Shown one piece after another: positions 1 to 64,000 of a DNA stretch of 64,000 bases; position 1 is the first letter of the stretch, and each line of letters begins with the position of its first letter. The translations under genes were made by a program, and so were the position numbers. Below the pieces are notes generated by a model that saw only the letters and a list, made by a program, of their open reading frames with translations, ran no database searches and was not told where the DNA came from. The stretch is from Polyangiaceae bacterium (GTDB taxonomy: Bacteria; Myxococcota_A; Polyangia; Polyangiales; Polyangiaceae), in assembly GCA_013214025.1 (NCBI GenBank), contig JABSRN010000068.1, positions 1 to 64,000 on the forward strand, written 5' to 3'.

Positions 1-100
1 CGTTCTTCGAAACGATCGGCCACCGCGGTGTCACGAGCGAGAGCGACTCTGGAGGAGATTGTTGCCGCTGGTGGGCCGGCATCTTGCCGGTGACGACGCG

Positions 101-937
101 CTATCGCAAAGTAGCGACCGAAATAGCCACGATCGTATCCGGCTCTTCCCGCGAATAGCTCTTCAGCAAAATCTCGCCATCCACGTCATACGCATCGTGC
201 ACGATAGTGTCCGCGGGCCAAATCGGGTTCCGAAACTGACTTTGCAGGCTCGCGATCTTATTCGCTTCGCCCCCGCAGGATTTGATGGCGACCGCGCGGC
301 AGACATAACCGTAGCTAGCGAGTCCGTGCAGGATCGGTCCGCGCTCGAAACCCACCTCTTTGGCGAACTTCGGATCGGCGTGTAGCGGGTTGTGGTCGCC
401 GCTGAGGCGGTACAACAGCGCTTGTTCGGGAGAGATGAACTCCTCGAAACTCCAAGTGGGGTCGGTGTCTTTGGGGATCTTTACGATCTTACGTTTGGGG
501 GGACGCGGGCCGCCGAAACCGCCGCCGTCACGGAAGATCACCGACCACTCGGTCTCGAATATTTTCTTGCCGTCCAGGCTGCTCTCCGTGGTGAACACCA
601 CCTGGGCGAACTTTTTCATGTCGTAGACGCCCGTCAGGGTGCCCACTGTCGACAATGTTCCGCTCGGCGGTAGCTCTTCGAATTGCCGAACCACCTGTCC
701 GCCGTGCACCATCATCGCGGCGTTGCCTCCGCACAATCCAATCAATGGTTCAAGCAGAGCGTAGGCCGGTACCACTCCAAAGCTCGGGTACACTTTCGGT
801 CCGTGTGCCTCGTAAAGGTAAGGTAGCTCGTCGCGTTTCGCGCCGATGCCGAGGGCGTATAAACCCAAGGTTTTCCAGTCGTAGGCTAGCTCGTAGCAAT
901 CGGTGGTGGAACCCACCTTGGACACATCAAGACTCAT
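101..937 (-). CDS. MaoC-like (R)-specific enoyl-CoA hydratase, double hot-dog
   Basis: The 278-aa protein matches the two-domain hydratase 2 family, which hydrates trans-2-enoyl-CoA to (R)-3-hydroxyacyl-CoA in beta-oxidation or polyketide/PHA supply. The C-terminal half (about residues 165-278) carries the hydratase 2 signature LSGDHNPLHADPKFA with the catalytic Asp/His pair, followed by the conserved GPILHGL. The N-terminal half is the degenerate hot-dog domain that holds the acyl chain. There is no signal peptide, so it should be cytoplasmic. ATG start at 937. It is divergent from the FliR-like gene across a 74-bp gap, and no other fatty-acid gene is in view. The family call is firm; chain-length preference cannot be read from sequence. 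Confidence 0.88.
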   Translation of the reverse strand: MSLDVSKVGSTTDCYELAYDWKTLGLYALGIGAKRDELPYLYEAHGPKVYPSFGVVPAYALLEPLIGLCGGNAAMMVHGGQVVRQFEELPPSGTLSTVGTLTGVYDMKKFAQVVFTTESSLDGKKIFETEWSVIFRDGGGFGGPRPPKRKIVKIPKDTDPTWSFEEFISPEQALLYRLSGDHNPLHADPKFAKEVGFERGPILHGLASYGYVCRAVAIKSCGGEANKIASLQSQFRNPIWPADTIVHDAYDVDGEILLKSYSREEPDTIVAISVATLR

Positions 938-1011
938 CGATTTCCTCTCGGGACAGGGGGTTTCTACGCCCGCGGCCTAGCTGCCGTCAATCGTGCTAAC
1001 ACCCCCCTCGC

Positions 1012-1728
1012 ATGGGGACGGTACCGGCAGAGCTTTGGTCGGGTTTCGGGCCCGAAGCAGCAGAGCTTCACGCCTGGGGCATTGCCTTCGCGCGGCTGCT
1101 GCCGACCATGTTCCTGCTGCCTGCCTTTGGTTTGGGGCTGATGCCAACGAGTGTTCGGTGGGCGATCGGTGGGGCGCTAGCCCTCGCCCTTTGCCCGGCA
1201 ATACTAGCCAGTGGCGGCACATCGGAGGTCGAGTGGGGAGCCGCCGCCGTCGCCCGAGCGATGTTGTCCGGCATGCCGGTGGCCGTCAGCGCAGCCGTAC
1301 CACTTTGGGTGGCAATTACGGCCGGAGGCATGGCCCACGATCTACTCGGCCAGGGCCACGCAGGCGCGGAGCCGGCCCCATGCCATATTCCATTGGGGTT
1401 TCTGTTTCTGCTCGTCGGAAGTTTTGTGTTCCTCCAGAGCGGCGCGCTGATGCCGGTGCTCGCGAGGCTGGCGGCCGTGGACGACTCTTGGTCGCTGATC
1501 GGCATTGCCGAAAAAATCACCGCCGGCATCTCCCTGGCCGTCGCAGTGGCGGCCCCCATCGCTGTCGCCGCGGTCGTGGTGGATCTCACTCTTGCGCTCA
1601 TGCAGCGCCAGTTGCCCAATCTCAGCGTCTCGATGGTGTTGGCACCCGTGCGCGCCGTGGTGTTACTCGGGGCTGTAGCGCTCTCCCTGGACGGAATGTT
1701 GTGGGTGTTGTCGGCTGAGTTCGGCTGA
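1012..1728 (+). CDS. FliR/SctT-family export-apparatus membrane protein (orphan)
   Basis: The 238-aa protein is strongly hydrophobic with about six membrane segments. It has the FliR/SctT layout: an N-terminal FARLLPTMFLLPAFGLG segment, and a C-terminal VVDLTLALMQRQLPNLSVS stretch that resembles the family core ending in Pro-Gln-Leu-Asn. FliR and SctT form part of the inner-membrane export gate of flagellar and non-flagellar type III secretion. No fliP, fliQ, flhB or sct gene lies nearby, so its partners must be elsewhere or it is a remnant. ATG start at 1012. A perfect 10-bp tandem duplication covers the stop codon. It could instead be a divergent membrane protein of unknown role. Confidence 0.68.
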   Translation: MGTVPAELWSGFGPEAAELHAWGIAFARLLPTMFLLPAFGLGLMPTSVRWAIGGALALALCPAILASGGTSEVEWGAAAVARAMLSGMPVAVSAAVPLWVAITAGGMAHDLLGQGHAGAEPAPCHIPLGFLFLLVGSFVFLQSGALMPVLARLAAVDDSWSLIGIAEKITAGISLAVAVAAPIAVAAVVVDLTLALMQRQLPNLSVSMVLAPVRAVVLLGAVALSLDGMLWVLSAEFG

Positions 1729-1730
1729 GT
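1711..1730. repeat. 10-bp tandem duplication over the fliR-like stop codon
   Basis: TCGGCTGAGT occurs twice head to tail (1711-1720 and 1721-1730). The TGA stop (1726-1728) lies inside the second copy. Confidence 0.95.
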
Positions 1731-1753
1731 TTGCGCGGTGTCAAGACTGCGCG

Positions 1754-1789
1754 CGGCGTCGAGACCGAGCGCCGCATCGAGACCGAGCG
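1754..1789. repeat. 18-bp tandem repeat, two copies
   Basis: Two 18-bp units (1754-1771 and 1772-1789) match at 16 of 18 positions and share the core TCGAGACCGAGCG. They lie in the gap between the convergent FliR-like gene and the outer-membrane protein gene. Confidence 0.85.
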
Positions 1790-1819
1790 CGGGGCGCCAG
1801 TTGCGAGGGCTGGAAGCCG

Positions 1820-2611
1820 TTAATGAAAAACAACCCCTAGGCTCAACCCTAGATCGACCATGTTGACATTGCTCTGCAGGGACGCTTCGTCGCCAAAGGG
1901 AGTGCGCGCAGGATCTTCGGGAAGGAACCAGCGACCGGTGCGGATCGTGCCGCCGGCGTATAACTCGTCGCCGAGAAAGAATTGAAGGCCCGCGGACAAA
2001 CCCGCCGTAAATCCTTCGGTGATCAAGGTGGCTCCGCTGGGTCCGACGAGGGTCTGGGATTGATCGCCTTGGCTAGTCTCGAAGGTATCGCCGATGATAA
2101 CAATGCCGGAGGTCAGTCCGACCCAGCCTTCGAAGTTGTCGGTAATGAGCGGGTAGTGGCGCACGGTGGTCTCGACCGTCATGTAACGCCGGAAGTGTTC
2201 ACGAGCCAGATCCGGCGACTGTTGGATCGGGGAGTCCGCGGTCCGGGTCAGCGCGAGGGACAGGCCGGCGCCAACAGAAAACGTGGGGCTGACGCGGAAC
2301 AGGGGCCAGGCGTTGGCTTGGAAGCTGGTATCTCCGGTGGTGCACGCTTCGTCGGGGCTGACACAGACCGCCGCGCCGGGCAGGGTCAGCATGCCGATGC
2401 CGAATTCTGCGACGGCGTGGGGCCGAAAGGTTGCGTGGGGCATCACTGTGGGAGCAAGACCCAGATCGATAGACTCACCAGATGGCGCTGCCAGCGTAGC
2501 CCGGGGCGGCGGTTTTTCTCGCGGGTCGGCGTGGGCCGACAGGGCCAGCGCAGAGTTCACGAGACACACTAGGCCACTCGCTCCACCCACCAGATACCTC
2601 AATGCCGTCAC
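1820..2611 (-). CDS. Predicted outer-membrane beta-barrel protein, unknown function
   Basis: I do not recognise a named family. The 263-aa product starts with a GTG codon and a Sec-type signal ending near Ala-His-Ala (about residue 28). Alternating hydrophobic/polar stretches rich in Gly, Thr and aromatics follow, and the protein ends in Val-Val-Phe-His, with Phe next to the C-terminus as in outer-membrane barrels. Two Cys (motif AAVCVSPDEACTT) sit in a predicted early loop and could pair. The layout resembles the protein at 19155-19892: signal, early Cys-pair loop, barrel, aromatic-rich strands. It is convergent with the FliR-like gene, and the kinase downstream is separate. A small porin or surface protein is likely; substrate unknown. 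Confidence 0.6.
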   Translation of the reverse strand: MTALRYLVGGASGLVCLVNSALALSAHADPREKPPPRATLAAPSGESIDLGLAPTVMPHATFRPHAVAEFGIGMLTLPGAAVCVSPDEACTTGDTSFQANAWPLFRVSPTFSVGAGLSLALTRTADSPIQQSPDLAREHFRRYMTVETTVRHYPLITDNFEGWVGLTSGIVIIGDTFETSQGDQSQTLVGPSGATLITEGFTAGLSAGLQFFLGDELYAGGTIRTGRWFLPEDPARTPFGDEASLQSNVNMVDLGLSLGVVFH

Positions 2612-2677
2612 CCTGCGAGGATAGCGCGAATGTTCCAGACGCCCAAGCTGTAGAGCTGTGGCGTGGTAGGGGCGGCG

Positions 2678-2709
2678 GCTGTAGGGGGTGGTGGCTGTAG
2701 GGGGCGGGA
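2678..2709. repeat. 16-bp imperfect tandem repeat just past the kinase stop
   Basis: GCTGTAGGGGG starts at 2678 and again at 2694, with 13 of 16 positions identical across the unit, and a weaker partial copy lies to the left. The repeat begins a few bases beyond the stop codon of the minus-strand kinase gene. Confidence 0.8.
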
Positions 2710-2712
2710 CGT

Positions 2713-3783
2713 TCAGCGCGGTCCCATCAAGGTTGCCCCCAAACCGAGGTGAGTTTCGAGACTTCCTGCCGAGACCGCTGCATGGGCTAGCCGTCGACCG
2801 AAGGCGCGTGCGTCCGTTTCGCGGTCCGCCGGAGACTTGCTCAAGTTGGCTTGGACCAGGTCACTGATAGCGACGGGCACACTGGGAGCTCTCTCGGCGA
2901 GTGGGCGGGGGGGGTGCAGACGGTGTTGGATGAGCACGCCGATGGCGTTTCCCCCTTCGAAGGGAGGCTGTCCAGACAGACAACGGTAGAGCAGGCAAGC
3001 GATCGAGTACACGTCGCCGGGGGCCTCGACCGTTTCGCCCCGACTGCCTTCCGGAGACATATACAGCGCGCTGCCAAACAAGCTACCGGCTAGGGTCGCG
3101 AGTTGATCGTCGTGACCAACGGCTGCCACGCCAAAATCCAGCACCTTGACGAAGCTTTCGTCCGCGCCTTGTCGCACGAGCATCACGTTTTCAGGTTTGA
3201 TGTCCCGGTGCACGACGCCCTGGCCGTGAGCTTCCCCCATGGCGTCGCAGATCTGCAGCACGATGTGCAGAGCCGTCGCGATATCGAGCTTCCCGCCTGC
3301 CTGCTCCAGTATCTGCCCCAAGTGCTGGCCGTCGAGGAATTCCATTACCAGATAGGCTTCACCCGAGCTGCCCGCAGGCGGGTCCGCGCTGTCATCGGGC
3401 TCCGCGCGGGTCGGCAAACACCCGTGGCTGAGCAGGCTGACGAGGTTCGGGTGAGCGAGATAGGCTGAGGCCCTGCCTTCGCGCGCAAAACGAGCCTGTA
3501 TCAGTTCGTCGTTCACGTGCTGTGCGTGGAGGATCTTGACCGCCACGAACCGCTCCAGAGAGGCTTGGTGCGCGCGGTACACACTGGCCATCGCGCCCTC
3601 GCCCACCTTCTCTTCGATACGGAATTGTCCGTCAAGAACGAGCCCGATTCTGGGATCTGTACCGCTCACCTCGGACAGCGGGCTGCCGTCGACGGGGCAA
3701 AATGTGGATTCTTTTCCGAAGCGCCCCTGACACTGGGGGCAGATTTGCGGACCAAGAACCATCGTCGTGCACGAGCCTACCAT
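2713..3783 (-). CDS. Ser/Thr protein kinase with N-terminal zinc ribbon
   Basis: The 356-aa protein is a eukaryotic-like kinase of the kind abundant in myxobacteria. Residues 15-33 form a CPQC...CPVDG zinc ribbon. The kinase domain follows, with Gly-rich loop GEGAMASVY (about 61-69), VAVK lysine (about 83), catalytic HRDIKPEN (about 192), DFG (about 217) and a SPE version of the APE motif. All residues needed for phosphotransfer appear present. No TM segment is visible, so it is probably cytoplasmic, unlike the kinase at 22311. The start could be Met1 (3783) or Met8 (3762). No cognate phosphatase is adjacent; the nearest PP2C is 13 kb away. Confidence 0.9.
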   Translation of the reverse strand: MVGSCTTMVLGPQICPQCQGRFGKESTFCPVDGSPLSEVSGTDPRIGLVLDGQFRIEEKVGEGAMASVYRAHQASLERFVAVKILHAQHVNDELIQARFAREGRASAYLAHPNLVSLLSHGCLPTRAEPDDSADPPAGSSGEAYLVMEFLDGQHLGQILEQAGGKLDIATALHIVLQICDAMGEAHGQGVVHRDIKPENVMLVRQGADESFVKVLDFGVAAVGHDDQLATLAGSLFGSALYMSPEGSRGETVEAPGDVYSIACLLYRCLSGQPPFEGGNAIGVLIQHRLHPPRPLAERAPSVPVAISDLVQANLSKSPADRETDARAFGRRLAHAAVSAGSLETHLGLGATLMGPR

Positions 3784-4175
3784 GTTGGCCGCCCCGCTCA
3801 GGCAGCACCCCGGGCGGTCTCACCCTAGAAACTGCGGCAATTTTGAGTTGGGCCAGCAGGCCCGGACGCTCCCCGTGTTTGTGTCCGAAGCCGCCCGAAG
3901 TCGCTTCTCAGGGGCGCCGCTGTCCGGTAGTTTCCCCCATGAGTTTCGGTCCCTCCGACCCTTGTTGAAGCTCCATTCCCCGTGTTTCCTCGGCCTTTGT
4001 TCTCCCCGGCACCGCCCCTACGGGCCAACTCACGCCCGGGCAATGACGACCGGGGTACGAGCACCGGACCTGGCTCACGATCCGCGGCTGGTTTCGAGTT
4101 TGCCCTGGGGCCCAAGCAGAGCTCGGCAGCCGTCCGGGCCGGCGTAGTCACGGGCTATGCCTATAGCGGGGCGCC
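3784..4175. other. 392-bp gap between the divergent kinase and scpA
   Basis: It should hold promoters for both the kinase and scpA-scpB. I see no clear -35/-10 pair, strong hairpin or repeat. Overlapping open frames here are Pro/Arg-rich and lack any family feature. Confidence 0.5.
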
Positions 4176-5570
4176 ATGAGTAAGAAGGACCCGAAAGCGA
4201 GGAAGCTCAAGGCCGTGGGCAGCGACTCCGAGCCGCCGGACTCCGACGATATCCCGCGGGATCCCAACGCCTATCGCGTAGAAATTCCCAGCTTCGAAGG
4301 CCCGCTGGATCTGCTCCTGCATCTGATTCAGAAACACGAGCTGGATATTCTCGATATCCCTATCGGCTTCATCACGAAAAAGTACGTCGAGTACATCACG
4401 TTGATGCAGGGCCTCAGCATCGATCTCGCGAGCGAGTATCTGGTGATGGCCGCGACCCTCGCGCTGATCAAGTCGCGCAGCTTGCTCCCGCCGAGTCCCA
4501 TGGAGGACGAAGACGAAGACGAGTACGAGGCGGATCCGCGCGCGGAACTGGTTCGTCGTTTGCTCGAGTACCAAAAGTACAAGCTGGCGAGCGAGCAGTT
4601 GGGCGCGCGCGGCGTTACGGGGCGTGACGTGTTTGTCCGCGGTCAGTCCGTAGATGCCACAACGGGTCCGGCCGACCTGGCACAGTTGAGCATCTTCAAG
4701 CTGCTGGACGCTTTTCAACGAGTACTGACCCACTCCGATCAGACCCAAGACCACAAGATCGGGGTCGAGCAAATCTCGATCAGCGAGCGCATCAACCAGC
4801 TGAGCGATGTGCTGCACTCCAAGCGACGCGTTCGTTTCGACGAGTTGTTCGGCACCATGCGGACTCGGGGCCAGCTCATCGTCACCTTCCTCGCGCTGCT
4901 CGAAATGACGCGGCTGCGACTGACTAGGGTCACCCAAGACGGCAGTTACGCACCGATTTTCATCGAGCTGTCCGTACAAGACGGCGAGTCCCAGGCCGCG
5001 GAGCCAGGGGAAACGATCGAGCCAGGGGCAGCGACTGCGACAGGGGAAACCACTGAGCCAGGGGAAACCACTGCGTCAGGGGAAACCACTGAGCCAGGGG
5101 AAACCACTGAGCCAGGGGCAGCGACTGCGTCAGGGGAAACCACTGAGCCAGGGCCCGACAGGATATCGACACCCGATGATGCCGGGGAAACTACATCGGG
5201 CGGAACTGCGGTCACGACGGCACCAGATCTTGGCAACGAAGCCGAAACGCTTCCGGCCGACCTGGCAGCGGCTGCTGAGAAGGCACGGACGGAGGGTACG
5301 GCGAACGCCGGGGACACAGAAGCGGTTTCGGTCGGAGCGAATGCGGGCGGATCCGAGGGAGCCGTGGACGCAGTGAGCGTCAGCGACGGCGAAAGCACTT
5401 CGGACGGGAAAGCGGGGCCCGAGGGCGCGAAGGAAGCTGAGAACGTCGGTGGCACCGAAACTACCTCGGAGGCAGCGACCGAGAGTAACGCCGATGGCAC
5501 CCAGACCGAAGATAACAGTGCGAGCAATGCCCCCGAGACGCCGACTTCCGGTGCGGGCAGCGGCGATTAA
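4176..5570 (+). CDS. scpA: Segregation and condensation protein A with repetitive tail
   Basis: ScpA is the kleisin subunit of the Smc-ScpAB condensin that organises and segregates the chromosome. Residues 33-67 carry the family signature (SFEGPLDLLLHLIQKHELDI and following), and the core runs to about residue 260, the usual full length. The product is 464 aa because of a roughly 200-residue Gly/Thr/Glu/Pro and Asp/Ser-rich tail, probably disordered. Eight tandem 18-bp units encode (E/A)(P/S/T)G(E/A)(T/A)T repeats within it. ATG start at 4176. scpB follows after 26 bp, so the two are likely one operon. The tail is unusual for ScpA. Confidence 0.95.
   Translation: MSKKDPKARKLKAVGSDSEPPDSDDIPRDPNAYRVEIPSFEGPLDLLLHLIQKHELDILDIPIGFITKKYVEYITLMQGLSIDLASEYLVMAATLALIKSRSLLPPSPMEDEDEDEYEADPRAELVRRLLEYQKYKLASEQLGARGVTGRDVFVRGQSVDATTGPADLAQLSIFKLLDAFQRVLTHSDQTQDHKIGVEQISISERINQLSDVLHSKRRVRFDELFGTMRTRGQLIVTFLALLEMTRLRLTRVTQDGSYAPIFIELSVQDGESQAAEPGETIEPGAATATGETTEPGETTASGETTEPGETTEPGAATASGETTEPGPDRISTPDDAGETTSGGTAVTTAPDLGNEAETLPADLAAAAEKARTEGTANAGDTEAVSVGANAGGSEGAVDAVSVSDGESTSDGKAGPEGAKEAENVGGTETTSEAATESNADGTQTEDNSASNAPETPTSGAGSGD
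5001..5153 (+). repeat. In-frame 18-bp minisatellite in scpA, 8.5 copies
   Basis: Units of type GAG-CCA-GGG-GAA-ACC-ACT start at 5001 and repeat every 18 bp to 5144. A half unit follows. Variants change the first codons (GAG CCA, GCG TCA, GCG ACA) or the last three (GCA GCG ACT). All copies keep the reading frame, so copy-number change would alter tail length only. Confidence 0.95.
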
Positions 5571-5596
5571 TCAGAGATACGAGCGCAACATAGTTC

Positions 5597-6670
5597 ATGG
5601 CCAGAAAAAAAGCGAAAAAGAAGTCCAACCGGTCGAAGCGGTCCGGCGCCGCCACTGCCGCCGAGGTAACCGCCGAAGGTGAGTCAGCCGAAGCCGTTAA
5701 CGAGACCGAGGCCGAAGCGGCTGACGAAACTGAAGCGGCTGACGAAACCGAAACGCCAGAAGAGCCTGAGCTGACTGAGGAAACCGAAGCCTCGGGTGAC
5801 GGCGAAGAACCGGACGTTCAATCCGACGAAGGCGCGTCTGACGAAGCGGAAGCCGAGAGTGCCGAGAGCGCCGACGGCGCTGAAGGAGAAGCCAGCGCTG
5901 AGGACGAAGCTACCGTCGACGGCGAAGCCAGCGCTGAGGACGAAGCAGCCGAGCTGCTGGTCTCAGGCAAACACATGAAGGCGTCGTTCGAAGCGCTGCT
6001 ATTTTCCTCGGACCGTCCTCTCACCGTGCGAGAGCTCGCCCGTTACGTGAAGACGGACAAGGCACGAGCCGCCGAGCTCCTAGCCGAGCTTCAGGAAGAG
6101 TACTCTCTCCGGGGTATCACCGTTCACGAGGTGGCCGGCGGTTACTGTTTCCGCAGCAGCAGCACGTACATGTCCGTGGTGCAAAAGATGCTGTCGCTGC
6201 GCCCGGTACGGCTCACCCGCGCCCAGCTGGAGACGCTGGCGATCATCGCTTATCGCCAGCCGCTGACGCGCCCGGAGGTGGATGACGTGCGTGGAGTTGA
6301 TACCGGCCCCGTCATCAAGGGTTTGCTCGAGCGAGATCTGGTCAAGATCTTGGGCAAGAAGGATGAGCCGGGTCGGCCCATGCTGTACGGAACCACCCAA
6401 GCATTCTTGGAGCTGTTCAACCTGGAGAGTTTGCAAGGCCTGCCGACCCTCAAGGAGTTCACGGAGCTGAGCGACGAGTCCAAGGATCGCTTTGCCAAAC
6501 AGACTGGCGAAGATGCGCCGGACGGCGAAATCGCGCCGGAGCCGGAGCCCGAGTCGGAACCACCCCCTACGTCCGAAGACTCGGATGACGCTGACGGCGA
6601 CGATTCTGACGGCGACGATTCTGACGGCGATGACGATTCTGACGATGACGATGACGACGACGACGACTGA
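5597..6670 (+). CDS. scpB: Segregation and condensation protein B with acidic extensions
   Basis: ScpB is the winged-helix partner of ScpA in the Smc condensin. The conserved part covers about residues 125-290 and includes QLETLAIIAYRQPLTRPEV, VIKGLLERDLV and GRPMLYGTT, typical of ScpB. The N-terminal 120 residues are a Glu/Ala-rich acidic stretch after a basic MARKKAKKKSNRSKR start. The C-terminal 60 residues are Glu/Pro-rich and end in a run of Asp. At 357 aa it is well over the usual ~200 aa. It follows scpA by 26 bp. Both condensin partners carry long acidic tails, which may be a lineage trait. Confidence 0.94.
   Translation: MARKKAKKKSNRSKRSGAATAAEVTAEGESAEAVNETEAEAADETEAADETETPEEPELTEETEASGDGEEPDVQSDEGASDEAEAESAESADGAEGEASAEDEATVDGEASAEDEAAELLVSGKHMKASFEALLFSSDRPLTVRELARYVKTDKARAAELLAELQEEYSLRGITVHEVAGGYCFRSSSTYMSVVQKMLSLRPVRLTRAQLETLAIIAYRQPLTRPEVDDVRGVDTGPVIKGLLERDLVKILGKKDEPGRPMLYGTTQAFLELFNLESLQGLPTLKEFTELSDESKDRFAKQTGEDAPDGEIAPEPEPESEPPPTSEDSDDADGDDSDGDDSDGDDDSDDDDDDDDD
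6593..6640 (+). repeat. In-frame 15-bp repeats encoding the ScpB Asp-rich tail
   Basis: GACGGCGACGATTCT is repeated at 6593 and 6608. A third 18-bp variant runs from 6623 to 6640. The units encode Asp-Gly-Asp-Asp-Ser and are followed by a poly-Asp run to the stop. Confidence 0.9.
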
Positions 6671-6702
6671 CGAGCCGCTAGCTCAGCGAGCCGCTAACGG
6701 AG
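6671..6702. repeat. 16-bp tandem repeat after the scpB stop
   Basis: CGAGCCGCTA begins at 6671 and again at 6687, with 13 of 16 positions matching across the unit. The repeat starts directly after the scpB TGA. The TAG stop of the convergent small gene (6678-6680) lies in the first copy. Confidence 0.9.
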
Positions 6703-6881
6703 CTGACGGACAGCATCTGGTCGCAGTGGCGCTTAGTGGGAAATCGCTCTCCCGCTAGCCATTTCAGCACGACGCGGTGTTCGATACTCAGATGGCAGGC
6801 CAGCTGGTAGCTGGACCACCCCTGTCGCTCCAGAAACGCCAAAATATCGGGGCCGAACACGTTTTCGACGATAACACGCAA
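6678..6881 (-). CDS. Small helix-turn-helix-like protein (tentative)
   Basis: A short frame of about 67 codons from a TTG at 6881 encodes FGPDILAFLERQGWSSYQLA followed by a second helix and KWLAGERFPTKRH. This pattern fits an Xre-type helix-turn-helix, in which a first helix and a Ser-x-x-x-Leu-Ala turn lead to a recognition helix ending in a Trp-Leu-x-Gly signature. The open frame continues upstream, but its Arg/Pro-rich translation lies antisense to the next gene and is not credible. No good ribosome site precedes the TTG, so the start is uncertain. It could be a small DNA-binding regulator or the remnant of a larger one. Confidence 0.42.
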   Translation of the reverse strand: MRVIVENVFGPDILAFLERQGWSSYQLACHLSIEHRVVLKWLAGERFPTKRHCDQMLSVSSVSGSLS

Positions 6882-6910
6882 CTCCCGCGCTCGGCAGCCG
6901 ATCAGACTGC

Positions 6911-8470
6911 ATGGTAAAATTGCGGCGGGCGTTCGTTGTTCACTGGGGACTGATGGGGGTTTGCGGGTGCGCGGCGCCACTCCCAGATATTTATCGGGAG
7001 GACGCCGTGCCTCCGGCGGAGCTGAAATTTCAGCCTGCGCTGGTGGACGGCGTCGCCGAAGCCGTGTTTCGCGTCGAGGTCGCCGATGCGGGGGAGGCTG
7101 GGGTCGTTCCGCTGCGTCTATTTGCGGGGGACCTCTCTTCCTACGATTTACGCGGGATCGCGAAGGACGAAGTATCCCGGAGTCTCGCGGAGCGAGAGCT
7201 GAAGCTACGGAGCTGGCCGGGCTCTGGCGGCGGGTCGATCTTGGCGCCCGAGGCTGCATTGCCGGAGGGCATCTATACGCTGGCGTCGTCGGAGGGCGCT
7301 GTGCTTCGAGAATTCCGCGTTGAGTCGGAGCGCCCCGTGTTCACGCGGGTGTGGCCGGGCAGCCAGGCCTCTTCGTCATCGACGATGGTGTTCTGTCACA
7401 ATACGGCCCAGCCCGCTGCCGCCCAGCTAGAGGCGGCCGGCGAAACCGACGTGCAGAACGGTTCCGAGCCGGTGCAACTTTGGTTGGGTTTACCTGGGCT
7501 CGAAAGCACGGAAGCTGGTTTCGAGAGAGTCGCGGTTTCGAGCCAGTTCGCCAGTTTTCAGTGCCTCAGTTTGCAAGCGGGCAATGGTCGGCAGCTCCCG
7601 TTCGGATTCGTTCCCCCGGTGTCCGCTTTCGGCGTGTTGCTCGATCCGGCGCCGCTCGGGCATGAGGATGCGGTGCCGCCAGTGCCGACCGAGCTCTCGG
7701 CAGAATGTGTGGCGGAGGAATTTCCGATCGGTCCGGGCTGTATCGAAGTTCAGGACGACAGACTGATCGTTCGCCCACCTGCTGGGGAGTCTCTCTGGTC
7801 GGTCGTGGGTAGCGACCATCATTGGGTTCGAGTCTCGGACGGGCCCGCGCGATTCGTTCTCCGCGGGCTGGCTCCGAATACCCGACAGGGCCTCCGGTTC
7901 ACGATCCTCCATCCCGGCGGTACGGATTCCGTCGACGTACAAGTCTCGACGCCAGAAGCCTCCGCCCACGTGGTCATCAACGAAGTCATGCCGAACCCCG
8001 TGGGAATGGAACCCGAGCAGGAGTGGGTGGAGCTATACAATGACGGAACTATTCCGGTTTGTCTCAGGGGATGGGTTTTTGAGGATGTGGGCGGAAGTGC
8101 GTTGCTGCCCGACCTTCGTCTACCGCCTGGGGCATTTGCGCTGCTGGTGGGGCCGGGATACCTACCAGATGGGGACTACGACGCGGTCGCCGTCGAAGGG
8201 ACGCCCGTGCTTGTATTAGAGAAGCTAGCCAACCAGGGGTTGTCGAATTCGGGTGAATTGGTCAGGTTGCGCGACTCGCTAGGCAGGATCGTTTCGAGGC
8301 TGGCTTACGGCGATGTACTCAGTGAGGATTGTCCAGATTCTGCAGGCACAGCGGAAAATGGGGTAAGCGTGGCGCGACTGCACCCTTGGTCGCTAGACGA
8401 AAGTCAGGTAAGGTGTGAGCCTCATGCCGGAGCCAAGAGTTCACCCGGGGGTCATAACACCAGTTTCTGA
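6911..8470 (+). CDS. Lipoprotein with C-terminal lamin-tail domain (LTD)
   Basis: The 519-aa protein begins with a short basic region, a hydrophobic stretch and a Val-Cys-Gly-Cys lipobox near residue 20, so it is probably lipid-anchored. The first 340 residues are beta-rich with no family I recognise; Cys residues there could form disulfides. Residues about 350-480 match the bacterial LTD fold: a start of VVINEVMPNP, then EQEWVELYNDGT, a GWVFED turn and LPPGAFALLV. LTDs occur on secreted or surface proteins, often with nucleases or adhesins, but no catalytic domain is visible here. It is transcribed alone, divergent from the small HTH gene. Confidence 0.72.
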   Translation: MVKLRRAFVVHWGLMGVCGCAAPLPDIYREDAVPPAELKFQPALVDGVAEAVFRVEVADAGEAGVVPLRLFAGDLSSYDLRGIAKDEVSRSLAERELKLRSWPGSGGGSILAPEAALPEGIYTLASSEGAVLREFRVESERPVFTRVWPGSQASSSSTMVFCHNTAQPAAAQLEAAGETDVQNGSEPVQLWLGLPGLESTEAGFERVAVSSQFASFQCLSLQAGNGRQLPFGFVPPVSAFGVLLDPAPLGHEDAVPPVPTELSAECVAEEFPIGPGCIEVQDDRLIVRPPAGESLWSVVGSDHHWVRVSDGPARFVLRGLAPNTRQGLRFTILHPGGTDSVDVQVSTPEASAHVVINEVMPNPVGMEPEQEWVELYNDGTIPVCLRGWVFEDVGGSALLPDLRLPPGAFALLVGPGYLPDGDYDAVAVEGTPVLVLEKLANQGLSNSGELVRLRDSLGRIVSRLAYGDVLSEDCPDSAGTAENGVSVARLHPWSLDESQVRCEPHAGAKSSPGGHNTSF

Positions 8471-8557
8471 GCACGCGGCGTGTGAGCCAGCCCTAGATTT
8501 GGCGATTCGCGACGCGCCCGCCCAACCCCGCGACCTCCCTCAAGCGGTTAGATATCG

Positions 8558-9160
8558 TTGATGCCCAGTAAGGCAGCAAAGAATGCGACCAAAGGCGCAG
8601 GCGAGACTTCCAAGTTGAGGGCGCTGCGGGCAGCGGCTCGTAATACGGACCGGGCGGCACCGATGACCGCCCGGCAGGTGGCGGAGTTGTGTGGAGTCGG
8701 ACTCAAAACGGTCCACAACTGGGCGACTGAGGGCTTGATCAATCATTTCAGAACGCCAGGGCGTCACCTGCGATTTCGCGCGGGCGAGGTCGTCGATTTT
8801 TTGAAGTCCTGCGGATATGACGGATTGGAAGGCTCTGTGCCCGTCGGGCGAGTTCTCGTGGTGGCTGGTGGGGAATCAGCGAGCGGCCTCAAGCGGGCGC
8901 TGCGCGGAGCCTCGGCGAGCTTCGTTGAGGAGCCACGTCTCGGACTCATTCAGGCGGGTCGTGACGAACCGGACGTGATCGTGGTGGATTCGAAATCGTT
9001 GAAGAAGGTCGAAGCGAGTGCGTATTTGTCGGCCTTGGCCGAAGGCGTGCCGACGGCCACCGTCGTCTGGATGGGACGGGCGAGTAGTTGTGTCAGCCCC
9101 GAGCGAATGCTGATCGCTCGGGATCCTCAGGCTGTTCGGGAGGCCTTGCGCAGCTTATAG
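8558..9160 (+). CDS. DNA-binding protein: excisionase/MerR-like HTH plus receiver-like domain
   Basis: Residues 30-85 form an excisionase-type winged helix-turn-helix: MTARQVAELCGVGLKTVHNW, then a wing with RTPGRHLRFRAGEVVDFL. The remaining ~100 residues start with RVLVVAGG and contain DVIVVD, alternating strands and helices as in a response-regulator receiver. The acidic pocket after RVLVV (normally Asp-Asp or Glu-Asp) is missing, and the conserved Lys near the end is not evident. It may therefore be a pseudo-receiver that does not take phosphate. This HTH-first order is the reverse of most response regulators. It stands alone, with no kinase beside it. ATG start at 8558; the basic first 30 residues are probably disordered. 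Confidence 0.7.
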   Translation: MMPSKAAKNATKGAGETSKLRALRAAARNTDRAAPMTARQVAELCGVGLKTVHNWATEGLINHFRTPGRHLRFRAGEVVDFLKSCGYDGLEGSVPVGRVLVVAGGESASGLKRALRGASASFVEEPRLGLIQAGRDEPDVIVVDSKSLKKVEASAYLSALAEGVPTATVVWMGRASSCVSPERMLIARDPQAVREALRSL

Positions 9161-9224
9161 GCGGCAACAAGTACGGGATGGCTGCCGGCAATCCGGAGGC
9201 AAGCTGTTCGCAGGCAATGTAGTC

Positions 9225-9254
9225 GGAGCCGAGCTAGCCGGAGCTGAGCTAGCC
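9225..9254. repeat. 15-bp tandem repeat over the pmbA stop, giving tandem in-frame stops
   Basis: GGAGCCGAGCTAGCC and GGAGCTGAGCTAGCC are adjacent and match at 14 of 15 positions. On the minus strand each copy contains TAG in the pmbA frame, so the gene has a backup stop five codons downstream. Confidence 0.93.
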
Positions 9255-10598
9255 GGCGATGGTCATGGAGGAGACGCGAAACGTGGGCGCCGCCGTGGAC
9301 GTTTTGAGTTCGAGATCATCGGCGACGGCATCGATGTTGAGCAGCATGTCGTTCAGGTTGCCGGAGATGGTCAGTTCGCTTACCGGGTAGGCCAATTTTC
9401 CATTTTCGATCCAGAAACCGGCGGCGCCTCGGGAAAAATCTCCCGTGATGGCGTTGAACCCGAAGCCCATCATCTCGGTCACGTAGAGGCCGTTCTTGGT
9501 CGAACTGAGTAGCTCTTCTCGGCTCTGCTCGCCGGCCATCAGCAGAAAATTCGAAGTGGAGGCCGAGACGGAGCCACCTCCGCGCGCGGCGCTCGCCGTG
9601 GACTCGCGACCCAGCTTGCGAGCGCTGTAGCTGTCGAGCAAATAGGTGCTCAGTTTTCCGGCTTCGACTACGGGGTTGATCCGAGATCGGAGGCCTTCGC
9701 CATCGAAGGCGCGAGAGCCCGGCGCGCGAGTTATCAACGGGTTGTCCGTGATATTGACGAGGGGGCTGGCGACAGCGGTCCCCTCGCGATCCAGCAGGTA
9801 GGTGGAGCGTCGCCATATTGCGCCTCCTGTAATGCAGCCGCCGAAGGTGCCGAGAATGGAGCGCGCCGTATCCGGATCGAAAACGACGGGGGCTTCCTGG
9901 GTTTCGACTTTGCGCGCGCCCAGCATGCGCAGGGTGCGGCGGGCCGCCTCTTGGCCAACAGCGGTGACGTCTTCCAATTCGCAGAGGTGTCGTCGGGCTG
10001 TCCAGTAATGACCTCGGCGCTTCTTGCCGTCGGTGTCTTCTACTAACGGAGTCACCACCAGCGACGCGTAGGAGCCGCGGGTGCTTCCTGAAAATCCCCC
10101 GGAGAGCACGATGGCGGATTCTCCGCTGACCCGCGTAAAATTGCTGCCCTCGCTCAGAGTGATGCGCGGGTCATAGTCTAGCGCCGCTTGCTCGGCGTCC
10201 CGGGCACGCTGGAGGGCGGAGTCGGCGTCAATTTCTGCCATGGCCTCGTCGTGAAGATCGAGATCCGGATGGGGTGGCTCGCAGAGCAAGTCGGGCTCAG
10301 CGGGGCCGGCAAACTCGTCCGCTTCCGTGAGATCGACCAAGGAGGTGGCGTCCTCGACCAGTCGCTGAAGACCCGATTCAGTGAGGTCGCTGGTGGAGCT
10401 TGTGGCGACGCGTTTTTGCTTCATCACGCGTAGCGCGATGCCACGGTGCCCGGCTTCTTGGACGAGTTCGGTCTCGCCCAGCCGGACTTTGACGCTCAGC
10501 TCCCAGCCCGAACTGGCGCGGGCTTCCGCCAAATCCATGCCCTGACTCATCGCGAGTTTGACCATATGGTCCGCTAGTTCATGCAAGTCAGTACTCAT
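9249..10598 (-). CDS. pmbA: PmbA/TldE metalloprotease-like subunit
   Basis: PmbA (TldE) pairs with TldD in a heterodimeric protease that trims unfolded peptides and matures some modified peptides. The 449-aa product has the family length (E. coli about 450). It shows typical landmarks: an N-terminal region with ELSVKVRLGETELVQE, central GRESTASAARGGGS, the GFGFNAITGDFSRGAAGFWIENG motif, and the C-terminal LTISGNLNDMLLNIDAVADDL. The TldD-type HExxxH metal motif is absent, as expected for the E subunit. tldD is not in the window. The stop codon is covered by a 15-bp duplication. Confidence 0.93.
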   Translation of the reverse strand: MSTDLHELADHMVKLAMSQGMDLAEARASSGWELSVKVRLGETELVQEAGHRGIALRVMKQKRVATSSTSDLTESGLQRLVEDATSLVDLTEADEFAGPAEPDLLCEPPHPDLDLHDEAMAEIDADSALQRARDAEQAALDYDPRITLSEGSNFTRVSGESAIVLSGGFSGSTRGSYASLVVTPLVEDTDGKKRRGHYWTARRHLCELEDVTAVGQEAARRTLRMLGARKVETQEAPVVFDPDTARSILGTFGGCITGGAIWRRSTYLLDREGTAVASPLVNITDNPLITRAPGSRAFDGEGLRSRINPVVEAGKLSTYLLDSYSARKLGRESTASAARGGGSVSASTSNFLLMAGEQSREELLSSTKNGLYVTEMMGFGFNAITGDFSRGAAGFWIENGKLAYPVSELTISGNLNDMLLNIDAVADDLELKTSTAAPTFRVSSMTIAG

Positions 10599-10640
10599 CG
10601 TTATGCGGGTCCTCTTGTGATCATCCGAATGGCAAACGTC

Positions 10641-11273
10641 TCAGTCGTCCTGCAGCGCGATTTGGATTCGCCGGATGCAATGCACACTCCAGGCGAATCC
10701 GAGTACGAAGATCGTACCCATAATGAGGATAGCGTAACCCAACGACGACCCCGGGACCGCCGCCTTGCCGAAATCGCCATGGAACTGCGCGTAGCTGGCG
10801 TTCGTGCCCAGGCGGGGCAGCGTGGTGACAACGGCTATCAGGCCGATCGCTGCGGGCGCCGCGGCGATGCGCACCACCGTCTGAACGCGTCGGCGCCTGG
10901 ACCCCGAGCGTGCCGCCAAAAAACCTAGGGGCACGACTGCGGTGTTGAGCATGGCGAGCGCGATCACGGCGCTGCTCGGAAGCTGACTTGAGTCGATGGC
11001 GTAAGCGAACGCCCAGTCCGGTGAAAAGCCGAGGAAGTAACCGGCGATGGGGCCGTGCACGAGCGCCCCGAATAGGCACGCCACCAGGAGCGATCGACTC
11101 AGCGGGGTGTGGGACTTGCGGCTCAGCTCTTCGCTCCCCAACCAGGCGAATACGATGCCCGCCAAGAATCCGAGCAGGGGGGCTGACAGCGCTGGCACGC
11201 TGCCATCACAGCACGTCGGTTGCCCCGGGAAAAGCCCCAGGGAGGCCCCGATTCGCTGCTTTTCTCGTGTCAA
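10641..11273 (-). CDS. Multi-pass membrane protein, unknown function
   Basis: I do not recognise this 210-aa protein. It has about five hydrophobic segments, near residues 30-45, 62-82, 100-122, 137-155 and 178-198. A cluster of Arg (SGSRRRRVQ) follows the third segment and probably faces the cytoplasm. Cys-Cys at residues 21-22 lies in the N-terminal tail. It is downstream of nothing obvious on its strand and divergent from larB across about 85 bp. A later start is possible. No transporter or enzyme signature is visible. Confidence 0.55.
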   Translation of the reverse strand: MTREKQRIGASLGLFPGQPTCCDGSVPALSAPLLGFLAGIVFAWLGSEELSRKSHTPLSRSLLVACLFGALVHGPIAGYFLGFSPDWAFAYAIDSSQLPSSAVIALAMLNTAVVPLGFLAARSGSRRRRVQTVVRIAAAPAAIGLIAVVTTLPRLGTNASYAQFHGDFGKAAVPGSSLGYAILIMGTIFVLGFAWSVHCIRRIQIALQDD

Positions 11274-11358
11274 CGCCGGGGATTCAGCCTACTTGGGAGG
11301 GCGCGACAGCCCCGCTATGGGAGTCGACGGCCGGCAGAACCCGCACTACAAGCCCAGG

Positions 11359-12117
11359 ATGAACAAATCCACGCTGCTCACATTGCTCGAACAGGTTCGA
11401 GACGGGGGAGTAGAAGTGGGCGCGGCGGTGCTCGCTCTCGAGCAATTGCCGTTTTCCGAGCTGGAAGATGCCGTGGTGGATCACCATCGGGCGCTCCGGC
11501 AGCATGTGCCTGAAGTTATCTTCGCTCCTGGCAAGACCGTTGAGCAAATCGTTTCTGTGGCTCGGGCGATCCTCGACCATGGCCAGAACCTCCTCATCAC
11601 TCGGCTAGACGAGAAAAAGGCGGCAGGAGTATGTCAGAGCATTCCCGAGCTCAACTATGAGTCAGTCGCCCGCGTGGGCGTTTACGCTCCCCATCCGGTG
11701 GTGCCGCTGACCGACGATTGTGTCGCGGTGGTCACCGCTGGAACCAGCGACATCCCGGTGGCGGAGGAAGTGATGGCGACCCTCAAGGCGAGCGGCGTGC
11801 CGACGATACGAATCGTGGACGTCGGGGTGGCCGGGATTCATCGCTTGTTTGCGAAGCTCGAGCCGATCTCAAAAGCTAAAGTCGTCATTGTCGTCGCTGG
11901 CATGGAGGGCGCGCTCGCCAGTGTCTTGGGCGGCATCATCAGCGGCCCACTCATCGCCGTTCCTACTTCGGTGGGCTACGGCGTGAGCCGCGATGGATAT
12001 GCCGCGCTCATTGGCATGCTGTCCTCTTGCGCTGCAGGAGTCACGGTGGTGAATATCGACAATGGCTTTGGCGCCGCTATGGCCGCCGTCCGAATCCTCG
12101 CAGGCAGCAAATCCTAA
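11359..12117 (+). CDS. larB: Nickel-pincer cofactor biosynthesis protein LarB
   Basis: LarB carboxylates and hydrolyses nicotinic acid adenine dinucleotide to the dicarboxylated precursor of the nickel-pincer nucleotide cofactor of LarA-type racemases. The 252-aa frame resembles AIR carboxylase (PurE), its fold relative, with [32 protein letters not shown] and [10 protein letters not shown] chose ATG 11359 because homology starts there; ATG 11317 and the longer open frame upstream are less likely. The stop overlaps the larC start by one base (TAATG), showing a tight operon. larE and larA are not in the window. Confidence 0.92.
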
Positions 12118-13388
12118 TGGGACACGGTCACGGTCACGGTCACGCATCGTCTGATGTGGATCCTGAAGCTCATCGGAAACCACTGGAAGCGGGCTGCGGG
12201 GTCGGTCAAATCCTATTCTTGGACGCTCAAAGCGGTATTGCCGGAGATATGACCATCGCTGCCTTGGTGGATCTCGGTGTGCCATTTTCGGTAGTCGAAG
12301 AAGCCGTCGGAGCCTTGGGCATCGGTGGCTACCGGCTAGAGCTTCGCTCTCAGTCGATCGGATCCCTGGGGGCGAGCAAGTTCGACGTGGTCTTGGATGG
12401 CCAGGCCGAGACCCGTCACTACACACAGATCGATGAACTGATTGCCGGTGCGGCGTTGGAGACGCCAGTTGCGGACGCGGCGAGGAAGATATTTCTCCGT
12501 CTCGGAGAGGCGGAAGCTTCCGCCCACCGCATCGACATCGAACAGGTACATTTTCATGAGGTCGGTGCGGTTGACGCGATCGTGGACATTGTCGGCGCGG
12601 CCGCCTGTCTGAACCATTTGGGAGCGGAGCTCTGGACTAGCCCGATGCCGATAGGGCACGGCTCGGTCAAGTGCCAACACGGCCAACTGCCGCTGCCCGC
12701 CCCCGCCACTCTCGCCTGTCTACGCGGCGTACCCACGGTCGAAGCTGGTATCGAAGCGGAGCTGGTGACGCCAACGGGAGCCGCCATCGTGGGTGCGATG
12801 GCTTCCGGTTTTGCTCGATGGCCCGATGGCTTGGTCGCTAGCCATATTGGCTGGGGTCGCGGCACGCGAGAGTTCCCCGATAGGCTCAACGCGCTGCGGG
12901 CAGTACTCGGCTCTCGGCAGACCCGCGTCAAAACATCTGATTATGTCTTGGTTGAGTGCAACGTGGATGACATGACCGGCGAGTTGGCGGCGTTTTCGAT
13001 CGAGCAACTGATGGCCGGAGCAGCGGTTGATGCCTGGGCCACGCCCATCACGATGAAGAAGGGGCGACCTGCCCTGACGTTATCGGCACTGTGTCGGGCG
13101 AGCGATTCCGACGGGGTGGCGCGGGTGATGCTGAGGGAGACCAGTACCATTGGGGTGCGGGTGATCGATGCCGGGCGTTACGAGCGGCCGCGGAAAATAA
13201 TCTCGGTGGACACCGAATACGGCACGGTCCCCGTAAAGGTGAGCGGCGGCGATTACGGCCCACCTCAAATCAAGGCTGAGTTTGATGTGTGTGCCCAGCT
13301 AGCGCAAAACTCCGGTGTTCCGGTGCGGCTCATCGTCGAAGCAGCAGCTGCTGCGGCGCGGGCGAAACTCGATAAATCCTCCGATTGA
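12117..13388 (+). CDS. larC: Nickel-pincer cofactor biosynthesis protein LarC
   Basis: LarC is the CTP-dependent nickel insertase that completes the nickel-pincer cofactor. The 423-aa product is a single intact frame, unlike Lactobacillus plantarum, where larC1/larC2 are joined by frameshifting. It starts [12 protein letters not shown], a His-rich run that may hold nickel, then DAQSGIAGDMTIAALVDLG, the conserved VHFHEVGAVDAIVDIVG, and the C-terminal ECNVDDMTGE. The ATG at 12117 overlaps the larB stop; the upstream open frame inside larB is not used. It is convergent with the thioredoxin-rhodanese gene. Confidence 0.93.
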   Translation: MGHGHGHGHASSDVDPEAHRKPLEAGCGVGQILFLDAQSGIAGDMTIAALVDLGVPFSVVEEAVGALGIGGYRLELRSQSIGSLGASKFDVVLDGQAETRHYTQIDELIAGAALETPVADAARKIFLRLGEAEASAHRIDIEQVHFHEVGAVDAIVDIVGAAACLNHLGAELWTSPMPIGHGSVKCQHGQLPLPAPATLACLRGVPTVEAGIEAELVTPTGAAIVGAMASGFARWPDGLVASHIGWGRGTREFPDRLNALRAVLGSRQTRVKTSDYVLVECNVDDMTGELAAFSIEQLMAGAAVDAWATPITMKKGRPALTLSALCRASDSDGVARVMLRETSTIGVRVIDAGRYERPRKIISVDTEYGTVPVKVSGGDYGPPQIKAEFDVCAQLAQNSGVPVRLIVEAAAAAARAKLDKSSD

Positions 13389-13396
13389 CGATCGCA

Positions 13397-13413
13397 CCAG
13401 CAGGCGGTGCTGG
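13397..13413. terminator. Small hairpin in the larC/thioredoxin convergent gap
   Basis: CCAGCA-GGCGG-TGCTGG forms a 6-bp stem with a 5-nt loop, filling the 26-bp gap between two convergent genes. No T-run follows on either side, so a terminator role is only suggested by position. Confidence 0.35.
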
Positions 13414-13414
13414 G

Positions 13415-14056
13415 TCAGTCAGGTCGGTCGAGGGTGAAACCAGCGCCTTCCCATCCCAGAACTCCGCCTTCAAGAAACGAAAACGGCATCCCGCGCGTTC
13501 CCAGTTCGGCGCTGAGGGCTTGGGTCTTGTCTCCGGATCGACAGTAGAGAACCGGGGCGGCGGGGAGAGTGATCAACTCCTGAACTCGCTCCGCCACGTC
13601 CTCGAGGGGGACGCTGATAGCGCCCGGTAGATGAGCGCGGGCGTGCACGTCATCTCCGCGGGTATCCACCATGCAGACGTGGCCCTGTTTCAGGAGTTTG
13701 GCGATCTCTTCCGGCTTGAGAGCGCCGGCGGCCCGGGGGAGCACGGGTTCCAACATCGCCATCAGTTCTGCTTTGCGAAGCGCACCCGTCTTGCCACCAG
13801 ATGGCTGTCCCTGGTGAAATACCACAAATGTAGGAACGGACTTTACGCCCATTTGTTGGGCGATTTCTGGAGACCGATCGATGTCGACCTTGAGCACTTT
13901 CGCCTTGCCCTGAACTTCCAGTTGCACAGCTTCGAGTTCGGGAGCCACTGTTTTGCAGGGACCACACCATTCGGCTGTAAATTGGAGCAGGACCGGTAAT
14001 TCGCTCTGGAGGACTTCGGCCTGAAAGGTTTGCAGCGTAACTTCCTGAATCGGCAT
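13415..14056 (-). CDS. Thioredoxin-rhodanese fusion protein
   Basis: The 213-aa protein joins two redox/sulfur domains. Residues 1-108 form a thioredoxin domain with active site WCGPC and cis-Pro in VKSVPTFVVF. Residues 112-213 form a rhodanese domain with VDTRGDDVHARAHLPGA and the catalytic loop YCRSGDKT, whose Cys would carry a persulfide. No signal peptide is visible, so it is cytoplasmic. The fusion suggests that the thioredoxin part reduces the rhodanese persulfide or a common substrate; this is inference. It is a single gene, convergent with larC. Confidence 0.9.
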   Translation of the reverse strand: MPIQEVTLQTFQAEVLQSELPVLLQFTAEWCGPCKTVAPELEAVQLEVQGKAKVLKVDIDRSPEIAQQMGVKSVPTFVVFHQGQPSGGKTGALRKAELMAMLEPVLPRAAGALKPEEIAKLLKQGHVCMVDTRGDDVHARAHLPGAISVPLEDVAERVQELITLPAAPVLYCRSGDKTQALSAELGTRGMPFSFLEGGVLGWEGAGFTLDRPD

Positions 14057-14112
14057 GGGCTGGGCTTAGTCCTGCTACGGGGAGCGAACAAGCTTGCTCG
14101 CGGATCTGCCTT

Positions 14113-14859
14113 TCAGTGTGCCAAAGGTACCGGATTCAGCCGCCTATCGCTGACTCTGGCCAGTGCCCAGAACGCTACGCTACAGCTGAGGGCGGTTCCG
14201 GCGCCCACCAGGGCGAGCGTGGGGTCTGATGACTGGAGCATGGCTCCCCAGCTCGGCAGGCGGCCGGAGGAAAGTCCCAAAAAGTGCCAGGCGGCGTCCA
14301 ATCCGACGACCGCGGCGGGAGTGAAGGCCAACGGACGTAGGGCGGTCGGCAATACATGAGGCAATATGTGCCGCCGGAAGATCCGACGTCGCGACAGTCC
14401 CATGGCGCGCGCGGACGTGATGAAATCTGTTTCGCTCAGCAGTCGAGCCTGGGTTCGAATGATGTTCGCAATTTCTAGGGACTTCATGGCGCCGATGAAC
14501 ACGGCGATGCTCGAGAGCGGTGGTTGTCCCCAACCGCTCTCGAGCACGGCGACCACCACCACCGCTGGCAATGCGGCGAAGAGTTCCAACGATCGCGACA
14601 ATAGGGGATCTGCCAGCTTGGCGCCGACACTCGCGAAGGCTCCGGTGACCACGCCGCCGCTGACGGCGATACTGAGTGCGACCACCACGACCACGAGGCC
14701 GTTTTGTGTCGCGGCCGCCCAATAGTCGAAGGCAGTGTACTCGGTCCCTGGCCACAGATTTTGGAGGCTCCCCGGCGGAACGCCGGCGGCCGAAGCTGTG
14801 CTCGCGAGCAGCCCAATGACCCCTAGGGCACCGAGGGCGGTCAGTTGAGTGGCGGTCAT
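14113..14859 (-). CDS. ABC transporter permease, DppC/OppC type
   Basis: The 248-aa membrane protein has five to six TM segments and the BPD_transp_1 coupling loop SARAMGLSRRRIFRRHILPHVLP (about residues 150-172), matching the EAA loop of peptide/nickel-family permeases. It lacks the longer N-terminal extension of many OppC proteins, though residues 1-25 look like a TM segment. Its ATG overlaps the stop of the DppB-like gene by four bases (ATGA), so the two permeases are co-translated. No binding protein or ATPase gene adjoins, and the substrate cannot be predicted. Confidence 0.8.
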   Translation of the reverse strand: MTATQLTALGALGVIGLLASTASAAGVPPGSLQNLWPGTEYTAFDYWAAATQNGLVVVVVALSIAVSGGVVTGAFASVGAKLADPLLSRSLELFAALPAVVVVAVLESGWGQPPLSSIAVFIGAMKSLEIANIIRTQARLLSETDFITSARAMGLSRRRIFRRHILPHVLPTALRPLAFTPAAVVGLDAAWHFLGLSSGRLPSWGAMLQSSDPTLALVGAGTALSCSVAFWALARVSDRRLNPVPLAH

Positions 14860-16331
14860 GACGCGTTTCCCGTGAGCCCAGCTATGCTGCGTGAGCGATA
14901 GGGGTTGGATGCGCGGATCGCGAGATCGCAGACAATCTGCAGAAAGCTAATCCCTGTGGCGGAGGCCAGGGTCACGAGCATGAGCCAGGACGTTTCGCGA
15001 TTGGCGATGGCGCTCACAGTTCGGTGACCGATGCCGTCGAGTCCAAAGGCGTGCTCGGCGACCATCAACGCGGTGATTAAGAACGGCAGGCGGGGAGCGA
15101 CACTGGTGAGCACGGCGTGATTGGAACGACGAAATGCGCTCCAAGCGATACTGAGAGGCGTCGCGCCCAAGCTGCGATCGAAACGAACCCAAGGTTCGGT
15201 CAATGCAGCGCGACTGGCGGCATACTGGATGCGGGATACCAAGGCAGCGATCCCCAGGCTGAGGCTGAGGCAACAGAGGGCGCTGGCGCGCGATTCCTCG
15301 TTGTCCACGATACTGACGAGCACGACAGCCGGCAGCCCGGCGATGACAGCGCAGACGAGACCGACGACGAAGTTCAACCAATGGCCACAATAGGCGGACC
15401 AGGCTCCCAAGGACATTCCGATGAGGGTACCGAGGGCGAGGGCGAGGGCTGCGACCGAGAGGGAAATAGGCAATCGGATGGAGAACTCCTTCCACGCCTG
15501 TTGCCCGTCGTCCAAGGTGCCGAAATCCCCGCGTACGGCGTGACTGATCCAAGTCCCGAACTGCGTCTGGAGCAACATCGCCGCGATCCGACGGGGGCCG
15601 CGGTAGGCCACGTACGCCGCTCCGACTTGATTCCACCAATCATTCCAACGGGACGCGATGATGCGGGCTTCGGCGAGACTGGCACCCTCGGGAATTTCCC
15701 AAGTTTTTTCGGTGATGTGCGCCGCGAGGGAGGCGAACTCGCGAGATTGCCCGATATCTGCGGATGCTTGTACGCGTTGAATTTCCCGAATGATGTCCGG
15801 AAGGGCGTAGGTATCTAGCTGAACCAATTCTAGACGCCGTAGTGCGGAGCTCTTTCGAGCCATGCGTCGAACCGCTCGCTCGACCACCGGGCGTCGGAAG
15901 TCGATGGAGTGATCTTGCCAATAGCGGTTCCAGAACGAAACTGCAGATTCCGCGTTGAGCAGCACTTGGGGATCTCCCGCTTGCATTCGTCGCGCGACGG
16001 GCGCGAGGGCGAGGGCGACTCGTGCCCTGCCGGTGGGGGCGAGGCTATCGAGAGTGGGAATAACATAGGGCAGGGAGGCGCCGCCAAGGCGCGCCAATTC
16101 CTTTGCCGCAGCGCGACTGGCCTCTGGCGAGCCCGCTGCCACGGTTTGCACGACGCGTTGGACGTGGGCTTGCACGTTTCCGGGGCGAGGGTTGAAAAAC
16201 TTGGGTAGCTCAGGGCCCAACCCGTCGCCATGGTGGACGGGAGCTACGCTAGTCAGCGCGGCGAAGGCCGTTACGGCAACGACAAAGAGCGTTGGCAGCA
16301 GCCAAAGCGCGCGGCGCAGCAGGTGTCCCAC
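14856..16331 (-). CDS. ABC transporter permease, DppB type, with large periplasmic insert
   Basis: At 491 aa this DppB-like permease is about 170 residues longer than usual. Residues 1-28 form the first TM. Residues ~45-265 are a soluble helical insert, Ala/Arg-rich with HEAT-like repeats (KELARLGGASLPYVIPTLDS) and Trp-rich segments (RWNDWWNQ). The normal permease core then resumes with GDFGTLDDGQQAWKEFSIRL and five TM segments, with a coupling loop near RSLGATPLSIAWSAFRRSNH. The insert falls where the periplasmic loop between TM1 and TM2 should be. It may replace or dock a binding protein. Start is GTG 16331. It overlaps the DppC-like gene. Confidence 0.78.
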   Translation of the reverse strand: MGHLLRRALWLLPTLFVVAVTAFAALTSVAPVHHGDGLGPELPKFFNPRPGNVQAHVQRVVQTVAAGSPEASRAAAKELARLGGASLPYVIPTLDSLAPTGRARVALALAPVARRMQAGDPQVLLNAESAVSFWNRYWQDHSIDFRRPVVERAVRRMARKSSALRRLELVQLDTYALPDIIREIQRVQASADIGQSREFASLAAHITEKTWEIPEGASLAEARIIASRWNDWWNQVGAAYVAYRGPRRIAAMLLQTQFGTWISHAVRGDFGTLDDGQQAWKEFSIRLPISLSVAALALALGTLIGMSLGAWSAYCGHWLNFVVGLVCAVIAGLPAVVLVSIVDNEESRASALCCLSLSLGIAALVSRIQYAASRAALTEPWVRFDRSLGATPLSIAWSAFRRSNHAVLTSVAPRLPFLITALMVAEHAFGLDGIGHRTVSAIANRETSWLMLVTLASATGISFLQIVCDLAIRASNPYRSRSIAGLTGNAS

Positions 16332-16344
16332 GACACCACACCCG

Positions 16345-17490
16345 CTACCGAAGCAGGACGAATCCGGTGACGGCTACTAGCATCAGCGCGCCGAACACCA
16401 GAAAGCCCACAACTGCAGGAGGAACGCTGTTGGTTGGGAGAATGACGGGCTCGTTGGAGAGTCGGTCGTTGACGCCGTCCGCGTCGTCATCGGGACCGGC
16501 GTTCATCCCCATGCCGGCGTGACCGACACTAGCGGGGCTACCGTCAGCCGATGCCGGCGGTGGCTCCCCGGGCACGGCGGGTGGCGGGACGGTGCCGCCC
16601 GCCCGAACAGCATCGGGGACCGCGCATTTTCGGTACAGTAGCGGGTCGTCGGTGTCGGTGACGGCACCGGCGCCGCTGACAATTTTTACGATGATGACGG
16701 TGACGTTGTCGTGGCCGCCGGCCTCGTTGGCCGCGGTGATCATCGCCTGACAGCATTCGGCGGGATCCGAATGCTCCAAGATGAAGGCCTTGAGCTCCAC
16801 GTCGCGTAGCATCCCGGACAAGCCGTCCGAGCACAGCATCAAGGTGTCGCCGTCGCGCACGTCCGCGTAGGTCAAGTCGACCTGCACTGAGTCCGCGGTG
16901 CCGAGGGCCTGCAGAATGATGTTGTTGTGTTCGAAAGTCTCGGCTTCTTCTTCGGTGAGTTGTCCGGCTTCGATCAGCTGGTTCACCAAGGACTGGTCTC
17001 GGGTGACTTGCACGAACTGATCGCCACGCATGAGATAGGCGCGACTGTCGCCGACCTGGCCGAAGTAGATTCGGTTGTCGAGCATGGCGCCGATTGTGGA
17101 CGTGGTGCCCATCCCGCGGTGGGTTCGATCGGTTCGCGCGTCCTCGTATATCCGCGCGCCGGCCTCTTCGATGGCGCCGACCACTAGTCGGGCGAGCGCC
17201 TCGCGATCCGTGGGGGATTCGCCGGTGGTCAGCCGTTCGTAGACGATGTCGACGGCCATCTGACTGGCGACTTCGCCTGCAGCGGCTCCGCCCATACCGT
17301 CGCAAACGCCGAACAGCGTCCCGCGGGGTCCGACGGTTTGGGTCTGCGAGGATTCCACAATACCGCGTTGACCTTGTGACAGATCGGCGATGATGAGGTT
17401 GTCCTCGTTGTGTTCACGGATCTGACCGACGTCGGTGAGTCCAAAGAGAGACAGTTCGAGCTGTCCAGTGCTTGCGTTGGGATCGCCCAT
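16345..17490 (-). CDS. PP2C-family Ser/Thr phosphatase with C-terminal TM anchor
   Basis: The 381-aa protein is a metal-dependent PPM phosphatase that would reverse phosphorylation by the Ser/Thr kinases. The catalytic part (about 10-255) has GLTDVGQIREHNEDN, VCDGMGGAAAGE, GMGTTSTI, GQVGDSRAYL, CSDGLSGM and GGHDNVTVI, so all metal-binding Asp motifs are present. After a Pro/Ala-rich linker, residues about 357-380 form a single TM helix at the extreme C-terminus, so it is tail-anchored with the enzyme in the cytoplasm. Its ATG overlaps the stop of the FHA gene by one base, so phosphatase and FHA protein are co-translated. Confidence 0.92.
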   Translation of the reverse strand: MGDPNASTGQLELSLFGLTDVGQIREHNEDNLIIADLSQGQRGIVESSQTQTVGPRGTLFGVCDGMGGAAAGEVASQMAVDIVYERLTTGESPTDREALARLVVGAIEEAGARIYEDARTDRTHRGMGTTSTIGAMLDNRIYFGQVGDSRAYLMRGDQFVQVTRDQSLVNQLIEAGQLTEEEAETFEHNNIILQALGTADSVQVDLTYADVRDGDTLMLCSDGLSGMLRDVELKAFILEHSDPAECCQAMITAANEAGGHDNVTVIIVKIVSGAGAVTDTDDPLLYRKCAVPDAVRAGGTVPPPAVPGEPPPASADGSPASVGHAGMGMNAGPDDDADGVNDRLSNEPVILPTNSVPPAVVGFLVFGALMLVAVTGFVLLR

Positions 17491-19127
17491 TAGTTGTCGC
17501 TCACATCTAGTCGGAACAAATGCTGTCCGATGCGTATGTGATCTCCTGTATCCAGCTGTACTTCCTCGCGTAGGGCGAGATAAGTGCCGTTGGATGAATC
17601 TAAATCACGGAGGGTAAACACGTTGTCTGTGGGGTTACGGGTGAGCTCCGCGTGGCGGCGGCTCATGAATGGATCGTTGGTGAACACGATGTCTCCCGAC
17701 TCCCTGCCTAACACCGTCTGATTGCCTGAAAGATAAAACACGTCACGAGAGACCCCTTCGACTGTCCGCTGGGACAGGCGAGCATAGCGCGGAGCCGGCG
17801 GGGATCCGAATAGTTGGGTGTCTTGTTCGACCGCAGGGCCGAGGCTTTGCTCTCCGATTGACACCGCTTCGAATCTTAACACCTCCAACCCGACCAGCAG
17901 CAAGTCACCGGGGGCGATCTTCGCAGGCTGTTTGATTCGGAGGAACAATCCATTTATCGAACCGAGGTCGGCGATATGGAAGCAACCGTCTCTCCACTGG
18001 AGGCGGGCGTGCCGTGGAGACACGTAGGGATCATTGGGTAGACGTATCGCCCCCTCGCTGCGTCCGATGTCGATTTGCTCTCCAAGCAGGGGATATTCGT
18101 GCCCCGGCGTGCCGTCTTGGCTGATCACGGTCAGCTTTCCGTGGGAGAACGCCGGCATCGGCCGAGGGGCCTGCGGGGACTGGGCGGTCGGCTCGGCTCC
18201 AGACACTTGCACTGCTGACGCCATCGGGAACTCAACTCCACAAAACTGACAAAATCGGGTCCCCAGCGGATTGACCCCACGACAGCCGGTGCAAAGTCGT
18301 TGATTGCTGGCCACGTCTAGTTCCGGGGCGGCGGCGATGGCGGGCCCAGCGAGCGCTTGTATATCTGCGGGGCTGGCCTGCTCGGCCGGGGCCAACGGCG
18401 CCGCGGGAGGCGGCGGAGGCTGCGCGGTGTCCGCGGAAACTAATTTTGCGCCGCATCCCAAACAAAATCGGTTGGTCGGTACGTTGGACGTGTTGCAAGT
18501 CAGACAGGTGATCGGCGGCTCCGCGGCGCCCGCTGAAACCATCGCCTCTGCCGGGAGCGCTTGAGGCACGGCGGGCTGAGGCACAACAACTGGCGGCGCA
18601 GGCGCTTGAGGTGCAGCGGGCACAGGCGCAGGCGCTTGAGGCACAGCGGCCAAAGCTGCAGGCGCTTGAGGCAGAGCGGCTACGGGCGGCGCTTCGATTG
18701 CTGCAGGTTTGGCCATTGGCACGCCGGCATAAAGGGCAGCGGGGATTGCTGGGGCAGCGAGAGCTCCTGGGGCGAGGTCGCCAGGGAGTGGGTCAGCGTC
18801 TGGCGTCAGGCCTGACAGATCGGGGATGCCAGAGGCCGCACTCGCTACCTGCGGGCTGAAGTCGAAGTTGGGCGCTGGAGGGCGCGATACGGGAGACGCT
18901 AGAGGCGCGGCTTCAGCAGCGGACAGTCGGTTGCCACACTCTCGACAAAACCGAACGTGTTCCGGGTTGTCATGTCCACAGCGAGTACACCGCACCTGCC
19001 AAGGTGAACCAACACAGCCGCGAGCGTCAAGCAGCATTCGCAGCTTTTTACGCTGAGGGGCGCGTCTCCAGTTAGGCTGGATCGCCTGCATCCGTATGTG
19101 GTCTGGAGATGTGCCGTGGACCTGCAT
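17490..19127 (-). CDS. Cytoplasmic adaptor with zinc ribbons and two FHA domains
   Basis: The product has three Cys4 zinc ribbons (CTRCGHDN...FCRECG, CLTCNTSN...FCLGCG, CTGCRGVN...FCQFCG) separated by Ala/Pro-rich linkers. Two FHA domains follow in the last 200 residues: RSEGAIRLPNDPYVSPRHARL with GSINGLFL, and RESGDIVFTNDPFMSRRHAEL with DSSNGTYL. Both keep the Arg, Ser-x-x-His and Asn residues that bind phosphothreonine. It probably gathers phosphorylated proteins for the co-translated PP2C phosphatase. The first ~45 of 545 residues are not supported by homology; Met31 (19037) or a GTG at 18995 are likely true starts. Confidence 0.87.
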   Translation of the reverse strand: MQVHGTSPDHIRMQAIQPNWRRAPQRKKLRMLLDARGCVGSPWQVRCTRCGHDNPEHVRFCRECGNRLSAAEAAPLASPVSRPPAPNFDFSPQVASAASGIPDLSGLTPDADPLPGDLAPGALAAPAIPAALYAGVPMAKPAAIEAPPVAALPQAPAALAAVPQAPAPVPAAPQAPAPPVVVPQPAVPQALPAEAMVSAGAAEPPITCLTCNTSNVPTNRFCLGCGAKLVSADTAQPPPPPAAPLAPAEQASPADIQALAGPAIAAAPELDVASNQRLCTGCRGVNPLGTRFCQFCGVEFPMASAVQVSGAEPTAQSPQAPRPMPAFSHGKLTVISQDGTPGHEYPLLGEQIDIGRSEGAIRLPNDPYVSPRHARLQWRDGCFHIADLGSINGLFLRIKQPAKIAPGDLLLVGLEVLRFEAVSIGEQSLGPAVEQDTQLFGSPPAPRYARLSQRTVEGVSRDVFYLSGNQTVLGRESGDIVFTNDPFMSRRHAELTRNPTDNVFTLRDLDSSNGTYLALREEVQLDTGDHIRIGQHLFRLDVSDN

Positions 19128-19154
19128 GCGCCAGCTGATCAGCCTTCAAGCCGG

Positions 19155-19892
19155 TCAGAGTCTCGCCAGCGGGCTTCTGAGTTCCAACCTGAATTCCAAT
19201 CCGATCATGTGAGACAGGCCGAAGCCAAAAAAGGCGTCCGAACGTCTGACCCCAGCCCCGTCCGTCCAACCCCGGAAAGCGATGGGGCGGTAGCTGATGC
19301 CGGCCCCAACGATGGAGGTCCGGCTCATCTCGAAATCGATGCCGGCCCCAATAGCGGCTATGGGTCCAACGGTATCGACCGCCCACTCGTTGCCGTAGGC
19401 GGCGACACCGACGGCTCCTGCGGCGAAGGGCTGCAATCGATAGGCCCGGCTCGCGTAGTAGCGTGTCTCGGCGCGCAGTTGCTGCAACGTGCCTAGACGC
19501 AAGAGGTTGGAGCTTCCCTGCCGGGACGATTCGTAGGCACCGCCGACGTACCAATCTCCTCGGGTTCGATAGCCGAGGCGAACGGTCAGCCCCAAACCTG
19601 AGCCGATGATGCAGGGGGCGGTGCTGCCCGAAGGACAAGCGTCGCCGGGATCGGCCATGGACTCGATGCCGATGCCGACGCCATAGTTGAGATGGTGGGC
19701 ACGAATTGGCGGGGGGCGGGGAGCTTCCGGTTCAGCCCGCTGTTCCGCGCTGGCACTCCAGGCAGCTGTAAACACCAAGGAAAACGCTAGGCCGGGCAGC
19801 CAATGACAGTTCTGAGCCCGCCGAGGGATCAGCGCGCTTGACTCTTGGGGGAGCCTACGTCTAAACGCGGAACGAAGTCTTTGAATACACAC
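19155..19892 (-). CDS. Predicted outer-membrane protein, unknown function
   Basis: The 245-aa protein has a basic N-terminus and a signal ending near AAWSASA (about residue 49). Mature residues alternate in beta-strand fashion and are Gly/Tyr-rich, with a Cys pair in an early loop (GDACPSG...APCIIG). It resembles the protein at 1820-2611 in layout. Its 5' end lies 6 bp from the start of the divergent acidic-protein gene, so the two share a control region. The gene lies 27 bp upstream of the FHA gene on the same strand. Function is unknown; a small barrel or surface protein is the best guess. Confidence 0.58.
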   Translation of the reverse strand: MCIQRLRSAFRRRLPQESSALIPRRAQNCHWLPGLAFSLVFTAAWSASAEQRAEPEAPRPPPIRAHHLNYGVGIGIESMADPGDACPSGSTAPCIIGSGLGLTVRLGYRTRGDWYVGGAYESSRQGSSNLLRLGTLQQLRAETRYYASRAYRLQPFAAGAVGVAAYGNEWAVDTVGPIAAIGAGIDFEMSRTSIVGAGISYRPIAFRGWTDGAGVRRSDAFFGFGLSHMIGLEFRLELRSPLARL

Positions 19893-19898
19893 AGCAGT

Positions 19899-20282
19899 AT
19901 GGATATCTACCTTGAGAGACGTGCCCTTCGGCTGATTCGAGCTTCCGCGCAGGAAGCTGTCGAGCAGGGTGACACAGAAACCCTACGCGAGGATATCCTT
20001 GAGTCCTTCACGGAGGACCAAGTCGAGGAAATCGAGCGATTAATCGACTCTGCGGATTTTTTTGAGTTCCTCAGCGAGGTGCTGGACGAATGGAGCGGGG
20101 ATGACGTCGAAGAGCTCATTGAGCTACTGATGACTCAGCTCGCGGATCTCGGCGTGGATATCAAGACGACGTCGAAGGATGACGCCGACGAGGAAGAGGA
20201 AGAGGAAGAGGAAGAGGATGAGGCGCTGGACGACAACAGCGATGAAGATCTCGTCCCTTTAGGCGACGCCGACGATATTTAG
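19899..20282 (+). CDS. Small acidic protein, unknown function
   Basis: The 127-aa product from ATG 19899 is mostly helical and very acidic. Residues 1-90 contain repeated amphipathic segments such as LREDILESFTEDQVEEIERL and VEELIELLMTQL. The last 37 residues are nearly all Glu/Asp. No signal or TM segment is present. I chose Met 19899 over the longer frame because the upstream residues overlap the divergent gene and are not helical or acidic. I recognise no family; it could be a binding partner or chaperone-like protein. Confidence 0.62.
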   Translation: MDIYLERRALRLIRASAQEAVEQGDTETLREDILESFTEDQVEEIERLIDSADFFEFLSEVLDEWSGDDVEELIELLMTQLADLGVDIKTTSKDDADEEEEEEEEEDEALDDNSDEDLVPLGDADDI

Positions 20283-20351
20283 GCCCCAGCGCTTCGGTTG
20301 CCGTCAGTGCTACGCGACACCAAGTATCCAGCCGCCGTGGCTAGCGGCGAC

Positions 20352-21440
20352 CTACTCAGATGCCGGCCGGATCGTGCGTGCAATGTAGGGGCGGCAAGCC
20401 ACAGCTTCGTCCGCTTCCGGCAATCGCACCGACGGGCATAGGAGCTGTGCGCACGCGGAATAGCGCGACTCCGGGAATCCCTTGATGAGTGTGGCCAGGG
20501 GGGCACACGTGGCCCCTTCGTTTTTTGTGCTTCGCCCGATCAGCGCCTCCTGCCAAAGAGCATCGTCGCGGAGTCGGCTCGTCTTGTGTTCTTGCCACAC
20601 CGCGTGAAACTCACGACGGGCGTTCTCTGGTTCGTTGAGCACGTCTCGGTAAAGCTCAGCGAGCTGGTAGCGAGCCTCCGCGTAGCCGCGTTCGTAGCTA
20701 CCGTTGAACTTGGAGCGTTCCCGGCGGGACAGCATCTCGAGCAATCGCTTTTCGGCTTTTCGGGGCTCGTCGAGTTTGACGTCGAGCCGAGCGCCGCGGA
20801 CCATCGCTTCGTTCCAGTAGACTCCCGTTGGGTATGGATAATGCTCCGCGACGTAGGCGTAGCGATCTCGAGCAACGGCCAGCTTCTTTTCCTGATCCCA
20901 ATAGCGCGCGGAGCGGTAGTGGAGGTCTTCTGCCAGGGGGCTATTGGGCTGAGCCTTCAAGGCGCCGTCGCGGAATTCTTGGCACGCTGCCTCCCCGCCG
21001 TCTCGTCGGATCATTTGCATGAGACGGCGCAAGGTTGAGCGCGCAATGGGTGAATCCGGGTGCTGGTGAAGGATTTTTTCCAGTCGGCTTCTCGCCTTAG
21101 CCTCGCTGACATGGGACAGCTCGACCAGGGCCAAGTCGTAGCTGACTCGCGCGTGGATCGGGCTATCCCGGGACTTCTGTTCAAGACTGACCAGTGCCAA
21201 GTAGGCATTTTGGATACGGGAGGCCCGTTGCCAGCTTTGGGCTTCCCGGTGCCTGGCCTGTTCCCGACGTTTTCGATTGGGGGCTTGCTTCGCCGCTTTG
21301 GCCCAGGCGCGCGCCGCGGCCTCGTATCGACCGTGGGAGTAGGCGCGTTTCGCAGACGCTTGGGAACGAACATAGGGCTCCCCCAGACTGGGGGCGCACG
21401 ATAGACAGAGCGCGGACAGGAGCAACCAACGGAACAGCAT
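20352..21440 (-). CDS. TPR lipoprotein (BamD/YbgF-like repeats)
   Basis: From Met 21440 the protein is 362 aa, with signal MLFRWLLLSALCLSC whose lipobox Cys would be lipidated. The rest is alpha-helical with tetratricopeptide-like repeats: AYSHGRYEAAARAWAKAAKQ, SYDLALVELSHVSEAKARSR and GYAEARYQLAELYRDVLNEP. This suggests an outer-membrane-anchored scaffold. The C-terminus has several Cys that may form disulfides in the periplasm. The open frame extends 16 codons upstream, but the signal peptide favours 21440. It is convergent with the acidic-protein gene. Its partners are unknown. Confidence 0.72.
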   Translation of the reverse strand: MLFRWLLLSALCLSCAPSLGEPYVRSQASAKRAYSHGRYEAAARAWAKAAKQAPNRKRREQARHREAQSWQRASRIQNAYLALVSLEQKSRDSPIHARVSYDLALVELSHVSEAKARSRLEKILHQHPDSPIARSTLRRLMQMIRRDGGEAACQEFRDGALKAQPNSPLAEDLHYRSARYWDQEKKLAVARDRYAYVAEHYPYPTGVYWNEAMVRGARLDVKLDEPRKAEKRLLEMLSRRERSKFNGSYERGYAEARYQLAELYRDVLNEPENARREFHAVWQEHKTSRLRDDALWQEALIGRSTKNEGATCAPLATLIKGFPESRYSACAQLLCPSVRLPEADEAVACRPYIARTIRPASE

Positions 21441-21533
21441 TACGCGATTAGCAGACAGCCTACCGCATATCTTGGCATCGGAGCGCACGGAGTCGCATCG
21501 GAGCGCGGTGGCCGTGTGCAGTCGTGTCAGTGC

Positions 21534-21629
21534 GTAGGTAGGGCCGTGTGAAGCCGCGTCAGCGTGTAGGCAGGGCGGTGTGAAGCCGCGTCAGCGTGTA
21601 GGCAGGGCGGTGTGGCGCTGCGTCAGCGT
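21534..21629. repeat. 32-bp tandem repeat, three copies plus a degenerate fourth
   Basis: Units GTAGG(C/T)AGGGC(G/C)GTGTG... of 32 bp lie at 21534-21565, 21566-21597 and 21598-21629. A degraded copy occupies the ~30 bp before them. The first two full units differ at only two positions. The array sits between the end of the trmJ-like gene and the start of the TPR lipoprotein gene. Confidence 0.95.
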
Positions 21630-21692
21630 GAGCGCGCGCAGGCTCCAAAATTCCCGGCGCGGACTGGCGCTCTCTCGGGTCCTGCGACTTCA

Positions 21693-22238
21693 CTACTCGT
21701 TGGCTTTCTGTCGCTTGTCCTCATCCCGGGCCTGCAGCCCAGCGACGAAAATTTCGTAGGCCACTAACTGATTGGCTTGAGCCAGATTGATCGACGGCTG
21801 GTCCGCGGCCATGGGGATCCTGACCATATGACTGGCGAGGGCGCGTTCTTCCAGAGACAACCCGCTCTTTTCGTTGCCGAATACAAATGCGCTGCGCTGA
21901 CCTTTTCGAGAAGCGTCGAGCGCGATCTGGGCAGCCGCCCGCGGCTGAATCACGCCGCTCACCCCCCGTCGGGACGTGGTAGCGAACACCACGTCGATCC
22001 CCTGTAGAGCCGTTTCGAGATCCGGCACGACGGTGGCGTCGCTCAGGACGTCCCACGCTTTGACGGCCATCTTATGGGCCATCTCGTGTTCGGGCACCGC
22101 CAGGCGTCCGGGTTTCACCAGACACAAGTCGGTGATCCCCATCGTTTTGATGGCGCGGGCCGTGGCTCCGACATTTTCCGGATAATGGGGGCGTGCCAGC
22201 ACGAAGCGGCAGCTTTGGCAGACGTCCAGCTCAAGCAT
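21693..22238 (-). CDS. SPOUT RNA methyltransferase, TrmJ/TrmH family
   Basis: The 181-aa protein is a SpoU-type SPOUT methyltransferase that 2'-O-methylates RNA ribose with S-adenosylmethionine. It shows motif 1 LARPHYPENVGATARAIKTM, motif 2 FGNEKSGLSLEE and motif 3 IPMAADQPSINLAQANQLVA, whose residues form the knotted cofactor site. The sequence is closest to TrmJ (tRNA Cm32/Um32), but only the SPOUT domain is present; the C-terminal ~60-80 residues of E. coli TrmJ are missing. It may therefore have a different tRNA target. ATG start at 22238. Confidence 0.85.
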   Translation of the reverse strand: MLELDVCQSCRFVLARPHYPENVGATARAIKTMGITDLCLVKPGRLAVPEHEMAHKMAVKAWDVLSDATVVPDLETALQGIDVVFATTSRRGVSGVIQPRAAAQIALDASRKGQRSAFVFGNEKSGLSLEERALASHMVRIPMAADQPSINLAQANQLVAYEIFVAGLQARDEDKRQKANE

Positions 22239-22310
22239 CCGGGGACCCTAGTACTCGGGCGGCCCGGGCGGCAAATCGGGATCCCGGCGCGCGGATCCTG
22301 GTAAAGCGGC

Positions 22311-23528
22311 CTATTTCGGAACACCCGAGTCGCCGCTGGCGGCGGGAGCTGTCCGCGATGAGCTGGCGTCGCCAGCGGAAGCTGTTCGGGTTCCGGCATC
22401 TGCGGGCCCAGCCAGTGCTGCCGGGAGCCGCCGTTGGCTCTTCTTTTGGGGTCGCTTCTCAAGCCAAGCGATCGGCGCGGTCTCGACGGCCACCGTGGGC
22501 TGTACGGAGCGGGACACTTGAAGTGTCGCCGTTTCGGGTGGTGGCGCCTTAAGGCCCTCGGTTAGTTGGAAGGCTACCACTGCCGCGATGGCGCCCAGGG
22601 CCGCCGCTCCTGCCGCGATCCGGCCCGACTTGGTCGCCGGTGGCTCAATGGACGCGCGGTGCTCTTGATCGGGGAGCGTCGGCATGGTGGAGCGGGGGGC
22701 GAGCTCGATGGCCTCGGCGAGGGCATCGCCGAAATCCTCGCAGCTATCGAAACGAGCGGTCGGATTTTTCGACAGCGCGCGAGCCAGTACGGTGTCGACG
22801 TGAAGGTCGACGCCGCATACTTCGGCCAAAGCGGGCGGCTCTTCTTGCGCAATCTTGGTAGCCACCGCGACCGCGTCTTCGCCGGGAAAGGCTCGATGCC
22901 CGACCAGCGCCTCGTACAAGGTGGCGGCGAGCGAAAACTGATCGCTGAGGGGGGAAAACAGCCCGTCCTGAATGCTCTCCGGCGCACTGTAGGCAGGTGT
23001 TCCTAGGAGTAATCCTGCCTGGGTCAGTGTGGAGTTGGGGAGGCGGGCAATTCCGAAATCCGCGATCTTGCTGCCCACCTTAGACAGCATGATGTTGTCC
23101 GGTTTGATATCGCGATGAATCACGCCGGCTGCATGGGCGGTGGTCAGCGCGCGTCCCAGTTCTTTCGCGAGAGTGGCGCATCTCAAAGCGCCCATGTTTC
23201 CCTGGGACAGTTTCGATTTGAGCGTGAGCCCAGGCACATACTCGAACACGAGAAAGAGCCCAACGCTGTCGTCTTCTCCCATGTCGTGCAAGGCGACGAT
23301 ATTTGGATGGGAGATGCGAGCCGAGGCTCTCGCTTCTTGACGTATGCGCTGAACGAGGGAGTCGCGTTGCTCCGACGGTATCGATAGATTGGCGCGAAGG
23401 TGTTTTAGCGCGACCTCACGTTCGAGTACCGGATCGTGGGCGAGCAGAACTCGCCCCATGGCGCCTTCGCCGAGAAGTCTGATGACGTCGTAGCGCCCGA
23501 TAGTCGAGGGAGGCTTTTGGGACGTCAT
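22311..23528 (-). CDS. Transmembrane Ser/Thr protein kinase (PknB-like)
   Basis: The 405-aa protein has a kinase domain at residues 13-275: Gly-rich GEGAMGRV (20-27), Lys42 in VALK, HRDIKPDN with Asp140, DFG (157-159), and SAPE (181-184). A Pro/Ser-rich juxtamembrane linker leads to one TM helix at about 303-320. The ~85-residue exterior tail is Ala/Pro/Ser-rich with no sensor domain. All catalytic residues are present, so it should be active. It lies 72 bp upstream of the trmJ-like gene on the same strand, but a functional link is unlikely. PP2C and FHA partners lie 5 kb to the left. Confidence 0.91.
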   Translation of the reverse strand: MTSQKPPSTIGRYDVIRLLGEGAMGRVLLAHDPVLEREVALKHLRANLSIPSEQRDSLVQRIRQEARASARISHPNIVALHDMGEDDSVGLFLVFEYVPGLTLKSKLSQGNMGALRCATLAKELGRALTTAHAAGVIHRDIKPDNIMLSKVGSKIADFGIARLPNSTLTQAGLLLGTPAYSAPESIQDGLFSPLSDQFSLAATLYEALVGHRAFPGEDAVAVATKIAQEEPPALAEVCGVDLHVDTVLARALSKNPTARFDSCEDFGDALAEAIELAPRSTMPTLPDQEHRASIEPPATKSGRIAAGAAALGAIAAVVAFQLTEGLKAPPPETATLQVSRSVQPTVAVETAPIAWLEKRPQKKSQRRLPAALAGPADAGTRTASAGDASSSRTAPAASGDSGVPK

Positions 23529-23642
23529 CGCATAGCGGGCGCCCGGCTTTGGGCACTGAGGCGCTAATCTAACGTATAATCATGGCTGACCTGCCGAAGA
23601 AGCGCGCTGGCAGACGTTCAGCAAAGGCGCTCGCCCGACAGC

Positions 23643-24140
23643 TCAATAGTCGTCGTCGTTGTCGGTTTCGCTCTCGCTCTCGAAACCGTCGTCGTCGTCA
23701 TCGCCTTCTGAACGGTCATCGTCCTTCTTCTTGGACGCTTTCTTCTTCTTGGACGCTTTCTTTCGCCGCTTCTCAGCCGGCTGGCCGTAGTCGCGACGCA
23801 GCTTGTTCATCAGCTCCGTCTTCATCATATCTTCCCGATACTCGGGCATGTCCGGCAACTTGACGATCAGTTGGACGCCAGCCTTTGTTTCGACGATCTC
23901 GATCGCTCCACTCCGCTTTCGTTTGTCCGTTTCGTAGCGAAACAACAGGTAGGCGGCGTCCTTATCGCGTTCCACGACTTCGTAGCCCAGGTCGATTCTG
24001 AGGTAGCGCAGTGCCCCATTGTACGTCTGCTGGAGGCTATATTCAGAGTCGACAACTGAGCGGGCGCCACAGATTGTCGGGAGGCCGACACCAACCATCA
24101 GAACAAGAAGAAGGACAGAAAGCTTAGTTTGCTCGGCCAC
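23643..24140 (-). CDS. Small secreted protein with basic-then-acidic tail
   Basis: The 165-aa product has a clear Sec signal (hydrophobic residues 8-24, cleavage after ICGA). A ~75-residue alpha/beta core follows, with QQTYNGALRYLRIDLGYEV and YLLFRYETDKRKRSGAIEIV. The last 55 residues switch from a Lys/Arg block (KRRKKASKKKKASKKKD) to a run of Asp/Glu. This resembles polyampholyte tails rather than any catalytic domain. I do not recognise the family. It sits upstream of the kinase on the same strand with a 114-bp gap. Confidence 0.6.
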   Translation of the reverse strand: MAEQTKLSVLLLVLMVGVGLPTICGARSVVDSEYSLQQTYNGALRYLRIDLGYEVVERDKDAAYLLFRYETDKRKRSGAIEIVETKAGVQLIVKLPDMPEYREDMMKTELMNKLRRDYGQPAEKRRKKASKKKKASKKKDDDRSEGDDDDDGFESESETDNDDDY

Positions 24141-24208
24141 AATACTTCGTTAAGCGCTAACCCAGCGATCGGGCAAGTTTTCTGCCCTCTGGGCCGTCCC
24201 GGCTCGGG

Positions 24209-25339
24209 CTAGAGACTTGTGATTTCGGAGCTTTCCGGCGCGCCAGAGGCGTCCGAGGGCCCAGAGGGGCCAGGGGGTGGCGTTGTTTCTCCACCCAAGC
24301 CGCGAGACAGAGCGCTTCGGACTCCCTCCCGCTGCACCACCAAACACACGACCCCGGCGCCGAGTGTAATCACCAACTGAGTGAGATACATCACGAAGAC
24401 GACGACGGCGCCTCGGCCCAATACGATGTCAGTTGGGAAAAACACGGCCAGCCCGGCGTACACCGACAGCTGGAATGCGCCGAAGTAGCCCGGCGCTTGG
24501 GGGACAAGAATGCCAAGCGCTAAGACGCAGGTTATCACGCAAGCCTGGCCGAAGCTGGCGTCCTCAAGGCCTGTGCCGCGCATCAGGACCCAGTTGGCGC
24601 CGGCGTTGAGTAACCAATAGCTGACGGTGATCGAGACAAAGGGCAGCGAGTAGCGGAGCCGGGGCAGAAATCTCAAGCCCTCGATGACACGTTCGACTTT
24701 GTTGGATAGCCATTCGGCGAACTTGAGCGAGAAGGGCCCGATGACGGCGCGGGTCAATTTTCGGGCGGCGTCGCGTGCGAAATAAAACATCGCCATGGCG
24801 CCGAACGCTGTACCGAAGACTAGGAGTGCGAACTGGGCAGCCCGGGGCACGAGCGCGGCGGAAACGTTGAGCTTGCCAATGGTTTCTGGAAGCGGATCGA
24901 GAGTGGGGGTGAGCAACAGTGCAAAAAACAGCACGAGGCTCAACACCAGGCCGTCAATGATGCGTTCGGCTGCGATGGTTCCTATGGCATGCCAACCACT
25001 GAGTTTGCCTTGGCGGCGTATGAGGACAGGGCGAACGACTTCCCCGGTGCGCAAAGGCAGAAAAATGATGGCGGCAAAACCGATGAAAGACGCTGACACA
25101 ATTTCCCGAAGTGGCGGCGCGTGTAGGGGCTTCAACAAGAAGTACCAACGAGTCGCCCGCAGACCGTGAACACTCAGCCAAAGACCGAAGTAGAGCGGAA
25201 CGACCCAGGGCCTCAGCTGGGCGAAGTCATCAGACGTGGGGACCAGCGGCATTGCGCCGGCCTTGAGCACATAGACAAAACCGATGCCTAGCAGCAGCGA
25301 TAGGATGACCTTCAGGCGGTGTCGAAGTAGCCAGCTCAT
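24209..25339 (-). CDS. Flippase-like membrane protein (LPG_synthase_TM family)
   Basis: The 376-aa protein has about eight TM segments and matches the lysylphosphatidylglycerol-synthase TM family, as in the membrane part of MprF, without any aminoacyl-transferase domain. Landmarks are RATRWYFLLKPLHAPPL, IFLPLRTGEVVRPVLIRRQG and ILVPQAPGYFGAFQLSVYAG. Such stand-alone proteins are thought to flip lipids or glycolipids; the substrate is unknown. Its ATG overlaps the stop of the PHP phosphatase gene by four bases (ATGA), so they are co-translated, which hints at a shared surface-polymer role. A second family member lies at 53665-54651. Confidence 0.82.
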   Translation of the reverse strand: MSWLLRHRLKVILSLLLGIGFVYVLKAGAMPLVPTSDDFAQLRPWVVPLYFGLWLSVHGLRATRWYFLLKPLHAPPLREIVSASFIGFAAIIFLPLRTGEVVRPVLIRRQGKLSGWHAIGTIAAERIIDGLVLSLVLFFALLLTPTLDPLPETIGKLNVSAALVPRAAQFALLVFGTAFGAMAMFYFARDAARKLTRAVIGPFSLKFAEWLSNKVERVIEGLRFLPRLRYSLPFVSITVSYWLLNAGANWVLMRGTGLEDASFGQACVITCVLALGILVPQAPGYFGAFQLSVYAGLAVFFPTDIVLGRGAVVVFVMYLTQLVITLGAGVVCLVVQREGVRSALSRGLGGETTPPPGPSGPSDASGAPESSEITSL

Positions 25340-26061
25340 GATCGGGCAGTGCCGTCCAGGATTCTCTCGGGCCCGTCGCGGAACAGCGACTCGATCTCAT
25401 CTCTGCCGTACTTTGATTCGATCAGAGTCATCGCTTCAAGGACTTGAGCGACGTCACTGGGGCGGTGAGCATCGCTGCAGGCAGCGAAGTACTGCTCCCG
25501 CTCGAGCAATTCAAGTGAAGCTTGCTGGGCCTTCTTGCCGTATTTTCCGATCAGGGCGGCGGTATCCAGCAAACACACGGCGCCGACATCGATCAGGCGT
25601 TCGACTATTTCGAGATCGTTCCAAATCGCACGGTAGCGTTCGGGGTGAGCCAGCACGGGTACCATCCCGGCCTGTCGTATTTTCGCGAGGCCCCGATCGA
25701 TACTGTAGGGAAAATCGATTTGGTAGAATTCGAGCAGTACCGCCTTATTGCCGGGGTAAGGCACGGCCTCTCCTCGCAGAATTCGTTCGAACACCACGTC
25801 GTCGAAATAATGCTCCGAACTCAGCCCCACTTCGGGGAGGCCTGACTGGCCCTCCAGTGATGGCAACATGCGCTCGTAGGCAGCCAAGAGATCTTCCCGC
25901 CGATTGTCCCAGAGCCCCGGCCGCATGTGGGGGGTAGCTATCACTCGATCGAAGCCGATCTCCTTCAGCTTCTGGAGCATCTCGATGCCCTCTTCGGGGG
26001 AGCGAGCCCCGTCATCGATTCCGGCGACGAAGTGGCAGTGCAGATCGATGAGCCCGCTCAT
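25336..26061 (-). CDS. CpsB/CapC-type PHP protein-tyrosine phosphatase
   Basis: The 241-aa protein is a manganese-dependent PHP-fold phosphatase like CpsB/YwqE, which dephosphorylates tyrosine kinases that control capsule or exopolysaccharide export. All metal-ligand motifs are visible: DLHCHFVAGIDDGA near the N-terminus, ATPHMR, SSEHYFDD, LAHPERYR and CSDAHR. ATG start at 26061. No tyrosine kinase (Wzc/BY type) lies beside it. Its partner here is the overlapping flippase-like gene. A role in regulating polysaccharide export would fit the OPX/barrel genes at 48-50 kb, but that link is inference. Confidence 0.88.
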   Translation of the reverse strand: MSGLIDLHCHFVAGIDDGARSPEEGIEMLQKLKEIGFDRVIATPHMRPGLWDNRREDLLAAYERMLPSLEGQSGLPEVGLSSEHYFDDVVFERILRGEAVPYPGNKAVLLEFYQIDFPYSIDRGLAKIRQAGMVPVLAHPERYRAIWNDLEIVERLIDVGAVCLLDTAALIGKYGKKAQQASLELLEREQYFAACSDAHRPSDVAQVLEAMTLIESKYGRDEIESLFRDGPERILDGTARS

Positions 26062-26402
26062 GAGGCATTCTTGTAGACCTCATCCCTCGGGGTCGCTAGT
26101 GCGCGATTCACTTCTCTTGAAGGGAATCGCGACCATGGAAAAGATGCGTCAGATCCGATCCTCGGCCTAAATAATCGAGTTATTCGCTCTCACCCAAGGT
26201 GCGCGAATGACTCAAGAGCCCTTCCGTGTATCTGAATCCCGCACTAGTCCAGACTGGCGCTGCTCTCTCTCCCTGGGAGAATCAGCTCGCGTGGTATCGT
26301 CGGGCGAAAGCTGGCCCATTTTTGACACAAGGGGCGCTCAGCGCCTTATCCCATGGGTTATGTTGGTTGCCGTGACGGAGAGAGCCGTCCGCCCTTCATG
26401 CC
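26062..26402. other. 341-bp control region upstream of the ArsA-like gene
   Basis: This gap separates the divergent PHP phosphatase and ArsA-like genes. It contains a TTGACA box with a nearby palindrome (annotated separately). A short open frame at 26207-26419 has no family features. Confidence 0.5.
26322..26350 (+). promoter_or_regulatory. Possible sigma-70 -35 box with embedded palindrome
   Basis: TTGACA at 26322-26327 matches the -35 consensus. About 18 bases later is TTATCC, a poor -10. Between them lies the palindrome GGCGCT-C-AGCGCC (26333-26345), placed where a repressor could block polymerase. It faces the ArsA-like gene at 26403. The weak -10 keeps confidence low. Confidence 0.33.
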
Positions 26403-27527
26403 ATGCCCATCATTCCTGATCTGATTGAGTCCAAGCGCGTGATCGCCTGCCTGGGCTCGGGCGGCGTGGGCAAGACGACTATTTCGGCGGCGGTGGCTAT
26501 CGCGGCAGCCGCCCGCGGCAAGCGAGTCTTGGTCTTGACTATCGATCCGGCGAAACGTCTCGCTGATAGTTTGGGGGTGAGCCTAGGCAGCGGCGAGCCC
26601 CAGGTGATCGAAACCGAGAGACTCCTGGACGCGGGTTTGACCGATCCGGGAGAACTCAGCGTCATGATGCTGGACGCGAAGCGTACTTTCGACGCACTGG
26701 TCGTTCGACATGCGAGCTCGCCTGCCGTCAGCGAACGGATCCTGGGTAACGTTTTTTACCAACACATGTCAGAACATCTAGGGGGCACTCAAGACTATAT
26801 GGCGATGGAGACCCTGCTCGGGTTTCTAGAGGAAGACCGCTATGAGCTGATCGTTCTCGACACGCCGCCGACCCGTAACGCACTGGATTTCTTGACAGCA
26901 CCGGAGCGACTGACCGACGCCATCGACGGACCGGCGATGCGCTGGTTTGTGAAATCCTTCGACGGTTCGAAAACACTCAGCTTTGATTTATTGGCGAAGG
27001 GCGCGGCTTTGGTTCTCCGCGGCATGGGTCGAATCACCGGCAGCGGTTTTCTGGATCAAATGGCGGCGCTCATCGTTGACTTGAACGACCTGTTTGGTGG
27101 TTTTTCGGAGCGAGCGGGTCGGGTTTCGGCCCGCTTTCGCGGTGACGAGTTTGCCTATGTACTCGTGAGTGCGCCCAAGTCTGGAGCGATTTCCGAGGCA
27201 CTGTATCTGCGGGAACACCTCCAGCAGCAGTCAATGAGCTGCGATGCCTTCGTCATGAACCGCGTTCGAGTGGGTGCCGGAACCACTACATCCCTCGCCG
27301 AGGTCGAGCAGCAATTGAGTGAATCCAACGTGGCGCTCGAGGGTGGTGAAGAAGCGGTGCTTCAGGCGATTCGCGAAAATATCGCTCTCGCGGAAGCGGA
27401 AGCCGTTCAAGTGAGCGCGTTCCGCGAACGCATTGGCAGCGAAGCTCCGATGGTGGCGGTCCCAGCGGGTGGCGAGGACGTTCACGACCTTTCCGCGCTG
27501 GTAGAAGTCGCTTCGGCCTTTTCCTGA
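26403..27527 (+). CDS. ArsA/Get3-family ATPase
   Basis: The 374-aa protein has the deviant Walker A of this family (GSGGVGKTTISAA, residues 15-27) and LTIDPAKRLADSLG as switch-like segment. It also has the Walker B stretch LIVLDTPPTRNALDFL near residue 155 and a single ATPase domain. The family includes the arsenite pump ATPase ArsA and the tail-anchor targeting factor Get3; bacterial single-domain members are often of unknown role. No arsB, arsR or arsenite-binding Cys triad is evident, so arsenic transport is doubtful. Myxobacteria usually carry two such genes in tandem, but here only one is seen. ATG at 26403. Confidence 0.85.
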   Translation: MPIIPDLIESKRVIACLGSGGVGKTTISAAVAIAAAARGKRVLVLTIDPAKRLADSLGVSLGSGEPQVIETERLLDAGLTDPGELSVMMLDAKRTFDALVVRHASSPAVSERILGNVFYQHMSEHLGGTQDYMAMETLLGFLEEDRYELIVLDTPPTRNALDFLTAPERLTDAIDGPAMRWFVKSFDGSKTLSFDLLAKGAALVLRGMGRITGSGFLDQMAALIVDLNDLFGGFSERAGRVSARFRGDEFAYVLVSAPKSGAISEALYLREHLQQQSMSCDAFVMNRVRVGAGTTTSLAEVEQQLSESNVALEGGEEAVLQAIRENIALAEAEAVQVSAFRERIGSEAPMVAVPAGGEDVHDLSALVEVASAFS

Positions 27528-27545
27528 AGTGCGCCAATCCTGAAG
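27522..27545. repeat. 8-bp repeat with 16-bp period over the ArsA-like stop
   Basis: TCCTGAAG occurs at 27522-27529 and 27538-27545. The first copy contains the TGA stop. It is short and could be chance on its own. Confidence 0.6.
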
Positions 27546-27602
27546 CGGTGGAGCGGGCCAGCGGTATCGATCGGCTCAGCGCTCTTGCCTGAGGAGCACT
27601 GA

Positions 27603-28925
27603 TTACTCGCGTCGACGTCGAGGTTTGTACTTGACGGCGACCGGGATCGAATCAAATTCGAAGGCTTTCCGAATCTGATTCTGAACGTATCGCTTGTAGC
27701 TCGTCTTGATGTTTTTATCGTGGCTCGCCTGTACGACGAATAGTGGCGGCGCCGTTTCTGCCTGGGTGATGTAGTACAGGCGCGGCGCCTTGCCTCCCTC
27801 GGTGGGGGGCGGGTGTGTGGCCAGGATCTCCTCAAAGAAGCGGTTGAGCTGAGCCGTGGGCACGCGCTTTCGAAACTGGACTGCGGCGCTGTCTACCTTC
27901 GCCATCATGTTCTTGACGCCACGACCGGTCTTTGCGCTGATCTCGAAAATACTGGCCCAGGTCGCAAAATGCAGGGCGGTCTTGGCTTCAAAGATGACCT
28001 TTTTCTTCTCGGTCGCCGTCAAGAGATCCATCTTGTTCATGCCAACGATGATGGCCCGTTTGCGGTCCGCCGCGAGTCCCAGAAGTCGAGCGTCCTGTTC
28101 CGCTATGCCGAGGGTGGCGTCCACCATGAGCACGACGACCTCGGCGCGCTCCATGATGCGGAGAGCGCGGATTACGCTGGCGCCTTCTACGTCTTCGTGA
28201 ATTCGCGATTTTCGACGGATGCCCGCCGTATCGATCACGAGATAGTTGGAGCCACCGTAGCGTAGTTTGACGTCGATAGGATCTCGCGTGGTACCGGGAC
28301 GGTGATCCACCAGCGAGCGCTCGTCGCCGGAGAGACGATTGAGTAGGGAGGATTTGCCGGCATTCGGACGGCCGATCAGCGCAACCCGGGTACGGTCCGG
28401 CTCTTCTTCCTCGCTGGAGTCGAGGTCCAGTTTGGGCAGGGAGCGAGTGAGCGCCGTCTGAAATTTCGCCATGCCGCGGCCGTGCAGCGCGGAAATACCG
28501 AAGAGCGGGTCGATACCCAAGCGGTAGAGCTCATTCGCCTCCAGTTGCAGGTCGGGGCGGTCCACCTTGTTGGCGACGTACACGACGGGTTTGGAAGAAC
28601 TTCGCAACAACTTGATGGCTTCACGATCCGCTTCCGTGGGCGGAGCCGTCCCGTCTAGGACGCAGAGAATGGAGTCGGCCTCTTCAATCGCGGCGCGGAC
28701 GTGTCGGGCGATGCCCTTGCCCATAGGGTCGTCGGTTTCGGGATCGAAGCCGCCGGTGTCGATCATGGTCATGTCCCTGCCGTTGACGAAGGCATCCGCG
28801 TAGTGACGATCGCGGGTGACACCTGGCGCGTCATGCACAATAGCCGTACGCCGCCCTACTAGGCGGTTGAACAAGGTGCTCTTGCCGACATTAGGTCGGC
28901 CCACAATTGCGACTACAGGTTTCAT
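27603..28925 (-). CDS. der: Ribosome-assembly GTPase Der (EngA)
   Basis: Der is the double-GTPase factor needed for 50S subunit assembly. The 440-aa product has two G domains, each with its full motif set: GRPNVGKSTLFNRLVG, DTGG and NKVD in the first; GRPNAGKSSLLNRLSG, DTAG and NKMD in the second. The C-terminal KH-like domain (about 355-440) ends in a basic tail KYKPRRRR. Length is normal. Its ATG overlaps the era stop by four bases, so era-der is translationally coupled. This pairs two ribosome-assembly GTPases in one unit. Confidence 0.97.
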   Translation of the reverse strand: MKPVVAIVGRPNVGKSTLFNRLVGRRTAIVHDAPGVTRDRHYADAFVNGRDMTMIDTGGFDPETDDPMGKGIARHVRAAIEEADSILCVLDGTAPPTEADREAIKLLRSSSKPVVYVANKVDRPDLQLEANELYRLGIDPLFGISALHGRGMAKFQTALTRSLPKLDLDSSEEEEPDRTRVALIGRPNAGKSSLLNRLSGDERSLVDHRPGTTRDPIDVKLRYGGSNYLVIDTAGIRRKSRIHEDVEGASVIRALRIMERAEVVVLMVDATLGIAEQDARLLGLAADRKRAIIVGMNKMDLLTATEKKKVIFEAKTALHFATWASIFEISAKTGRGVKNMMAKVDSAAVQFRKRVPTAQLNRFFEEILATHPPPTEGGKAPRLYYITQAETAPPLFVVQASHDKNIKTSYKRYVQNQIRKAFEFDSIPVAVKYKPRRRRE

Positions 28926-29995
28926 TCGCTCTCATCAGAGGCGGGGGCGCCAATGCTCTCGTCGGCGGTGCTTGGGTCGCCTTTGTCCTCGTCACCGGTG
29001 CCAGCAGTGCTGTCGAAGTCGGCGTTGCGGCGGGGCCTACGAATCGGCGTCTTCCCGCTCGGCTTCTCGTAGCCAAGCTCGCTCAGCTGCCGCGGCATGT
29101 CTTTCCAACGCTCGGAGACGCGTATGAACAACTTGAGGTGAACCTTTCGCCCCAGTAGCTCTTCCAACCGCTCGCGAGCGCTGGTGCCGATGGCGACCAG
29201 GCTGGTGCCGCCTTTGCCAATCAGAATGGCGCGCTGCCCGGGTTTTTCCACGTGGATGGTGGCGTGAATGCGGTCAATTTGCGGGCTCTCGTCGTACTGG
29301 TCCACGGTCACAGCAACGGCGTGGGGTACCTCTCGGCGGGTTCGCCGAAGGATTTGCTCTCGGACGTATTCGCAGACGAAAAATGTTGTGGGTCGGTCCG
29401 TAAGCACCGACTGATCGTAAGGGGGCTTCCCCTCCGGCAGCCGTTCGCGAATCTCGTTCAGCACGCCGCTTACGCCATCGTCCTTCAGGACGCTGGCGGG
29501 GACTGTTGCGACGAATTCATGAGCCTCGTTGAGGGCTTGAATGTATGGCAGCAACTTCGTCTTGTTCTTGAGTGTGTCCACCTTGTTGATCACCAAGATG
29601 GTCGGCACTGAAGAGTCCAGTCTCTCCAGTAGGTCGCGGTCGGCGCTCTGAATGATGCTGGCGTCCGGGAGCAGGTGTTTGGACTTGCCCTTTTTCGTGA
29701 GGCCGGAGACATCCGTCATGAACACCAGCAGATCCGTCGAACGCGCCGCATCGACAGCCGTAGCGTTCATCCGGCGGCCGAGCTCGGTTCGCGGTCGATG
29801 CAGTCCCGGAGTGTCGATGAAAGCGATTTGATCATCGTTGATATGGGCGATTCCGAGAAGCGTGTCCCGCGTCGTTTGGGGCAGCGGGCTTACGATCGCC
29901 AAGTCTTCGCCGAGAGCGGCGTTCAAGAACGTCGACTTGCCGACGTTGGTACGCCCTACGATGGCGACGGTTCCTGACCTCATCGGCGGGACCAT
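28922..29995 (-). CDS. era: GTPase Era
   Basis: Era binds the 3' end of 16S rRNA and helps 30S maturation. The G domain shows GRTNVGKSTFLNAALG, QTTRDT, DTPGLHRP and NKVD. The KH domain carries ILIGKGGTSLVAIGTSARER and the KLFIRVSERWKD strand. At 357 aa it is about 55 residues longer than usual because of a charged, disordered C-terminal tail rich in Arg, then Asp/Ser/Glu. Start is Met1 (29995) or Met5 (29983). It is the first gene of the era-der unit and is divergent from the GT39 gene. Confidence 0.96.
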   Translation of the reverse strand: MVPPMRSGTVAIVGRTNVGKSTFLNAALGEDLAIVSPLPQTTRDTLLGIAHINDDQIAFIDTPGLHRPRTELGRRMNATAVDAARSTDLLVFMTDVSGLTKKGKSKHLLPDASIIQSADRDLLERLDSSVPTILVINKVDTLKNKTKLLPYIQALNEAHEFVATVPASVLKDDGVSGVLNEIRERLPEGKPPYDQSVLTDRPTTFFVCEYVREQILRRTRREVPHAVAVTVDQYDESPQIDRIHATIHVEKPGQRAILIGKGGTSLVAIGTSARERLEELLGRKVHLKLFIRVSERWKDMPRQLSELGYEKPSGKTPIRRPRRNADFDSTAGTGDEDKGDPSTADESIGAPASDESE

Positions 29996-30122
29996 GTACG
30001 AGGAACGCCGTCAAAGCACGCCATTTCGGCGGATTTCCTCCGCGTCCCAGGACGGAATGTTCCTGCTGCCATAGCGGACAATCCGGGCTAGGGTCCGCGC
30101 CGAACCGCCCCAAGGGACCTCG

Positions 30123-32978
30123 ATGAGTACCGAAGATACGACGACGGACGCGCAGGATGACACTGATGTCGGGGAGAACGACTCCGCACCGTCCCAGCCT
30201 GAGACATTCCCAAGCCCTTCTTTAGGGGGAGCCGTTGAGCCTCTTGCAGCTAGATCCGCTGAGACTGAACGCGCCGCCAATACCGGCGATGTCGCCACCG
30301 AATCAGTGGCCGAACCGACCGCGAGCGTTCCAGAAATGAACGAGTCGGGCTCAGTGACAGAATCCCAAAGCGATCCGGCGTCCACGGGCGTCGATCTAGA
30401 CGATTCCGAGCCCGGAGAAGTCGTGCCGGATCCGGCTGCGATGGGCCGTCGTTGGGGCTTGGCACTGACCTCGATTGTTGTGGCCCTAGCTAGCTTCGTC
30501 GGCCCGATTCGCTACAGCGGCCTGTGGGATCCCCACGAGCTTCAGGTGGCGGAGTTCGGACGTCGAATCGCCCACACTCTGATGGGCGGAGTCGATCTGG
30601 CGTTGGTGGGCAGCAATAACCTCGTTCCGAGCCTGGCGGAGCTGGGGCGCGGGGAACTGCCGTTTACCTCGGTCGCCGTCGGTTTTCGTCTGTTTGGTCT
30701 CTCGGAGTGGGCCGGGCGATTGCCGTTGGCTATCTGGGCTCTCGCGGGAGCGTTGGCAGCCTACTATTTGTTGTCGCGCCTCGCGGATCGCGTGGCAGGC
30801 GCTTTTGCGGTGCTGGTTCTCGCGACCACCCCGCTCTATTTTCTCCAAGCACGAACGATGCTTGGCGATGTTGTGACCATGGCGTCCCTGTCCATTGCAG
30901 TCACGGGTTTGGGTATCTCGATTTTTAACCGCGATGCCGAGCGTCGGTCCACTGTCTCCGCCCTGGCTTGGTTCCTGCTCGGCTGTCTCGGATTGGTCGG
31001 GGGCTTTTCCTGCCGCGGTGCGCTCATCGGCGTGGCCGTCCCCGCCCTAGGGGTTGGTTTGGCCTGGGCCAGCACTCTGGGTCATCACTTTCGCACTCGA
31101 GATCTGGTCCGTGACGGGCTGGCCGCAGTGACCTTGCTGTGCGGGGTAGTCGCTGTGGTGTTGGGCGCTCGCGCCGTGCTGAGTGGCACGCCGGACGAAT
31201 ACTCGATGTTGGTCGGAGCGACCATTGACCTGAAACCCAAGCTCACCCACGACTCGATGCTGCATCGAATGGGTCACGGTCTGTACCCTTGGAGCGCGGT
31301 GTTGCCCTTCGTAATTGGACTCTCGTTGAAAGCTCCTGTGGGCGTTGAGGGGGGAGCCTACGAACGCGAGCAAAACCTGAGGGTGGTGTTGCTGCTGGTG
31401 GCGGGCCTGGCGGTGGGGCTGCAATCGCTGATAGCGCCCTACGTTGGCGAGTTGCCGTTTTGCGGCGTGGTGGCTCTGGCCTGTCTGGCCGGCGTGGTTT
31501 TCCGAGACTTCGAACGCGGTTCGCCGGCAGTGCCCGCTGTGGCGATGGGAGTGTTCGCGCTTGGAATCCTTTTCTACACAGACTTTAAGAACTTTCCTGC
31601 GAAGGCTTTCAGCGGATTCGGCGTTCCTGACGGCAGCGTCCCCGAAAGCTTCAAAGAGCAGGGCACCAAGATTATCAAGTACGGGACGGTGTTGTTTGCC
31701 GGCTTGTTTGGTCTCTGCACGATGGAACGCAGCGGTCGCCGATGGGCGGCTGAACACGCTAGCGACGGCTCGTGGTTGTCCAGGACCCGGCGCGCGTTGT
31801 CCTCAACCGATTTTTGGCGGGCCATGGGTTTTCGCAAGGACGGCTACTTGCAGTGGCCGGTTGCGGTGAGGCGTTTGTATGACGGCAATCTGTTCTTCGC
31901 CGTCAACTCATTGTTGCTCGGTCTCGTCGCTCTGCCTGTGGTGGTTCGCGGCTTCGGCAAGTGGCATCACATCAAGCAGTTCTCTAACCTGAGTTCGCAG
32001 CAACTCACCGCGGCGAATTGGGCCTGGGCGGGTTTCGTCGTGCTGCTGCTCGGGCCATTGCTTGTGCTGACGCTGCGAAATGTGGTGCGGACGTTTTTTC
32101 AGGTTGTTCCGTTGAGCCGGAGCGAAATAGCGGCAGGTTCTGTCGCTGCCTTCGGATTGACCTTCAGTCTCGGATACTACCCCGCGCTCGCGTCGCAAAT
32201 ATCTCCTCGGGAGGTCTACGACTCATTCCAAAGTATGCGCGGGGAGGGCGAGGAGCTGGCGATGATCGGCGGGACGCCGGGCAGCGCGCGGTATTACGCC
32301 GGCGGAGAAGTGACGCTGTTCTCTGGTACTGGCGAGGCCTATGCATGGCTCAATGAATCGGACGCGCGCCGCTGGCTTGTGGTGCGCGAGGGCGAGCTGG
32401 CGAAACTAAACTCACTTTATCGACGGCAATCCAAGCCTGCACGGAATGTGCCAGTCTTGAACGCACGATCGAGTGAGATTCTGCTGGTTTCGAACCAGCT
32501 GACCCCGGGAGTAAAGAATCAGAATCCCTTTGAGGACTGGGTTCACAGCGAGCCGACGCACGTTGCTCATCCCTTGGACGTGAACTTGGGGAATAAGCTC
32601 GATGTGCAGGGGTGGTCCGTGCGCGGACTAGACGGGGTAGCAGTTGACTCAGTCGTCCCGGGTCGTGAGTACGACTTCGTCATTCATTACAAGGTAGTGG
32701 CGCGCATCAACGGCACTTGGAAGACGTTCATACACATCGATGGATTCCAGCGCCGATTCAACGGGGACCACGATACTCTGGGCGGTAAGTATCCGTTCAA
32801 CTTGTGGCGCAAGGGCGACTACATCTCCGACGTTTATCGTTTCAAGTTGGAGCCGAACTTTAGTGCTGGTCAGTACACGGTGTTATTTGGCTTGTTTTCT
32901 GGCAGCAAGCGTCTTGAAGTGAAACGCGGCAAGCACGGCGAGAACCGAATCAATGGGGGCAAGCTCACCGTCGAGTAG
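30123..32978 (+). CDS. GT39/ArnT-like membrane glycosyltransferase
   Basis: The 951-aa protein has a ~105-residue acidic, Ser/Thr-rich cytoplasmic tail. At least ten TM segments follow, with the first large loop carrying SGLWDPHELQVAEFGRRIA, which resembles the Asp-Glu motif of protein O-mannosyltransferases and ArnT. These enzymes move a sugar from a polyprenyl-phosphate donor to protein or lipid A outside the inner membrane. A ~200-residue soluble C-terminal beta-rich domain (after about residue 750) is extra and may bind the acceptor. It stands alone, followed by a strong hairpin. The donor and acceptor cannot be predicted. Confidence 0.8.
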   Translation: MSTEDTTTDAQDDTDVGENDSAPSQPETFPSPSLGGAVEPLAARSAETERAANTGDVATESVAEPTASVPEMNESGSVTESQSDPASTGVDLDDSEPGEVVPDPAAMGRRWGLALTSIVVALASFVGPIRYSGLWDPHELQVAEFGRRIAHTLMGGVDLALVGSNNLVPSLAELGRGELPFTSVAVGFRLFGLSEWAGRLPLAIWALAGALAAYYLLSRLADRVAGAFAVLVLATTPLYFLQARTMLGDVVTMASLSIAVTGLGISIFNRDAERRSTVSALAWFLLGCLGLVGGFSCRGALIGVAVPALGVGLAWASTLGHHFRTRDLVRDGLAAVTLLCGVVAVVLGARAVLSGTPDEYSMLVGATIDLKPKLTHDSMLHRMGHGLYPWSAVLPFVIGLSLKAPVGVEGGAYEREQNLRVVLLLVAGLAVGLQSLIAPYVGELPFCGVVALACLAGVVFRDFERGSPAVPAVAMGVFALGILFYTDFKNFPAKAFSGFGVPDGSVPESFKEQGTKIIKYGTVLFAGLFGLCTMERSGRRWAAEHASDGSWLSRTRRALSSTDFWRAMGFRKDGYLQWPVAVRRLYDGNLFFAVNSLLLGLVALPVVVRGFGKWHHIKQFSNLSSQQLTAANWAWAGFVVLLLGPLLVLTLRNVVRTFFQVVPLSRSEIAAGSVAAFGLTFSLGYYPALASQISPREVYDSFQSMRGEGEELAMIGGTPGSARYYAGGEVTLFSGTGEAYAWLNESDARRWLVVREGELAKLNSLYRRQSKPARNVPVLNARSSEILLVSNQLTPGVKNQNPFEDWVHSEPTHVAHPLDVNLGNKLDVQGWSVRGLDGVAVDSVVPGREYDFVIHYKVVARINGTWKTFIHIDGFQRRFNGDHDTLGGKYPFNLWRKGDYISDVYRFKLEPNFSAGQYTVLFGLFSGSKRLEVKRGKHGENRINGGKLTVE

Positions 32979-32987
32979 TTGCAATGC

Positions 32988-33032
32988 GTGCAGCGCTTTG
33001 GCATGGCCAAGCGCCATGCCAAAGCGCTGCAC
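32988..33032 (+). terminator. 20-bp perfect hairpin after the GT39 gene
   Basis: Arms 32988-33007 and 33013-33032 are perfect complements (20 bp, starting GTGCAGCGCTTTGG) with loop CAAGC. It begins nine bases after the stop. No T-run follows, so if it terminates it would need a factor; it could equally protect the 3' end or be a mobile-type repeat. Confidence 0.6.
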
Positions 33033-33109
33033 AACGACTCATGACACACGGCAGCGTGCCATTACGCCAGACCCTATCAGTCACCATGCCAATGTGGCGG
33101 AACAGTGGC

Positions 33110-33129
33110 GCGTGACAGCGCTGTCACGC
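33110..33129. promoter_or_regulatory. 20-bp perfect palindrome with a third half-site
   Basis: GCGTGACAGC|GCTGTCACGC is a perfect palindrome. The half-site GCGTGACAGCG recurs at 33148-33158. The layout suggests a dimeric regulator site just upstream of, or over, the start of the PilZ gene. Confidence 0.5.
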
Positions 33130-33149
33130 CGAAGTGCGGGGGCGGTGGC

Positions 33150-33581
33150 GTGACAGCGGGCGGATTCGGGGCTAAGCCGAAGCTTGTGGGAAACGGAGCA
33201 GCAGGGGATTCGCAAGCGCCCGAAAGCGGAACGACGCGCTTAGGTGGCGAGCCCGTGGACGTCGCTTGGTCAGTGGATTGTGCAGCGGAGGCGACCTTCT
33301 TGTATTCCGCCGCTCACGAAGATTCCGAGCTCGGAATCTTCGTAGTCACCCGCGAGCCGCTGGATGTCGGAACGCGGGTGACGCTTCGTTTTGAGCCCGG
33401 TGGATCGGAAGCGTCCTATTGTGCGTCGGGCGTGGTTCAGTGGATCAACGCGATGCGCGCGTTATCCGAGAATCGAAATCCCGGTATGGGCGTACTGTTC
33501 TTGGGCCTCGAGCCACAGGACCGTCGTCGACTCAAGGCGACCATTCGGACCTTTGCGTACGTTCGCAATTTCGTGAACTAG
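33150..33581 (+). CDS. PilZ-domain protein (probable c-di-GMP effector)
   Basis: The C-terminal ~105 residues match the small myxobacterial PilZ family: RLGGEPVDVAWSVDC, then SELGIFVVTREPLDVGTRVTLRF, a central VVQWIN strand and PGMGVLFLGLEPQDRRRL. The canonical RxxxR motif is weak, with a single Arg before GGEP, so c-di-GMP binding is uncertain. There is no ATG near the domain. GTG 33150 is my choice; GTG 33105 would place the palindrome inside the gene. A 14-bp duplication supplies a second in-frame stop. The gene is convergent with the anti-sigma gene. Confidence 0.72.
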   Translation: MTAGGFGAKPKLVGNGAAGDSQAPESGTTRLGGEPVDVAWSVDCAAEATFLYSAAHEDSELGIFVVTREPLDVGTRVTLRFEPGGSEASYCASGVVQWINAMRALSENRNPGMGVLFLGLEPQDRRRLKATIRTFAYVRNFVN

Positions 33582-33607
33582 CTCGCTGCCGGGTTCGTGA
33601 ACTAGCT
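33570..33607. repeat. 14-bp direct repeat giving a second in-frame stop
   Basis: TTCGTGAACTAGCT at 33570-33583 is repeated exactly at 33594-33607, a period of 24 bp. Each copy contains TAG in the PilZ gene frame, so read-through would add only eight residues. Confidence 0.95.
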
Positions 33608-33615
33608 ATCGATAA

Positions 33616-34638
33616 CTAGGGCGTAGGCGCAGCTGCGTCGGACGAGACGGATGGCTCGTCCGACGCAGCTTCCTCGCCGTTGGGGGAGGCACTAGGCGCA
33701 GCTTGTGTACCAATGGGGGCCTGACCGAGCTTGCGAAGTGCAGTTTCGGCTCTCGCGCTGTAGTTCGGGACGACCAGTAGCGCTTGGTAGTTTTCGGTAG
33801 CGGCTGCGGTGGCGCCCTGTTCTCGAAGACAACTAGCGGCTCGCCAGGTCGCGTCGTGTCCAACTGCGGAGCCAGCTCGTGCCGAGCTGATCTTGCGGTA
33901 GCGAGGGGTGGCGCCCCGACATCCGGCCGTGTTGTGCACGGATCGCGCCGCGTACAACTCGGCTGTCGCGGCCTGGCTGCCCCCCTGGGCCGCCGCTTCA
34001 TCGAATAGCTGCACGGCTTCTCGAAATCGATTTTTCGTGAACGCGGCCATCGCATCGGCGAAGACGGACCCGTCGGGCGCGCTGTTTTTTTCGCCCCTTG
34101 CCGCCGCGCTAGTACCCGAAGCTGCAGGCTCTGATTCGCGAAATGCGCTCGCAAAGCCGGCAGTCGGCGGCTCGGCTGCAGTCGTCACCATGCCGGGTTC
34201 GGGGAGCCGGATGATAGTGACGGCTTCTCCTTCCATTTCAGGCACGCCCCGCTCGGTGACTTGCACGCTTCCGTACTGTCCCGGTTCGGGCCGGATAAGA
34301 AAGAGGGCCGAACCGATCATCAGCAACAGGATTGCCGACATCGCGGCTTGGGGGCGCATCGCATAGCCTGCGAGCACCGATACTGCGCGACCGAGTCGGT
34401 TTTTCAGTGGCTGCGCTTTTTGCTCGACTACCGCGGCTTCTAGCAGGCGCTGTTCGAAACCTTTCGGGATTGGCTCCAACGCCATCATGCCAATCGCGGT
34501 GGTCGCGCGCAGCTCACGCTCCAGGTTTCCGCAGCGAGCGCACTGAGCGCAGTGGCGTTGGGCTGCGGAGTCCGTCAGTTCGTCGAGCTCCTCGTAGATG
34601 AGGCTCAGCAATACTTTGTCGAAGCGTTCACAATCCAT
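33616..34638 (-). CDS. Anti-sigma factor: zinc finger, TM helix, TPR-like tail
   Basis: The 340-aa protein has the anti-sigma zinc motif His29-x3-Cys33-x2-Cys36 in a helical N-terminal domain. A TM helix lies at about residues 98-115, and a ~225-residue periplasmic part ends in two or three TPR-like repeats (AAFTKNRFREAVQLFDEAAA, AASCLREQGATAAATENYQA). It would hold the neighbouring ECF sigma factor at the membrane and release it on an envelope signal. The TPR tail suggests that the signal is a protein contact. It lies 90 bp downstream of the sigma gene on the same strand. ATG at 34638. Confidence 0.82.
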   Translation of the reverse strand: MDCERFDKVLLSLIYEELDELTDSAAQRHCAQCARCGNLERELRATTAIGMMALEPIPKGFEQRLLEAAVVEQKAQPLKNRLGRAVSVLAGYAMRPQAAMSAILLLMIGSALFLIRPEPGQYGSVQVTERGVPEMEGEAVTIIRLPEPGMVTTAAEPPTAGFASAFRESEPAASGTSAAARGEKNSAPDGSVFADAMAAFTKNRFREAVQLFDEAAAQGGSQAATAELYAARSVHNTAGCRGATPRYRKISSARAGSAVGHDATWRAASCLREQGATAAATENYQALLVVPNYSARAETALRKLGQAPIGTQAAPSASPNGEEAASDEPSVSSDAAAPTP

Positions 34639-34728
34639 GAGCGGAATACCGAGATCCGTTTAACTCAGGCCGGGGATAAGGTCCCCTGAAGAATTGACCT
34701 GAGCTGCCGAAAGTTGCGCCCCCAAGCG

Positions 34729-35277
34729 TCAGCGAAGCGCGCGCGAGAACTCTTCGTGGCCCGATAGTGCGTCCTGCACGCGACGAAGGGCGGTTCGCAT
34801 GCGCGCGGTCACATCGATTTCAGGAGTTTCTGTCAGCGCCGCGATATCGACGAAGGGCAGATTCGCCACCTCACGAAGCAAATACACCTCTCGCTGATCG
34901 CGAGGCAGTTCCGAGACGACGTCGAGAACCGATGCCCGGACGGGATCGCCTTCAGAGGGCGGGACCCCTTCGGTGTCGTCAGACAGCGAAGTATTCGACG
35001 AGCGCTCAGAATATTCTTCGCAAACTGCGCGCACGATTGAGAAAAGCCACTTCACGAAGCGTTCATCGTGGCGGTATTGCGTGGCCGTTCGCACGATTCT
35101 TACGAATACGTCCTGCGCTAATTCATCCGCTGCCGTGCGGTTGCGGACGGTCAGCAGGATGAAGTTGTACACTCGGCCCTGATGTAGGCGGACTAGCTGT
35201 TCAAAAGCCTCGCGGTTTCCACGCTGATACCGAAGCATGAGCGTTTCGTCGGATGCGTCTTGTTGGGTGGATTTCAA
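34729..35277 (-). CDS. ECF-type RNA polymerase sigma factor
   Basis: The 182-aa protein has region 2 (about 12-80, with RGNREAFEQLVRLHQGRVYN and ADELAQDVFVRIVR) and region 4 (about 118-172, with LPRDQREVYLLREVANLPF and a helix-turn-helix). The linker between them is acidic. It starts with TTG at 35277, behind a GGGAG ribosome site in the complementary strand. It is followed by its anti-sigma gene, and it is divergent from the TPR/FHA envelope operon, which starts 286 bp away behind an ECF-like promoter. I infer that it controls that operon. No matching promoter is evident before its own gene. Confidence 0.91.
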   Translation of the reverse strand: MKSTQQDASDETLMLRYQRGNREAFEQLVRLHQGRVYNFILLTVRNRTAADELAQDVFVRIVRTATQYRHDERFVKWLFSIVRAVCEEYSERSSNTSLSDDTEGVPPSEGDPVRASVLDVVSELPRDQREVYLLREVANLPFVDIAALTETPEIDVTARMRTALRRVQDALSGHEEFSRALR

Positions 35278-35516
35278 AAACTCCCTTTTCTCTCAGACGG
35301 TGCCCGGCCACTATTCTGACTAATTTCACGCAAAGTTCATATCTCCGTCTCGGGTCCGAGTCGGGGAAAGTGCCGGCAGGCTGGGCCGAGATACGGCCGG
35401 CTGGCTTGACGAAAGGTGTGGCGCACGTTCGCGGGGGGTGCAGCCCCCTAGCGGTCTCCGAGCAGTTGCAGTGCCGCGAAATCCCGCCCATAACTCAGTT
35501 TGGAAGGCTTCGGACT

Positions 35517-35540
35517 GAACCGATCTACGTACCGGTCGTC
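35517..35540 (+). promoter_or_regulatory. Candidate ECF-sigma promoter of the envelope operon
   Basis: GAACC (35517-35521), a 15-bp spacer and CGTC (35537-35540) fit the general ECF pattern of an AAC-containing -35 and a CGT-type -10. The predicted start near 35548 leaves a short leader to the ATG at 35564, which has an AGAAGAGG ribosome site. The divergent ECF gene makes the pairing plausible. Confidence 0.55.
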
Positions 35541-35563
35541 TAGAGCAGAAGAGGGCTTTAATC

Positions 35564-36406
35564 ATGAGATTCGCTTGGGCGATATGCGCCGTGTTTTTGT
35601 CTGTTGTGCTGGCTGTTCCAACTACTGTTTTGGCACAGCCAACAGATAACGCAGGAGGGGCTGCCGCAGCCCCGGAACGGGACGAGGGTTCCAGTCCGGC
35701 ACAACCAGCGGAGTCCGCCGAAGGCGCTCCGGCAGGGGATGCGGAATCGACTGGGGGCGACGCAGCCCCTGCCGCGAAGGCGCAGCCCAAAGCACTGGCC
35801 GTCGATGGCTCTACCTACGCGGTTCGAATGCGCGATTTGGAAGCTCGGGTTGACGAGCTAAAAGAAAAAATCCGGCGCAGCCATTCTCGACTGAGCCTGC
35901 TCAGCGACACCATTCTGTCTGGCGGTGTCGGCGGCTCGGCTGCAGATATCACTTTCCGAAACGAGATGAGCAGGGCCTTCCGACTGACCCGGGCCTTGTT
36001 CGTATTGGACGGGGCAGTGCAGTACAACAAGCGAGACGAGTCCGGTGGCTTGTCCGAGCAAGCAGAGATCCCGATCTTTAGCGGCTCGATTCCTCCGGGG
36101 GACCACACCCTGCAGGTCTTGGTTCAGCTGCGGGGCCACGGCTACGGCGTTTTCTCGTATCTGCGGGGCTACCGCTTCGAGGTAAAGAGCACGCACTCCT
36201 TCACAGTGACCGAAGGCAAGACGATAAAACTAGAAGCCATCGCCTGGGAAAAGGGCGGCGTGACGACTCCGCTCGAGCAGCGTCCTGATGTTCGATACAC
36301 AGAGAAGATTTCGTCGGGAGCCACGGGAGGCCCCGCGCCCAAATCCGGGGGGAAGTCGTCGAAGGGCGCCTCCGGAAGCTTGTCGATCGGTTCGGGAGGC
36401 AAATAG
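35564..36406 (+). CDS. Periplasmic coiled-coil protein, first gene of the envelope operon
   Basis: The 280-aa product has a Sec signal ending AQPT near residue 25. An Ala/Pro/Glu-rich linker (26-75) and a short coiled coil (MRDLEARVDELKEKIRRSHSR, about 88-108) follow, then a ~130-residue beta-rich domain with GDHTLQVLVQLRGHG, and a Ser/Gly-rich tail. Proteins of this shape, sometimes mislabelled as dihydrolipoamide acetyltransferase, occur beside TPR genes in myxobacterial genomes; there is no lipoyl or acyltransferase motif here. Its TAG overlaps the GTG of the next gene, so they are coupled. A periplasmic structural part of the same machine is likely. Confidence 0.66.
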   Translation: MRFAWAICAVFLSVVLAVPTTVLAQPTDNAGGAAAAPERDEGSSPAQPAESAEGAPAGDAESTGGDAAPAAKAQPKALAVDGSTYAVRMRDLEARVDELKEKIRRSHSRLSLLSDTILSGGVGGSAADITFRNEMSRAFRLTRALFVLDGAVQYNKRDESGGLSEQAEIPIFSGSIPPGDHTLQVLVQLRGHGYGVFSYLRGYRFEVKSTHSFTVTEGKTIKLEAIAWEKGGVTTPLEQRPDVRYTEKISSGATGGPAPKSGGKSSKGASGSLSIGSGGK

Positions 36407-38808
36407 TGAGAAGCCTTGGCGTCCTTAGGGGCGCACTCGTTCTCCTCAGCGGACTGGCGCTAACGTCTGAAGCTGCCGCGATCGGAGCGTCGGCGGCGCG
36501 CCAATCGGCAACGACGACTGTGGTGGAAGCCGAGGTGTCCGCCCAGAAATTGCGGCGGCGTCTCTCGGCGAAAGGCAGGAAACCGCTGGGTGCGGAGAAA
36601 CGCGTCGTGGCTGGAGAGCTGCTGCTCCGCACGAAGGACTACGACCGTTCCATCAACGAGCTCAGCCAGGTGGTCGAGCTCTTCCGCCAAGGCAAGGCAT
36701 CAGCTGGCGTCCATTCCGACGCCCTCTACTACTTGGCCGAAGCCTATTTTCGCAGCCCTGGTGGGGGACAACTTTTGTCGGCTCGGCGTCAGTACGCAGA
36801 GATCGCAAAACGGGGTAACCAATCGCCGTACTCCAAATATGCCGGACGCGCCCTGGGGCGCCTGGTCGACGTTGCGTTGCGGACGGGCGATCTCCGTGGT
36901 TTGGAGTTCGTCTTCGAGCAGATTCGAAAGATCACCCAGCCGGATCCCTCGGGTTCCATCGCTTATGCCCTCGGCAAAGCGCACTTCGCCAATAGAGACT
37001 TTGGCGCGGCGCGCAGCGGGCTGGCTGGTGTATCGCCTGGTACCGCCTTTCATCATCAGTCGGCCTACTTGCTGGGCGTTATCCTGCTCAAAGAGGCGGT
37101 CGCCGGAGGGGGCGCGAGCGACGCCAGCATGCAGCCAACCGCGTCCAGCCCGTCGAACGCCGTCAAGTTCAACGCTGCCATCGCGCAGTTTGGCTTGCTG
37201 ACAAAATTGCCCAGCGACACCGATGAGCATCGCCAGGTGATCGATTTGGCGTGGATGGCCATCGGTCGTCTGCAGTACGAGACTAATCAGTACCTAGAAG
37301 CGGCACGGGCCTACAGCCACATCGATCGTAAGTCGGAACAATTCGGCGAAATGCTCTACGAGCTGGCGTGGGTGTACGTTCGATTGGGCGACTACCAACG
37401 CGCCCAGCGTGCTTTAGAAGTAGTGAGTATCTCGTCGCCCGGGAGCATGCATATCGCGGACGGTTCGCTACTGCGAGCGGATCTGATGCTCCGTTCCGGC
37501 CAATTCGACAAATCCCTCAAGCTTTATCAGAGCGTGCGGAATCAGTTTGATCCGCTGCGCGCCGAAGTTGACGACTTCATGAAGAGCACGACCGATCCGG
37601 CCGTGTACTACGACCGTCTTGTCGAGGACCCGCTTGAGGCCGGTGTCGATAACAAACTACCCGAGCTGGCACTTCGCTGGGTGCGAGAGGAATCCGAAGA
37701 CGATCGAGTTTTCGCTGTGGTCGACGATGTCAATCGGTCTCGTGCACTGATCAAAGAGGCTCGCACTCTGGGTGGCAAACTCGGCGCGGTATTGTCTTCC
37801 GCCACACGCGCCAAAGCCTTCCCGGAGCTGAAGAACCAACTGGAAGCGACCCTCGGCGCGCTGAACTCCGTCAGCCTAGCGCGACGGACTCTCGCGCTAG
37901 GACTCGAGGATTCCAACGACAGTGCGCTGTCGGGGGAAATCGCTTCCGTGCGCGCCGAACGGCGTTCTCTGATGAAACGTCTGGGCTGGGTCCCGGTGAC
38001 TGCCGGTGACTTTGCACGTCGCGAGGGCGCCGGACGCAAACAATGGCGAACCTTATCCCAGGGCCTGCAGAGGCTGAACCTCGAGGCCGACAGACTGGCG
38101 GCGATCATCAATGGGCTGCGCCGAGTGCTGAGGGACGCGGACCAGTACGGCGTCGTTCAGGACTCCGCCAATAGGGAACGATTCATGGAAGGGCTCCGCG
38201 CCAACGAGCAGGACCTTCTTAGTTATCGTCGCGCCATCAAGGAGTATTCGGAGCAGATCGCACTGGGCAGAGTGCAAGTCGGTCTGGGTGACCCACGATT
38301 TGTCCAAGACGCTCAGATTCGCGACCGTTTCCGGAAAGTGTTCGAACGGGAACTGAAACTCGCAGCATCCGGAGCCGCGGGCGAAGACGCTGCGGCCTAT
38401 GCCCGACAAATTGGCCCTCTGCTTTCCCAAGCTCGCAGCGTAGAGAAGACTCTCCACTCTGTGAAATCGGGGATCGATTCCCAGGTTGCGGACGGTAGCC
38501 AGAACCTGGCTGAGGTCGTCCGTCAAGAAATGACGAACATTGATGAATACGCCGGGCGCTTGGACGCCCTGGACAACCACGCGCGATTGCTCGTCGGCGA
38601 AGTAGCCATGAAAAACTTTAGCCTAGTCCGCGACAAGCTGAAAAATATCGTGCTCCGCGCAGACGTTGGCATCGTGCAGGAGGCATGGGAATTGCGCGAA
38701 GAGCAGCGGACCCGCTTGCGAAATTTGCAGCGGGAAAGAGCCCGTGAAGAGCAAAGTCTCAACGATGAACTCCGGGAAGTGTTGGACGACTCCGAGGAGC
38801 AGGAATGA
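36406..38808 (+). CDS. Secreted TPR protein (800 aa), GltC/NfsC-like position
   Basis: It starts with GTG 36406, overlapping the preceding stop, and has a signal peptide ending SEAAA. Residues 60-400 are TPR-type helical repeats (LLLRTKDYDRSINELSQVVE, ELAWVYVRLGDYQRAQRALE, LMLRSGQFDKSLKLYQSV). The second half is long charged helix without repeats, ending in a coiled coil (LREEQRTRLRNLQRERAREE). It should be periplasmic. Gene order and repeat type recall GltC or NfsC of Myxococcus motility and spore-coat machines. I infer this from layout and have not tested it by alignment. Its stop overlaps the next ATG (ATGA). Confidence 0.74.
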   Translation: MRSLGVLRGALVLLSGLALTSEAAAIGASAARQSATTTVVEAEVSAQKLRRRLSAKGRKPLGAEKRVVAGELLLRTKDYDRSINELSQVVELFRQGKASAGVHSDALYYLAEAYFRSPGGGQLLSARRQYAEIAKRGNQSPYSKYAGRALGRLVDVALRTGDLRGLEFVFEQIRKITQPDPSGSIAYALGKAHFANRDFGAARSGLAGVSPGTAFHHQSAYLLGVILLKEAVAGGGASDASMQPTASSPSNAVKFNAAIAQFGLLTKLPSDTDEHRQVIDLAWMAIGRLQYETNQYLEAARAYSHIDRKSEQFGEMLYELAWVYVRLGDYQRAQRALEVVSISSPGSMHIADGSLLRADLMLRSGQFDKSLKLYQSVRNQFDPLRAEVDDFMKSTTDPAVYYDRLVEDPLEAGVDNKLPELALRWVREESEDDRVFAVVDDVNRSRALIKEARTLGGKLGAVLSSATRAKAFPELKNQLEATLGALNSVSLARRTLALGLEDSNDSALSGEIASVRAERRSLMKRLGWVPVTAGDFARREGAGRKQWRTLSQGLQRLNLEADRLAAIINGLRRVLRDADQYGVVQDSANRERFMEGLRANEQDLLSYRRAIKEYSEQIALGRVQVGLGDPRFVQDAQIRDRFRKVFERELKLAASGAAGEDAAAYARQIGPLLSQARSVEKTLHSVKSGIDSQVADGSQNLAEVVRQEMTNIDEYAGRLDALDNHARLLVGEVAMKNFSLVRDKLKNIVLRADVGIVQEAWELREEQRTRLRNLQRERAREEQSLNDELREVLDDSEEQE

Positions 38809-41800
38809 CTTCCCGCGATCGTGCTTGGAGGGGCGCTTTTCGCCCACGTCGTGCGGGGCGATCTGCCTGCCTATTATTGGGAGCGCTGTTCTGCGGCGGT
38901 AGAATGAGCGTCAGCACTGACGCTCATTCCCAACCGAGTGGTGGCACTCAGCCCTCTGCGACCCAGCCCGCGGCGAGTCCCCCGGCCGCAGCGCCCCGGT
39001 CATGGGCAGCTGCTACCCCGGCACCCGCGCGCCCTCGGATCGGATCCAAGAAGCTGCCCCCACCGACTGCGGAGCAGCTCAAGGGGCTGGAGCTCATGCA
39101 GGCCGAGCTGAAGGCCTATGAGGCCGGAGCCAATGATTATCGCGGTACGTTGACGATGATCGTCCGGCATCACTACGAGGAACGAAGGCGCCGTGTCCTG
39201 GCGGCGCTCGACGCGGAGATTGGCATCGAGAGAAAGCGACTCGATGAGGCGCGGGATGAGGCGATCCGTCGTTTGGAGGTGTTTGTCGCGATCTACAGCG
39301 GAGACAACGCGCACCCGTTGGCGACACCGGATGCTATGTACCGGCTGGCCGCTCTCTACGAAGAGCGGACTCGTGCGGACTATGACGCCGAGTTGAGCGA
39401 TGGCCTGAAGAAACCCATCTCCCTGTATCGAGAGATCATAGAACTGTATCCGAACTACGAGGAGATTTCCGGGGTATATTACTACCTCGGGCATGCGTAC
39501 ACCGATTCAGGACGCTTCGACGAAGGTCAGCATGCGTGGAAGTCTCTGGTCTGTTCCAATCGCTATCAGGTCAAGGCGGATCCAAAGGATCCGGAGAAAA
39601 TCTCCGTCCCCCCGATGGAGCAGGACCACGACTTTAAGTTTTGGGACAATTGGTACAACCAAAACCCTGTGCCGATGGACGAAATCATTCCGCTCGAGCA
39701 GCGCGCGACTACCGCGAGCTACGCGGAGCGAAGCGAGGAACGTCGCTACCGCAGTCCCTACGCGGATCCCTGTGAGCGACTTCCCCAGAAGCTAGCGCTA
39801 GGCGAGGAGCCTCGCTATGTCGCTGAAGTTTGGTGGCAGATCGGTAACTACCACTTCGACCAAATGGATCAGAAGGGGGGGCCCTACAATCTAAACCGAG
39901 CGATGAGCGCCTACGAGCGCTCCATGGCGTTCAAGAAGCCGCCGCTTTACGGCGTCGCCATGTACAAGCGTTCGTGGACCTATTTCAAACAGCAGCGGTA
40001 CCGGACGGCGGTTCAATGGTTCGTGAATCTCCTGCACTACGCGGACGAACAAGAGGAACTCACCGGTGATCCGGGGGCAGATTTTAGGCAAGAAGCCTAC
40101 ACCTACATCGCGGGTTCTCTGACCTACGTCGACTTCGATGGCCCCCCCGCGGAGGATCCTTACATTCCGCGTAACGACGTGCTGGACGTCGAGAGCGATC
40201 CCGTGGTCGCCGAGGACAAGATGCGCATCGCTCTTGAGCGAGTGCAGGATCCGGCGCTCGTCCCCCAGGACAAGCCTTGGACGGTTGAGATCTACAAGGC
40301 CCTCGCGCAGGAATTCATCGAGATCACGCATCACCGCAACGCCATCGCCACCTTGGAGATCACTCTGGAGCGTTTCCCGCTCGACCGGGATGCGCCCAAG
40401 ATGCGAAACAAGATCAGCGAGCTGTACGATCAGCTGGCACGTCTGGCCCCCGAAGGCTCCGACGTGAAGCAGGAATACTCCGCTAAAGCCCTCGTGGCCC
40501 GAACCAAGCTGGCTGAATACGTCGGCAGCACCGCGTGGACGGAAGCTAACAAGGACGATCCGGAAGCGCTGCGCGAAGCGGAGGAACTAGTCCGCGAAGG
40601 CCTGCAGCGCGCTGCTGCCGACCACACCAACTACGCTCGCGGCTACTACACGCAGGCCCAACAGGTCAGCGACGAAGAGGGCCTGCGCATCCTCATCGAA
40701 AAATCGATCTCCGAGTATCGGCTGGCGGAGACGGGCTGGGCTGGCTATCTCCAACAAGACACCAACGCTCTCGACGCTTACGAGACGCGCTTCTGGCTGG
40801 CCGATGCCCGATACTGGATCGTCGTTTTGCAACTGGCTGTCGGACGAACGCCTACCCCCAAGGAAGTGACAGCCGCCAACGAGGCAGCCATTGATGTTCG
40901 CGAGTCCCACGAAGATGATAAGTATCTTCAGCCGTCGGCGTACTACCTGGTGACCATGGCGGACCAATTGGTTCAGCGTCAGCACCAAGTATTCGATGAG
41001 ACTGACGGCGCGAGCGGTTTTCAGAAACGCGAAGAACTGGTGTTTGCGGGTGAAGGCGACGCTCGACGAGTCGTGAAGGCGGAAATTCCCCGAATCATCG
41101 TCGATGCCATTGCGGCTCGCCGAGACTACAACGCGCGAATTTCCTACGAAGCCGACCCGCAAAAAAATGGCTTGATGTACACCTTCCAGAACGCCGACTA
41201 TTTCTTCATCTACGGCCATTTTGATGAGGCCAAGGCGATTTACGAGCCTCTCATGACAGAGCATTGCGGCAAGGATGAGTGGGGTTACAAAGCCTGGGAA
41301 AAGCTCATCAGTATGAGCAACTTCAGCAACGACGCCAAGCGCAGCCGTGAGCTGGCCGAAGGAAAGAGTTGCGCCTTCGACGAAGAGACCCAGGCAGCGG
41401 AGGACGCGATCCGCAAGCCGGTGAAGCAGGGCGTTGCCTATCTGGATGCTCGGGAAATGTACAACGCTGCCGAGGGCATGCCCGATGGCCCCGCTCGCGA
41501 CAAGAAATGGCGGGAGGCGGCCGCGGCTTATAGGGTCGCGCTGGACGCCGCACCGGAACGAGACGAAGCGCCGGAAGCCGCCATGAACGGTGCCTACGCC
41601 TACAAGCAGGTGGGGGACTACGACCAGGCGATCGCCATGTACACCCTTTTCATCGATCGCTATGGCAATAGCAAGAATCTAAACGCACTCAGGGACGGCG
41701 ACCCCTCGGCGACTCCGCCCATGGAAGCGGAGCCAAAGAAGTTCGAGGCCCGCGTAAGGTTCTTGAAGATGGCCTTCGATGCTTTGGCCAGCGCCTACGT

Positions 41801-42986
41801 GTTGTTCTTCAACTATCCCAAGGCGGCCGACACCTTCGGAACCATCAGCAAGAACGAAAACTTCACCAGCGAAGATCGAATCTCCGCGGCTCGGCAGGCG
41901 GTGGGCCTCTATGCGAGCTTGGGTGACTCGCGATCAACGCAGAAGGCGCGGGACCGTTTTTTCGCGCTCGGCGCCTCTGCCGAAGAACGAGCGGAAGTCG
42001 ATTTTACGATTGCTTCTGCGACGCTCAAGCAATGGGACGAACACAGCCCGAACTCTGGCGCCAATGCTACCGCGAGGGGTCGTGCGGATCGCGTAATGCG
42101 CGACTATCACGACAGCAACAAGAACAAGGATGCCGCCGCGAAGTTCGTTGTCGAAGCTGCGTTCTGGGTGGCCAAGCTCAAGCATGGCGGCAAGAAGCCG
42201 CAAGAAGACACATGGTGGAAGAAGACCATCGCCGCATACGATCGCTATGCGGCGGTCGCGCCGAAGGCCGAAAACGGCAACAGCGTGGCAGTGGGATCCA
42301 AACAAGCGTCCATGGCCGCCGAGGGCGATTATCGCTTGCTAGACAAGAAGATATCGAAGGCCTTCGATTACGACAATGGCCACCATCGATTCAAGGGTAC
42401 GCCGGTCGAAGTCATCAACGACTACCGAAATGTCGCGGGCGAGGCGGCGGACTGGAACAAGGAGCTGCAGCACATCATCGACAAGTACTCGTCTCCGGAA
42501 TGGGCGACCGCGTCGGTCGCACGACAGGGCACGCTCTACGATTCATTGCGCTCGGGCCTGTACAACACGCGGCCTCCGCAGCTGGTCATGTTCGACAAAA
42601 AGACGGAAAGGCTCCTCGAAAAAGCTGAAAATAGCGATAACGAAGCACTTCAGGAGCAGGCGGACGCAATCCGGATGCGGGTGGAAGGAGCCTGGCGTGA
42701 CGCCCGCGATCAGGAGATCAACTCTGCCGATGAGATCATGGTGGTCCGCTACAGCACGGCGGTCACCCTGGCTCGTCGATACAATGTATCGAACCCGGCA
42801 GTGGTACGCGCCATCCAGCGACTGGCGTTTTTTACGGATATCATCGGTGAGGCGAAGTTGAAGCAGTACACCAGCAATGTGCTGGACCTCAATTACACGG
42901 ACGGATTGTTCCTTCGGATCCGGCCGGGTCTGGTGACGGCGCCGGAGCCGAGCGGCATGCCAGCGCCTCTACCGGCGGCAGAGTAA
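38805..42986 (+). CDS. Very large secreted TPR protein (1393 aa), GltD/AgmU/NfsD-like
   Basis: After a basic N-terminus and a hydrophobic signal (LLLGALFCGG), a Pro/Ala-rich linker leads into a ~1200-residue solenoid of TPR-like helices. Examples are YYYLGHAYTDSGRFDEGQHA, MYKRSWTYFKQQRYRTAVQW and NGAYAYKQVGDYDQAIAMYT. The aromatic- and acid-rich style and the size fit GltD/AgmU and NfsD, periplasmic scaffolds that in Myxococcus span between the inner-membrane motor and outer-membrane parts. It overlaps the upstream gene by four bases and is followed by a TPR lipoprotein gene after 13 bp. No catalytic motif is visible. The orthology is inferred from size, fold and gene order. Confidence 0.76.
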   Translation: MTSRDRAWRGAFRPRRAGRSACLLLGALFCGGRMSVSTDAHSQPSGGTQPSATQPAASPPAAAPRSWAAATPAPARPRIGSKKLPPPTAEQLKGLELMQAELKAYEAGANDYRGTLTMIVRHHYEERRRRVLAALDAEIGIERKRLDEARDEAIRRLEVFVAIYSGDNAHPLATPDAMYRLAALYEERTRADYDAELSDGLKKPISLYREIIELYPNYEEISGVYYYLGHAYTDSGRFDEGQHAWKSLVCSNRYQVKADPKDPEKISVPPMEQDHDFKFWDNWYNQNPVPMDEIIPLEQRATTASYAERSEERRYRSPYADPCERLPQKLALGEEPRYVAEVWWQIGNYHFDQMDQKGGPYNLNRAMSAYERSMAFKKPPLYGVAMYKRSWTYFKQQRYRTAVQWFVNLLHYADEQEELTGDPGADFRQEAYTYIAGSLTYVDFDGPPAEDPYIPRNDVLDVESDPVVAEDKMRIALERVQDPALVPQDKPWTVEIYKALAQEFIEITHHRNAIATLEITLERFPLDRDAPKMRNKISELYDQLARLAPEGSDVKQEYSAKALVARTKLAEYVGSTAWTEANKDDPEALREAEELVREGLQRAAADHTNYARGYYTQAQQVSDEEGLRILIEKSISEYRLAETGWAGYLQQDTNALDAYETRFWLADARYWIVVLQLAVGRTPTPKEVTAANEAAIDVRESHEDDKYLQPSAYYLVTMADQLVQRQHQVFDETDGASGFQKREELVFAGEGDARRVVKAEIPRIIVDAIAARRDYNARISYEADPQKNGLMYTFQNADYFFIYGHFDEAKAIYEPLMTEHCGKDEWGYKAWEKLISMSNFSNDAKRSRELAEGKSCAFDEETQAAEDAIRKPVKQGVAYLDAREMYNAAEGMPDGPARDKKWREAAAAYRVALDAAPERDEAPEAAMNGAYAYKQVGDYDQAIAMYTLFIDRYGNSKNLNALRDGDPSATPPMEAEPKKFEARVRFLKMAFDALASAYVLFFNYPKAADTFGTISKNENFTSEDRISAARQAVGLYASLGDSRSTQKARDRFFALGASAEERAEVDFTIASATLKQWDEHSPNSGANATARGRADRVMRDYHDSNKNKDAAAKFVVEAAFWVAKLKHGGKKPQEDTWWKKTIAAYDRYAAVAPKAENGNSVAVGSKQASMAAEGDYRLLDKKISKAFDYDNGHHRFKGTPVEVINDYRNVAGEAADWNKELQHIIDKYSSPEWATASVARQGTLYDSLRSGLYNTRPPQLVMFDKKTERLLEKAENSDNEALQEQADAIRMRVEGAWRDARDQEINSADEIMVVRYSTAVTLARRYNVSNPAVVRAIQRLAFFTDIIGEAKLKQYTSNVLDLNYTDGLFLRIRPGLVTAPEPSGMPAPLPAAE

Positions 42987-42999
42987 GGACGCGCCGACA

Positions 43000-44397
43000 A
43001 TGCGAACAATTGTGAACATGCCATACGCCAGGTCAACCGAAGCGCTCGGGGGATCCGCGGAGCGGTGTGCCGGCGTAGACGGATTTTGGCCGCTGTCTAT
43101 TTCGCGACTACGGCGCTCGCGACTTGCGTTAGTGAGTGTTTGGATCCTGTGCTCCGCTTGCGGCGGTGGTGCTCAGGTGGGCGCCGAGTCTCCGACAGGC
43201 GGGCCTGGCGCCGGTCCCGGGCCGGCTGGCTCGGGAGCGCTCCTCACCAATTCCGCGGGTCAACAAGTCGCCGTCCAGGAGCTGCCAGGCGCGGCTGCCG
43301 GGCGCCCGCAGATGAATGCCGCTGCTGCTTCCGCTCACGCGGCGGGGCTTCATGCCTTTCAGTCCGGCGATCTCAAGGGTGCCGAAGCGCAGTTTAGCCG
43401 TGCCATAGCAGCCGATTCGAATGCCTACGCGTCGCACTACTCTTTGGGAGTCGTCAAGGAGCGCACCGCAACTGCCAGTCAGGCGCTTGCCAGTTATCAA
43501 TCGTCGTTGAAAATAGTCGGTGACTACTACCCGGCGTTGGCGGGCTTCGCGTCCCTGATGGCGCGCACAGATCAGTCGGACTCCGCCGAGAGCTTCTTAC
43601 TCAGCAAGAAAGCCAAGTATCCGAAATCGGCGTCGGTATTGGCGGCATTAGCCGAGATTAAGTCTGTGCAAGGCGATAGCAGCGCGGCCCAGCAGCTCGC
43701 CCAAGAGGCCCTCAAGTACGTTCCAGATTTTCGACCCGCGATGGTTATCCTCGCGCGGGATCACTACCGAAACCGCCGACTGGATTTGGCTCTGTACACC
43801 TTGAAGGCCATCTTGGATGGCTACGGTCCGGAGAACCCGGCACGCGACAAATCGAACGCGTCCGCCATGTTGCTGCGCGGCTTGATTTACAAGGAGCAAG
43901 GCTTCCGCAAACCGGCCATGGACGAACTCAAACGCGCCCTCGCACTGCGCCCGGATTTGGTAGAGGCCAGACTCAATCTGTCTACCTTCATGCTGGAGGC
44001 GGGCAACGCTTCCGAGGCGGTTCCCTTGCTCGAAGGAGCGCTGAAGTACGATAACTCCAACGTGCTCGTTCATCTCAATTTGGGGGACGGCTACCGCCTG
44101 TTGGGCAAGATAGCGGATGCTCGACGACAGCTGGAATGGGTCTCAGCCAAAGACCAAAACGTCGCTCAGGCTCACTACAACTTGGGCTTGCTGTACATGT
44201 TTTCTAAGGTTGAGGGCATGGACGAAAAGCAATCGCTCACCGCCGCCGTGGAAGCGTTCGAGAGGTTCAAAGGTTTGAGTCATCGTGTGGGCCCGGGTGC
44301 GGGAGACGACGTTGACGCCCTGATCAAGAAAGCCAAACAAAAACTTTCCATCATCGAGGCCTTATCGGCTGACGGTGGGGATGACGGATTCGATTGA
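43000..44397 (+). CDS. TPR lipoprotein (465 aa), GltE/AglT/NfsE-like
   Basis: A long basic N-terminus precedes a hydrophobic stretch ending ILCSACGGG near residue 53, an imperfect lipobox. The true start may be a later codon nearer the signal. Residues 100-440 hold about nine TPRs: AHAAGLHAFQSGDLKGAEAQ, SHYSLGVVKERTATASQALA, LIYKEQGFRKPAMDELKRAL, VHLNLGDGYRLLGKIADARR and AHYNLGLLYM. An outer-membrane TPR lipoprotein in this place corresponds to AglT/GltE and NfsE. It is 13 bp downstream of the large TPR gene, and its TGA is followed within 10 bp by the next gene. Confidence 0.76.
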   Translation: MRTIVNMPYARSTEALGGSAERCAGVDGFWPLSISRLRRSRLALVSVWILCSACGGGAQVGAESPTGGPGAGPGPAGSGALLTNSAGQQVAVQELPGAAAGRPQMNAAAASAHAAGLHAFQSGDLKGAEAQFSRAIAADSNAYASHYSLGVVKERTATASQALASYQSSLKIVGDYYPALAGFASLMARTDQSDSAESFLLSKKAKYPKSASVLAALAEIKSVQGDSSAAQQLAQEALKYVPDFRPAMVILARDHYRNRRLDLALYTLKAILDGYGPENPARDKSNASAMLLRGLIYKEQGFRKPAMDELKRALALRPDLVEARLNLSTFMLEAGNASEAVPLLEGALKYDNSNVLVHLNLGDGYRLLGKIADARRQLEWVSAKDQNVAQAHYNLGLLYMFSKVEGMDEKQSLTAAVEAFERFKGLSHRVGPGAGDDVDALIKKAKQKLSIIEALSADGGDDGFD

Positions 44398-44405
44398 GAG
44401 CGCCT

Positions 44406-44654
44406 ATGACTGTGAAACCTATTGTTGGAAGCGTCGGTCTATTGGTCGCGCTATTGATCGCCCTGGCACCGACGGACGCTCTCGCCCAAAAGGGGCGAGT
44501 CGTTACCATCAGTGAAGTCACCATCGTGGGGCGCATTCAGAAGCCCATTGCCGCTGTGGACGTGAGCCGTATTCAGCCCAAGTTGACCCTCGCGGAACTC
44601 AAGGAACCGTTTCTAGACCGCATCGAACGAGCGATCTACCGAGGCCCTTTTTGA
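44406..44654 (+). CDS. Small secreted protein, possible GltF/NfsF-like subunit
   Basis: The 82-aa product has a signal peptide (hydrophobic GLLVALLIALAP, cleavage after DALA). A ~50-residue mature part follows: VVTISEVTIVGRIQKPIAAV, then LTLAELKEPFLDRIERAI. I chose ATG 44406, eight bases after the previous stop and behind GAGAG, rather than the overlapping TTG 44394. It is co-transcribed with the TPR genes and probably periplasmic. The name is a guess from gene order only. Confidence 0.6.
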   Translation: MTVKPIVGSVGLLVALLIALAPTDALAQKGRVVTISEVTIVGRIQKPIAAVDVSRIQPKLTLAELKEPFLDRIERAIYRGPF

Positions 44655-44680
44655 GGCTTCACCTCCTCAGCATTTCCATT

Positions 44681-44721
44681 TTGAGCACGATGTCCGTGTT
44701 GAGCACGATGGCCATGTTGAG
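44681..44721. repeat. 18-bp tandem repeat, about 2.3 copies
   Basis: TTGAGCACGATG starts at 44681 and 44699 (unit 18 bp, 16 of 18 identical). A partial third copy begins at 44717. It lies 27 bp after the stop of the small secreted-protein gene. Confidence 0.9.
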
Positions 44722-44755
44722 TGCTGATTCAAAATCGAGTTGCCGGCGCTGAGCC

Positions 44756-45304
44756 ATGAGCTGGCTTGCGGCTATCTGCGCGGCGTTGCTTACCGCGGCT
44801 GGTGTGGCTGTGTCGCGCGCGCGGCTGCTATCCGTTCGCGCTATTTGTCTGCCTGGGGTCGGTGCGTCGTTGGAGGCGCTAGGAACGGTCAACGATGTGA
44901 CGCTGGCAGCGGCGGCAGCGTCAGCCCAGGATCCTCGGACTGCGGAATTTCTGGGCGAACTTGGCGTGGAAAGTTCGTTTCCTCACCGCGAGGCGATGGT
45001 CAACGAGGCGCTCCGAGATTTGGACGGGCGACTTCGCCAGGGCGGCACGGTGCCGAAGGCTGCTGCTCGCGCTTCTGTATGTGCGGGGAGTGCGGCAAGC
45101 CTGCTCGGCTTGTCGAACTATCTCGCCGTGCCGGATAGCCCGACGTGGCCCATTGGGGCAGCGCTCGGAGTGGGCCTGGTCGGGGGCCTTCTGTGCACCC
45201 TGCTAGGAGGACGAGCGGAGGAACTAGCCGTCGAGGAGCGCCGCCGAATCCATCGCCTGCGCCAAAAACTCAATCGCTGGATTGACGCCGGAGACCCCGG
45301 ATAG
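44756..45304 (+). CDS. Three-TM membrane protein with TolQ/MotA-like topology
   Basis: The 182-aa product has one N-terminal TM (about 3-20) and a ~85-residue soluble stretch with amphipathic helices. A hairpin of two TM segments (about 105-122 and 132-152) and a basic C-terminal helix (ELAVEERRRIHRLRQKLNRW) follow. This order (TM, cytoplasmic domain, TM pair, charged tail) is like TolQ/ExbB/MotA proton-channel proteins, but I see no clear family motif, so the comparison is topological only. It sits between the small secreted protein and the FHA/AgmX-type gene, where a motor part would make sense. An unrelated membrane protein is equally possible. Confidence 0.58.
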   Translation: MSWLAAICAALLTAAGVAVSRARLLSVRAICLPGVGASLEALGTVNDVTLAAAAASAQDPRTAEFLGELGVESSFPHREAMVNEALRDLDGRLRQGGTVPKAAARASVCAGSAASLLGLSNYLAVPDSPTWPIGAALGVGLVGGLLCTLLGGRAEELAVEERRRIHRLRQKLNRWIDAGDPG

Positions 45305-45687
45305 GCGGCCGATCCTGGGCATCTCGTGTGCGTTTGCGGGATTTTTCGGAAAGTTGCCTGTGGGGGGCCAAGTTTTTCCCGGGCCGCCCGTCCTAGCTCA
45401 TATGGCGAATATCGATGTTCGAGCTTGTCCACAACTGGCTGCCGCTCGCACGGTCGCCACCGACCGGCGAGCGCTCTCGGCAGCCAGGGTTGGCTTCGCC
45501 GTCGTGCGTCCCACAATTCGGTTCGTGATGTCTGTCCGGCCGCCGGACAGACAAGGCAAAAATTGCCACGACTTCGCATGGACCAAAGCCATCCCTCGGG
45601 CTAACCTGGGTCACATTCTCGGGGGATACGACGAGTATCCAACGTTCGGGTATGGGTCCTCGGGAGTGCCGTGACCTGGAGCTTCAG
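45305..45687. other. 383-bp gap before the FHA/AgmX-type gene
   Basis: It contains a strong inverted repeat (45529-45553) and AT-rich patches near 45344 and 45555. I see no consensus promoter. An open frame across it (45282-45674) overlaps the previous gene and has no family features. The FHA/AgmX-type gene may have its own promoter here. Confidence 0.5.
45529..45553. promoter_or_regulatory. 11-bp perfect inverted repeat, 3-nt loop
   Basis: TGTCTGTCCGG-CCG-CCGGACAGACA lies about 135 bp upstream of the FHA/AgmX-type start. There is no T-run. It could be a regulator site or a terminator for the upstream unit. Confidence 0.45.
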
Positions 45688-47091
45688 ATGACGCAACAAC
45701 CTCCCCAGCAAGCAGGACCCGGCGGACGCCCTGGTCAGATGACCGCCGTCATGCGGGCGGTCGCCCAGACCGGTCCGAAGGTTCTTCGTATTGGCCTCGT
45801 TCGCGAAGGACGCGTCATCGAGGAACGAATCATCAAGCAGCGGACTCACGTTACCGTGGGCCCCAGCGAGAAAAACATATTTGTTATCGGTGTGACCGGA
45901 ATGCCGGCATCGTTGAAGCTCTTCGAGCTGGTCGACAACGGCTATTGCCTGAACTTCCTCGACAACATGACGGGGCGTGTGGCTTTGCCGACCGGTGTCT
46001 CGGATCTGGCTATGCTGAAGGGGCAAACCAAGCGCGCTCAGCACGGCTCCTACCAGTTGCGTCTCACTGAAGATTCCCGCGGCAAGGTGATCATCGGCGA
46101 TACAACCTTTCTCTTTCAGTTCGTGGCACCGCCGCCGATTCAACCGAAGCCGCAGTTGCCGGTGTCGGTTACCCAGGGGGCGACCGTGATCGACTGGGGC
46201 ACCACCATGGTGGCGGCTTTTTCGTTCTTGGTCCATTTTACGGGACTCGGTCTGATCTATTCGGACTGGATGGATCCCGTCGTAGATTACGATTTGAACG
46301 TGGCGGCATTGGTCGAGTCGATCAAGGCATTGCCCGCTCCACCCCCCGTCGAAGAAAAAAAGCCAGACGAGGCTGAGGATAAGAAGGAAGCCGAGGCACT
46401 CAAGCCCAAGCCGAAACCCAAGGCAGCCAAGCCGGAAAAGGCCGCGCCTGCGGGCAAGACCCACATCACGAAAGCGGCTGCAGCGGCGTTGAGCAACGAG
46501 CTAGAGAGCCTCGAGATGGCGACTCTGGGCGCGCTGGGTGGTGCCGGTCCGGCAACGGCGGGCGTGTTGAGCAGCTCCGAGGTCCCGACCAGCTCCCTCG
46601 ATCAGGCGGCTGCTAGTAGCGCTGGCGTGTCGGCTGCAGGTGGTCTCAAGGTCGGCGGTGGCGGTGCGATTCGCCCAGGTCAGGCCGGCACCGGCTTGGC
46701 GAACATCGGCAAGACCGGTAAGACCGGACCCAGTGGTAGCGGCAAGGCCACAAAGGTACAGGGGCCCAAAGGCCGCGCCACGGTTGGCGGTGCAAACGTG
46801 GCGGGTGGCTCCGTTAGCAACGCGAGTCGAGTGGTCGCCCGAATGCGCGCGGGTTTCCGAGCTTGCTACAACCGAGCTCTGGCGAATAACCCGGATGTTT
46901 CGGGTCGAATCAACCTGCGCATCAAGGTGGGACCGAGCGGAAACATCACCGGAGTTAGCGCCAGCAAAAGCGGCAACATTCCGGCGTCTGTGGTGGCGTG
47001 CGTGAAGTCACGTGCGCGTAGCGGGACATTCTCCCCGCCCGAAGGTGGCGCCGCGGTAGTCGCGGTCCCAGTGACCTTCGTGAAGCAGTAG
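45688..47091 (+). CDS. FHA-like, single-TM protein with AgmX/PglI C-terminal domain (GltG/NfsG-like)
   Basis: From ATG 45688 (with CTGGAG seven bases upstream) the product is 467 aa. Residues 33-147 form an FHA-like beta domain lacking the classic Arg/Ser/Asn set. Residues 170-190 are a TM helix. A Lys/Pro/Ala linker and a long Gly/Ser region follow. The last ~90 residues (FRACYNRALANNPDVSGRIN, then PSGNITGV and VVACVKSRA) match the AgmX/PglI C-terminal domain, a TonB-like periplasmic module. GltG, GltJ and NfsG share this plan and link cytoplasm to envelope. Two Cys in the last domain may pair. Confidence 0.83.
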   Translation: MTQQPPQQAGPGGRPGQMTAVMRAVAQTGPKVLRIGLVREGRVIEERIIKQRTHVTVGPSEKNIFVIGVTGMPASLKLFELVDNGYCLNFLDNMTGRVALPTGVSDLAMLKGQTKRAQHGSYQLRLTEDSRGKVIIGDTTFLFQFVAPPPIQPKPQLPVSVTQGATVIDWGTTMVAAFSFLVHFTGLGLIYSDWMDPVVDYDLNVAALVESIKALPAPPPVEEKKPDEAEDKKEAEALKPKPKPKAAKPEKAAPAGKTHITKAAAAALSNELESLEMATLGALGGAGPATAGVLSSSEVPTSSLDQAAASSAGVSAAGGLKVGGGGAIRPGQAGTGLANIGKTGKTGPSGSGKATKVQGPKGRATVGGANVAGGSVSNASRVVARMRAGFRACYNRALANNPDVSGRINLRIKVGPSGNITGVSASKSGNIPASVVACVKSRARSGTFSPPEGGAAVVAVPVTFVKQ

Positions 47092-47433
47092 TCGGCGCTG
47101 CTCAAACCCTGTTATTCGTAGCGGCTCGTATGTAAGAGCCGCGTGGTGCGTGCGCGCACATGGGCGTTGGGTCGGCTCGAAGTCGTGCGCTGATGGTGAA
47201 TGCGCCGGATTAGCTCTCCAGGGAGATCCACCGGAAAAAACGCCATTCGAGGGTTGATGCAACAATTTTGGCGAATCAGGATCGACTCCAGTCCCAGACG
47301 TTGCGGTTGGCCGACCTGGGGAATTTGCTATTTGTTAGGGAATTTCGCAAAATATTCGCTATCGGGGTCGCAGAAGCTGAATATTCGGTGCCGTCGGGGC
47401 ATCGGACTGTTTACACATGTTCGCTTGCTCAGT

Positions 47434-47451
47434 GATGCGATTTGTCGCATC
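47434..47451. promoter_or_regulatory. 7-bp stem-loop upstream of the consensus promoter
   Basis: GATGCGA-TTTG-TCGCATC is a perfect inverted repeat about 70 bp upstream of the -35 box. This position suits an activator site or the end of an upstream transcript. Confidence 0.35.
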
Positions 47452-47520
47452 GCCCGTATCGGCAAGCTGAGGGGCGAATGAGGACAACGAAAGCGTTGAT
47501 ACTTTCAAGCCTTAGGCTGA

Positions 47521-47549
47521 TTGACACTAAAATATCGCGTTCATATACT
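47521..47549 (+). promoter_or_regulatory. Consensus sigma-70 promoter of the barrel/OPX unit
   Basis: TTGACA (47521-47526), a 17-bp spacer and TATACT (47544-47549) match the housekeeping consensus at 11 of 12 positions. The start would be near 47556. GAGGAG (47561-47566) then leads to the ATG at 47576, leaving a leader of about 20 nt. Confidence 0.8.
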
Positions 47550-47575
47550 TTCACGGAGTTGAGGAGAGCTGGCAC

Positions 47576-48205
47576 ATGAACATTGATGGGAAGACCTGGT
47601 TGTTGACTGCCGCAGCGTTCTCTTTCGGGGCGACAGGCGTCGCTTCGGCGCAATCAGGCTTGGACGAGCCCAATACGGTCGCACCAAGTGGAAGCCCCGA
47701 GCTGATGGCTCAGCAGGAGGTCTCGCTAAGTGGTGGGGACATGAAGGCCAAAGGGGCTACGATGGGGGCGACGATGGACGCCTCTAGAAAGACTCTCAAG
47801 ACTCAGCTGAGAGACGCCCGGAGCGGAAGCGACGTCGTGAAGACCCTCTGCCTCGAAGACAAATTAAACCAAGTTGATACAGCGATATCGTCCGCCACGG
47901 TGCACCGGGATTCGCTAGAGCGCTTGTTCAAGGCTCCAGACAGCCCAGCAGGCATGTCCCACGAGTTGCTGATGTTGGGGGTGCTCAAGGAGCGCGTTGC
48001 TATGGTGATGGCCGAGGCCAACCAGTGTCTCGGCAACGAAACTGGCTTCATCGGCGAAGCCGAAGTTATTGTCGAGATTGACGAAAATATCGCCAAAATC
48101 GAGCCCACGGTTACGGGCGGCTCCAATGGCGTGGTCCCGTACACGGGCTCCGTTGATAGCGTGCCGGTGCCCACTCCTCCTCGGGTCGTCAGCGACGTCG
48201 AGTAG
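47576..48205 (+). CDS. Secreted helical protein upstream of the barrel gene
   Basis: The 209-aa product has a Sec signal ending GVASAQS (about residue 26). A helical core (55-160) follows with one Cys in TLCLEDKLNQVDTAISSATV and another in MAEANQCLGNETGF, able to pair. The Pro/Val-rich tail may be extended. No family is recognised. It is the first gene behind the consensus promoter and is followed after 83 bp by the outer-membrane barrel gene, so it is probably an export accessory in the periplasm. GAGGAG eight bases upstream supports the ATG start. Confidence 0.7.
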   Translation: MNIDGKTWLLTAAAFSFGATGVASAQSGLDEPNTVAPSGSPELMAQQEVSLSGGDMKAKGATMGATMDASRKTLKTQLRDARSGSDVVKTLCLEDKLNQVDTAISSATVHRDSLERLFKAPDSPAGMSHELLMLGVLKERVAMVMAEANQCLGNETGFIGEAEVIVEIDENIAKIEPTVTGGSNGVVPYTGSVDSVPVPTPPRVVSDVE

Positions 48206-48288
48206 CTCCTCCGCCCGTTCCGAAATACTCTAGCTTAGTCGTCTTTTCATTGCGTTTTCCTTCTCATATCTTCCCGCTCCGTTCACGC

Positions 48289-49677
48289 ATGACGAGTCGC
48301 ACTCTCATCATTACGGCACTATTCCTCTCGCTCAATGGGTTGAGCGCGGCGGCGGTTGCTCAGACCAGCGCCCAACCCTGGTTATCGGATCGGCGAATTG
48401 GCGAGGGTGGGGGCATCCGAACGGGCAATCTCGAATTTCACCCGGGCGTCGCGGGGGAGGTCGGTTACGACTCAAACTATTTTCAAAACTCGGGTCAGGA
48501 GGACGCGACCCACAACGAGCCCATCGTTCCGACTCTGCGCTTTCGGCTTACGCCGTCGCTCAGTCTGTCCACGCTTAACCAACAGCGAAATACCGACGCC
48601 GGGGGCGATGCTCGACCGAAGGCCACATTTCGCCTCTCGGCCGCAGCCACGTACAACGAACTGTGGGCTGCCGACGAGGAGTATGCAGACAACATTTCCG
48701 ATCAGCGAAACCTAGGTGGCAATATCGGAAGCGTCTTGGCGCTCTTCCCGGAGGACCCTTGGGGGGCTGACCTATTAGCCAATTTTGGCCGGGTCGTTCA
48801 GCCAGGAAACGACCCGGGTATCTCCGCGGGCTTCAACCGCAACACCGTGGACGCTGGCGCCGGCGTCAACTGGAAACCGGGTGGCGGGCTCTTCGATTGG
48901 CGCCTGGGCTACGGAATGACCTATCAGTTCTTCGACGATTCCGATTTCTCGTCGCAGAACAGCACCACACATAACGTGAGCACTCGCGGGCGCTGGCGCT
49001 TCTTCCCTCGGACGGCGTTGATTTACTTGGGCCAAGCGGAGTTCATCAACTACTCAGACAGTACGTCCCGACAAAATGGCTCGAGTCCGATCAGCGCGAG
49101 CCTCGGCCTCAATGGCCTGGCGGCCGACCACTTCGGTTTGCTCGTCATGGCCGGTTGGAAGTCGACGTTCTACGAGAACTCACCAGGCGTTCCCGTGAAC
49201 AACTACGATAGTTTCATCGGACAAGCGGAAATGTCGTGGTTCTTGATGCCGCAACCGAAGCTGGAACCCAAGGGGGCGTCGGTCGGCTTGTCCTCGATCA
49301 CCACCGGCTACTTGCGTGACATCAGGAACAGCCTGCTCGGCGACTACTACCAGCGAGACCGAATTTACGGGAACTTCTCCTACTTCGCGGGCGGTGTGTT
49401 TCTGATGACGTTTAGCACCGGATACAGTCTGATTTCCCATCCCGAGACGCGGTTCAGCGCAACTGAGCTGCAGTTCGCTGCCTTCTCCGAGAATCGCGTC
49501 GATGCGACGGCCTTCGGGGAGTACCGATCGACCGATACCTTCGCTCTCAACGCGACTTTGCGCTACAACGGCTCGCTCAACAGCACGGATATCGTGGCTA
49601 TCCCCGGACGGTCTGATCAAGACAACGTTCAGTTCTCTCGCTTCGAGGCCTATCTCGGGGCGCGCTGGTTTTATTAG
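48289..49677 (+). CDS. Outer-membrane beta-barrel, probable polysaccharide exit pore (Wzp/EpsX-like)
   Basis: From ATG 48289 the product is 462 aa, with signal MTSRTLIITALFLSLNGLSA. Long amphipathic strands rich in Tyr, Phe, Trp, Asn and Gly follow, and the protein ends in Trp-Phe-Tyr, a typical barrel terminus. The mature size suits a 16-18-strand barrel. In Myxococcus, barrels of this size (WzpX/S/B, EpsX) form the exit pore for polymers together with short OPX proteins. The next gene here encodes exactly such a short OPX lipoprotein. The open frame extends to a TTG at 48250, but the signal favours 48289. The polymer is unknown. Confidence 0.75.
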   Translation: MTSRTLIITALFLSLNGLSAAAVAQTSAQPWLSDRRIGEGGGIRTGNLEFHPGVAGEVGYDSNYFQNSGQEDATHNEPIVPTLRFRLTPSLSLSTLNQQRNTDAGGDARPKATFRLSAAATYNELWAADEEYADNISDQRNLGGNIGSVLALFPEDPWGADLLANFGRVVQPGNDPGISAGFNRNTVDAGAGVNWKPGGGLFDWRLGYGMTYQFFDDSDFSSQNSTTHNVSTRGRWRFFPRTALIYLGQAEFINYSDSTSRQNGSSPISASLGLNGLAADHFGLLVMAGWKSTFYENSPGVPVNNYDSFIGQAEMSWFLMPQPKLEPKGASVGLSSITTGYLRDIRNSLLGDYYQRDRIYGNFSYFAGGVFLMTFSTGYSLISHPETRFSATELQFAAFSENRVDATAFGEYRSTDTFALNATLRYNGSLNSTDIVAIPGRSDQDNVQFSRFEAYLGARWFY

Positions 49678-49693
49678 AGACCTCCTCCTCCTA

Positions 49694-49713
49694 GGGACCC
49701 CTCGTGGGGTTCC
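49694..49713 (+). terminator. 8-bp stem with TCGT loop between barrel and OPX genes
   Basis: GGGACCCC-TCGT-GGGGTTCC pairs fully with one G-U. It begins 16 bases after the barrel stop and has no T-run, so it may lower rather than stop transcription into the OPX gene. Confidence 0.4.
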
Positions 49714-49788
49714 GCAACCGACGGACATCCCCACGTGTCACATAGCTTGCCGAGTCGGCAGCCCCGCTGCCGGCGTTATCGAGCAGTC

Positions 49789-50376
49789 ATGCTGCTCTGT
49801 TGTTTTTCATGGCTCGCCGCCGGGGTGGCGGCATGCGGCCCTAAGGTGGACAACTCCCTGGTCAAGCTGCCGGAGCCGGTGGAGAGCACGACCGTCGGCG
49901 CCGGCGATAGTTTCTCGCTGACCGTTGTGGGGGAGGAGGATTTGCCCACCGAATATCAGGTGGGCTCGGACGGAACCGTGGACCTACCCTATGTGCAAAA
50001 TATCAAGGTGGCTGGTTTGGAGCCCCAAGAGATTAGTCGCCGCGTTCGTGAAGCGCTGATTCAAGGTGACTTTCTTCGCGACCCGAGCGTAGTGGTTCGA
50101 GTGAAAGAGTACCGAAGCAAGCGCGTGAGCTTACTGGGTCAGGTTCAAAAGGCGGGAAGCTTTCCGCTGACCCCTGGATTGACCTTGGTGCAGGCGATCT
50201 CCCTCGCCGGCGGATTGAACGCCATTGCCCATCGAGATCGAATCAACCTCAGCCGGAAGACCGCGGACGGGACCAAGACAGTGACGGTCTCTTTGGATGC
50301 CATCACCGATGGCCGGTCACCTGATTTACTGCTGCAAGCGGGAGACCGCATCTACGTACACGAACGCGTATTCTGA
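49789..50376 (+). CDS. Short OPX (Wza-like) polysaccharide export lipoprotein
   Basis: The 195-aa product from ATG 49789 has a lipobox at Cys16 (LAAGVAAC). Residues 34-105 form the polysaccharide export (PES) domain with VGAGDSFSLTVVGEEDLPTE and GSDGTVDLPYVQNIKVAG. Residues 112-190 form one SLBB domain with VSLLGQVQKAGSFPLTPGLT and GDRIYV. It ends right after SLBB, without the extra SLBB and C-terminal helix by which E. coli Wza crosses the outer membrane. It therefore needs a separate pore, and the barrel gene just upstream supplies one. I chose Met 49789 over GTG 49735 because the signal starts there. Confidence 0.9.
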   Translation: MLLCCFSWLAAGVAACGPKVDNSLVKLPEPVESTTVGAGDSFSLTVVGEEDLPTEYQVGSDGTVDLPYVQNIKVAGLEPQEISRRVREALIQGDFLRDPSVVVRVKEYRSKRVSLLGQVQKAGSFPLTPGLTLVQAISLAGGLNAIAHRDRINLSRKTADGTKTVTVSLDAITDGRSPDLLLQAGDRIYVHERVF

Positions 50377-50388
50377 CGGGCGTTGCCC

Positions 50389-51453
50389 TCAGTCGAACAG
50401 ATTGCTGCGGAAACTGGCACCGAGCATCCCGCGCCAACGCGGAGAGCCCCAGGCGTTGCCTTGATATTCGCGGGTCCGGCCGAAACTATCCACGGAACGT
50501 TCGCGAGCGAATGGCAGTCCCGCGCCGCCACCCAGTCGAAGTGTGAGTCCGCGTGGAGAGGCCAGGTCGTAACGAACGGACATTAACCCTTCGAGCACGG
50601 GGTGGGAGCTGGTGATCACAGCTTCGCGATAGCTCCGGGTGATCGCGCCGAAGCTTGGGATGACGAAACTCTCAGCAGCTGTGTGCAATCCGCGCCATAG
50701 GTGGATGCTGAGCCCCGCCCCGGCGACCAGCTGGGTGGATAACTCCGTGTTCAAAACGCGGATGGAGTCGCGGATTCGAACGGTGATTTCGGCCGCAGTG
50801 GTTAGTCGAGAGAGAGTGTGCTCGATAGTCAAGCTCGGGGCCACCACGACGCTCGGCTCTGAAACATAGCTACGATCGCCTCCCAGGGGTGGCACCAGTG
50901 CGACGCGCAGCTTGAGCGCGAGCTTGTTATCCCCACGCTTTCCGAGCTGGTTCAATACGTTGTAGCCCAGGGTGAGGCGAGGGCTCTTGACGGCGTAGCT
51001 GCTTAGCTTTCCGGGGGCAGAGCTATTGGATGCGGCGGAGGTATTCAGTGCGGTGGCCCCGGCTCCCTCTTGGTGAACGATGAACGCTGATTGCAGTCCA
51101 AGATCCCAGTCGCGAGACAGCCCGACGCTGTAGCCCAGCCACAGTGTCTTCGCTGACGAAACAATGGGGAGCTCTCTGCCATCCGGATCCGGCGACGGTG
51201 CGACGACGACGAGGGGGCGATTCGCCGTATCAAGGATTGCGTGACTCCGGATGTGTCCGCGACCCACCGGTTGAGCCGAACTCAGACTAAACCAAGGGCC
51301 CATATCGGACGGAACCCACATTTGGTTCCAGTCGATACAGCTGGGAATCGCCGCCTCCCGTTCGCAGGCATGGGCGGGGGTCGTCAGGCTGCCCACCGCC
51401 CCTAGCCCCGCGAACAGCCGGACGAGCCAGGCGGGGGATCGTCGATGGCGCAC
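50389..51453 (-). CDS. Predicted outer-membrane protein, unknown function
   Basis: From GTG 51453 (AGGGG seven bases upstream) the product is 354 aa, with signal RRSPAWLVRLFAGLGAVGSL ending PAHA. A Cys-containing N-terminal segment (ACEREAAIPSCIDW) comes next, then ~300 residues of amphipathic beta-strands ending in Arg-Ser-Asn-Leu-Phe-Asp. It looks like a transporter-type barrel of about 14 strands. The frame extends to GTG 51510, but the closer start fits the signal better. It is convergent with the OPX gene (12 bp apart), so it is not in the same transcript, though it may serve the same envelope system. Confidence 0.62.
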   Translation of the reverse strand: MRHRRSPAWLVRLFAGLGAVGSLTTPAHACEREAAIPSCIDWNQMWVPSDMGPWFSLSSAQPVGRGHIRSHAILDTANRPLVVVAPSPDPDGRELPIVSSAKTLWLGYSVGLSRDWDLGLQSAFIVHQEGAGATALNTSAASNSSAPGKLSSYAVKSPRLTLGYNVLNQLGKRGDNKLALKLRVALVPPLGGDRSYVSEPSVVVAPSLTIEHTLSRLTTAAEITVRIRDSIRVLNTELSTQLVAGAGLSIHLWRGLHTAAESFVIPSFGAITRSYREAVITSSHPVLEGLMSVRYDLASPRGLTLRLGGGAGLPFARERSVDSFGRTREYQGNAWGSPRWRGMLGASFRSNLFD

Positions 51454-51545
51454 TCCCGGTCCCCTGCTCCGGAGTTCTTGCAGGAGCGTGTTATGGCATT
51501 GTGGTGACACTCGCTCGCCAGCGTAGCAGACCGGATCCCGTCATC

Positions 51546-52199
51546 ATGCCTACAGAATGCCTCTTCCCAATATCGCACGCACAACCGCTGTTGCTGGGCT
51601 CTGGCTCTCCGCGACGGCGAGATATTCTTGTGGAGTTGCGAATCCCGACCGTGGTTCACGCGGCTGATGTGGACGAGGAGTCACGGAGCGGAGAGAGCCC
51701 GATTGGCTACATCGAAAGAATCGTCGAGGCGAAGCTGGGCGCCGTATCCAGGCTTCGCCAACAGCTGCCGGAGTTGCAGTCGAGTTCTTGGATTCTAGTG
51801 GCCGACACGATTGTGGTGGTCGACGAAGAAGTTTTGGGCAAACCAACGGACGAGCGCGATGCGCTTCGGCTTCTGCAGCTCATCGCAGGGCGAACCCATG
51901 TGGTTTTCACGCGCTATGCTCTGGCGGGGATCGGCGGCGCACCCGGGGTGGAGCTCGCGCGTACGGTTCGCGCCGACGTGACGCTGAAACCGTGCAGTGA
52001 GCAGGAGCTGGCTCGCTACGCTGCGACGGGCGAGGGATTGGACAAGGCGGGAGCGTATGCGGTTCAGGGTATTGGCTCATTTTTGGTGGAGAATATTGCG
52101 GGCGCCTACACCACCGTGGTGGGTCTACCCGCCTGCGAGCTGGTCAAAGATCTGCAGAAGCTCGGCGCGGTGACTGACTTTCCCTATCCCACGGCCTAG
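51546..52199 (+). CDS. maf: Maf-family nucleotide pyrophosphatase
   Basis: Maf proteins hydrolyse non-canonical or selected nucleoside triphosphates (dTTP/UTP type or m7GTP type). The 217-aa product shows the N-terminal GSGSPRRRDIL, VADTIVVVDEEVLGKPTDER with the catalytic Asp, GRTHVVFTRYAL and DKAGAYAVQGIGSFLV. The SPRR-R N-terminal form suggests the dTTP/UTP subgroup, but that is tentative. ATG 51546 is chosen; the upstream GTG 51501 adds unlike sequence that overlaps the divergent outer-membrane gene region. It is followed by a small conserved gene after about 140 bp. Confidence 0.9.
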   Translation: MPTECLFPISHAQPLLLGSGSPRRRDILVELRIPTVVHAADVDEESRSGESPIGYIERIVEAKLGAVSRLRQQLPELQSSSWILVADTIVVVDEEVLGKPTDERDALRLLQLIAGRTHVVFTRYALAGIGGAPGVELARTVRADVTLKPCSEQELARYAATGEGLDKAGAYAVQGIGSFLVENIAGAYTTVVGLPACELVKDLQKLGAVTDFPYPTA

Positions 52200-52340
52200 C
52201 TAGGGGCCCCGGCCAGCTCGCCGGAACCTGATCCGGGGCAGAGTTATCGAAGTCGGTCGGGCCGGTAGTCCGAGTTTTATACGGTTTTTGACACGCGGGT
52301 GACCGGCACGTCATAATCCCTTCCTGAGGAGAAGCCCTGA

Positions 52341-52604
52341 ATGGCCCTGATCGAGATAGACGAAGCAGCACGGCGCCTAGCCCGAGCAATTGCGAGTGAC
52401 CTTTCCTTGTACAACGAGGAAAAAATCGTTCGGGGGATCGAGAACGACACACTTTTCGACGAGATCACTGATGAGATCGAGGAAGGGCGAGCCCTTTACA
52501 AAAGTCGTGTGGCGCCGCCGTTGTACGAGCGCAACTTCTACGACCGCGCTTTGGTAGATATTCTGGTGCGCGCCAAGGCGCACATCAAGAGCCCCCTCTG
52601 GTAG
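52341..52604 (+). CDS. Small conserved cytoplasmic protein, unknown function
   Basis: The 87-aa product is helical and charged, with LARAIASDLSLYNEEKIVRG, then LFDEITDEIEEGRALYKSRV and a short ending SPLW. GAGGAGAAG about nine bases upstream supports the ATG. Similar short proteins occur in many deltaproteobacterial genomes, but I know of no function. It lies between maf and the rluD-like gene on the same strand and could be co-transcribed with the latter, which begins 58 bp later. Confidence 0.72.
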   Translation: MALIEIDEAARRLARAIASDLSLYNEEKIVRGIENDTLFDEITDEIEEGRALYKSRVAPPLYERNFYDRALVDILVRAKAHIKSPLW

Positions 52605-52662
52605 CCGCTCCTCCGGCGCGAGTCGGTCGAACAACCGAGTGTGGGATGGTTCATCGGCGCCG

Positions 52663-53631
52663 ATGAACAAGTCGTTGAAGAAACAGCTGCGGGTCACGGC
52701 CGAGCAGCGCAAGCAGCGCATCGACAAGGTGCTCGCTGCGAGCGTCGATGCCTCACGTACCGACGTTCAGCGCTGGCTCGAGCAAGGTCGCGTCACCTTG
52801 GACGGCCAAGTGGCACGGCGGAGGGACACGGTCGCACCGGGGCAGCTCATCGAGTACGAAGCCGCTCCTTCGCCGCTGAGTTCGGCGGAGCCCGATTCAA
52901 GCGTCGAATTTGACGTGCTGTTCGAGGACGATTCGCTCGTAGTCGTGATGAAACCGGCGGGTCTCGTGGTGCACCCCGCACGCGGGCATGCAACCGGTAC
53001 ACTGGTCAACGGCCTGTTGGCGCGCTCGGGTTTTGGTCGGCCACCGGCAGATCCTGACGATGAAGAAGGCTACCTACGCCCCGGCATCGTGCATCGCCTA
53101 GACAAGGACACGAGCGGACTGATGGTGGTCGCAAAAACCGCGATTGCCAGAGAGTCGCTCAAGAGGCAGTTTGGTGAGCGAACTGTGGTCCGCCGCTATC
53201 GTGCCCTTACTGTGGGGGTTCCTCGAAGCGCGCGTTTGGAGAGCCTTCATGGGCGCTCGCGGACCTCCCGCCTGCGCTTCACCACCGCCGTGTCTGACGG
53301 CCGTCATGCCATCACAAACATCAAGTTGATCGAGCGCTTGGCCGCAGGCTCCGCTGCGTTGGTGGAGTGCCGTCTGGAGACCGGGCGCACGCATCAAATT
53401 CGCGTGCACTTATTGGAACTGGCGGAGACTCCGATTCTGGCGGACGCCCTCTACGGTTCGAGCACGGCGAGCGAGCCGGTGACCGCGGTGGCGGCCGAGC
53501 TGGGCCGCCAGGCGCTGCATGCGGGGGTGCTCGGATTTGAACACCCAGAAAGCAGTGAAGCGCTGCTGTTTGAGAGCCCCTTACCGGAAGACATGGCGGC
53601 GGCGCTCAAGGCGCTCAGAGCGTTGTCCTAG
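52663..53631 (+). CDS. RluA/RluD-family 23S rRNA pseudouridine synthase
   Basis: The 322-aa product has an N-terminal S4 RNA-binding domain (RIDKVLAASVDASRTDVQRW, then LEQGRVTLDG). The RluA-type catalytic domain follows, with the motif GIVHRLDKDTSGLMVVAKT containing the catalytic Asp and the C-terminal ETGRTHQIRVHLLELAETPI. This layout matches RluD, which modifies helix 69 of 23S rRNA, but RluC or an unnamed paralogue cannot be excluded. ATG 52663 is preferred; the GTG 52639 extension adds eight unlike residues. Confidence 0.92.
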   Translation: MNKSLKKQLRVTAEQRKQRIDKVLAASVDASRTDVQRWLEQGRVTLDGQVARRRDTVAPGQLIEYEAAPSPLSSAEPDSSVEFDVLFEDDSLVVVMKPAGLVVHPARGHATGTLVNGLLARSGFGRPPADPDDEEGYLRPGIVHRLDKDTSGLMVVAKTAIARESLKRQFGERTVVRRYRALTVGVPRSARLESLHGRSRTSRLRFTTAVSDGRHAITNIKLIERLAAGSAALVECRLETGRTHQIRVHLLELAETPILADALYGSSTASEPVTAVAAELGRQALHAGVLGFEHPESSEALLFESPLPEDMAAALKALRALS

Positions 53632-53664
53632 CTTCAAGCGACGAGAGGGCTGTGGAAGAGCGTG

Positions 53665-54651
53665 TCAGCTCGCGTTGGCCGGGGGAAGAGCGCCGTCGAG
53701 GGGCTCCTTGAACAAGGAAGGGAATCGGACTTGAACCCAGCCGAGCGCGAGGAAGCCCACAAGGACCGCCCACCACAGGGTCGCGAAGCGCACCAGAATC
53801 ATGGCTGCCGTCGCGACGGCAGTGGTCGTGCCGCCCAGACCTACCAATTGCCCGCGGATCATGGCTTCGGTGACTCCCAGTCCTCCGGGCACTGGGATGA
53901 CTGCGCCCGCCAAGGTCGAGGTGGAGTAAAAGAACGTGGCGAGCCCCAGTGTGCACTCAGCGCCCAAACCTTCCAAGAGCAGATAGAAGGCGTATGCCTC
54001 GCAACCCCATCCGACGACGGAGATGGCTGTAGGAATAGGCAGGGCCGCGGGGTTGGCGAGTATTCGCAAGCTCGCGAAGGCTTGCTCGAGCTTCGGTGCG
54101 AGCCGCGCCACACGTTGTCGCGGGCGCAGCTGAGCGATGAACCAGTGCGACGGGCGCTCCCACAGGATCAGTGTCAGCGCGACGCTCACTAGGCCCGTGC
54201 CAATCCCGGCCCAGACGAAGCCACCATCGAAGCTGAGGCTGCCCCATGTGATGAGTATGACGATAGCGAGCACGTCCGTCAGTCGTTCAGCGACGACGAT
54301 GGGAGCCGTGCGAGATGTGGGTACGCCGTGGGTACGCTTGAGCACCGCGCTTTTGAACACCTCGCCCACTTTGCCCGGGCTGATGGTGAGTACGAAGCCG
54401 CTTAGAAAGATCGCCAGGCTGTCAGATTTTCTGATGCCTTTTACCTGAAGGCGGTTCAAGTAATATTCCCACTTGAGAAAGCGCAGCAGGTAGTTGGTGC
54501 TGGAGAGCAACAAGGCCAAGCCGAAGCTGAGCCAGCGAAATTCGAGCAGGGTCTGTTCGATGTCACGGTAGCCGCTATAAATCACGAAGCCGCCGTACAG
54601 CAGCACACCGAGCAAGGTGGCGATGAGTACGCGCCGGATCAGATCGGTCAT
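53665..54651 (-). CDS. Flippase-like membrane protein (LPG_synthase_TM family), second copy
   Basis: The 328-aa protein has about eight TM segments and the same family plan as the one at 24209-25339. It shows LRFLKWEYYLNRLQVKGIRK, GFVLTISPGKVGEVFKSAVL and VIPVPGGLGVTEAMIRGQLV. No aminoacyl-transferase domain is attached. Such proteins are proposed to flip lipids or glycolipids across the inner membrane. It is convergent with the rluD-like gene and divergent from the MoxR gene. Substrate unknown. The two copies in one window are diverged, so they probably serve different lipids. Confidence 0.82.
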   Translation of the reverse strand: MTDLIRRVLIATLLGVLLYGGFVIYSGYRDIEQTLLEFRWLSFGLALLLSSTNYLLRFLKWEYYLNRLQVKGIRKSDSLAIFLSGFVLTISPGKVGEVFKSAVLKRTHGVPTSRTAPIVVAERLTDVLAIVILITWGSLSFDGGFVWAGIGTGLVSVALTLILWERPSHWFIAQLRPRQRVARLAPKLEQAFASLRILANPAALPIPTAISVVGWGCEAYAFYLLLEGLGAECTLGLATFFYSTSTLAGAVIPVPGGLGVTEAMIRGQLVGLGGTTTAVATAAMILVRFATLWWAVLVGFLALGWVQVRFPSLFKEPLDGALPPANAS

Positions 54652-54879
54652 CGGTGGTCTTGGGGGGCTGAGCTGGTGAGGGGCATGTCGCGCGTCACTG
54701 CCAGAGGCCGGGGAGGGGGATGAGAATCAGGGGGAGGCATGATGGGCGCTAGAGCTGGGAAGCTGTTGGTATTCCGACCGGCCACGGGTTCAGCGCGGTT
54801 TTGCGCGACTAGCGGCAAATTGCAAGGCAGGCAGGACAAGTGGCTTCATTGGGCGGAAGGTGTGGCAAAGTACCGACCC

Positions 54880-55899
54880 GTGTCAGCCCCCGAAGCTAGT
54901 TCTGTCATCTCTGCGGCATCCGACGTCGAACAACTTTCTGAGTGCGCGATCGCGTGCGAGGCGCTAAGGATTCAGATTGGCAAGGTCGTTGTCGGACAGC
55001 AGGGGGTCGTCGACTCGTTGTTGATCTCTTTGCTCGCCCGGGGTCACGCCCTACTGGTGGGAGTTCCAGGGCTCGCGAAAACCCTGCTCGTCTCCACTAT
55101 GGCTGAGAGCCTCGGCTTGAGTTTTGGTCGCGTCCAATTCACTCCGGACCTCTTGCCCGCTGATATCACGGGGACGGACGTACTGGCGGAATCGGCGTCG
55201 GGAACGGAGCGTGAGCTGACGTTCTTGCCGGGCCCGATTTTTCAGAACCTCGTGTTGGCTGATGAAATCAACCGCACCCCACCGAAGACTCAAGCGGCGT
55301 TGCTGCAAGCCATGCAAGAGGGATGTGTCACCGCCGGGACTACGACTCATGCCCTGCCGGACCCGTTCTTGGTGTTCGCCACTCGTAACCCCATCGAGCA
55401 AGAGGGAACCTACGTGCTGCCGGAAGCGCAGCTGGACAGATTCTTGCTCGAAATCCACGTGGACTATCCAAGTGAAGCCGAGGAGCTGCAGATCGCACGG
55501 CAAACCACCGGTAACGATTCGTCCCAGGTCGAACGTGTCGTCGGCCGCGAGCAAGTGTTGGCATTTGCTAAGTTGGTTCGTCGGATCCCGTGCACGGAGG
55601 AGGCCTACGAGTTGGCGGTCAAACTCGCCCGTTGTTCGCGCCCGGGACCGCACGCTCCGGATGCGGTGACGCGCTATGTTCGATTTGGAGCAGGACCGCG
55701 CGGCAGCCAGTCGCTCATTGTTGCCGCCAAGGCACGGGCCGCTATGCGCGGAGATGCCGCCGCCGATGTGGAAGATATTGCTGCGGTAATGCTTCCGACC
55801 CTTCGGCACCGTCTGGTGCTGGGCTATCGGGCTGAAGCTGACGGAGTGAGCGGCGCCGAATTGGTGGGCGAGATCGCCCGCGCCTGCGGAATGTCGTAG
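54880..55899 (+). CDS. MoxR-family AAA+ ATPase
   Basis: From GTG 54880 the product is 339 aa, the usual MoxR length. It contains Walker [12 protein letters not shown], Walker [21 protein letters not shown], sensor 1 [20 protein letters not shown] with the family-typical EGTY, and an AAA lid helix domain. MoxR proteins act as chaperones that activate metal- or VWA-domain proteins, usually encoded next door with a DUF58 gene. Neither a DUF58 nor a VWA gene follows here. An open frame continues to ATG 54739, but those 47 residues do not look like a MoxR N-terminus. Confidence 0.88.
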
Positions 55900-56026
55900 G
55901 AAGACAGTCGCCCGGTCTGTGGGCCGGCGACGTCGGAGAGCTTGCGATCGGAGCGCTCACTCTGGCAGGGTCCCGGGAATAGGCTCTCCGGGTTCGGCGT
56001 TGAAACCTCGGCCCTCAGGATCACTG

Positions 56027-56521
56027 ATGAATACCCACCATTTTAGTACTCTCCGCGGTTACGCCGGTCTGTTGCTGCTCTCCATCGCGAGCATCGGCTG
56101 TCGCACGCAAATGATTCCGAATACGGACGTGGATGACACACCGAAGAACCGGGAAATCGTCGCGTTCTGCGAACGATACCGCAAGGCGGTGGAACACCGT
56201 GACGTCCGCTTCCTGCTCTCCTTCGCGGGATCTGAGTACTACGAAGATGGGGGCAACGCGGATGCCAGTGACGATCTCGATTACGCGGGGCTTGAGGCTT
56301 ACTTGAACGACAAGTTCAAGCAGGCCAAGGGGATCAGATACGAGATGCGCTACCGACGCGTGAGCGAGGGCCGCAAGAAGCTCATCCTCGTCGACTACAC
56401 CTATAGTGCTAGTTACAAGATCCCCAGCGAAGAAGGCGACATCTGGCGGCGCCGGGTCTCAGACAACCGCTTGGTGATCCGCCGCGACAAAGAGAAGTTT
56501 AAGATCATCGCTGGAATGTGA
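56027..56521 (+). CDS. Small lipoprotein with NTF2-like fold (tentative)
   Basis: From ATG 56027 the 164-aa product has signal GYAGLLLLSIASIGC with a clean lipobox (Ser-Ile-Gly-Cys). The mature part begins with a helix pair (IVAFCERYRKAVEHRDVRFL) and then strands with LILVDYTYSASYKI. A helix pair followed by a curved sheet fits an NTF2/SnoaL-like domain, often found in small bacterial lipoproteins. No active-site residue can be named. The upstream Arg-rich part of the open frame is rejected. It may follow the MoxR gene in one transcript (127-bp gap). Confidence 0.65.
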   Translation: MNTHHFSTLRGYAGLLLLSIASIGCRTQMIPNTDVDDTPKNREIVAFCERYRKAVEHRDVRFLLSFAGSEYYEDGGNADASDDLDYAGLEAYLNDKFKQAKGIRYEMRYRRVSEGRKKLILVDYTYSASYKIPSEEGDIWRRRVSDNRLVIRRDKEKFKIIAGM

Positions 56522-56589
56522 GCCCTGAGCCGTCGGGCTCCGGAGCGCCCGCGATGCGACAGAGTCTCAGGGGAGGCTGACCTCGTCCT

Positions 56590-56617
56590 AGCGGATGAGA
56601 ATCAGCGGATGAGAATC
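56590..56617. repeat. 14-bp perfect tandem duplication across the zinc-ribbon gene stop
   Basis: AGCGGATGAGAATC at 56590-56603 is repeated exactly at 56604-56617. The minus-strand TGA stop (56602-56604) spans the junction of the two copies. Confidence 0.95.
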
Positions 56618-57438
56618 GTGCAGGTCGAGGCATCGAGAGTTTTCACGATCGGATCGTCCCCCAGTGTTTTGCCTTCCCAAACTGGGCGCTTGAATTTTTC
56701 GCTCAGGACCAGCTTCACGGAAAATGGTAGCCCGTCGATGATGCCAGCCCCGATCAGCTTACGGGTAGCTTCACTGAAGGGGCAATTCGGATCGAGCACG
56801 GCTCGACCTTTCTTGGCTGCCGTGATGGTTGACGAGGTTGAGCCTTCCGGGCCCACGGAGACCTGAAACTGTTCTCGTTGTACTCGGGCTCCGGTGCCGA
56901 AGCCTTCTCCCGTTGGGGTGCCGTAGACGAAATGAACCGTGCCGCCGCCCTTGGCATCCACCTTGCTCGCGACCACAGGGCTCGCTTCTACGGATACCAG
57001 CACGGCGTCACGATTCCATCGCAGCGCCCGCGAGTGAGCCCCCCCCCAAATTAGATCGAGATCGACCGCCGCCAGATCTTTGATGCCAATGTCATCGGGA
57101 CCTTTGGGCTCGACCTTTTTCGGAGCTTCGAGCACGGTGGGAAGCGGAGCGACTTCGGCGACTTGCTCTTCCTTGCTGTTCATCAGCGCGACCGTAGCCA
57201 AGCCAATGAGCACGAGCGCTATGACTCCGCCTCCGATGGCCAGCGGCGTCATATTTGACTTCGGCTCAGGCTCTACCTTTTCGTCGATGACGCCGGCGAT
57301 GTACTGCTGTCGGGGTGGCTCCGGGGGCGCTTGGTGGCCGTCAGGTTGGTTAGCACCGCAACCGGGACATCTCCCGCCGGCAGCAGAGAGAACCATTCCA
57401 CATTCGTCACATACGAGCGCTGGGGTCTGCATTGTCAT
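56602..57438 (-). CDS. Zinc-ribbon protein with one TM and a periplasmic beta domain
   Basis: The 278-aa protein begins with a zinc ribbon (CDECGMVLSAAGGRCPGCG, about 10-28), then a Pro-rich linker. One TM helix (about 65-86) precedes a ~190-residue exterior domain rich in beta strands. Two Cys (DPNCPFS and STCTIL) may form a disulfide outside. The plan resembles bitopic sensors or scaffolds common in myxobacteria, but the outer domain is not a family I know. ATG 57438, with a second Met at residue 3. It lies five bases downstream of the lipoprotein gene on the same strand, so the two are probably co-transcribed. Confidence 0.65.
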   Translation of the reverse strand: MTMQTPALVCDECGMVLSAAGGRCPGCGANQPDGHQAPPEPPRQQYIAGVIDEKVEPEPKSNMTPLAIGGGVIALVLIGLATVALMNSKEEQVAEVAPLPTVLEAPKKVEPKGPDDIGIKDLAAVDLDLIWGGAHSRALRWNRDAVLVSVEASPVVASKVDAKGGGTVHFVYGTPTGEGFGTGARVQREQFQVSVGPEGSTSSTITAAKKGRAVLDPNCPFSEATRKLIGAGIIDGLPFSVKLVLSEKFKRPVWEGKTLGDDPIVKTLDASTCTILIR

Positions 57439-57443
57439 GTTCG

Positions 57444-58178
57444 CTAGGGTACCCGAAAGTCTTCGTAAACCTCGCGAATCTTGAAGCCTGGCCCGTCGGT
57501 TACCAGCAGGAACGTCATCTCTGGCCCCATAAGGCGCTGAATCTTATTGCTTCCTTGAGCTGCGGCGTGGGTGGTGGCCACCCGCAGGTAGATAAGTAGT
57601 TCGGTGCCCTTCGGAGTGAGAGCAAAGCTTCTCGGGGGGCTTAGTTTGGCGAGCTCCTCACTTCGGTAGAGCTCCAGGCGGCTGAGCTGAGCGGTCTCGT
57701 TCCCGGCTAGAGCGCGATAATCGAGTTTCTGAAATCGTGACTGCCAGTGTTGAATCAAGGCGCCGGGGCGTCCTCCAGCACTAGTGCGTATCTTCGCTTT
57801 CGGCGTGAGCAGCCGAATCATGGCGGGCAGGGACTCTGTTCCAATGGCGCGGAAGTAATCACGTACCAGCAACAGAGCGTGGTGGTTGTTGCGCGGGGCT
57901 TGCAGCACCACATCGCCGTCAAAAGCGACGGTGCTCGTTGAGGCAGAGATCGGGGGAGGCGGTCCAACGCCGCGTAGAGATGTGGAGGCAGCTGCCGGAG
58001 GTTCCAGGAGTATTGGAACGGGCGCACAGCCGACGCAGACAACTAAAAGTGCGGCGGTCGCCCCGCGAGAGGAGGCACCGATAGCGGCGTAGGAGTCACT
58101 GCGAACGCGGTTGGGCCTGCGACTACCGGGTCGAGGTTCGCTGCTACGAGCTGGAGAAGGCTTCCACGCCGGGGGCAC
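57444..58178 (-). CDS. Lipoprotein, unknown function
   Basis: The 244-aa product starts at GTG 58178, which lies 35 bases inside the 3' end of the amidotransferase-like gene. A basic N-region of about 40 residues precedes ATAALLVVCVGC, a good lipobox. The mature part has a helical segment with LLLVRDYFRAIGTESLPAMI and a beta-rich end with FLLVTDGPGFKIREVYEDF. This order resembles small NTF2-like export lipoproteins, as at 56027, but similarity is not clear. No ATG lies near the signal, so the start is uncertain. It is the middle gene of three overlapping or touching genes. Confidence 0.62.
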   Translation of the reverse strand: MPPAWKPSPARSSEPRPGSRRPNRVRSDSYAAIGASSRGATAALLVVCVGCAPVPILLEPPAAASTSLRGVGPPPPISASTSTVAFDGDVVLQAPRNNHHALLLVRDYFRAIGTESLPAMIRLLTPKAKIRTSAGGRPGALIQHWQSRFQKLDYRALAGNETAQLSRLELYRSEELAKLSPPRSFALTPKGTELLIYLRVATTHAAAQGSNKIQRLMGPEMTFLLVTDGPGFKIREVYEDFRVP

Positions 58179-58980
58179 CGTTCCTAGTTAGCGTCACGAT
58201 GCATCCTGGGTCAACCCGAGTCCAACCATTCGGCAGCTCGTCCAGCGCACCAGCAATGAGGGTGAAGCGCGCTGAAGCGGGATCGCTCACGCGGGGCGCA
58301 TCCGCGTCATGGGCGAATAGCTCGGAAACCGCGTGCTCGCCTGTGACCTCGTGCATGCCCATCAGCCCGTCGCCGTGAGCTGCGATCAAGAAATCGCCGT
58401 TGCTCAGCATCAAATCACCGCCTGCAGACTGCGGTGGACCGTCGATGCCCAACTCGTCTATCAGTTGGAATGTTTTTCTCAGTGCCGTTCGGGCATCGCC
58501 CGGCGACGCTGAGTTATCGGAAAGGTGACCCGCTTCATGCAGCAGGGAGAGAAACAAGAAAAAGAACACTTCGCTGTCGGTGTCGCCCCGGATGTTTCTT
58601 CGCAAGAACTCAGGGTGGCTCGCCATGATGCGGGCCCGACGCTCAGAAAATCCGGCGATGGTTCCGGTCTGGGCAAACATCCACTCTCGATAGCGAAACG
58701 GGTGTGTGTTTTCCGTGCGCAAGCGGCCGATGGTGGGCGTGCGGATATGAGCGAGCAAGATCTCCGTTCGGATCTGCTCACTCACGCTAGCGAGATCGAT
58801 GATCTCCCGGTCGTCGACAGGCCGGCGACGCAGCAACGCCTCGCCCGCGTGATAAAATCCCAATCCCCAGCCCAGCGGCGAGCCCCGGGTCGCGCGGACT
58901 CTCAACGGACCCGCGTGAGTTTTCAAGAGCGGACCGGTTAGTGCCGGTTGGTTGCCGATGAATCCGAAGACACGTGCCAT
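58144..58980 (-). CDS. Class II glutamine amidotransferase-like protein without catalytic Cys
   Basis: The protein from ATG 58980 (278 aa) starts MARVFGFIG. Class II amidotransferases (GATase_4/YafJ type) start MCR(L/V)xGFxG, where Cys2 becomes the N-terminal nucleophile; here it is Ala. Other family marks remain: LAHIRTPTIGRLRTENTHPF, the WMFAQTGTIAGF strand and a DSEVFFFLFLSLL helix. The usual Asn in HNG, part of the oxyanion hole, is also changed (QTG). It is therefore probably inactive as a glutaminase and may bind or regulate. The longer frame from 59022 lacks support. The 3' end overlaps the lipoprotein gene. Confidence 0.78.
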   Translation of the reverse strand: MARVFGFIGNQPALTGPLLKTHAGPLRVRATRGSPLGWGLGFYHAGEALLRRRPVDDREIIDLASVSEQIRTEILLAHIRTPTIGRLRTENTHPFRYREWMFAQTGTIAGFSERRARIMASHPEFLRRNIRGDTDSEVFFFLFLSLLHEAGHLSDNSASPGDARTALRKTFQLIDELGIDGPPQSAGGDLMLSNGDFLIAAHGDGLMGMHEVTGEHAVSELFAHDADAPRVSDPASARFTLIAGALDELPNGWTRVDPGCIVTLTRNGAPGVEAFSSS

Positions 58981-59205
58981 AGCTTGAGGGTGGGGAACGA
59001 TTCGAAGTAGTTCCCAATACATAGGATATCGCGCAGCCGCGCACTTTGCTACTGGCTGGGCGGCCGGTGCGTTGTTTCAAGCTGATTCGCAATGGCTTGA
59101 TGTGCCGGTGAAGTGGAATGCCCATGCTAAACTTGTGCTGCCGCACCTCGGCATCGGGAGCCATGGCTTTATCGCTCGGACCTGGCTTCATCTTTTGGGG
59201 CTTGA

Positions 59206-59239
59206 TTGTTCACGGAAAGGCACGGCGTTCCGTGAACAA
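59206..59239. promoter_or_regulatory. 12-bp perfect inverted repeat upstream of the PDZ gene
   Basis: TTGTTCACGGAA and TTCCGTGAACAA flank a 10-nt spacer (59218-59227). The repeat ends 36 bases before the PDZ gene start, in a ~295-bp gap between divergent genes that otherwise shows no clear promoter. A regulator-binding site is more likely than a terminator. Confidence 0.5.
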
Positions 59240-59275
59240 CGAACACATCACGACGCTGTGGTAGCGTGGTGGCAA

Positions 59276-60115
59276 ATGAGACGAATGAACTTTTCGCCTG
59301 CGTCCGCCCGAGTGTCGCGAACCCTGGCCTGTGCACTCTTAGCTTTGTTCGGTTCCAGCGCCTGCGCGGCTGTGTTCCCCGAGGTCAAGACTCCTCTGAA
59401 GACCCTGGACGAAGGCAGCGAGCTCGCTCCGCCTCCTCCGGATGACTTGCTCTACCTTTACGTTCAAAGTGCGGACATCCCCGAGAAGACCCGGGATGGA
59501 CGAGGCTGGGACGCCGTGGGGGGGGAAGCGCCGGATCCCGTCGCCAAAGTCTTTTTGAACGACGTCGAGTTATTTCGCACCGAGGTGGAGGCCAACACCT
59601 TCAAGCCGACCTGGCCCGAACAACCGAAAGCAAATTATCGCATCCCCTTGCACTCGAAGGTGCGGGTGGAGGTATGGGATAGCAACGCGATACACAATCT
59701 CCCTATCTGCGTGAAAAAGCTGAGATCACTTCACGACGCATCTCTGACAGGCGATCTGGCGGTTCTCTGCAACGGAGGAGCGCGAGTTATCCTAACCGTC
59801 GCCCCAGCGCGACCGATGTTGGGTCTCGGCTTCTTCTACGAGTTGCACTCCCGCGGCGTTGCGGTGACCCGGGTGTTTCAGGAATCACCAGCCGGCAGAG
59901 CCGGCATGAAGAAGGGTGACGAGATCATCGAATTGATGGGCAAAGCGGTGAAAGGTCTAAACAAGGGCGAGGCCCAGAGCCTTGTTAACGCTAACGCGTC
60001 CATCGGCGTCCAGATGATTCTGAAGCGTGGGACCGAGGAGATTTCGCTAAAGCTCAAGCGAGGCCCGGTTTATGGGACGGCCCAAGAGGGGATTTCCTTC
60101 GGGGAGTTGAACTAG
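59276..60115 (+). CDS. Lipoprotein with C2-like and PDZ domains
   Basis: From ATG 59276 (or 59285) the product is about 279 aa. The signal LACALLALFGSSAC gives a lipobox Cys. Residues 45-165 form a beta domain that reads like C2: LLYLYVQSADIPEKTRDGRG, then VAKVFLNDVELFRTEVE, FKPTWPEQ and KVRVEVWDSNAI. Residues 195-265 are a PDZ domain with GVAVTRVFQESPAGRAGMKK and GDEIIELMGKAV. A pair of Cys (LPICVKK, AVLCNGG) may bond. No protease domain is fused, so it is probably a periplasmic adaptor at a membrane face. The much longer upstream frame is not credible. Confidence 0.74.
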   Translation: MRRMNFSPASARVSRTLACALLALFGSSACAAVFPEVKTPLKTLDEGSELAPPPPDDLLYLYVQSADIPEKTRDGRGWDAVGGEAPDPVAKVFLNDVELFRTEVEANTFKPTWPEQPKANYRIPLHSKVRVEVWDSNAIHNLPICVKKLRSLHDASLTGDLAVLCNGGARVILTVAPARPMLGLGFFYELHSRGVAVTRVFQESPAGRAGMKKGDEIIELMGKAVKGLNKGEAQSLVNANASIGVQMILKRGTEEISLKLKRGPVYGTAQEGISFGELN

Positions 60116-60163
60116 TCAGCTCTAGAGTTGACGCGGGCGGGGCGGGGTCGCATCTTGACGTCG

Positions 60164-61081
60164 ATGTCCAACCCCAGCGAAGCCGTGCCTGCCACCATTT
60201 GGATTGAGGCGTCGTCAGAACAGAGCATGGCGGTCGACGGCCCCGATGCGAAGAGTTGGCTCAACGGGATGTTGAGCTGCGATGTGAAAAAAGTCAGCAC
60301 AGGGCGCGGGGTGTATGGCCTGGCCCTGTCGAAAACCGGCAAGATCCAGACGGACTGCAATGTGATCGCTACCTCGTCGGGAGTGGTGTTCAGCGTGGCC
60401 GCCGACATCTCACTGTTCAATTATTTCGATCAGCATCTGATCATGGAAGATGCGGAGCTGGAACAGCAGACGGACGTGTGTTGGATTCAGCTGCATGGCC
60501 CCCAGGCGTTGAAAATAGCAGCGGCAGTCGCCAGTGCACACTCTCTGCCGTGGGGCGCTATCGATTGGATGGGTAAGGGGGGCGTGGCATTGCTGTGCCC
60601 GACGGCGAAGCTGCCGGAGCTGAGGGACAGTCTGGCGGCGGAGGGGGCCGGAGCGCTCTCGGCCGCGGAATGGGCGAGTCTTCGATTGGAGTACGGCTTT
60701 CCGAAGTTCGGGGTCGACTACAGTGCCAAGGACAACCCCCACGAGGCCTCCCTCGACCGACGGGCTGTGTCCTGGGACAAGGGTTGTTATATCGGGCAAG
60801 AGGTCGTGTGCATGCAGGACATGCGCGGCAAGGTTAAACGCCGTCTCGTGAGTGCTTCTCTCGAAGGGAGCGAGCTGCCGGCTCAAGATACGGAGGTGGT
60901 CGACACTGCAGCCAACGCAGCTGTCGGCAAGGTCACGAGTTCCTCCTACAGCGTGACCCGAGAGTGCGTCCTGGTCATGCTGAGTCTTCGGGCGTCCGTG
61001 AGTCGCGACGCTGCTTTGGAGATATCCGGACGTCGCGCCCAAATCTTGTGGGAGCCGGCAACTGCGGGGGATTCTTCGTGA
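60164..61081 (+). CDS. ygfZ: Folate-dependent YgfZ/GcvT-like protein
   Basis: YgfZ binds tetrahydrofolate and supports iron-sulfur enzymes such as MiaB. The 305-aa product has the family hallmark KGCYIGQEVVCMQDMRGKVK with its conserved Cys. It also has WLNGMLSCDVKKVSTGRGVY near the N-terminus and RLEYGFPKFGVDY before the motif. ATG 60164 is selected because the upstream frame (ATG 60128) adds a basic stretch unlike the family. Its TGA overlaps the GTG of the cysteine synthase gene by three bases, so the two are translated together. The link between Fe-S support and cysteine supply is suggestive. Confidence 0.9.
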   Translation: MSNPSEAVPATIWIEASSEQSMAVDGPDAKSWLNGMLSCDVKKVSTGRGVYGLALSKTGKIQTDCNVIATSSGVVFSVAADISLFNYFDQHLIMEDAELEQQTDVCWIQLHGPQALKIAAAVASAHSLPWGAIDWMGKGGVALLCPTAKLPELRDSLAAEGAGALSAAEWASLRLEYGFPKFGVDYSAKDNPHEASLDRRAVSWDKGCYIGQEVVCMQDMRGKVKRRLVSASLEGSELPAQDTEVVDTAANAAVGKVTSSSYSVTRECVLVMLSLRASVSRDAALEISGRRAQILWEPATAGDSS

Positions 61082-62004
61082 GCGATGAGGACGCTGGGCT
61101 GACGGGCTTGTGCGCCAACAGCGCGATGGATCTAATCGGCTCCACTCCACTGGTTCGCCTCTCCAAGCTGAGCCCCGAAAAGGGCGCGACCGTGTGGGCT
61201 AAGGCGGAGTTGCTCAATTGCAGCGGTAGTGTGAAGGATCGCCCGGCTCGTGCCATGATCGTCGCGGCGGAAGCTCAAGGCGCGCTGAAACCGGGGGCAG
61301 TCATTGTTGAGGCGACCAGCGGCAACACGGGCATTAGCTTGGCGATGATCGCTGCCGTTCGAGGTTATCGCTGCATTCTTGTCATGCCCGAGGATATGAG
61401 TTTGGCTCGTCGCTACGTGTTGCAAGCCTATGGGGCAGAAGTCGAACTCACTGCAGGAGACGAAGGCATGGCGGGCGCCGTGGAGCGAGCGCGTCATCTG
61501 GTGAAGAAGCACGGTGGCTTCATGCCGAGTCAATTTTCCAACGAGGCGAACCCGAAGAGCCATGAGGACGGCACCGCCGTTGAAATATGGCAGCAGACCC
61601 AGGGGGAAGTCAGTGCTTTCATCGCGGGGGTGGGAACCGGAGGCACTTTGACGGGCGTGGCGCGTACGCTCAAACTGCGCAGTTCGGGTAGCGTACAGAT
61701 TGTCGCCGTCGAGCCCGCACAGAGCCCGGTCTTGAGCGGTGGCGAAGCTGGAGCCCACGGCATTCAAGGTTTGGGCGCAGGGTTTGTTCCTGAAATTTAT
61801 GACGCCTCCGTGGTGGACCGAGTGATGACAGTCGGGGATGTTGACGCCGAGCGCATGGCTCGGCGGCTCGCCCGCGAAGAAGGCCTACTGGTGGGCCCTT
61901 CCAGTGGAGCGAATGTGCACGCAGCGGTAGTGCTCGCGGCAGAGATGAGCGACGGCATTGTCGTTACCGTGTTGTGTGACTCGGGCGAGCGATACTTGTT
62001 CTAG
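61078..62004 (+). CDS. Cysteine synthase (O-acetylserine sulfhydrylase, CysK/CysM type)
   Basis: The PLP enzyme makes cysteine from O-acetylserine and sulfide. The 308-aa product shows IGSTPLVRLSKLS, SGSVKDRPA with the PLP Lys, VEATSGNTGISLAMIAAVRG, PSQFSNEANPKSH, GVGTGGTLTGVARTLK and CDSGERYLF. The loop before the Lys reads NCSGSVKDR instead of NPGGSVKDR. CysK versus CysM (thiosulfate or sulfocysteine) cannot be decided. Start is GTG 61078, overlapping the ygfZ stop; the upstream frame is the wrong-frame part of ygfZ. No regulator is adjacent. Confidence 0.92.
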   Translation: MSDEDAGLTGLCANSAMDLIGSTPLVRLSKLSPEKGATVWAKAELLNCSGSVKDRPARAMIVAAEAQGALKPGAVIVEATSGNTGISLAMIAAVRGYRCILVMPEDMSLARRYVLQAYGAEVELTAGDEGMAGAVERARHLVKKHGGFMPSQFSNEANPKSHEDGTAVEIWQQTQGEVSAFIAGVGTGGTLTGVARTLKLRSSGSVQIVAVEPAQSPVLSGGEAGAHGIQGLGAGFVPEIYDASVVDRVMTVGDVDAERMARRLAREEGLLVGPSSGANVHAAVVLAAEMSDGIVVTVLCDSGERYLF

Positions 62005-62136
62005 GCTGCCGATCACGACGGGCGTTCAGTCCTGTCGAGGTGCTGAACTGAACTGAATGTATCGATTGGACGGGTCTGCCCCGCATGGATTGCGGACGCG
62101 AGACGCGGTCCGTAGGGGTATGCTAGACCCGCACTC

Positions 62137-62991
62137 ATGTCGAGGCCCTTCGATCTCCCGTCGCCACCACCCTTGGACGAACAACGAGGAGAGAGCTTCG
62201 CGCGTCTGGTATCGCTAATGCAGCGTCTGCTCGCCGACGATGGCTGCCCATGGGATCGCGAGCAAGATATCCAGTCACTCAAACCCTATGTGTTGGAGGA
62301 AGCGTGCGAGGTTATGGATGCTATCGAAGGCGGCCAAGCTGAGGAACTCCAGGAGGAACTCGGAGATTTGGCACTTCAGATCGCCTTTTTGGGCGAGCTC
62401 TCCCGCCGGGCTGGGGACTTCGGACCCGACGATGTGATGCACGGGATCTGTTCGAAATTGGTACGACGCCATCCCCACGTGTTTGCCGAAACGGAATTGG
62501 CAGACAGCGACGAGGTCGCCGAAAACTGGGAAGCCATCAAGCGCGAGGAGAAACAAGGGCGTCGATTGTTAGCGGGCATTCCCAACCATCTACCCGCGCT
62601 GATGCGTGCCCAGCGACTCGGTGAAAAGGTGAAGCGGGTTGGATTCGACTGGCCTGACTCTGCCGGATCGCGGGACAAGGTGAGCGAAGAGCTAGCGGAG
62701 CTCGACGAGGCGATTGCCTCGGGGGGCAAAAGCGAGATGGCTTCTGAATTAGGCGATCTGCTCTTCGCTCTGGGAAATCTAGCCCGTCATCACGGAATTG
62801 ATGCCGAGAAGGCCCTTCATGGCACCACCCAACGCTTTGTTTCGCGCTTTTCTCACGTAGAGGATCGCGTGCGGGAAGCGCACGGGGGTTGGCCTGTGGG
62901 CGACGACGGCAAGCCTGGTCCAGGACTTAAGCTCGAAGAAATGGACGTGTATTGGGATGAGGCCAAGGGTCTGGAGCGAAAACGCTCCTGA
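62137..62991 (+). CDS. mazG: Nucleoside triphosphate pyrophosphohydrolase MazG
   Basis: MazG hydrolyses NTPs and dNTPs to the monophosphate and pyrophosphate, cleaning the pool of abnormal nucleotides. The 284-aa product has two MazG domains, the normal length. The first carries CPWDREQDIQSLKPYVLEEA with CEVMDAIE and EELGDLALQIAFLGEL. The second carries RVGFDWPDSAGSRDKVSEEL and ELGDLLFALGNLARHHGIDA, giving the EExxE/ExxD metal sites. ATG 62137. It follows cysteine synthase by about 130 bp and precedes rlmN by 39 bp, so mazG-rlmN may share a transcript. It is the housekeeping form, not the toxin-linked short form. Confidence 0.93.
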   Translation: MSRPFDLPSPPPLDEQRGESFARLVSLMQRLLADDGCPWDREQDIQSLKPYVLEEACEVMDAIEGGQAEELQEELGDLALQIAFLGELSRRAGDFGPDDVMHGICSKLVRRHPHVFAETELADSDEVAENWEAIKREEKQGRRLLAGIPNHLPALMRAQRLGEKVKRVGFDWPDSAGSRDKVSEELAELDEAIASGGKSEMASELGDLLFALGNLARHHGIDAEKALHGTTQRFVSRFSHVEDRVREAHGGWPVGDDGKPGPGLKLEEMDVYWDEAKGLERKRS

Positions 62992-63030
62992 TATGCTAGA
63001 CAAAACCCAGCTCGACAACGATCCGCCCTC

Positions 63031-64000
63031 ATGTCGCTCGATTCAGCCCCCCCCGTTCCCTCAGCCAGCTCGGGTAGGCGTAAATCACCGGAGGAAATCC
63101 ACCCGGTGGCCCGAACGCCCGAGGAATGGAAACAGGTGTTGTTGGCGATGGGGGAGCGTCCATTTCGGGCCACCCAGATTTTTAAGTGGATCCACCAACG
63201 AGGCGTATTTGATCCCTCTGAGATGAGTGATTTGTCCCTGCCTCTTCGTGAGAAGTTGGCAGCAGGAGGTCTGAAGGCGCCCTTCGAGGTGGCGGACGTG
63301 AAACGTTCGGTGGACGGGACACGCAAGCTGTTGCTGCAGCTGGACGACGGTCGCATGGTGGAGTGCGTGCTCATCCCCATGACGGACGCGGTCGAGGAGG
63401 CCGTCGACGCGGATCCTTGTCTCGCTGATGACGACGAGTCGGAGTCGGGCCCGCTGCGCCGAGTGACGCTCTGCATCTCGACGCAGGTCGGCTGCGCGAT
63501 GGGTTGTGTGTTTTGTGCGAGCGGACAGGTGGGCCTGTTGCGCGCTCTCGGCGCGGCCGAAGTTGTTGCCCAGGTGCTCATCGCGCAGCGCTACCTCGAT
63601 CCCGGCGAGACCCTCAGAAACCTTGTCTACATGGGTATGGGGGAACCGCTGCATCATTACGATGAAACCGCTCGGTCGATCCGTCTGATTCATCACCAGC
63701 AGGGCATCGGCATGGGGCTGCGCCGCATCACCGTAAGCACGGTCGGATTGATCCCCGGGCTACGTCGTTTGGGCGAGGACTTCGGCGGAAAGGTCGGTCT
63801 CGCCATATCGTTGCACGCCCCCGACGATGCCACGCGAGCCCAGATCATCCCGATGAATCAGCGTTTCGGATTTGCGGACCTATTGGCGGCGCTTCGAGAA
63901 TACCCTCTGCCAGCTCGGCGGCGCATCACCATCGAGTACATTCTGATTCGCGACGTCAACGACAGCGTCGCGCAAGCTCGGCAGTTGGCCGAGGCCTTAC
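63031..64000 (+). CDS. rlmN: 23S rRNA (adenine-2503-C2) methyltransferase RlmN, 3' end beyond the window
   Basis: RlmN is a radical-SAM enzyme that methylates A2503 in 23S rRNA and A37 in tRNA. From ATG 63031 the frame runs open to the edge (323 codons seen). It shows PFRATQIFKWIHQRGVFDPS, the radical-SAM triad CAMGCVFC (CxxxCxxC), NLVYMGMGEPLHHY, TVSTVGLIPGLRRL and LAISLHAPDD. The second catalytic Cys near the C-terminus lies outside the window. An acidic insert of about 20 residues (after CVLIPMTDAV) interrupts the usual ECV-to-CISTQ spacing. The first 18 residues are a Pro/Ser-rich extension. Confidence 0.94.
   Translation, partial: MSLDSAPPVPSASSGRRKSPEEIHPVARTPEEWKQVLLAMGERPFRATQIFKWIHQRGVFDPSEMSDLSLPLREKLAAGGLKAPFEVADVKRSVDGTRKLLLQLDDGRMVECVLIPMTDAVEEAVDADPCLADDDESESGPLRRVTLCISTQVGCAMGCVFCASGQVGLLRALGAAEVVAQVLIAQRYLDPGETLRNLVYMGMGEPLHHYDETARSIRLIHHQQGIGMGLRRITVSTVGLIPGLRRLGEDFGGKVGLAISLHAPDDATRAQIIPMNQRFGFADLLAALREYPLPARRRITIEYILIRDVNDSVAQARQLAEAL

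Follow-up and report, generated by a model that had tools for sequence, protein, structure and literature searches.

The DNA analysed here, hereafter the window, is the whole stretch from position 1 to 64,000 of the forward strand of contig JABSRN010000068.1, from the Polyangiaceae bacterium assembly GCA_013214025.1. Positions 35564-50376 carry a run of genes, all on the + strand, in the order X280-GltC-GltD-GltE-GltF-(3TM)-GltG-Sec209-Wzp-OPX (Table 1), each of them present where the initial annotation had placed it. That annotation had viewed the run as a C-D-E-F-G block of Glt/Nfs type with an adjoining Wzp/OPX polymer exit, a view supported by profile searches, by the model of an 18-strand barrel and by synteny across the phylum. 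Protein identities were established directly at the level of profile or fold. A viral-contig search gave no match.

Table 1. Features of the locus, with positions in the window
Feature	Position	Strand	Evidence and remarks
Putative anti-sigma factor	33616..34638	-	one predicted TM at 97-115; N-terminal Cys-rich segment
ECF sigma factor, divergent	34729..35277	-	PF04542/PF08281
X280, secreted	35564..36406	+	signal-peptide-like N terminus; phylum-wide block marker
GltC-like periplasmic TPR protein, 800 aa	36406..38808	+	NCBIfam NF033756 gliding_GltC, E 5.8e-17, 61.7 bits, below the 450-bit cut-off
GltD-like periplasmic TPR protein, 1393 aa	38805..42986	+	TPR/YfiO-type matches
GltE-like TPR protein, 465 aa	43000..44397	+	NCBIfam NF033758 gliding_GltE, E 2.2e-20, below cut-off
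GltF-like small secreted protein, 82 aa	44406..44654	+	30-84% identity to same-slot protein in relatives
3TM protein, 182 aa	44756..45304	+	degenerate AglR (TolQ/ExbB-type), by profile comparison
GltG-like inner-membrane transducer	45652..47091	+	NF033760, E 5.7e-25 over residues 33-476
Sec209, secreted, no assigned function	47576..48205	+	kept just before barrel
Wzp-type outer-membrane 18-strand beta barrel	48250..49677	+	AlphaFold pLDDT 83.5, pTM 0.80, 18 long strands
Short Class 3-like OPX lipoprotein, 213 aa	49735..50376	+	PF02563 Poly_export, E 2.4e-19; PF10531 SLBB, 2.5e-13

X280 matches no Pfam or NCBIfam family. Its AlphaFold model consists of one long helix (82-122) and an 8-strand beta sandwich (125-250), with a pLDDT of about 95 in the sandwich. 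No convincing match was found in the PDB (best Foldseek E 1.4e-3; VIA Z 9.3, rmsd 3.6, 100 aligned), and since the transthyretin-like sandwich is a common fold this likeness was left out of the assignment of function. The proteins in the GltC, GltE and GltG positions are recognised by the corresponding NCBIfam profiles, all far below the equivalog cut-offs (61.7 against 450, 73.1 against 225 and 87.9 against 650 bits, respectively), and none of the genomes searched with the GltC profile passed its cut-off. On contig C47 the genome of the window holds a second and closer cluster of Glt/Nfs type (GltC 280 bits, GltG 343 bits), so that the block in the window is, by sequence, a paralogous family of its own, neither Glt nor Nfs proper. 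The orthology previously drawn from gene layout gains profile matches for three proteins, but as a relationship between paralogous families and not as identity with Glt or Nfs themselves. The GltD family profile also matches the protein in the GltD position of the C47 cluster, beside the 280-bit GltC (E 2.2e-20). The GltE-like protein is a putative lipoprotein with a lipobox-like LCSAC, and the GltF-like protein was likened to Myxococcus xanthus GltF by size, signal and position, without sequence comparison (PMC3169522). In the GltG-like protein, an N-terminal soluble domain is followed by one TM segment (estimated at 184-202), a Pro-rich linker and an AgmX/PglI (TonB-like) tail, which scores above its cut-off (NF033768, 57 bits against 40). 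The relationship of this AgmX protein to GltG is confirmed by its NF033760 match; the part described as FHA-like is not borne out, and a canonical FHA domain was rejected because the Pfam search gave no FHA match, the GltG model being matched only from model position 192.

What had been listed as a three-TM protein is indeed encoded between GltF and GltG, and its identity can now be revised: it is, on profile comparison and motif loss, a degenerate AglR at the position that AglRQS occupies in other lineages. Alignment with embedded AglR by hhalign extended over 167 columns (P 92, E 6e-7), against E 0.077 or worse for reversed, shuffled and unrelated controls, and the GLLGTV-type motif, present in 53 of 54 AglRs, occurs in none of 18 such 3TM proteins. 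An equivalent of GltH or of GltA/B was rejected in favour of this assignment by profile comparison. At 11 loci the block is complete, with GltF and GltG flanking an AglRQS-type motor (TolQ-ExbD-ExbD), as confirmed by Pfam in two of them, and in Polyangiales the slot is occupied by the 3TM protein. The present genome has two intact AglRQS-type sets (one TolQ, two ExbD) at C150:92685-97384, outside the window, the intact sister motor lying 42 kb downstream of the block on the same contig. Embedded and relocated motors were both observed directly. In the 19 genomes whose block is without an embedded motor, a separately encoded AglR at least 45% identical to own set A is present; in the 6 genomes with an embedded motor, no separate AglR exceeds 39% identity to own set A. 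In the tree, embedded motors cluster with the relocated set B (support 95/98).

The second half of the block had been described as a Wzp/OPX polymer exit, in agreement with the 18-strand barrel model and the Poly_export and SLBB domains. The barrel model resembles OpdO (VIA Z 19.0) and AlgE (Z 18.2, rmsd 4.2, 324 aligned), and also matches the PgaA barrel 4y25 (E 1.5e-6). The domains of the OPX (lipobox VAAC) span residues 50-208, without an outer-membrane-spanning C terminus. Block-linked OPX proteins, that of the window among them, form largely one group in the OPX tree, apart from EPS-type OPX. Sec209 shows 25-39% identity in Polyangiales and profile matches across the phylum. As noted before, no polymer-synthesis genes adjoin the block here and the OPX of the window is an orphan, but this does not hold in several relatives: contig C138 carries an orphan PCP-2A co-polymerase and sugar genes, and in 7 of 20 other genomes their orthologues, with the same PCP-2A type, were seen directly to adjoin the block. 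A stand-alone output module, as once suggested, is probably not what the locus encodes, since a sister motor and a matching synthesis cluster are present elsewhere in the genome and, in relatives, are found within the block or next to it.

Mapping of the cluster across Myxococcota, with GltG, X280, AglR and OPX as queries, showed the same order in Polyangiales and throughout the phylum, in about 20 families, and the flanking genes Maf and RluD are kept only near the window's own family; this directly observed linkage indicates that the arrangement is more than chance. X280 was found in 75 of 101 good Myxococcota genomes. Among the matches listed, 14 of 15 records, including Minicystis, Sorangium and Polyangium, place OPX downstream of X280 on the same strand, at a distance of 13.5-14.5 kb. 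At 20 non-Polyangiales loci with coverage, OPX is absent beside the block in 8 and the barrel retained in 17, so that OPX is tied to the block less firmly than the barrel is. Sec209 and the barrel are mostly still attached where OPX has left; profile inspection downstream of barrel-positive, OPX-less loci revealed no OPX, and no synthesis genes were found at the site of a relocated OPX in genome G025. In an alternative reading, the two halves adjoin without being mechanically coupled, a machine of Glt type with a function of its own and a polysaccharide exit staying together only through co-regulation or a need for both under the same condition, for example in the regulon of the divergent ECF sigma factor. 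The two parts are spaced separately in the window, where gaps of 101 bp (GltF-3TM), 347 bp (3TM-GltG) and 484 bp (GltG-Sec209) allow room for separate promoters, OPX is sometimes located elsewhere, and an ECF sigma factor, which may regulate the block in Polyangiales, is kept beside it in most Polyangiales loci with coverage, together with a co-conserved anti-sigma-like gene. However, the link between the halves is phylum-wide, whereas at most of the sampled non-Polyangiales loci the sigma factor was not detected next to the block; moreover, the barrel and Sec209 mostly stay when OPX leaves, and in many lineages the motor lies inside the block, between the two parts. We consider such adjacency without coupling unlikely, although it retains an appreciable share of the probability.

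The GltC-D-E-F-G layout, with a GltF-like protein in the F position, the AglRQS-type motor and the AgmX/PglI tail of GltG are shared with the Agl-Glt and Agl-Nfs machines of M. xanthus (PMC3169522, PMC3858216). This homology, and the use of slime in M. xanthus gliding (PMC3858216), would suit a gliding machine equipped with a slime exporter, whose polymer would act as an adhesive for locomotion. Such a role appears very improbable, given that a closer Glt/Nfs-type cluster exists on C47, that the block has no GltA, GltB, GltH, GltI, GltJ or GltK-type gene recognised by Pfam and NCBIfam profile searches, and that motility is normal in the M. xanthus polar mutant of MXAN_1922, a gltD paralogue in the G4 cluster, whose function was given as unknown; polymer phenotypes are absent from that account (PMC3169522). 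The block, distant from the M. xanthus machines, below all equivalog cut-offs and without a detectable FHA domain, also differs from them in carrying X280, Sec209, Wzp and OPX; the Exo exporter of M. xanthus is encoded apart from nfs, and Nfs works with the Exo polymer to build the spore coat, moving it or laying it down at the surface (PMC3858216). That precedent would favour a spore- or cyst-coat machine, an Nfs-Exo analogue for development only, which we judge slightly less probable still: the X280 marker is also carried by genomes 3.3-4.2 Mb in size and by many MAG lineages without known sporulation, and the matching M. xanthus OPX, WzaB, serves the biosurfactant polysaccharide (BPS), whose loss alters vegetative swarms (PMC7310880, PMC9603273).

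In M. xanthus, MXAN_1922 lies 6 genes from WzpB (MXAN_1916) and 7 from WzaB (MXAN_1915), in the order of the block, a match of locus tags and order only; the publications cited here state no link between G4 and WzpB-WzaB. In the literature the exporter WzpB-WzaB, of the BPS pathway, is an orphan encoded about 1 Mb away from the genes for synthesis of its polymer, with WzaB downstream of its barrel and WzaX and WzaS upstream of theirs (PMC9603273, PMC9601211, PMC7310880). The block resembles this exporter in having an 18-strand barrel followed by a short OPX, orphaned from synthesis genes, with PCP-2A encoded apart (or beside it, in relatives), and differs in its Glt-type neighbours, which, like a motor, were not found in the parts of those texts that were searched. 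A seven-protein Agl/Glt core complex has also been described in gamma- and deltaproteobacteria, its function outside gliding and sporulation being given as unknown in 2011 (PMC3169522). The block shares with it the motor and GltC, D, E and G, and adds a GltF-like protein, X280, Sec209 and an outer-membrane exit dedicated to polysaccharide.

We propose, with a probability of roughly 60%, that the block encodes a proton-driven, trans-envelope machine that belongs to the Agl-Glt/Nfs class and serves a single secreted polysaccharide. The AglRQS-type proton channel, inside the block in many lineages and 42 kb away here, would drive the single-TM GltG, whose AgmX/TonB-like tail would reach a periplasmic TPR scaffold of GltC-D-E-F with X280. 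This scaffold would in turn contact the outer-membrane Wzp barrel and OPX, through which the polymer from a Wzx/Wzy-type pathway with PCP-2A (on C138 here, beside the block in several relatives) would leave the cell. The motor may energise the exit or, by analogy with Nfs and the Exo polymer, may move the polymer or lay it down at the surface. Physical contact of the machine with the exit, energy coupling and a BPS-like polymer chemistry are putative, the coupling being read from gene linkage. More tentatively, and at somewhat less than even odds, the AglRQS-GltG motor would mechanically energise the dedicated Wzp/OPX exit, or carry polymer through it or away from it; this would be what the Agl-Glt core of Myxococcota originally did, before spore-coat and gliding machines split off, and G4 and WzpB-WzaB would share a function.

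A conserved block that contains the machine as well as the exit, frequently with the motor in between, offers a testable answer for the role of the Agl/Glt core and for the orphan WzaB-WzpB, namely that the motor works for a polymer destined for export. A further prediction is that a proton-driven envelope motor can be linked to export of the Wzx/Wzy type, a connection absent from the export models in the papers cited here.

The block contains proteins recognised by the NCBIfam models for GltC (E 5.8e-17), GltE (E 2.2e-20) and GltG (E 5.7e-25, residues 33-476), and its GltD-like protein matches Glt-type GltD by profile (E 2.2e-20), which bears out the C-D-E-F-G resemblance to glt and nfs claimed in the initial annotation. 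The AgmX/PglI tail of the GltG-like protein scores above the cut-off of the NCBIfam tail model; the scores of GltC, GltE and GltG are all far under the equivalog cut-offs. The suggested Wzp/Wza-like exit also held: OPX is short, with Poly_export and SLBB domains, and the barrel is predicted to have 18 long strands (pLDDT 83.5, pTM 0.80), resembling OprD-family porins (Z 19.0) and AlgE (Z 18.2) and agreeing with the published 18-strand barrels of EpsX, ExoB and WzpB (PMC9601211, PMC9603273).

Likeness to Glt/Nfs stands as homology of the parts, but the block is not Glt/Nfs itself. A separate cluster on contig C47 of the same genome scores far higher, with 280 bits for GltC and 343 bits for GltG (57-62 and 88 bits in the window), and strong and weak GltC classes coexist in most of the 22 genomes searched, which argues that the window block is a paralogous family distinct from Glt and Nfs proper. 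The large open frame of the C47 cluster (>2500 aa, TPR-like matches) is reminiscent of GltI/AgmK. Second GltG copies occur in some Polyangiales (L050, L051, L052, L059, L060), near which no Wzp, OPX or further block gene was recognised, and another GltG-like gene immediately adjoins a stand-alone AglRQS (L276, G045:C150), an arrangement that suggests yet another Glt-type system.

Coordinates of the block and of related features (window genome unless another is named)
Feature	Location	Strand	Remarks
PMT_2-type glycosyltransferase membrane protein	window 30123-32978		just upstream of sigma factor pair
PilZ-domain protein	window 33105-33581		just upstream of sigma factor pair
Ten-gene block	window 35564-50376	+	X280-GltC-GltD-GltE-GltF-3TM-GltG-Sec209-Wzp-OPX (X280, Sec209: secreted proteins)
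AglRQS set B	C150:92685-94445		divergent from set A
AglRQS set A	C150:95497-97384		divergent from set B
Sets A and B together (L156)	C150:92685-97384		~42 kb beyond OPX, outside the window; two different AglRQS sets
AgmX/PglI-type-tailed protein (L063)	C150:116115		a further such protein, adjoining a TPR protein; weakly similar to GltG and GltE
Glt/Nfs-type cluster (L061)	C47:108000-127900		GltC, GltD, GltE, GltG (FHA-type matches), then TPR protein, then large ORF
Third OPX gene (L237)	C8:8755-9774	-	two SLBB domains; weak sugar-transferase matches nearby
von Willebrand factor A protein (genome G017, L055)	1377-4121	-	914 aa; occupies OPX position after barrel

Mapping across Myxococcota showed that the block order recurs in Polyangiales and beyond. 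Relatives of the GltG-like protein turned up in every one of the 20 nearest genomes and clear orthologues in almost every one, and gene order (X280-C-D-E-F-G-Sec209-Wzp-OPX) is preserved among them. Of 101 good Myxococcota genomes, 75 have X280. The X280-marked loci of Polyangiales and neighbouring groups (at least 80) follow this order over the available DNA, with few exceptions. Coordinates were compared in 15 records, among them Minicystis rosea and two genomes each of Sorangium and Polyangium: in 14, X280 is followed 13.5-14.5 kb downstream by an OPX on its own strand. These three genera are placed among members of the window genome's family in the AglR tree, and the window genome groups with Polyangiaceae. 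Non-Polyangiales loci with enough DNA keep the barrel (17/20) and OPX (12/20). Since the flanking Maf and RluD are retained mainly close to the window's family, the block outlasts its surroundings. Block-linked OPX mostly fall in one tree group (28 linked and three others, two of which are the same relocated copy in genome G025), apart from EPS-type OPX, with moderate support (92/76); three long-branched block-linked OPX are placed outside it.

Co-occurrence with aglRQS homologues takes two forms. In many non-Polyangiales loci, TolQ-ExbD-ExbD occupies a 2-3 kb GltF-GltG interval (Pfam-confirmed in two loci, profile-identified in the others), and 11 loci are complete, including motor and OPX. 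Where no motor is embedded, all 19 genomes have a stand-alone AglR at least 45% identical to that of set A, whereas none of the six genomes with an embedded motor has an outside-block AglR above 39%, a contrast that may partly mirror relatedness since set A, used as the query, comes from Polyangiales. The divergent set A/set B pair is conserved across Polyangiales, and the ExbD transmembrane helices of both sets retain Asp. The AglR tree joins set B to the embedded motors (95/98), and set A falls with other stand-alone motors (100/100). Read most simply, the motor that once belonged to the block was relocated out of it. Over nearly the full length, AglR can be aligned with the 3TM protein and the corresponding proteins of 17 relatives (hhalign P 92, E 6e-7, against E 0.077 or worse for reversed, shuffled and unrelated controls), and a GLLGTV-type motif is present in none of the 18 3TM proteins vs 53 of 54 AglRs. 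Judged by these alignments, the 3TM protein is a trace left by the former motor and has probably ceased to act as a proton channel.

The window spans C150:1-64000 of a genome (5.77 Mb, 97% complete) that has three OPX genes. As the initial annotation stated, no synthesis genes were found beside OPX in the window; its proposal of a stand-alone output module fared less well. Contig C138 carries a PCP-2A-type co-polymerase with kinase domain, a Wzy_C-like protein, a nucleotide-sugar dehydratase and an aminotransferase, with no OPX alongside, and in 7 of 20 genomes a homologue of this PCP-2A (32-40% over ~700 aa) is encoded no more than 20 kb downstream of the block. Several of the seven also carry the dehydratase (47-52%) and aminotransferase (51-55%), and in two genomes PCP-2A adjoins UDP-sugar dehydrogenase genes, as expected for a uronic-acid polymer. 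Because these genes adjoin the block in relatives, the C138 cluster and the block probably belong together, though apart in the window genome. The OPX on C142 lies in a full pathway with phosphoglycosyl transferase, Wzz and glycosyl transferases, and the PCP there hardly matches the PCP-2A adjoining the block in relatives. The PilZ and PMT_2 neighbours of the block raise a possible c-di-GMP or glycan connection.

For M. xanthus, PMC7310880 describes WzaB (MXAN_1915) as an orphan-like OPX located 1.016 Mb away from the cluster for BPS synthesis; the co-polymerase of that cluster, WzcB, is a PCP-2A. WzaB alone among three OPX genes sits downstream of its own barrel, WzpB (MXAN_1916; PMC9603273), the same order as in the block. 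In the G4 cluster the gltD paralogue is MXAN_1922, a gene with no assigned function whose mutation left motility normal (PMC3169522). Going by tag and order, if GltD corresponds to MXAN_1922, tags 1921-1915 would accommodate E, F, G, Sec209, Wzp and OPX together with one extra gene. The literature searched yielded no mention of MXAN_1917-1919, 1921, 1923 or 1924, and no published link between the G4 cluster and WzpB-WzaB. Sandaracinus amylolyticus has its WzaB orthologue in one contiguous stretch with WzcB, WzyB and WzxB (PMC7310880), and in a Sandaracinus MAG (L298) we found the block followed by PCP-2A.

The gliding and sporulation machines have reportedly been argued by Agrebi et al. in 2015 to derive from a capsule-assembly system. 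The proposal of an evolutionary connection is theirs. A tested precedent for a motor-polymer machine is Nfs, which moves Exo polymer at the spore surface (PMC3858216); for the block, we infer every physical contact and the energy coupling. The block most likely works from motor to exit: an AglRQS-type motor would drive GltG, whose tail would engage a TPR scaffold reaching the Wzp/OPX exit; X280 and Sec209 would be the parts specific to the block, and the polymer would leave and be energised or laid down.

Follow-up and report, generated by a model that had tools for sequence, protein, structure and literature searches.

Two adjacent genes on the forward strand of the window (the whole 64,000-nucleotide stretch of Polyangiaceae DNA analysed here) encode an 18-stranded outer-membrane beta-barrel of the Wzp/EpsX type (48289-49677) and a short OPX lipoprotein of the D1D2 (WzaB/EpsY) type (49735-50376), which likely form together the outer-membrane exit, or translocon, of a secreted Wzx/Wzy-type polysaccharide. 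The pair probably stems from the lineage of Myxococcus xanthus WzpB/WzaB. Whilst this type of exit is itself known, its fixed union across the phylum with a Glt-like machine is new, and the Glt-like genes encoded just upstream, which were absent from the first-pass annotation of this DNA, are the most interesting part of the locus. Domain content, barrel fold, gene order, the joining of motor and Wzc genes to the cluster in other families and the orphan position of the genome's own Wzc were each computed.

The OPX gene encodes 213 aa, of which Pfam assigned residues 50-124 to Poly_export (PES; 69.7 bits, cut-off 28) and residues 129-208 to SLBB_2, covering profile positions 1-79 of 79 and leaving a C-terminal remainder of five residues. 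Neither Wza_C nor a second SLBB domain was found in the Pfam scan of the 213 aa, confirming the first-pass annotation in its claim that the protein ends after a single SLBB domain. In comparison with PDB sequences, it matched the 186-aa 'polysaccharide export protein' 9n9a_A through the final residue of that chain, and its alignment to the longer Wza chains was confined to their middle part (residues about 96-252). A lipobox-like cysteine, judged by inspection, was invariant (C34, 24/24 aligned rows). The protein scored 85.5 bits on the NCBIfam EpsY model (cut-off 320), and phylogenetic analysis placed it with 42 other family rows in one clade (support 100/95), separate from a distinct clade of EpsY-like OPX proteins from the same family (100/100), which ruled out EpsY orthology; the long branches of this tree include the two other OPX proteins of the same genome, whose placement is unsure. 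Two family genomes (L061 and L066) carried a tandem pair of window-type OPX genes.

The barrel gene occupies an open frame at 48250-49677, with its conserved start at the ATG at 48289 and a C-terminal aromatic ending (WFY), and no Pfam or NCBIfam model matched its product at E 0.1. An AlphaFold2 model, for which 65 relatives from a profile search of genome contigs served as input, contained 18 long strands as counted from the DSSP line (pLDDT 88.5, pTM 0.85), a strand number that fits the earlier suggestion of a Wzp/EpsX-type barrel encoded just before the OPX gene. The fold was comparable to AlgE chains (Z 16.8-18.1, 4.1-4.4 A over 315-338 residues, 7% identity), with which OccK/OprD porins tied (Z 17-19, up to 19.1), and to PgaA 4y25 (Z 15.5). 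OprD/Occ porins are 18-stranded, as is AlgE, so the tie is only weakly informative. Likeness to the alginate system comprises the 18-strand barrel fold and the presence of TPR proteins in the pathway, AlgK being the TPR partner of AlgE, whereas the alginate pathway is synthase-dependent, has no OPX protein and shares with the window barrel only the 7% identity given above. EpsY/EpsX (WzaX/WzpX) likewise combine a D1D2-type OPX with an 18-strand barrel but differ in that the EpsY-like OPX proteins of the window's family fall in the other clade. Within the 9-11 kb stretches around EpsY-like OPX genes, no ORF matched the window-barrel model. For EpsX and EpsY themselves, mutual stabilisation and interaction have been demonstrated and a composite translocon proposed (PMC9601211).

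Upstream of the barrel, on the same strand, lies a run of genes that opens with A280 (35564-36406), which encodes a probably secreted protein with no Pfam match and is the first gene of the conserved cluster. It is followed by genes for a GltC-like TPR protein of 800 aa (36406-38808; TPR domains, NF033756 gliding_GltC at 61.7 bits, equivalog cut-off 450), a GltD-like long TPR protein of 1393 aa (38805-42986; weak TPR matches, named from position and size rather than from a family model) and a GltE-like TPR protein of 465 aa (43000-44397; NF033758 gliding_GltE at 73.1 bits, cut-off 225). Next are the small protein o182 (44756-45304), without a Pfam match and with weak homologues in 4/40 family loci, which occupies the site of an ExbB-ExbD-ExbD motor in other families, and a GltG-like protein with an AgmX/PglI (TonB-like) C-terminal domain (45652-47091; NF033760 at 87.9 bits, cut-off 650) that also reached 57 bits on NF033768 myxo_SS_tail, above the cut-off of 40. 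Between GltG and the barrel lies o209 (47576-48205), a probably exported helical-bundle protein of the periplasm; its AlphaFold2 model (pLDDT 76.3 overall) reached 90-98 blockwise over residues about 51-150, C92 and C151 were invariant in 48 aligned rows, and the model matched no PDB fold at E 0.001 or better. The cluster resembles the Agl-Glt and Agl-Nfs machines in its GltC-, GltD-, GltE- and GltG-like proteins and in the ExbB-ExbD-ExbD motor of the homologous clusters of other families, and differs from them in adding OPX, barrel and o209, in its GltC-, GltE- and GltG-like scores, all below the NCBIfam equivalog cut-offs, and in a GltG that falls outside the canonical clade. In the GltG tree, the canonical rows formed one clade (100/100) that included another copy from the same genome; because the tree splits these two copies, the genome carries a canonical GltG-bearing set in addition to the separate set of the window. 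A canonical gliding operon was rejected on the sub-cut-off scores and this tree. Over 235 and 377 phylum genomes, respectively, the NCBIfam GltG and EpsY models gave nothing above cut-off.

Within the family, a barrel homologue was found in 58/60 of the genomes searched, in single copy in nearly all, and an OPX gene lay beside it at every one of the 29 relative loci examined first. A barrel match was obtained in 57 relatives, 40 of which were examined in larger neighbourhoods (the 17 omitted mostly had short or broken contigs, and four of these were covered by the earlier 29-locus set); barrel and OPX genes were present and adjacent in all 40, accompanied by GltG-like (n = 39), o209 (n = 39), GltD-like (n = 34), GltE-like (n = 34), GltC-like (n = 31) and A280 (n = 30) genes, with several of the absences being contig ends. 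Given the barrel in 58/60 genomes and adjacency in 29/29 and 40/40 loci, the pairing is not a matter of chance. Two family genomes (98 and 100% complete) lacked barrel, o209 and window-type OPX altogether, their sole OPX falling in the EpsY-like clade, and a third genome of the same genus encoded barrel, o209 and OPX within 3 kb. The picture was less clear in other genomes without a barrel. Eleven genomes were searched again with o209 and OPX profiles, namely G379 as a barrel-positive control and ten genomes without a barrel match. Both o209 and window-type OPX were missing from G004 and G049, o209 was present and OPX absent in G085, an OPX was present in G381, G177 and G377, and matches were mixed or weak in G208, G101, G195 and G395. 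The absence of a barrel in G177 and G377 may reflect an assembly gap, since o209 (G177) and OPX (G377) lie near contig starts.

Across the phylum, the barrel profile matched 238/377 genomes, and named relatives spanned Polyangiaceae, Sorangium cellulosum, Sandaracinaceae and other Myxococcota. At 40 loci from 22 other families (family labels counted), chosen for family spread and barrel score, an OPX gene lay near the barrel in 36, a count that is not a blind sample because a neighbouring OPX hit was already known for some of these loci. The same 40 loci encoded o209 (n = 38), GltG (n = 29), GltE (n = 25), GltD (n = 23), GltC (n = 22), A280 (n = 18), ExbB (n = 13), ExbD (n = 11) and Wzc (n = 11), and GltC, GltD, GltE, GltG, o209, barrel and OPX occurred all seven together in 21. 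Among 80 named loci chosen on barrel similarity alone, an OPX gene was near the barrel in 68, with three of the 12 misses being contig ends. Homologous barrels that never adjoin OPX genes, a case the earlier reading had held against itself, are thus contradicted by both samples, and its Wzp/EpsX-type pairing is supported by the OPX domains, the 18-strand AlgE-like barrel and this phylum-wide neighbourhood. In Sorangium cellulosum, the two long-flanked loci (L246 and L269) each contained GltC-, GltD-, GltE- and GltG-like genes, o209, barrel and OPX. Spacing and content varied: the OPX gene lay 3.6 kb past the barrel in L181, and no OPX adjoined the barrel despite downstream room in L169, L170 and L171, nor in L217, L219, L226, L244, L247, L250, L251, L282 and L289. 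At loci without an adjoining OPX gene, the barrel was mostly accompanied by o209. In L200, a 1601-aa FG-GAP repeat protein (7044-11849) was inserted between GltG and o209.

Motor and Wzc genes joined the cluster in several of these families. ExbB with two or more ExbD genes lay inside the cluster in 11/40 other-family loci, and where present the ExbB/ExbD genes were positioned between GltE and GltG or immediately before GltG. Wzc followed OPX on the same strand in nine of the 40 loci and was on the opposite strand in two; OPX and Wzc share a strand in L168, and motor and same-strand Wzc occurred in one run in L190, L195 and L200. Pfam confirmed five of the Wzc proteins (GNVR and P-loop) and the motor (MotA_ExbB and ExbD) in L190, L191 and L200.

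In the window itself, no Wzc, Wzx or Wzy domain was detected among the 34 proteins scanned with Pfam, a subset of its ORFs. The lack of kinase and polymerase genes reported in the first-pass annotation therefore stands for these proteins, but its description as unusual does not, as the published WzaB is arranged in the same way (PMC7310880). Profile searches of the genome's own assembly (5.77 Mb, 184 contigs) recovered three OPX genes and one GNVR-type Wzc, a 763-aa protein with a P-loop and a tyrosine-rich tail on contig C138 that scored 708 bits to the model of OPX-adjacent Wzc. Its neighbours encode a weak Wzy_C-like protein (19.6 bits, cut-off 31.7), a Polysacc_synt_2 protein and a DegT aminotransferase, and no OPX gene was found within the surrounding 16-kb stretch. 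This accounts for the kinase missing at the window locus, as the genome encodes its sole GNVR-type Wzc on a different contig in a stretch devoid of OPX genes. Each of the two other OPX genes has a PCP-like ORF beside it, one of the two reaching Wzz in Pfam, and by elimination we infer that the window OPX pairs with the C138 Wzc. The contig to which the window belongs carries two adjacent, divergent ExbB-ExbD-ExbD triples (about 92.7-97.4 kb), roughly 42-47 kb from the cluster, which has no motor inside it; the ExbB tree had long branches and singled out neither triple for the window cluster.

This arrangement resembles that of WzaB/WzpB of the M. xanthus BPS pathway, in which a short OPX and an 18-strand barrel are likewise encoded far from a Wzc with a fused kinase. 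Three Wzp porins have been named in M. xanthus (MXAN_7418, MXAN_3226 and MXAN_1916) (PMC9603273), and WzaB (MXAN_1915) is described as orphan-like, 1.016 Mb from the BPS Wzc/Wzy/Wzx cluster (PMC7310880), and as lying outside any polysaccharide cluster (PMC7484181). Its partner is a PCP with a fused tyrosine kinase encoded elsewhere, for which the C138 Wzc would be the analogue here, and the published WzaB orthologue of Sandaracinus amylolyticus is contiguous with WzcB (PMC7310880, PMC7484181). A second likeness involves MXAN_1922, the gltD homologue of the G4 region, described as of unknown function; a polar MXAN_1922 mutant had no motility phenotype (PMC3169522). By published tags, WzpB (MXAN_1916) and WzaB (MXAN_1915) lie six and seven genes from MXAN_1922, a spacing close to that between the GltD-like gene and the pair in the window. 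The proposed kinship of the two pairs is read from published locus tags and gene order, no Myxococcus locus having been recognised among the genomes searched. No link between WzaB/WzpB and G4 was found in the text passages of this literature.

In the mechanism we propose, polymer would be made at the distant Wzc/Wzy-like locus on C138, cross the periplasm, pass the lipid-anchored OPX ring and leave through the 18-strand barrel, with both the docking of ring and barrel and the substrate being predicted. The GltC-, GltD-, GltE- and GltG-like proteins and o209 would provide an envelope-spanning scaffold for this exit, and the TonB-like GltG, with an ExbB/ExbD motor encoded elsewhere, might tie the passage of polymer, or the placement of the exit site, to the proton-motive force. 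Counting against this mechanism are the loci with no OPX beside the barrel or no Glt core in the vicinity, the absence of a motor from the window cluster, the sub-cut-off GltC-, GltE- and GltG-like scores and the unimpaired motility of the polar MXAN_1922 mutant. That the Glt-like set and motor are coupled to export is a tentative proposal from gene order, which we regard as plausible yet short of probable. Its fuller form makes a Glt-like machine driven by proton-motive force part of the export apparatus, with the motor, GltG, the TPR proteins and o209 spanning the periplasm from Wzc to the OPX-barrel pair and driving or gating the polymer. This form is rather unlikely on present evidence, though it would have consequences: the machines with which myxobacteria glide and build spore coats would be related to, and perhaps derived from, a secretion machine, G4 would supply what the M. 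xanthus BPS exporter lacks, and the periplasmic distance of about 100 A between Wzc and a short OPX, described as unaccounted for (PMC9603273), would gain a filler. More generally, the conserved cluster suggests that machines related to those of gliding and spore-coat formation may also help sugar export. It joins the literature on the orphan-like WzaB (PMC7310880, PMC7484181) to that on G4 (PMC3169522) and makes a question testable in M. xanthus, namely whether BPS export depends on G4 or on the M2 motor. It also bears on how a short OPX serves a wide periplasm (PMC9603273) and on the ancestral role of the Glt core in non-gliding bacteria.

About equally likely as motor-coupled export, and a serious contender that falls somewhat short of an even chance, is that the pair exports with Wzc alone, and that the neighbouring Glt-like proteins make up a machine of their own for surface transport, which would catch and move the polymer once it is outside, as proposed for Nfs with Exo. 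This would follow the published model of Agl-Nfs and the Exo spore-coat polymer, in which polymers are handled by the M. xanthus Agl-Glt and Agl-Nfs machines post-export and these machines, according to the authors, take no part in synthesis or export (PMC3858216), and o209-barrel-OPX loci without a Glt core near by (L168, L184, L186, L198, L201 and L202, with o209 only weakly matched in L184) fit it as well. However, the exo and nfs genes of M. xanthus are separate by tag (WzaS MXAN_3225, nfsD MXAN_3374), whereas here a single conserved run is found, in most loci with o209 and barrel between GltG and OPX. It is improbable that this neighbourhood is only inherited gene order and that the OPX pair has no functional tie to the Glt-like genes: related genomes do share order by descent, and the nearby Maf gene, next downstream on the same strand, was retained in 17/40 family loci, but this is far less than the cluster itself, the order persists in other families of the phylum, and Wzc and motor genes join the same run in several of them. 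Least credible is a barrel acting as a substrate-specific uptake porin of the OprD/Occ type with no part in polysaccharide export, for the OccK/OprD tie in fold comparison that favours it carries little weight between 18-stranded barrels and, fold alone being insufficient against it, this reading was dropped on gene context, namely the phylum-wide OPX adjacency and the co-loss with OPX.

Several further genes were observed around the cluster. Immediately after the OPX gene, on the reverse strand, a 373-aa ORF (50389-51510) without a Pfam match had low-identity homologues in 15/40 family loci. A UDP-glucose/GDP-mannose dehydrogenase-type gene near OPX was present in 4/40 other-family and 10/80 named loci, and would fit, as weak evidence, a uronic-acid polymer like BPS. 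Two kilobases upstream of the cluster, a PilZ-domain protein (33105-33581) was TIGR02266-like but under the model cut-off, and a link to c-di-GMP is possible. A protein of 951 aa (30123-32978), which carries a PMT_2 mannosyltransferase-like domain, was the sole glycosyltransferase-like gene product seen near the cluster.
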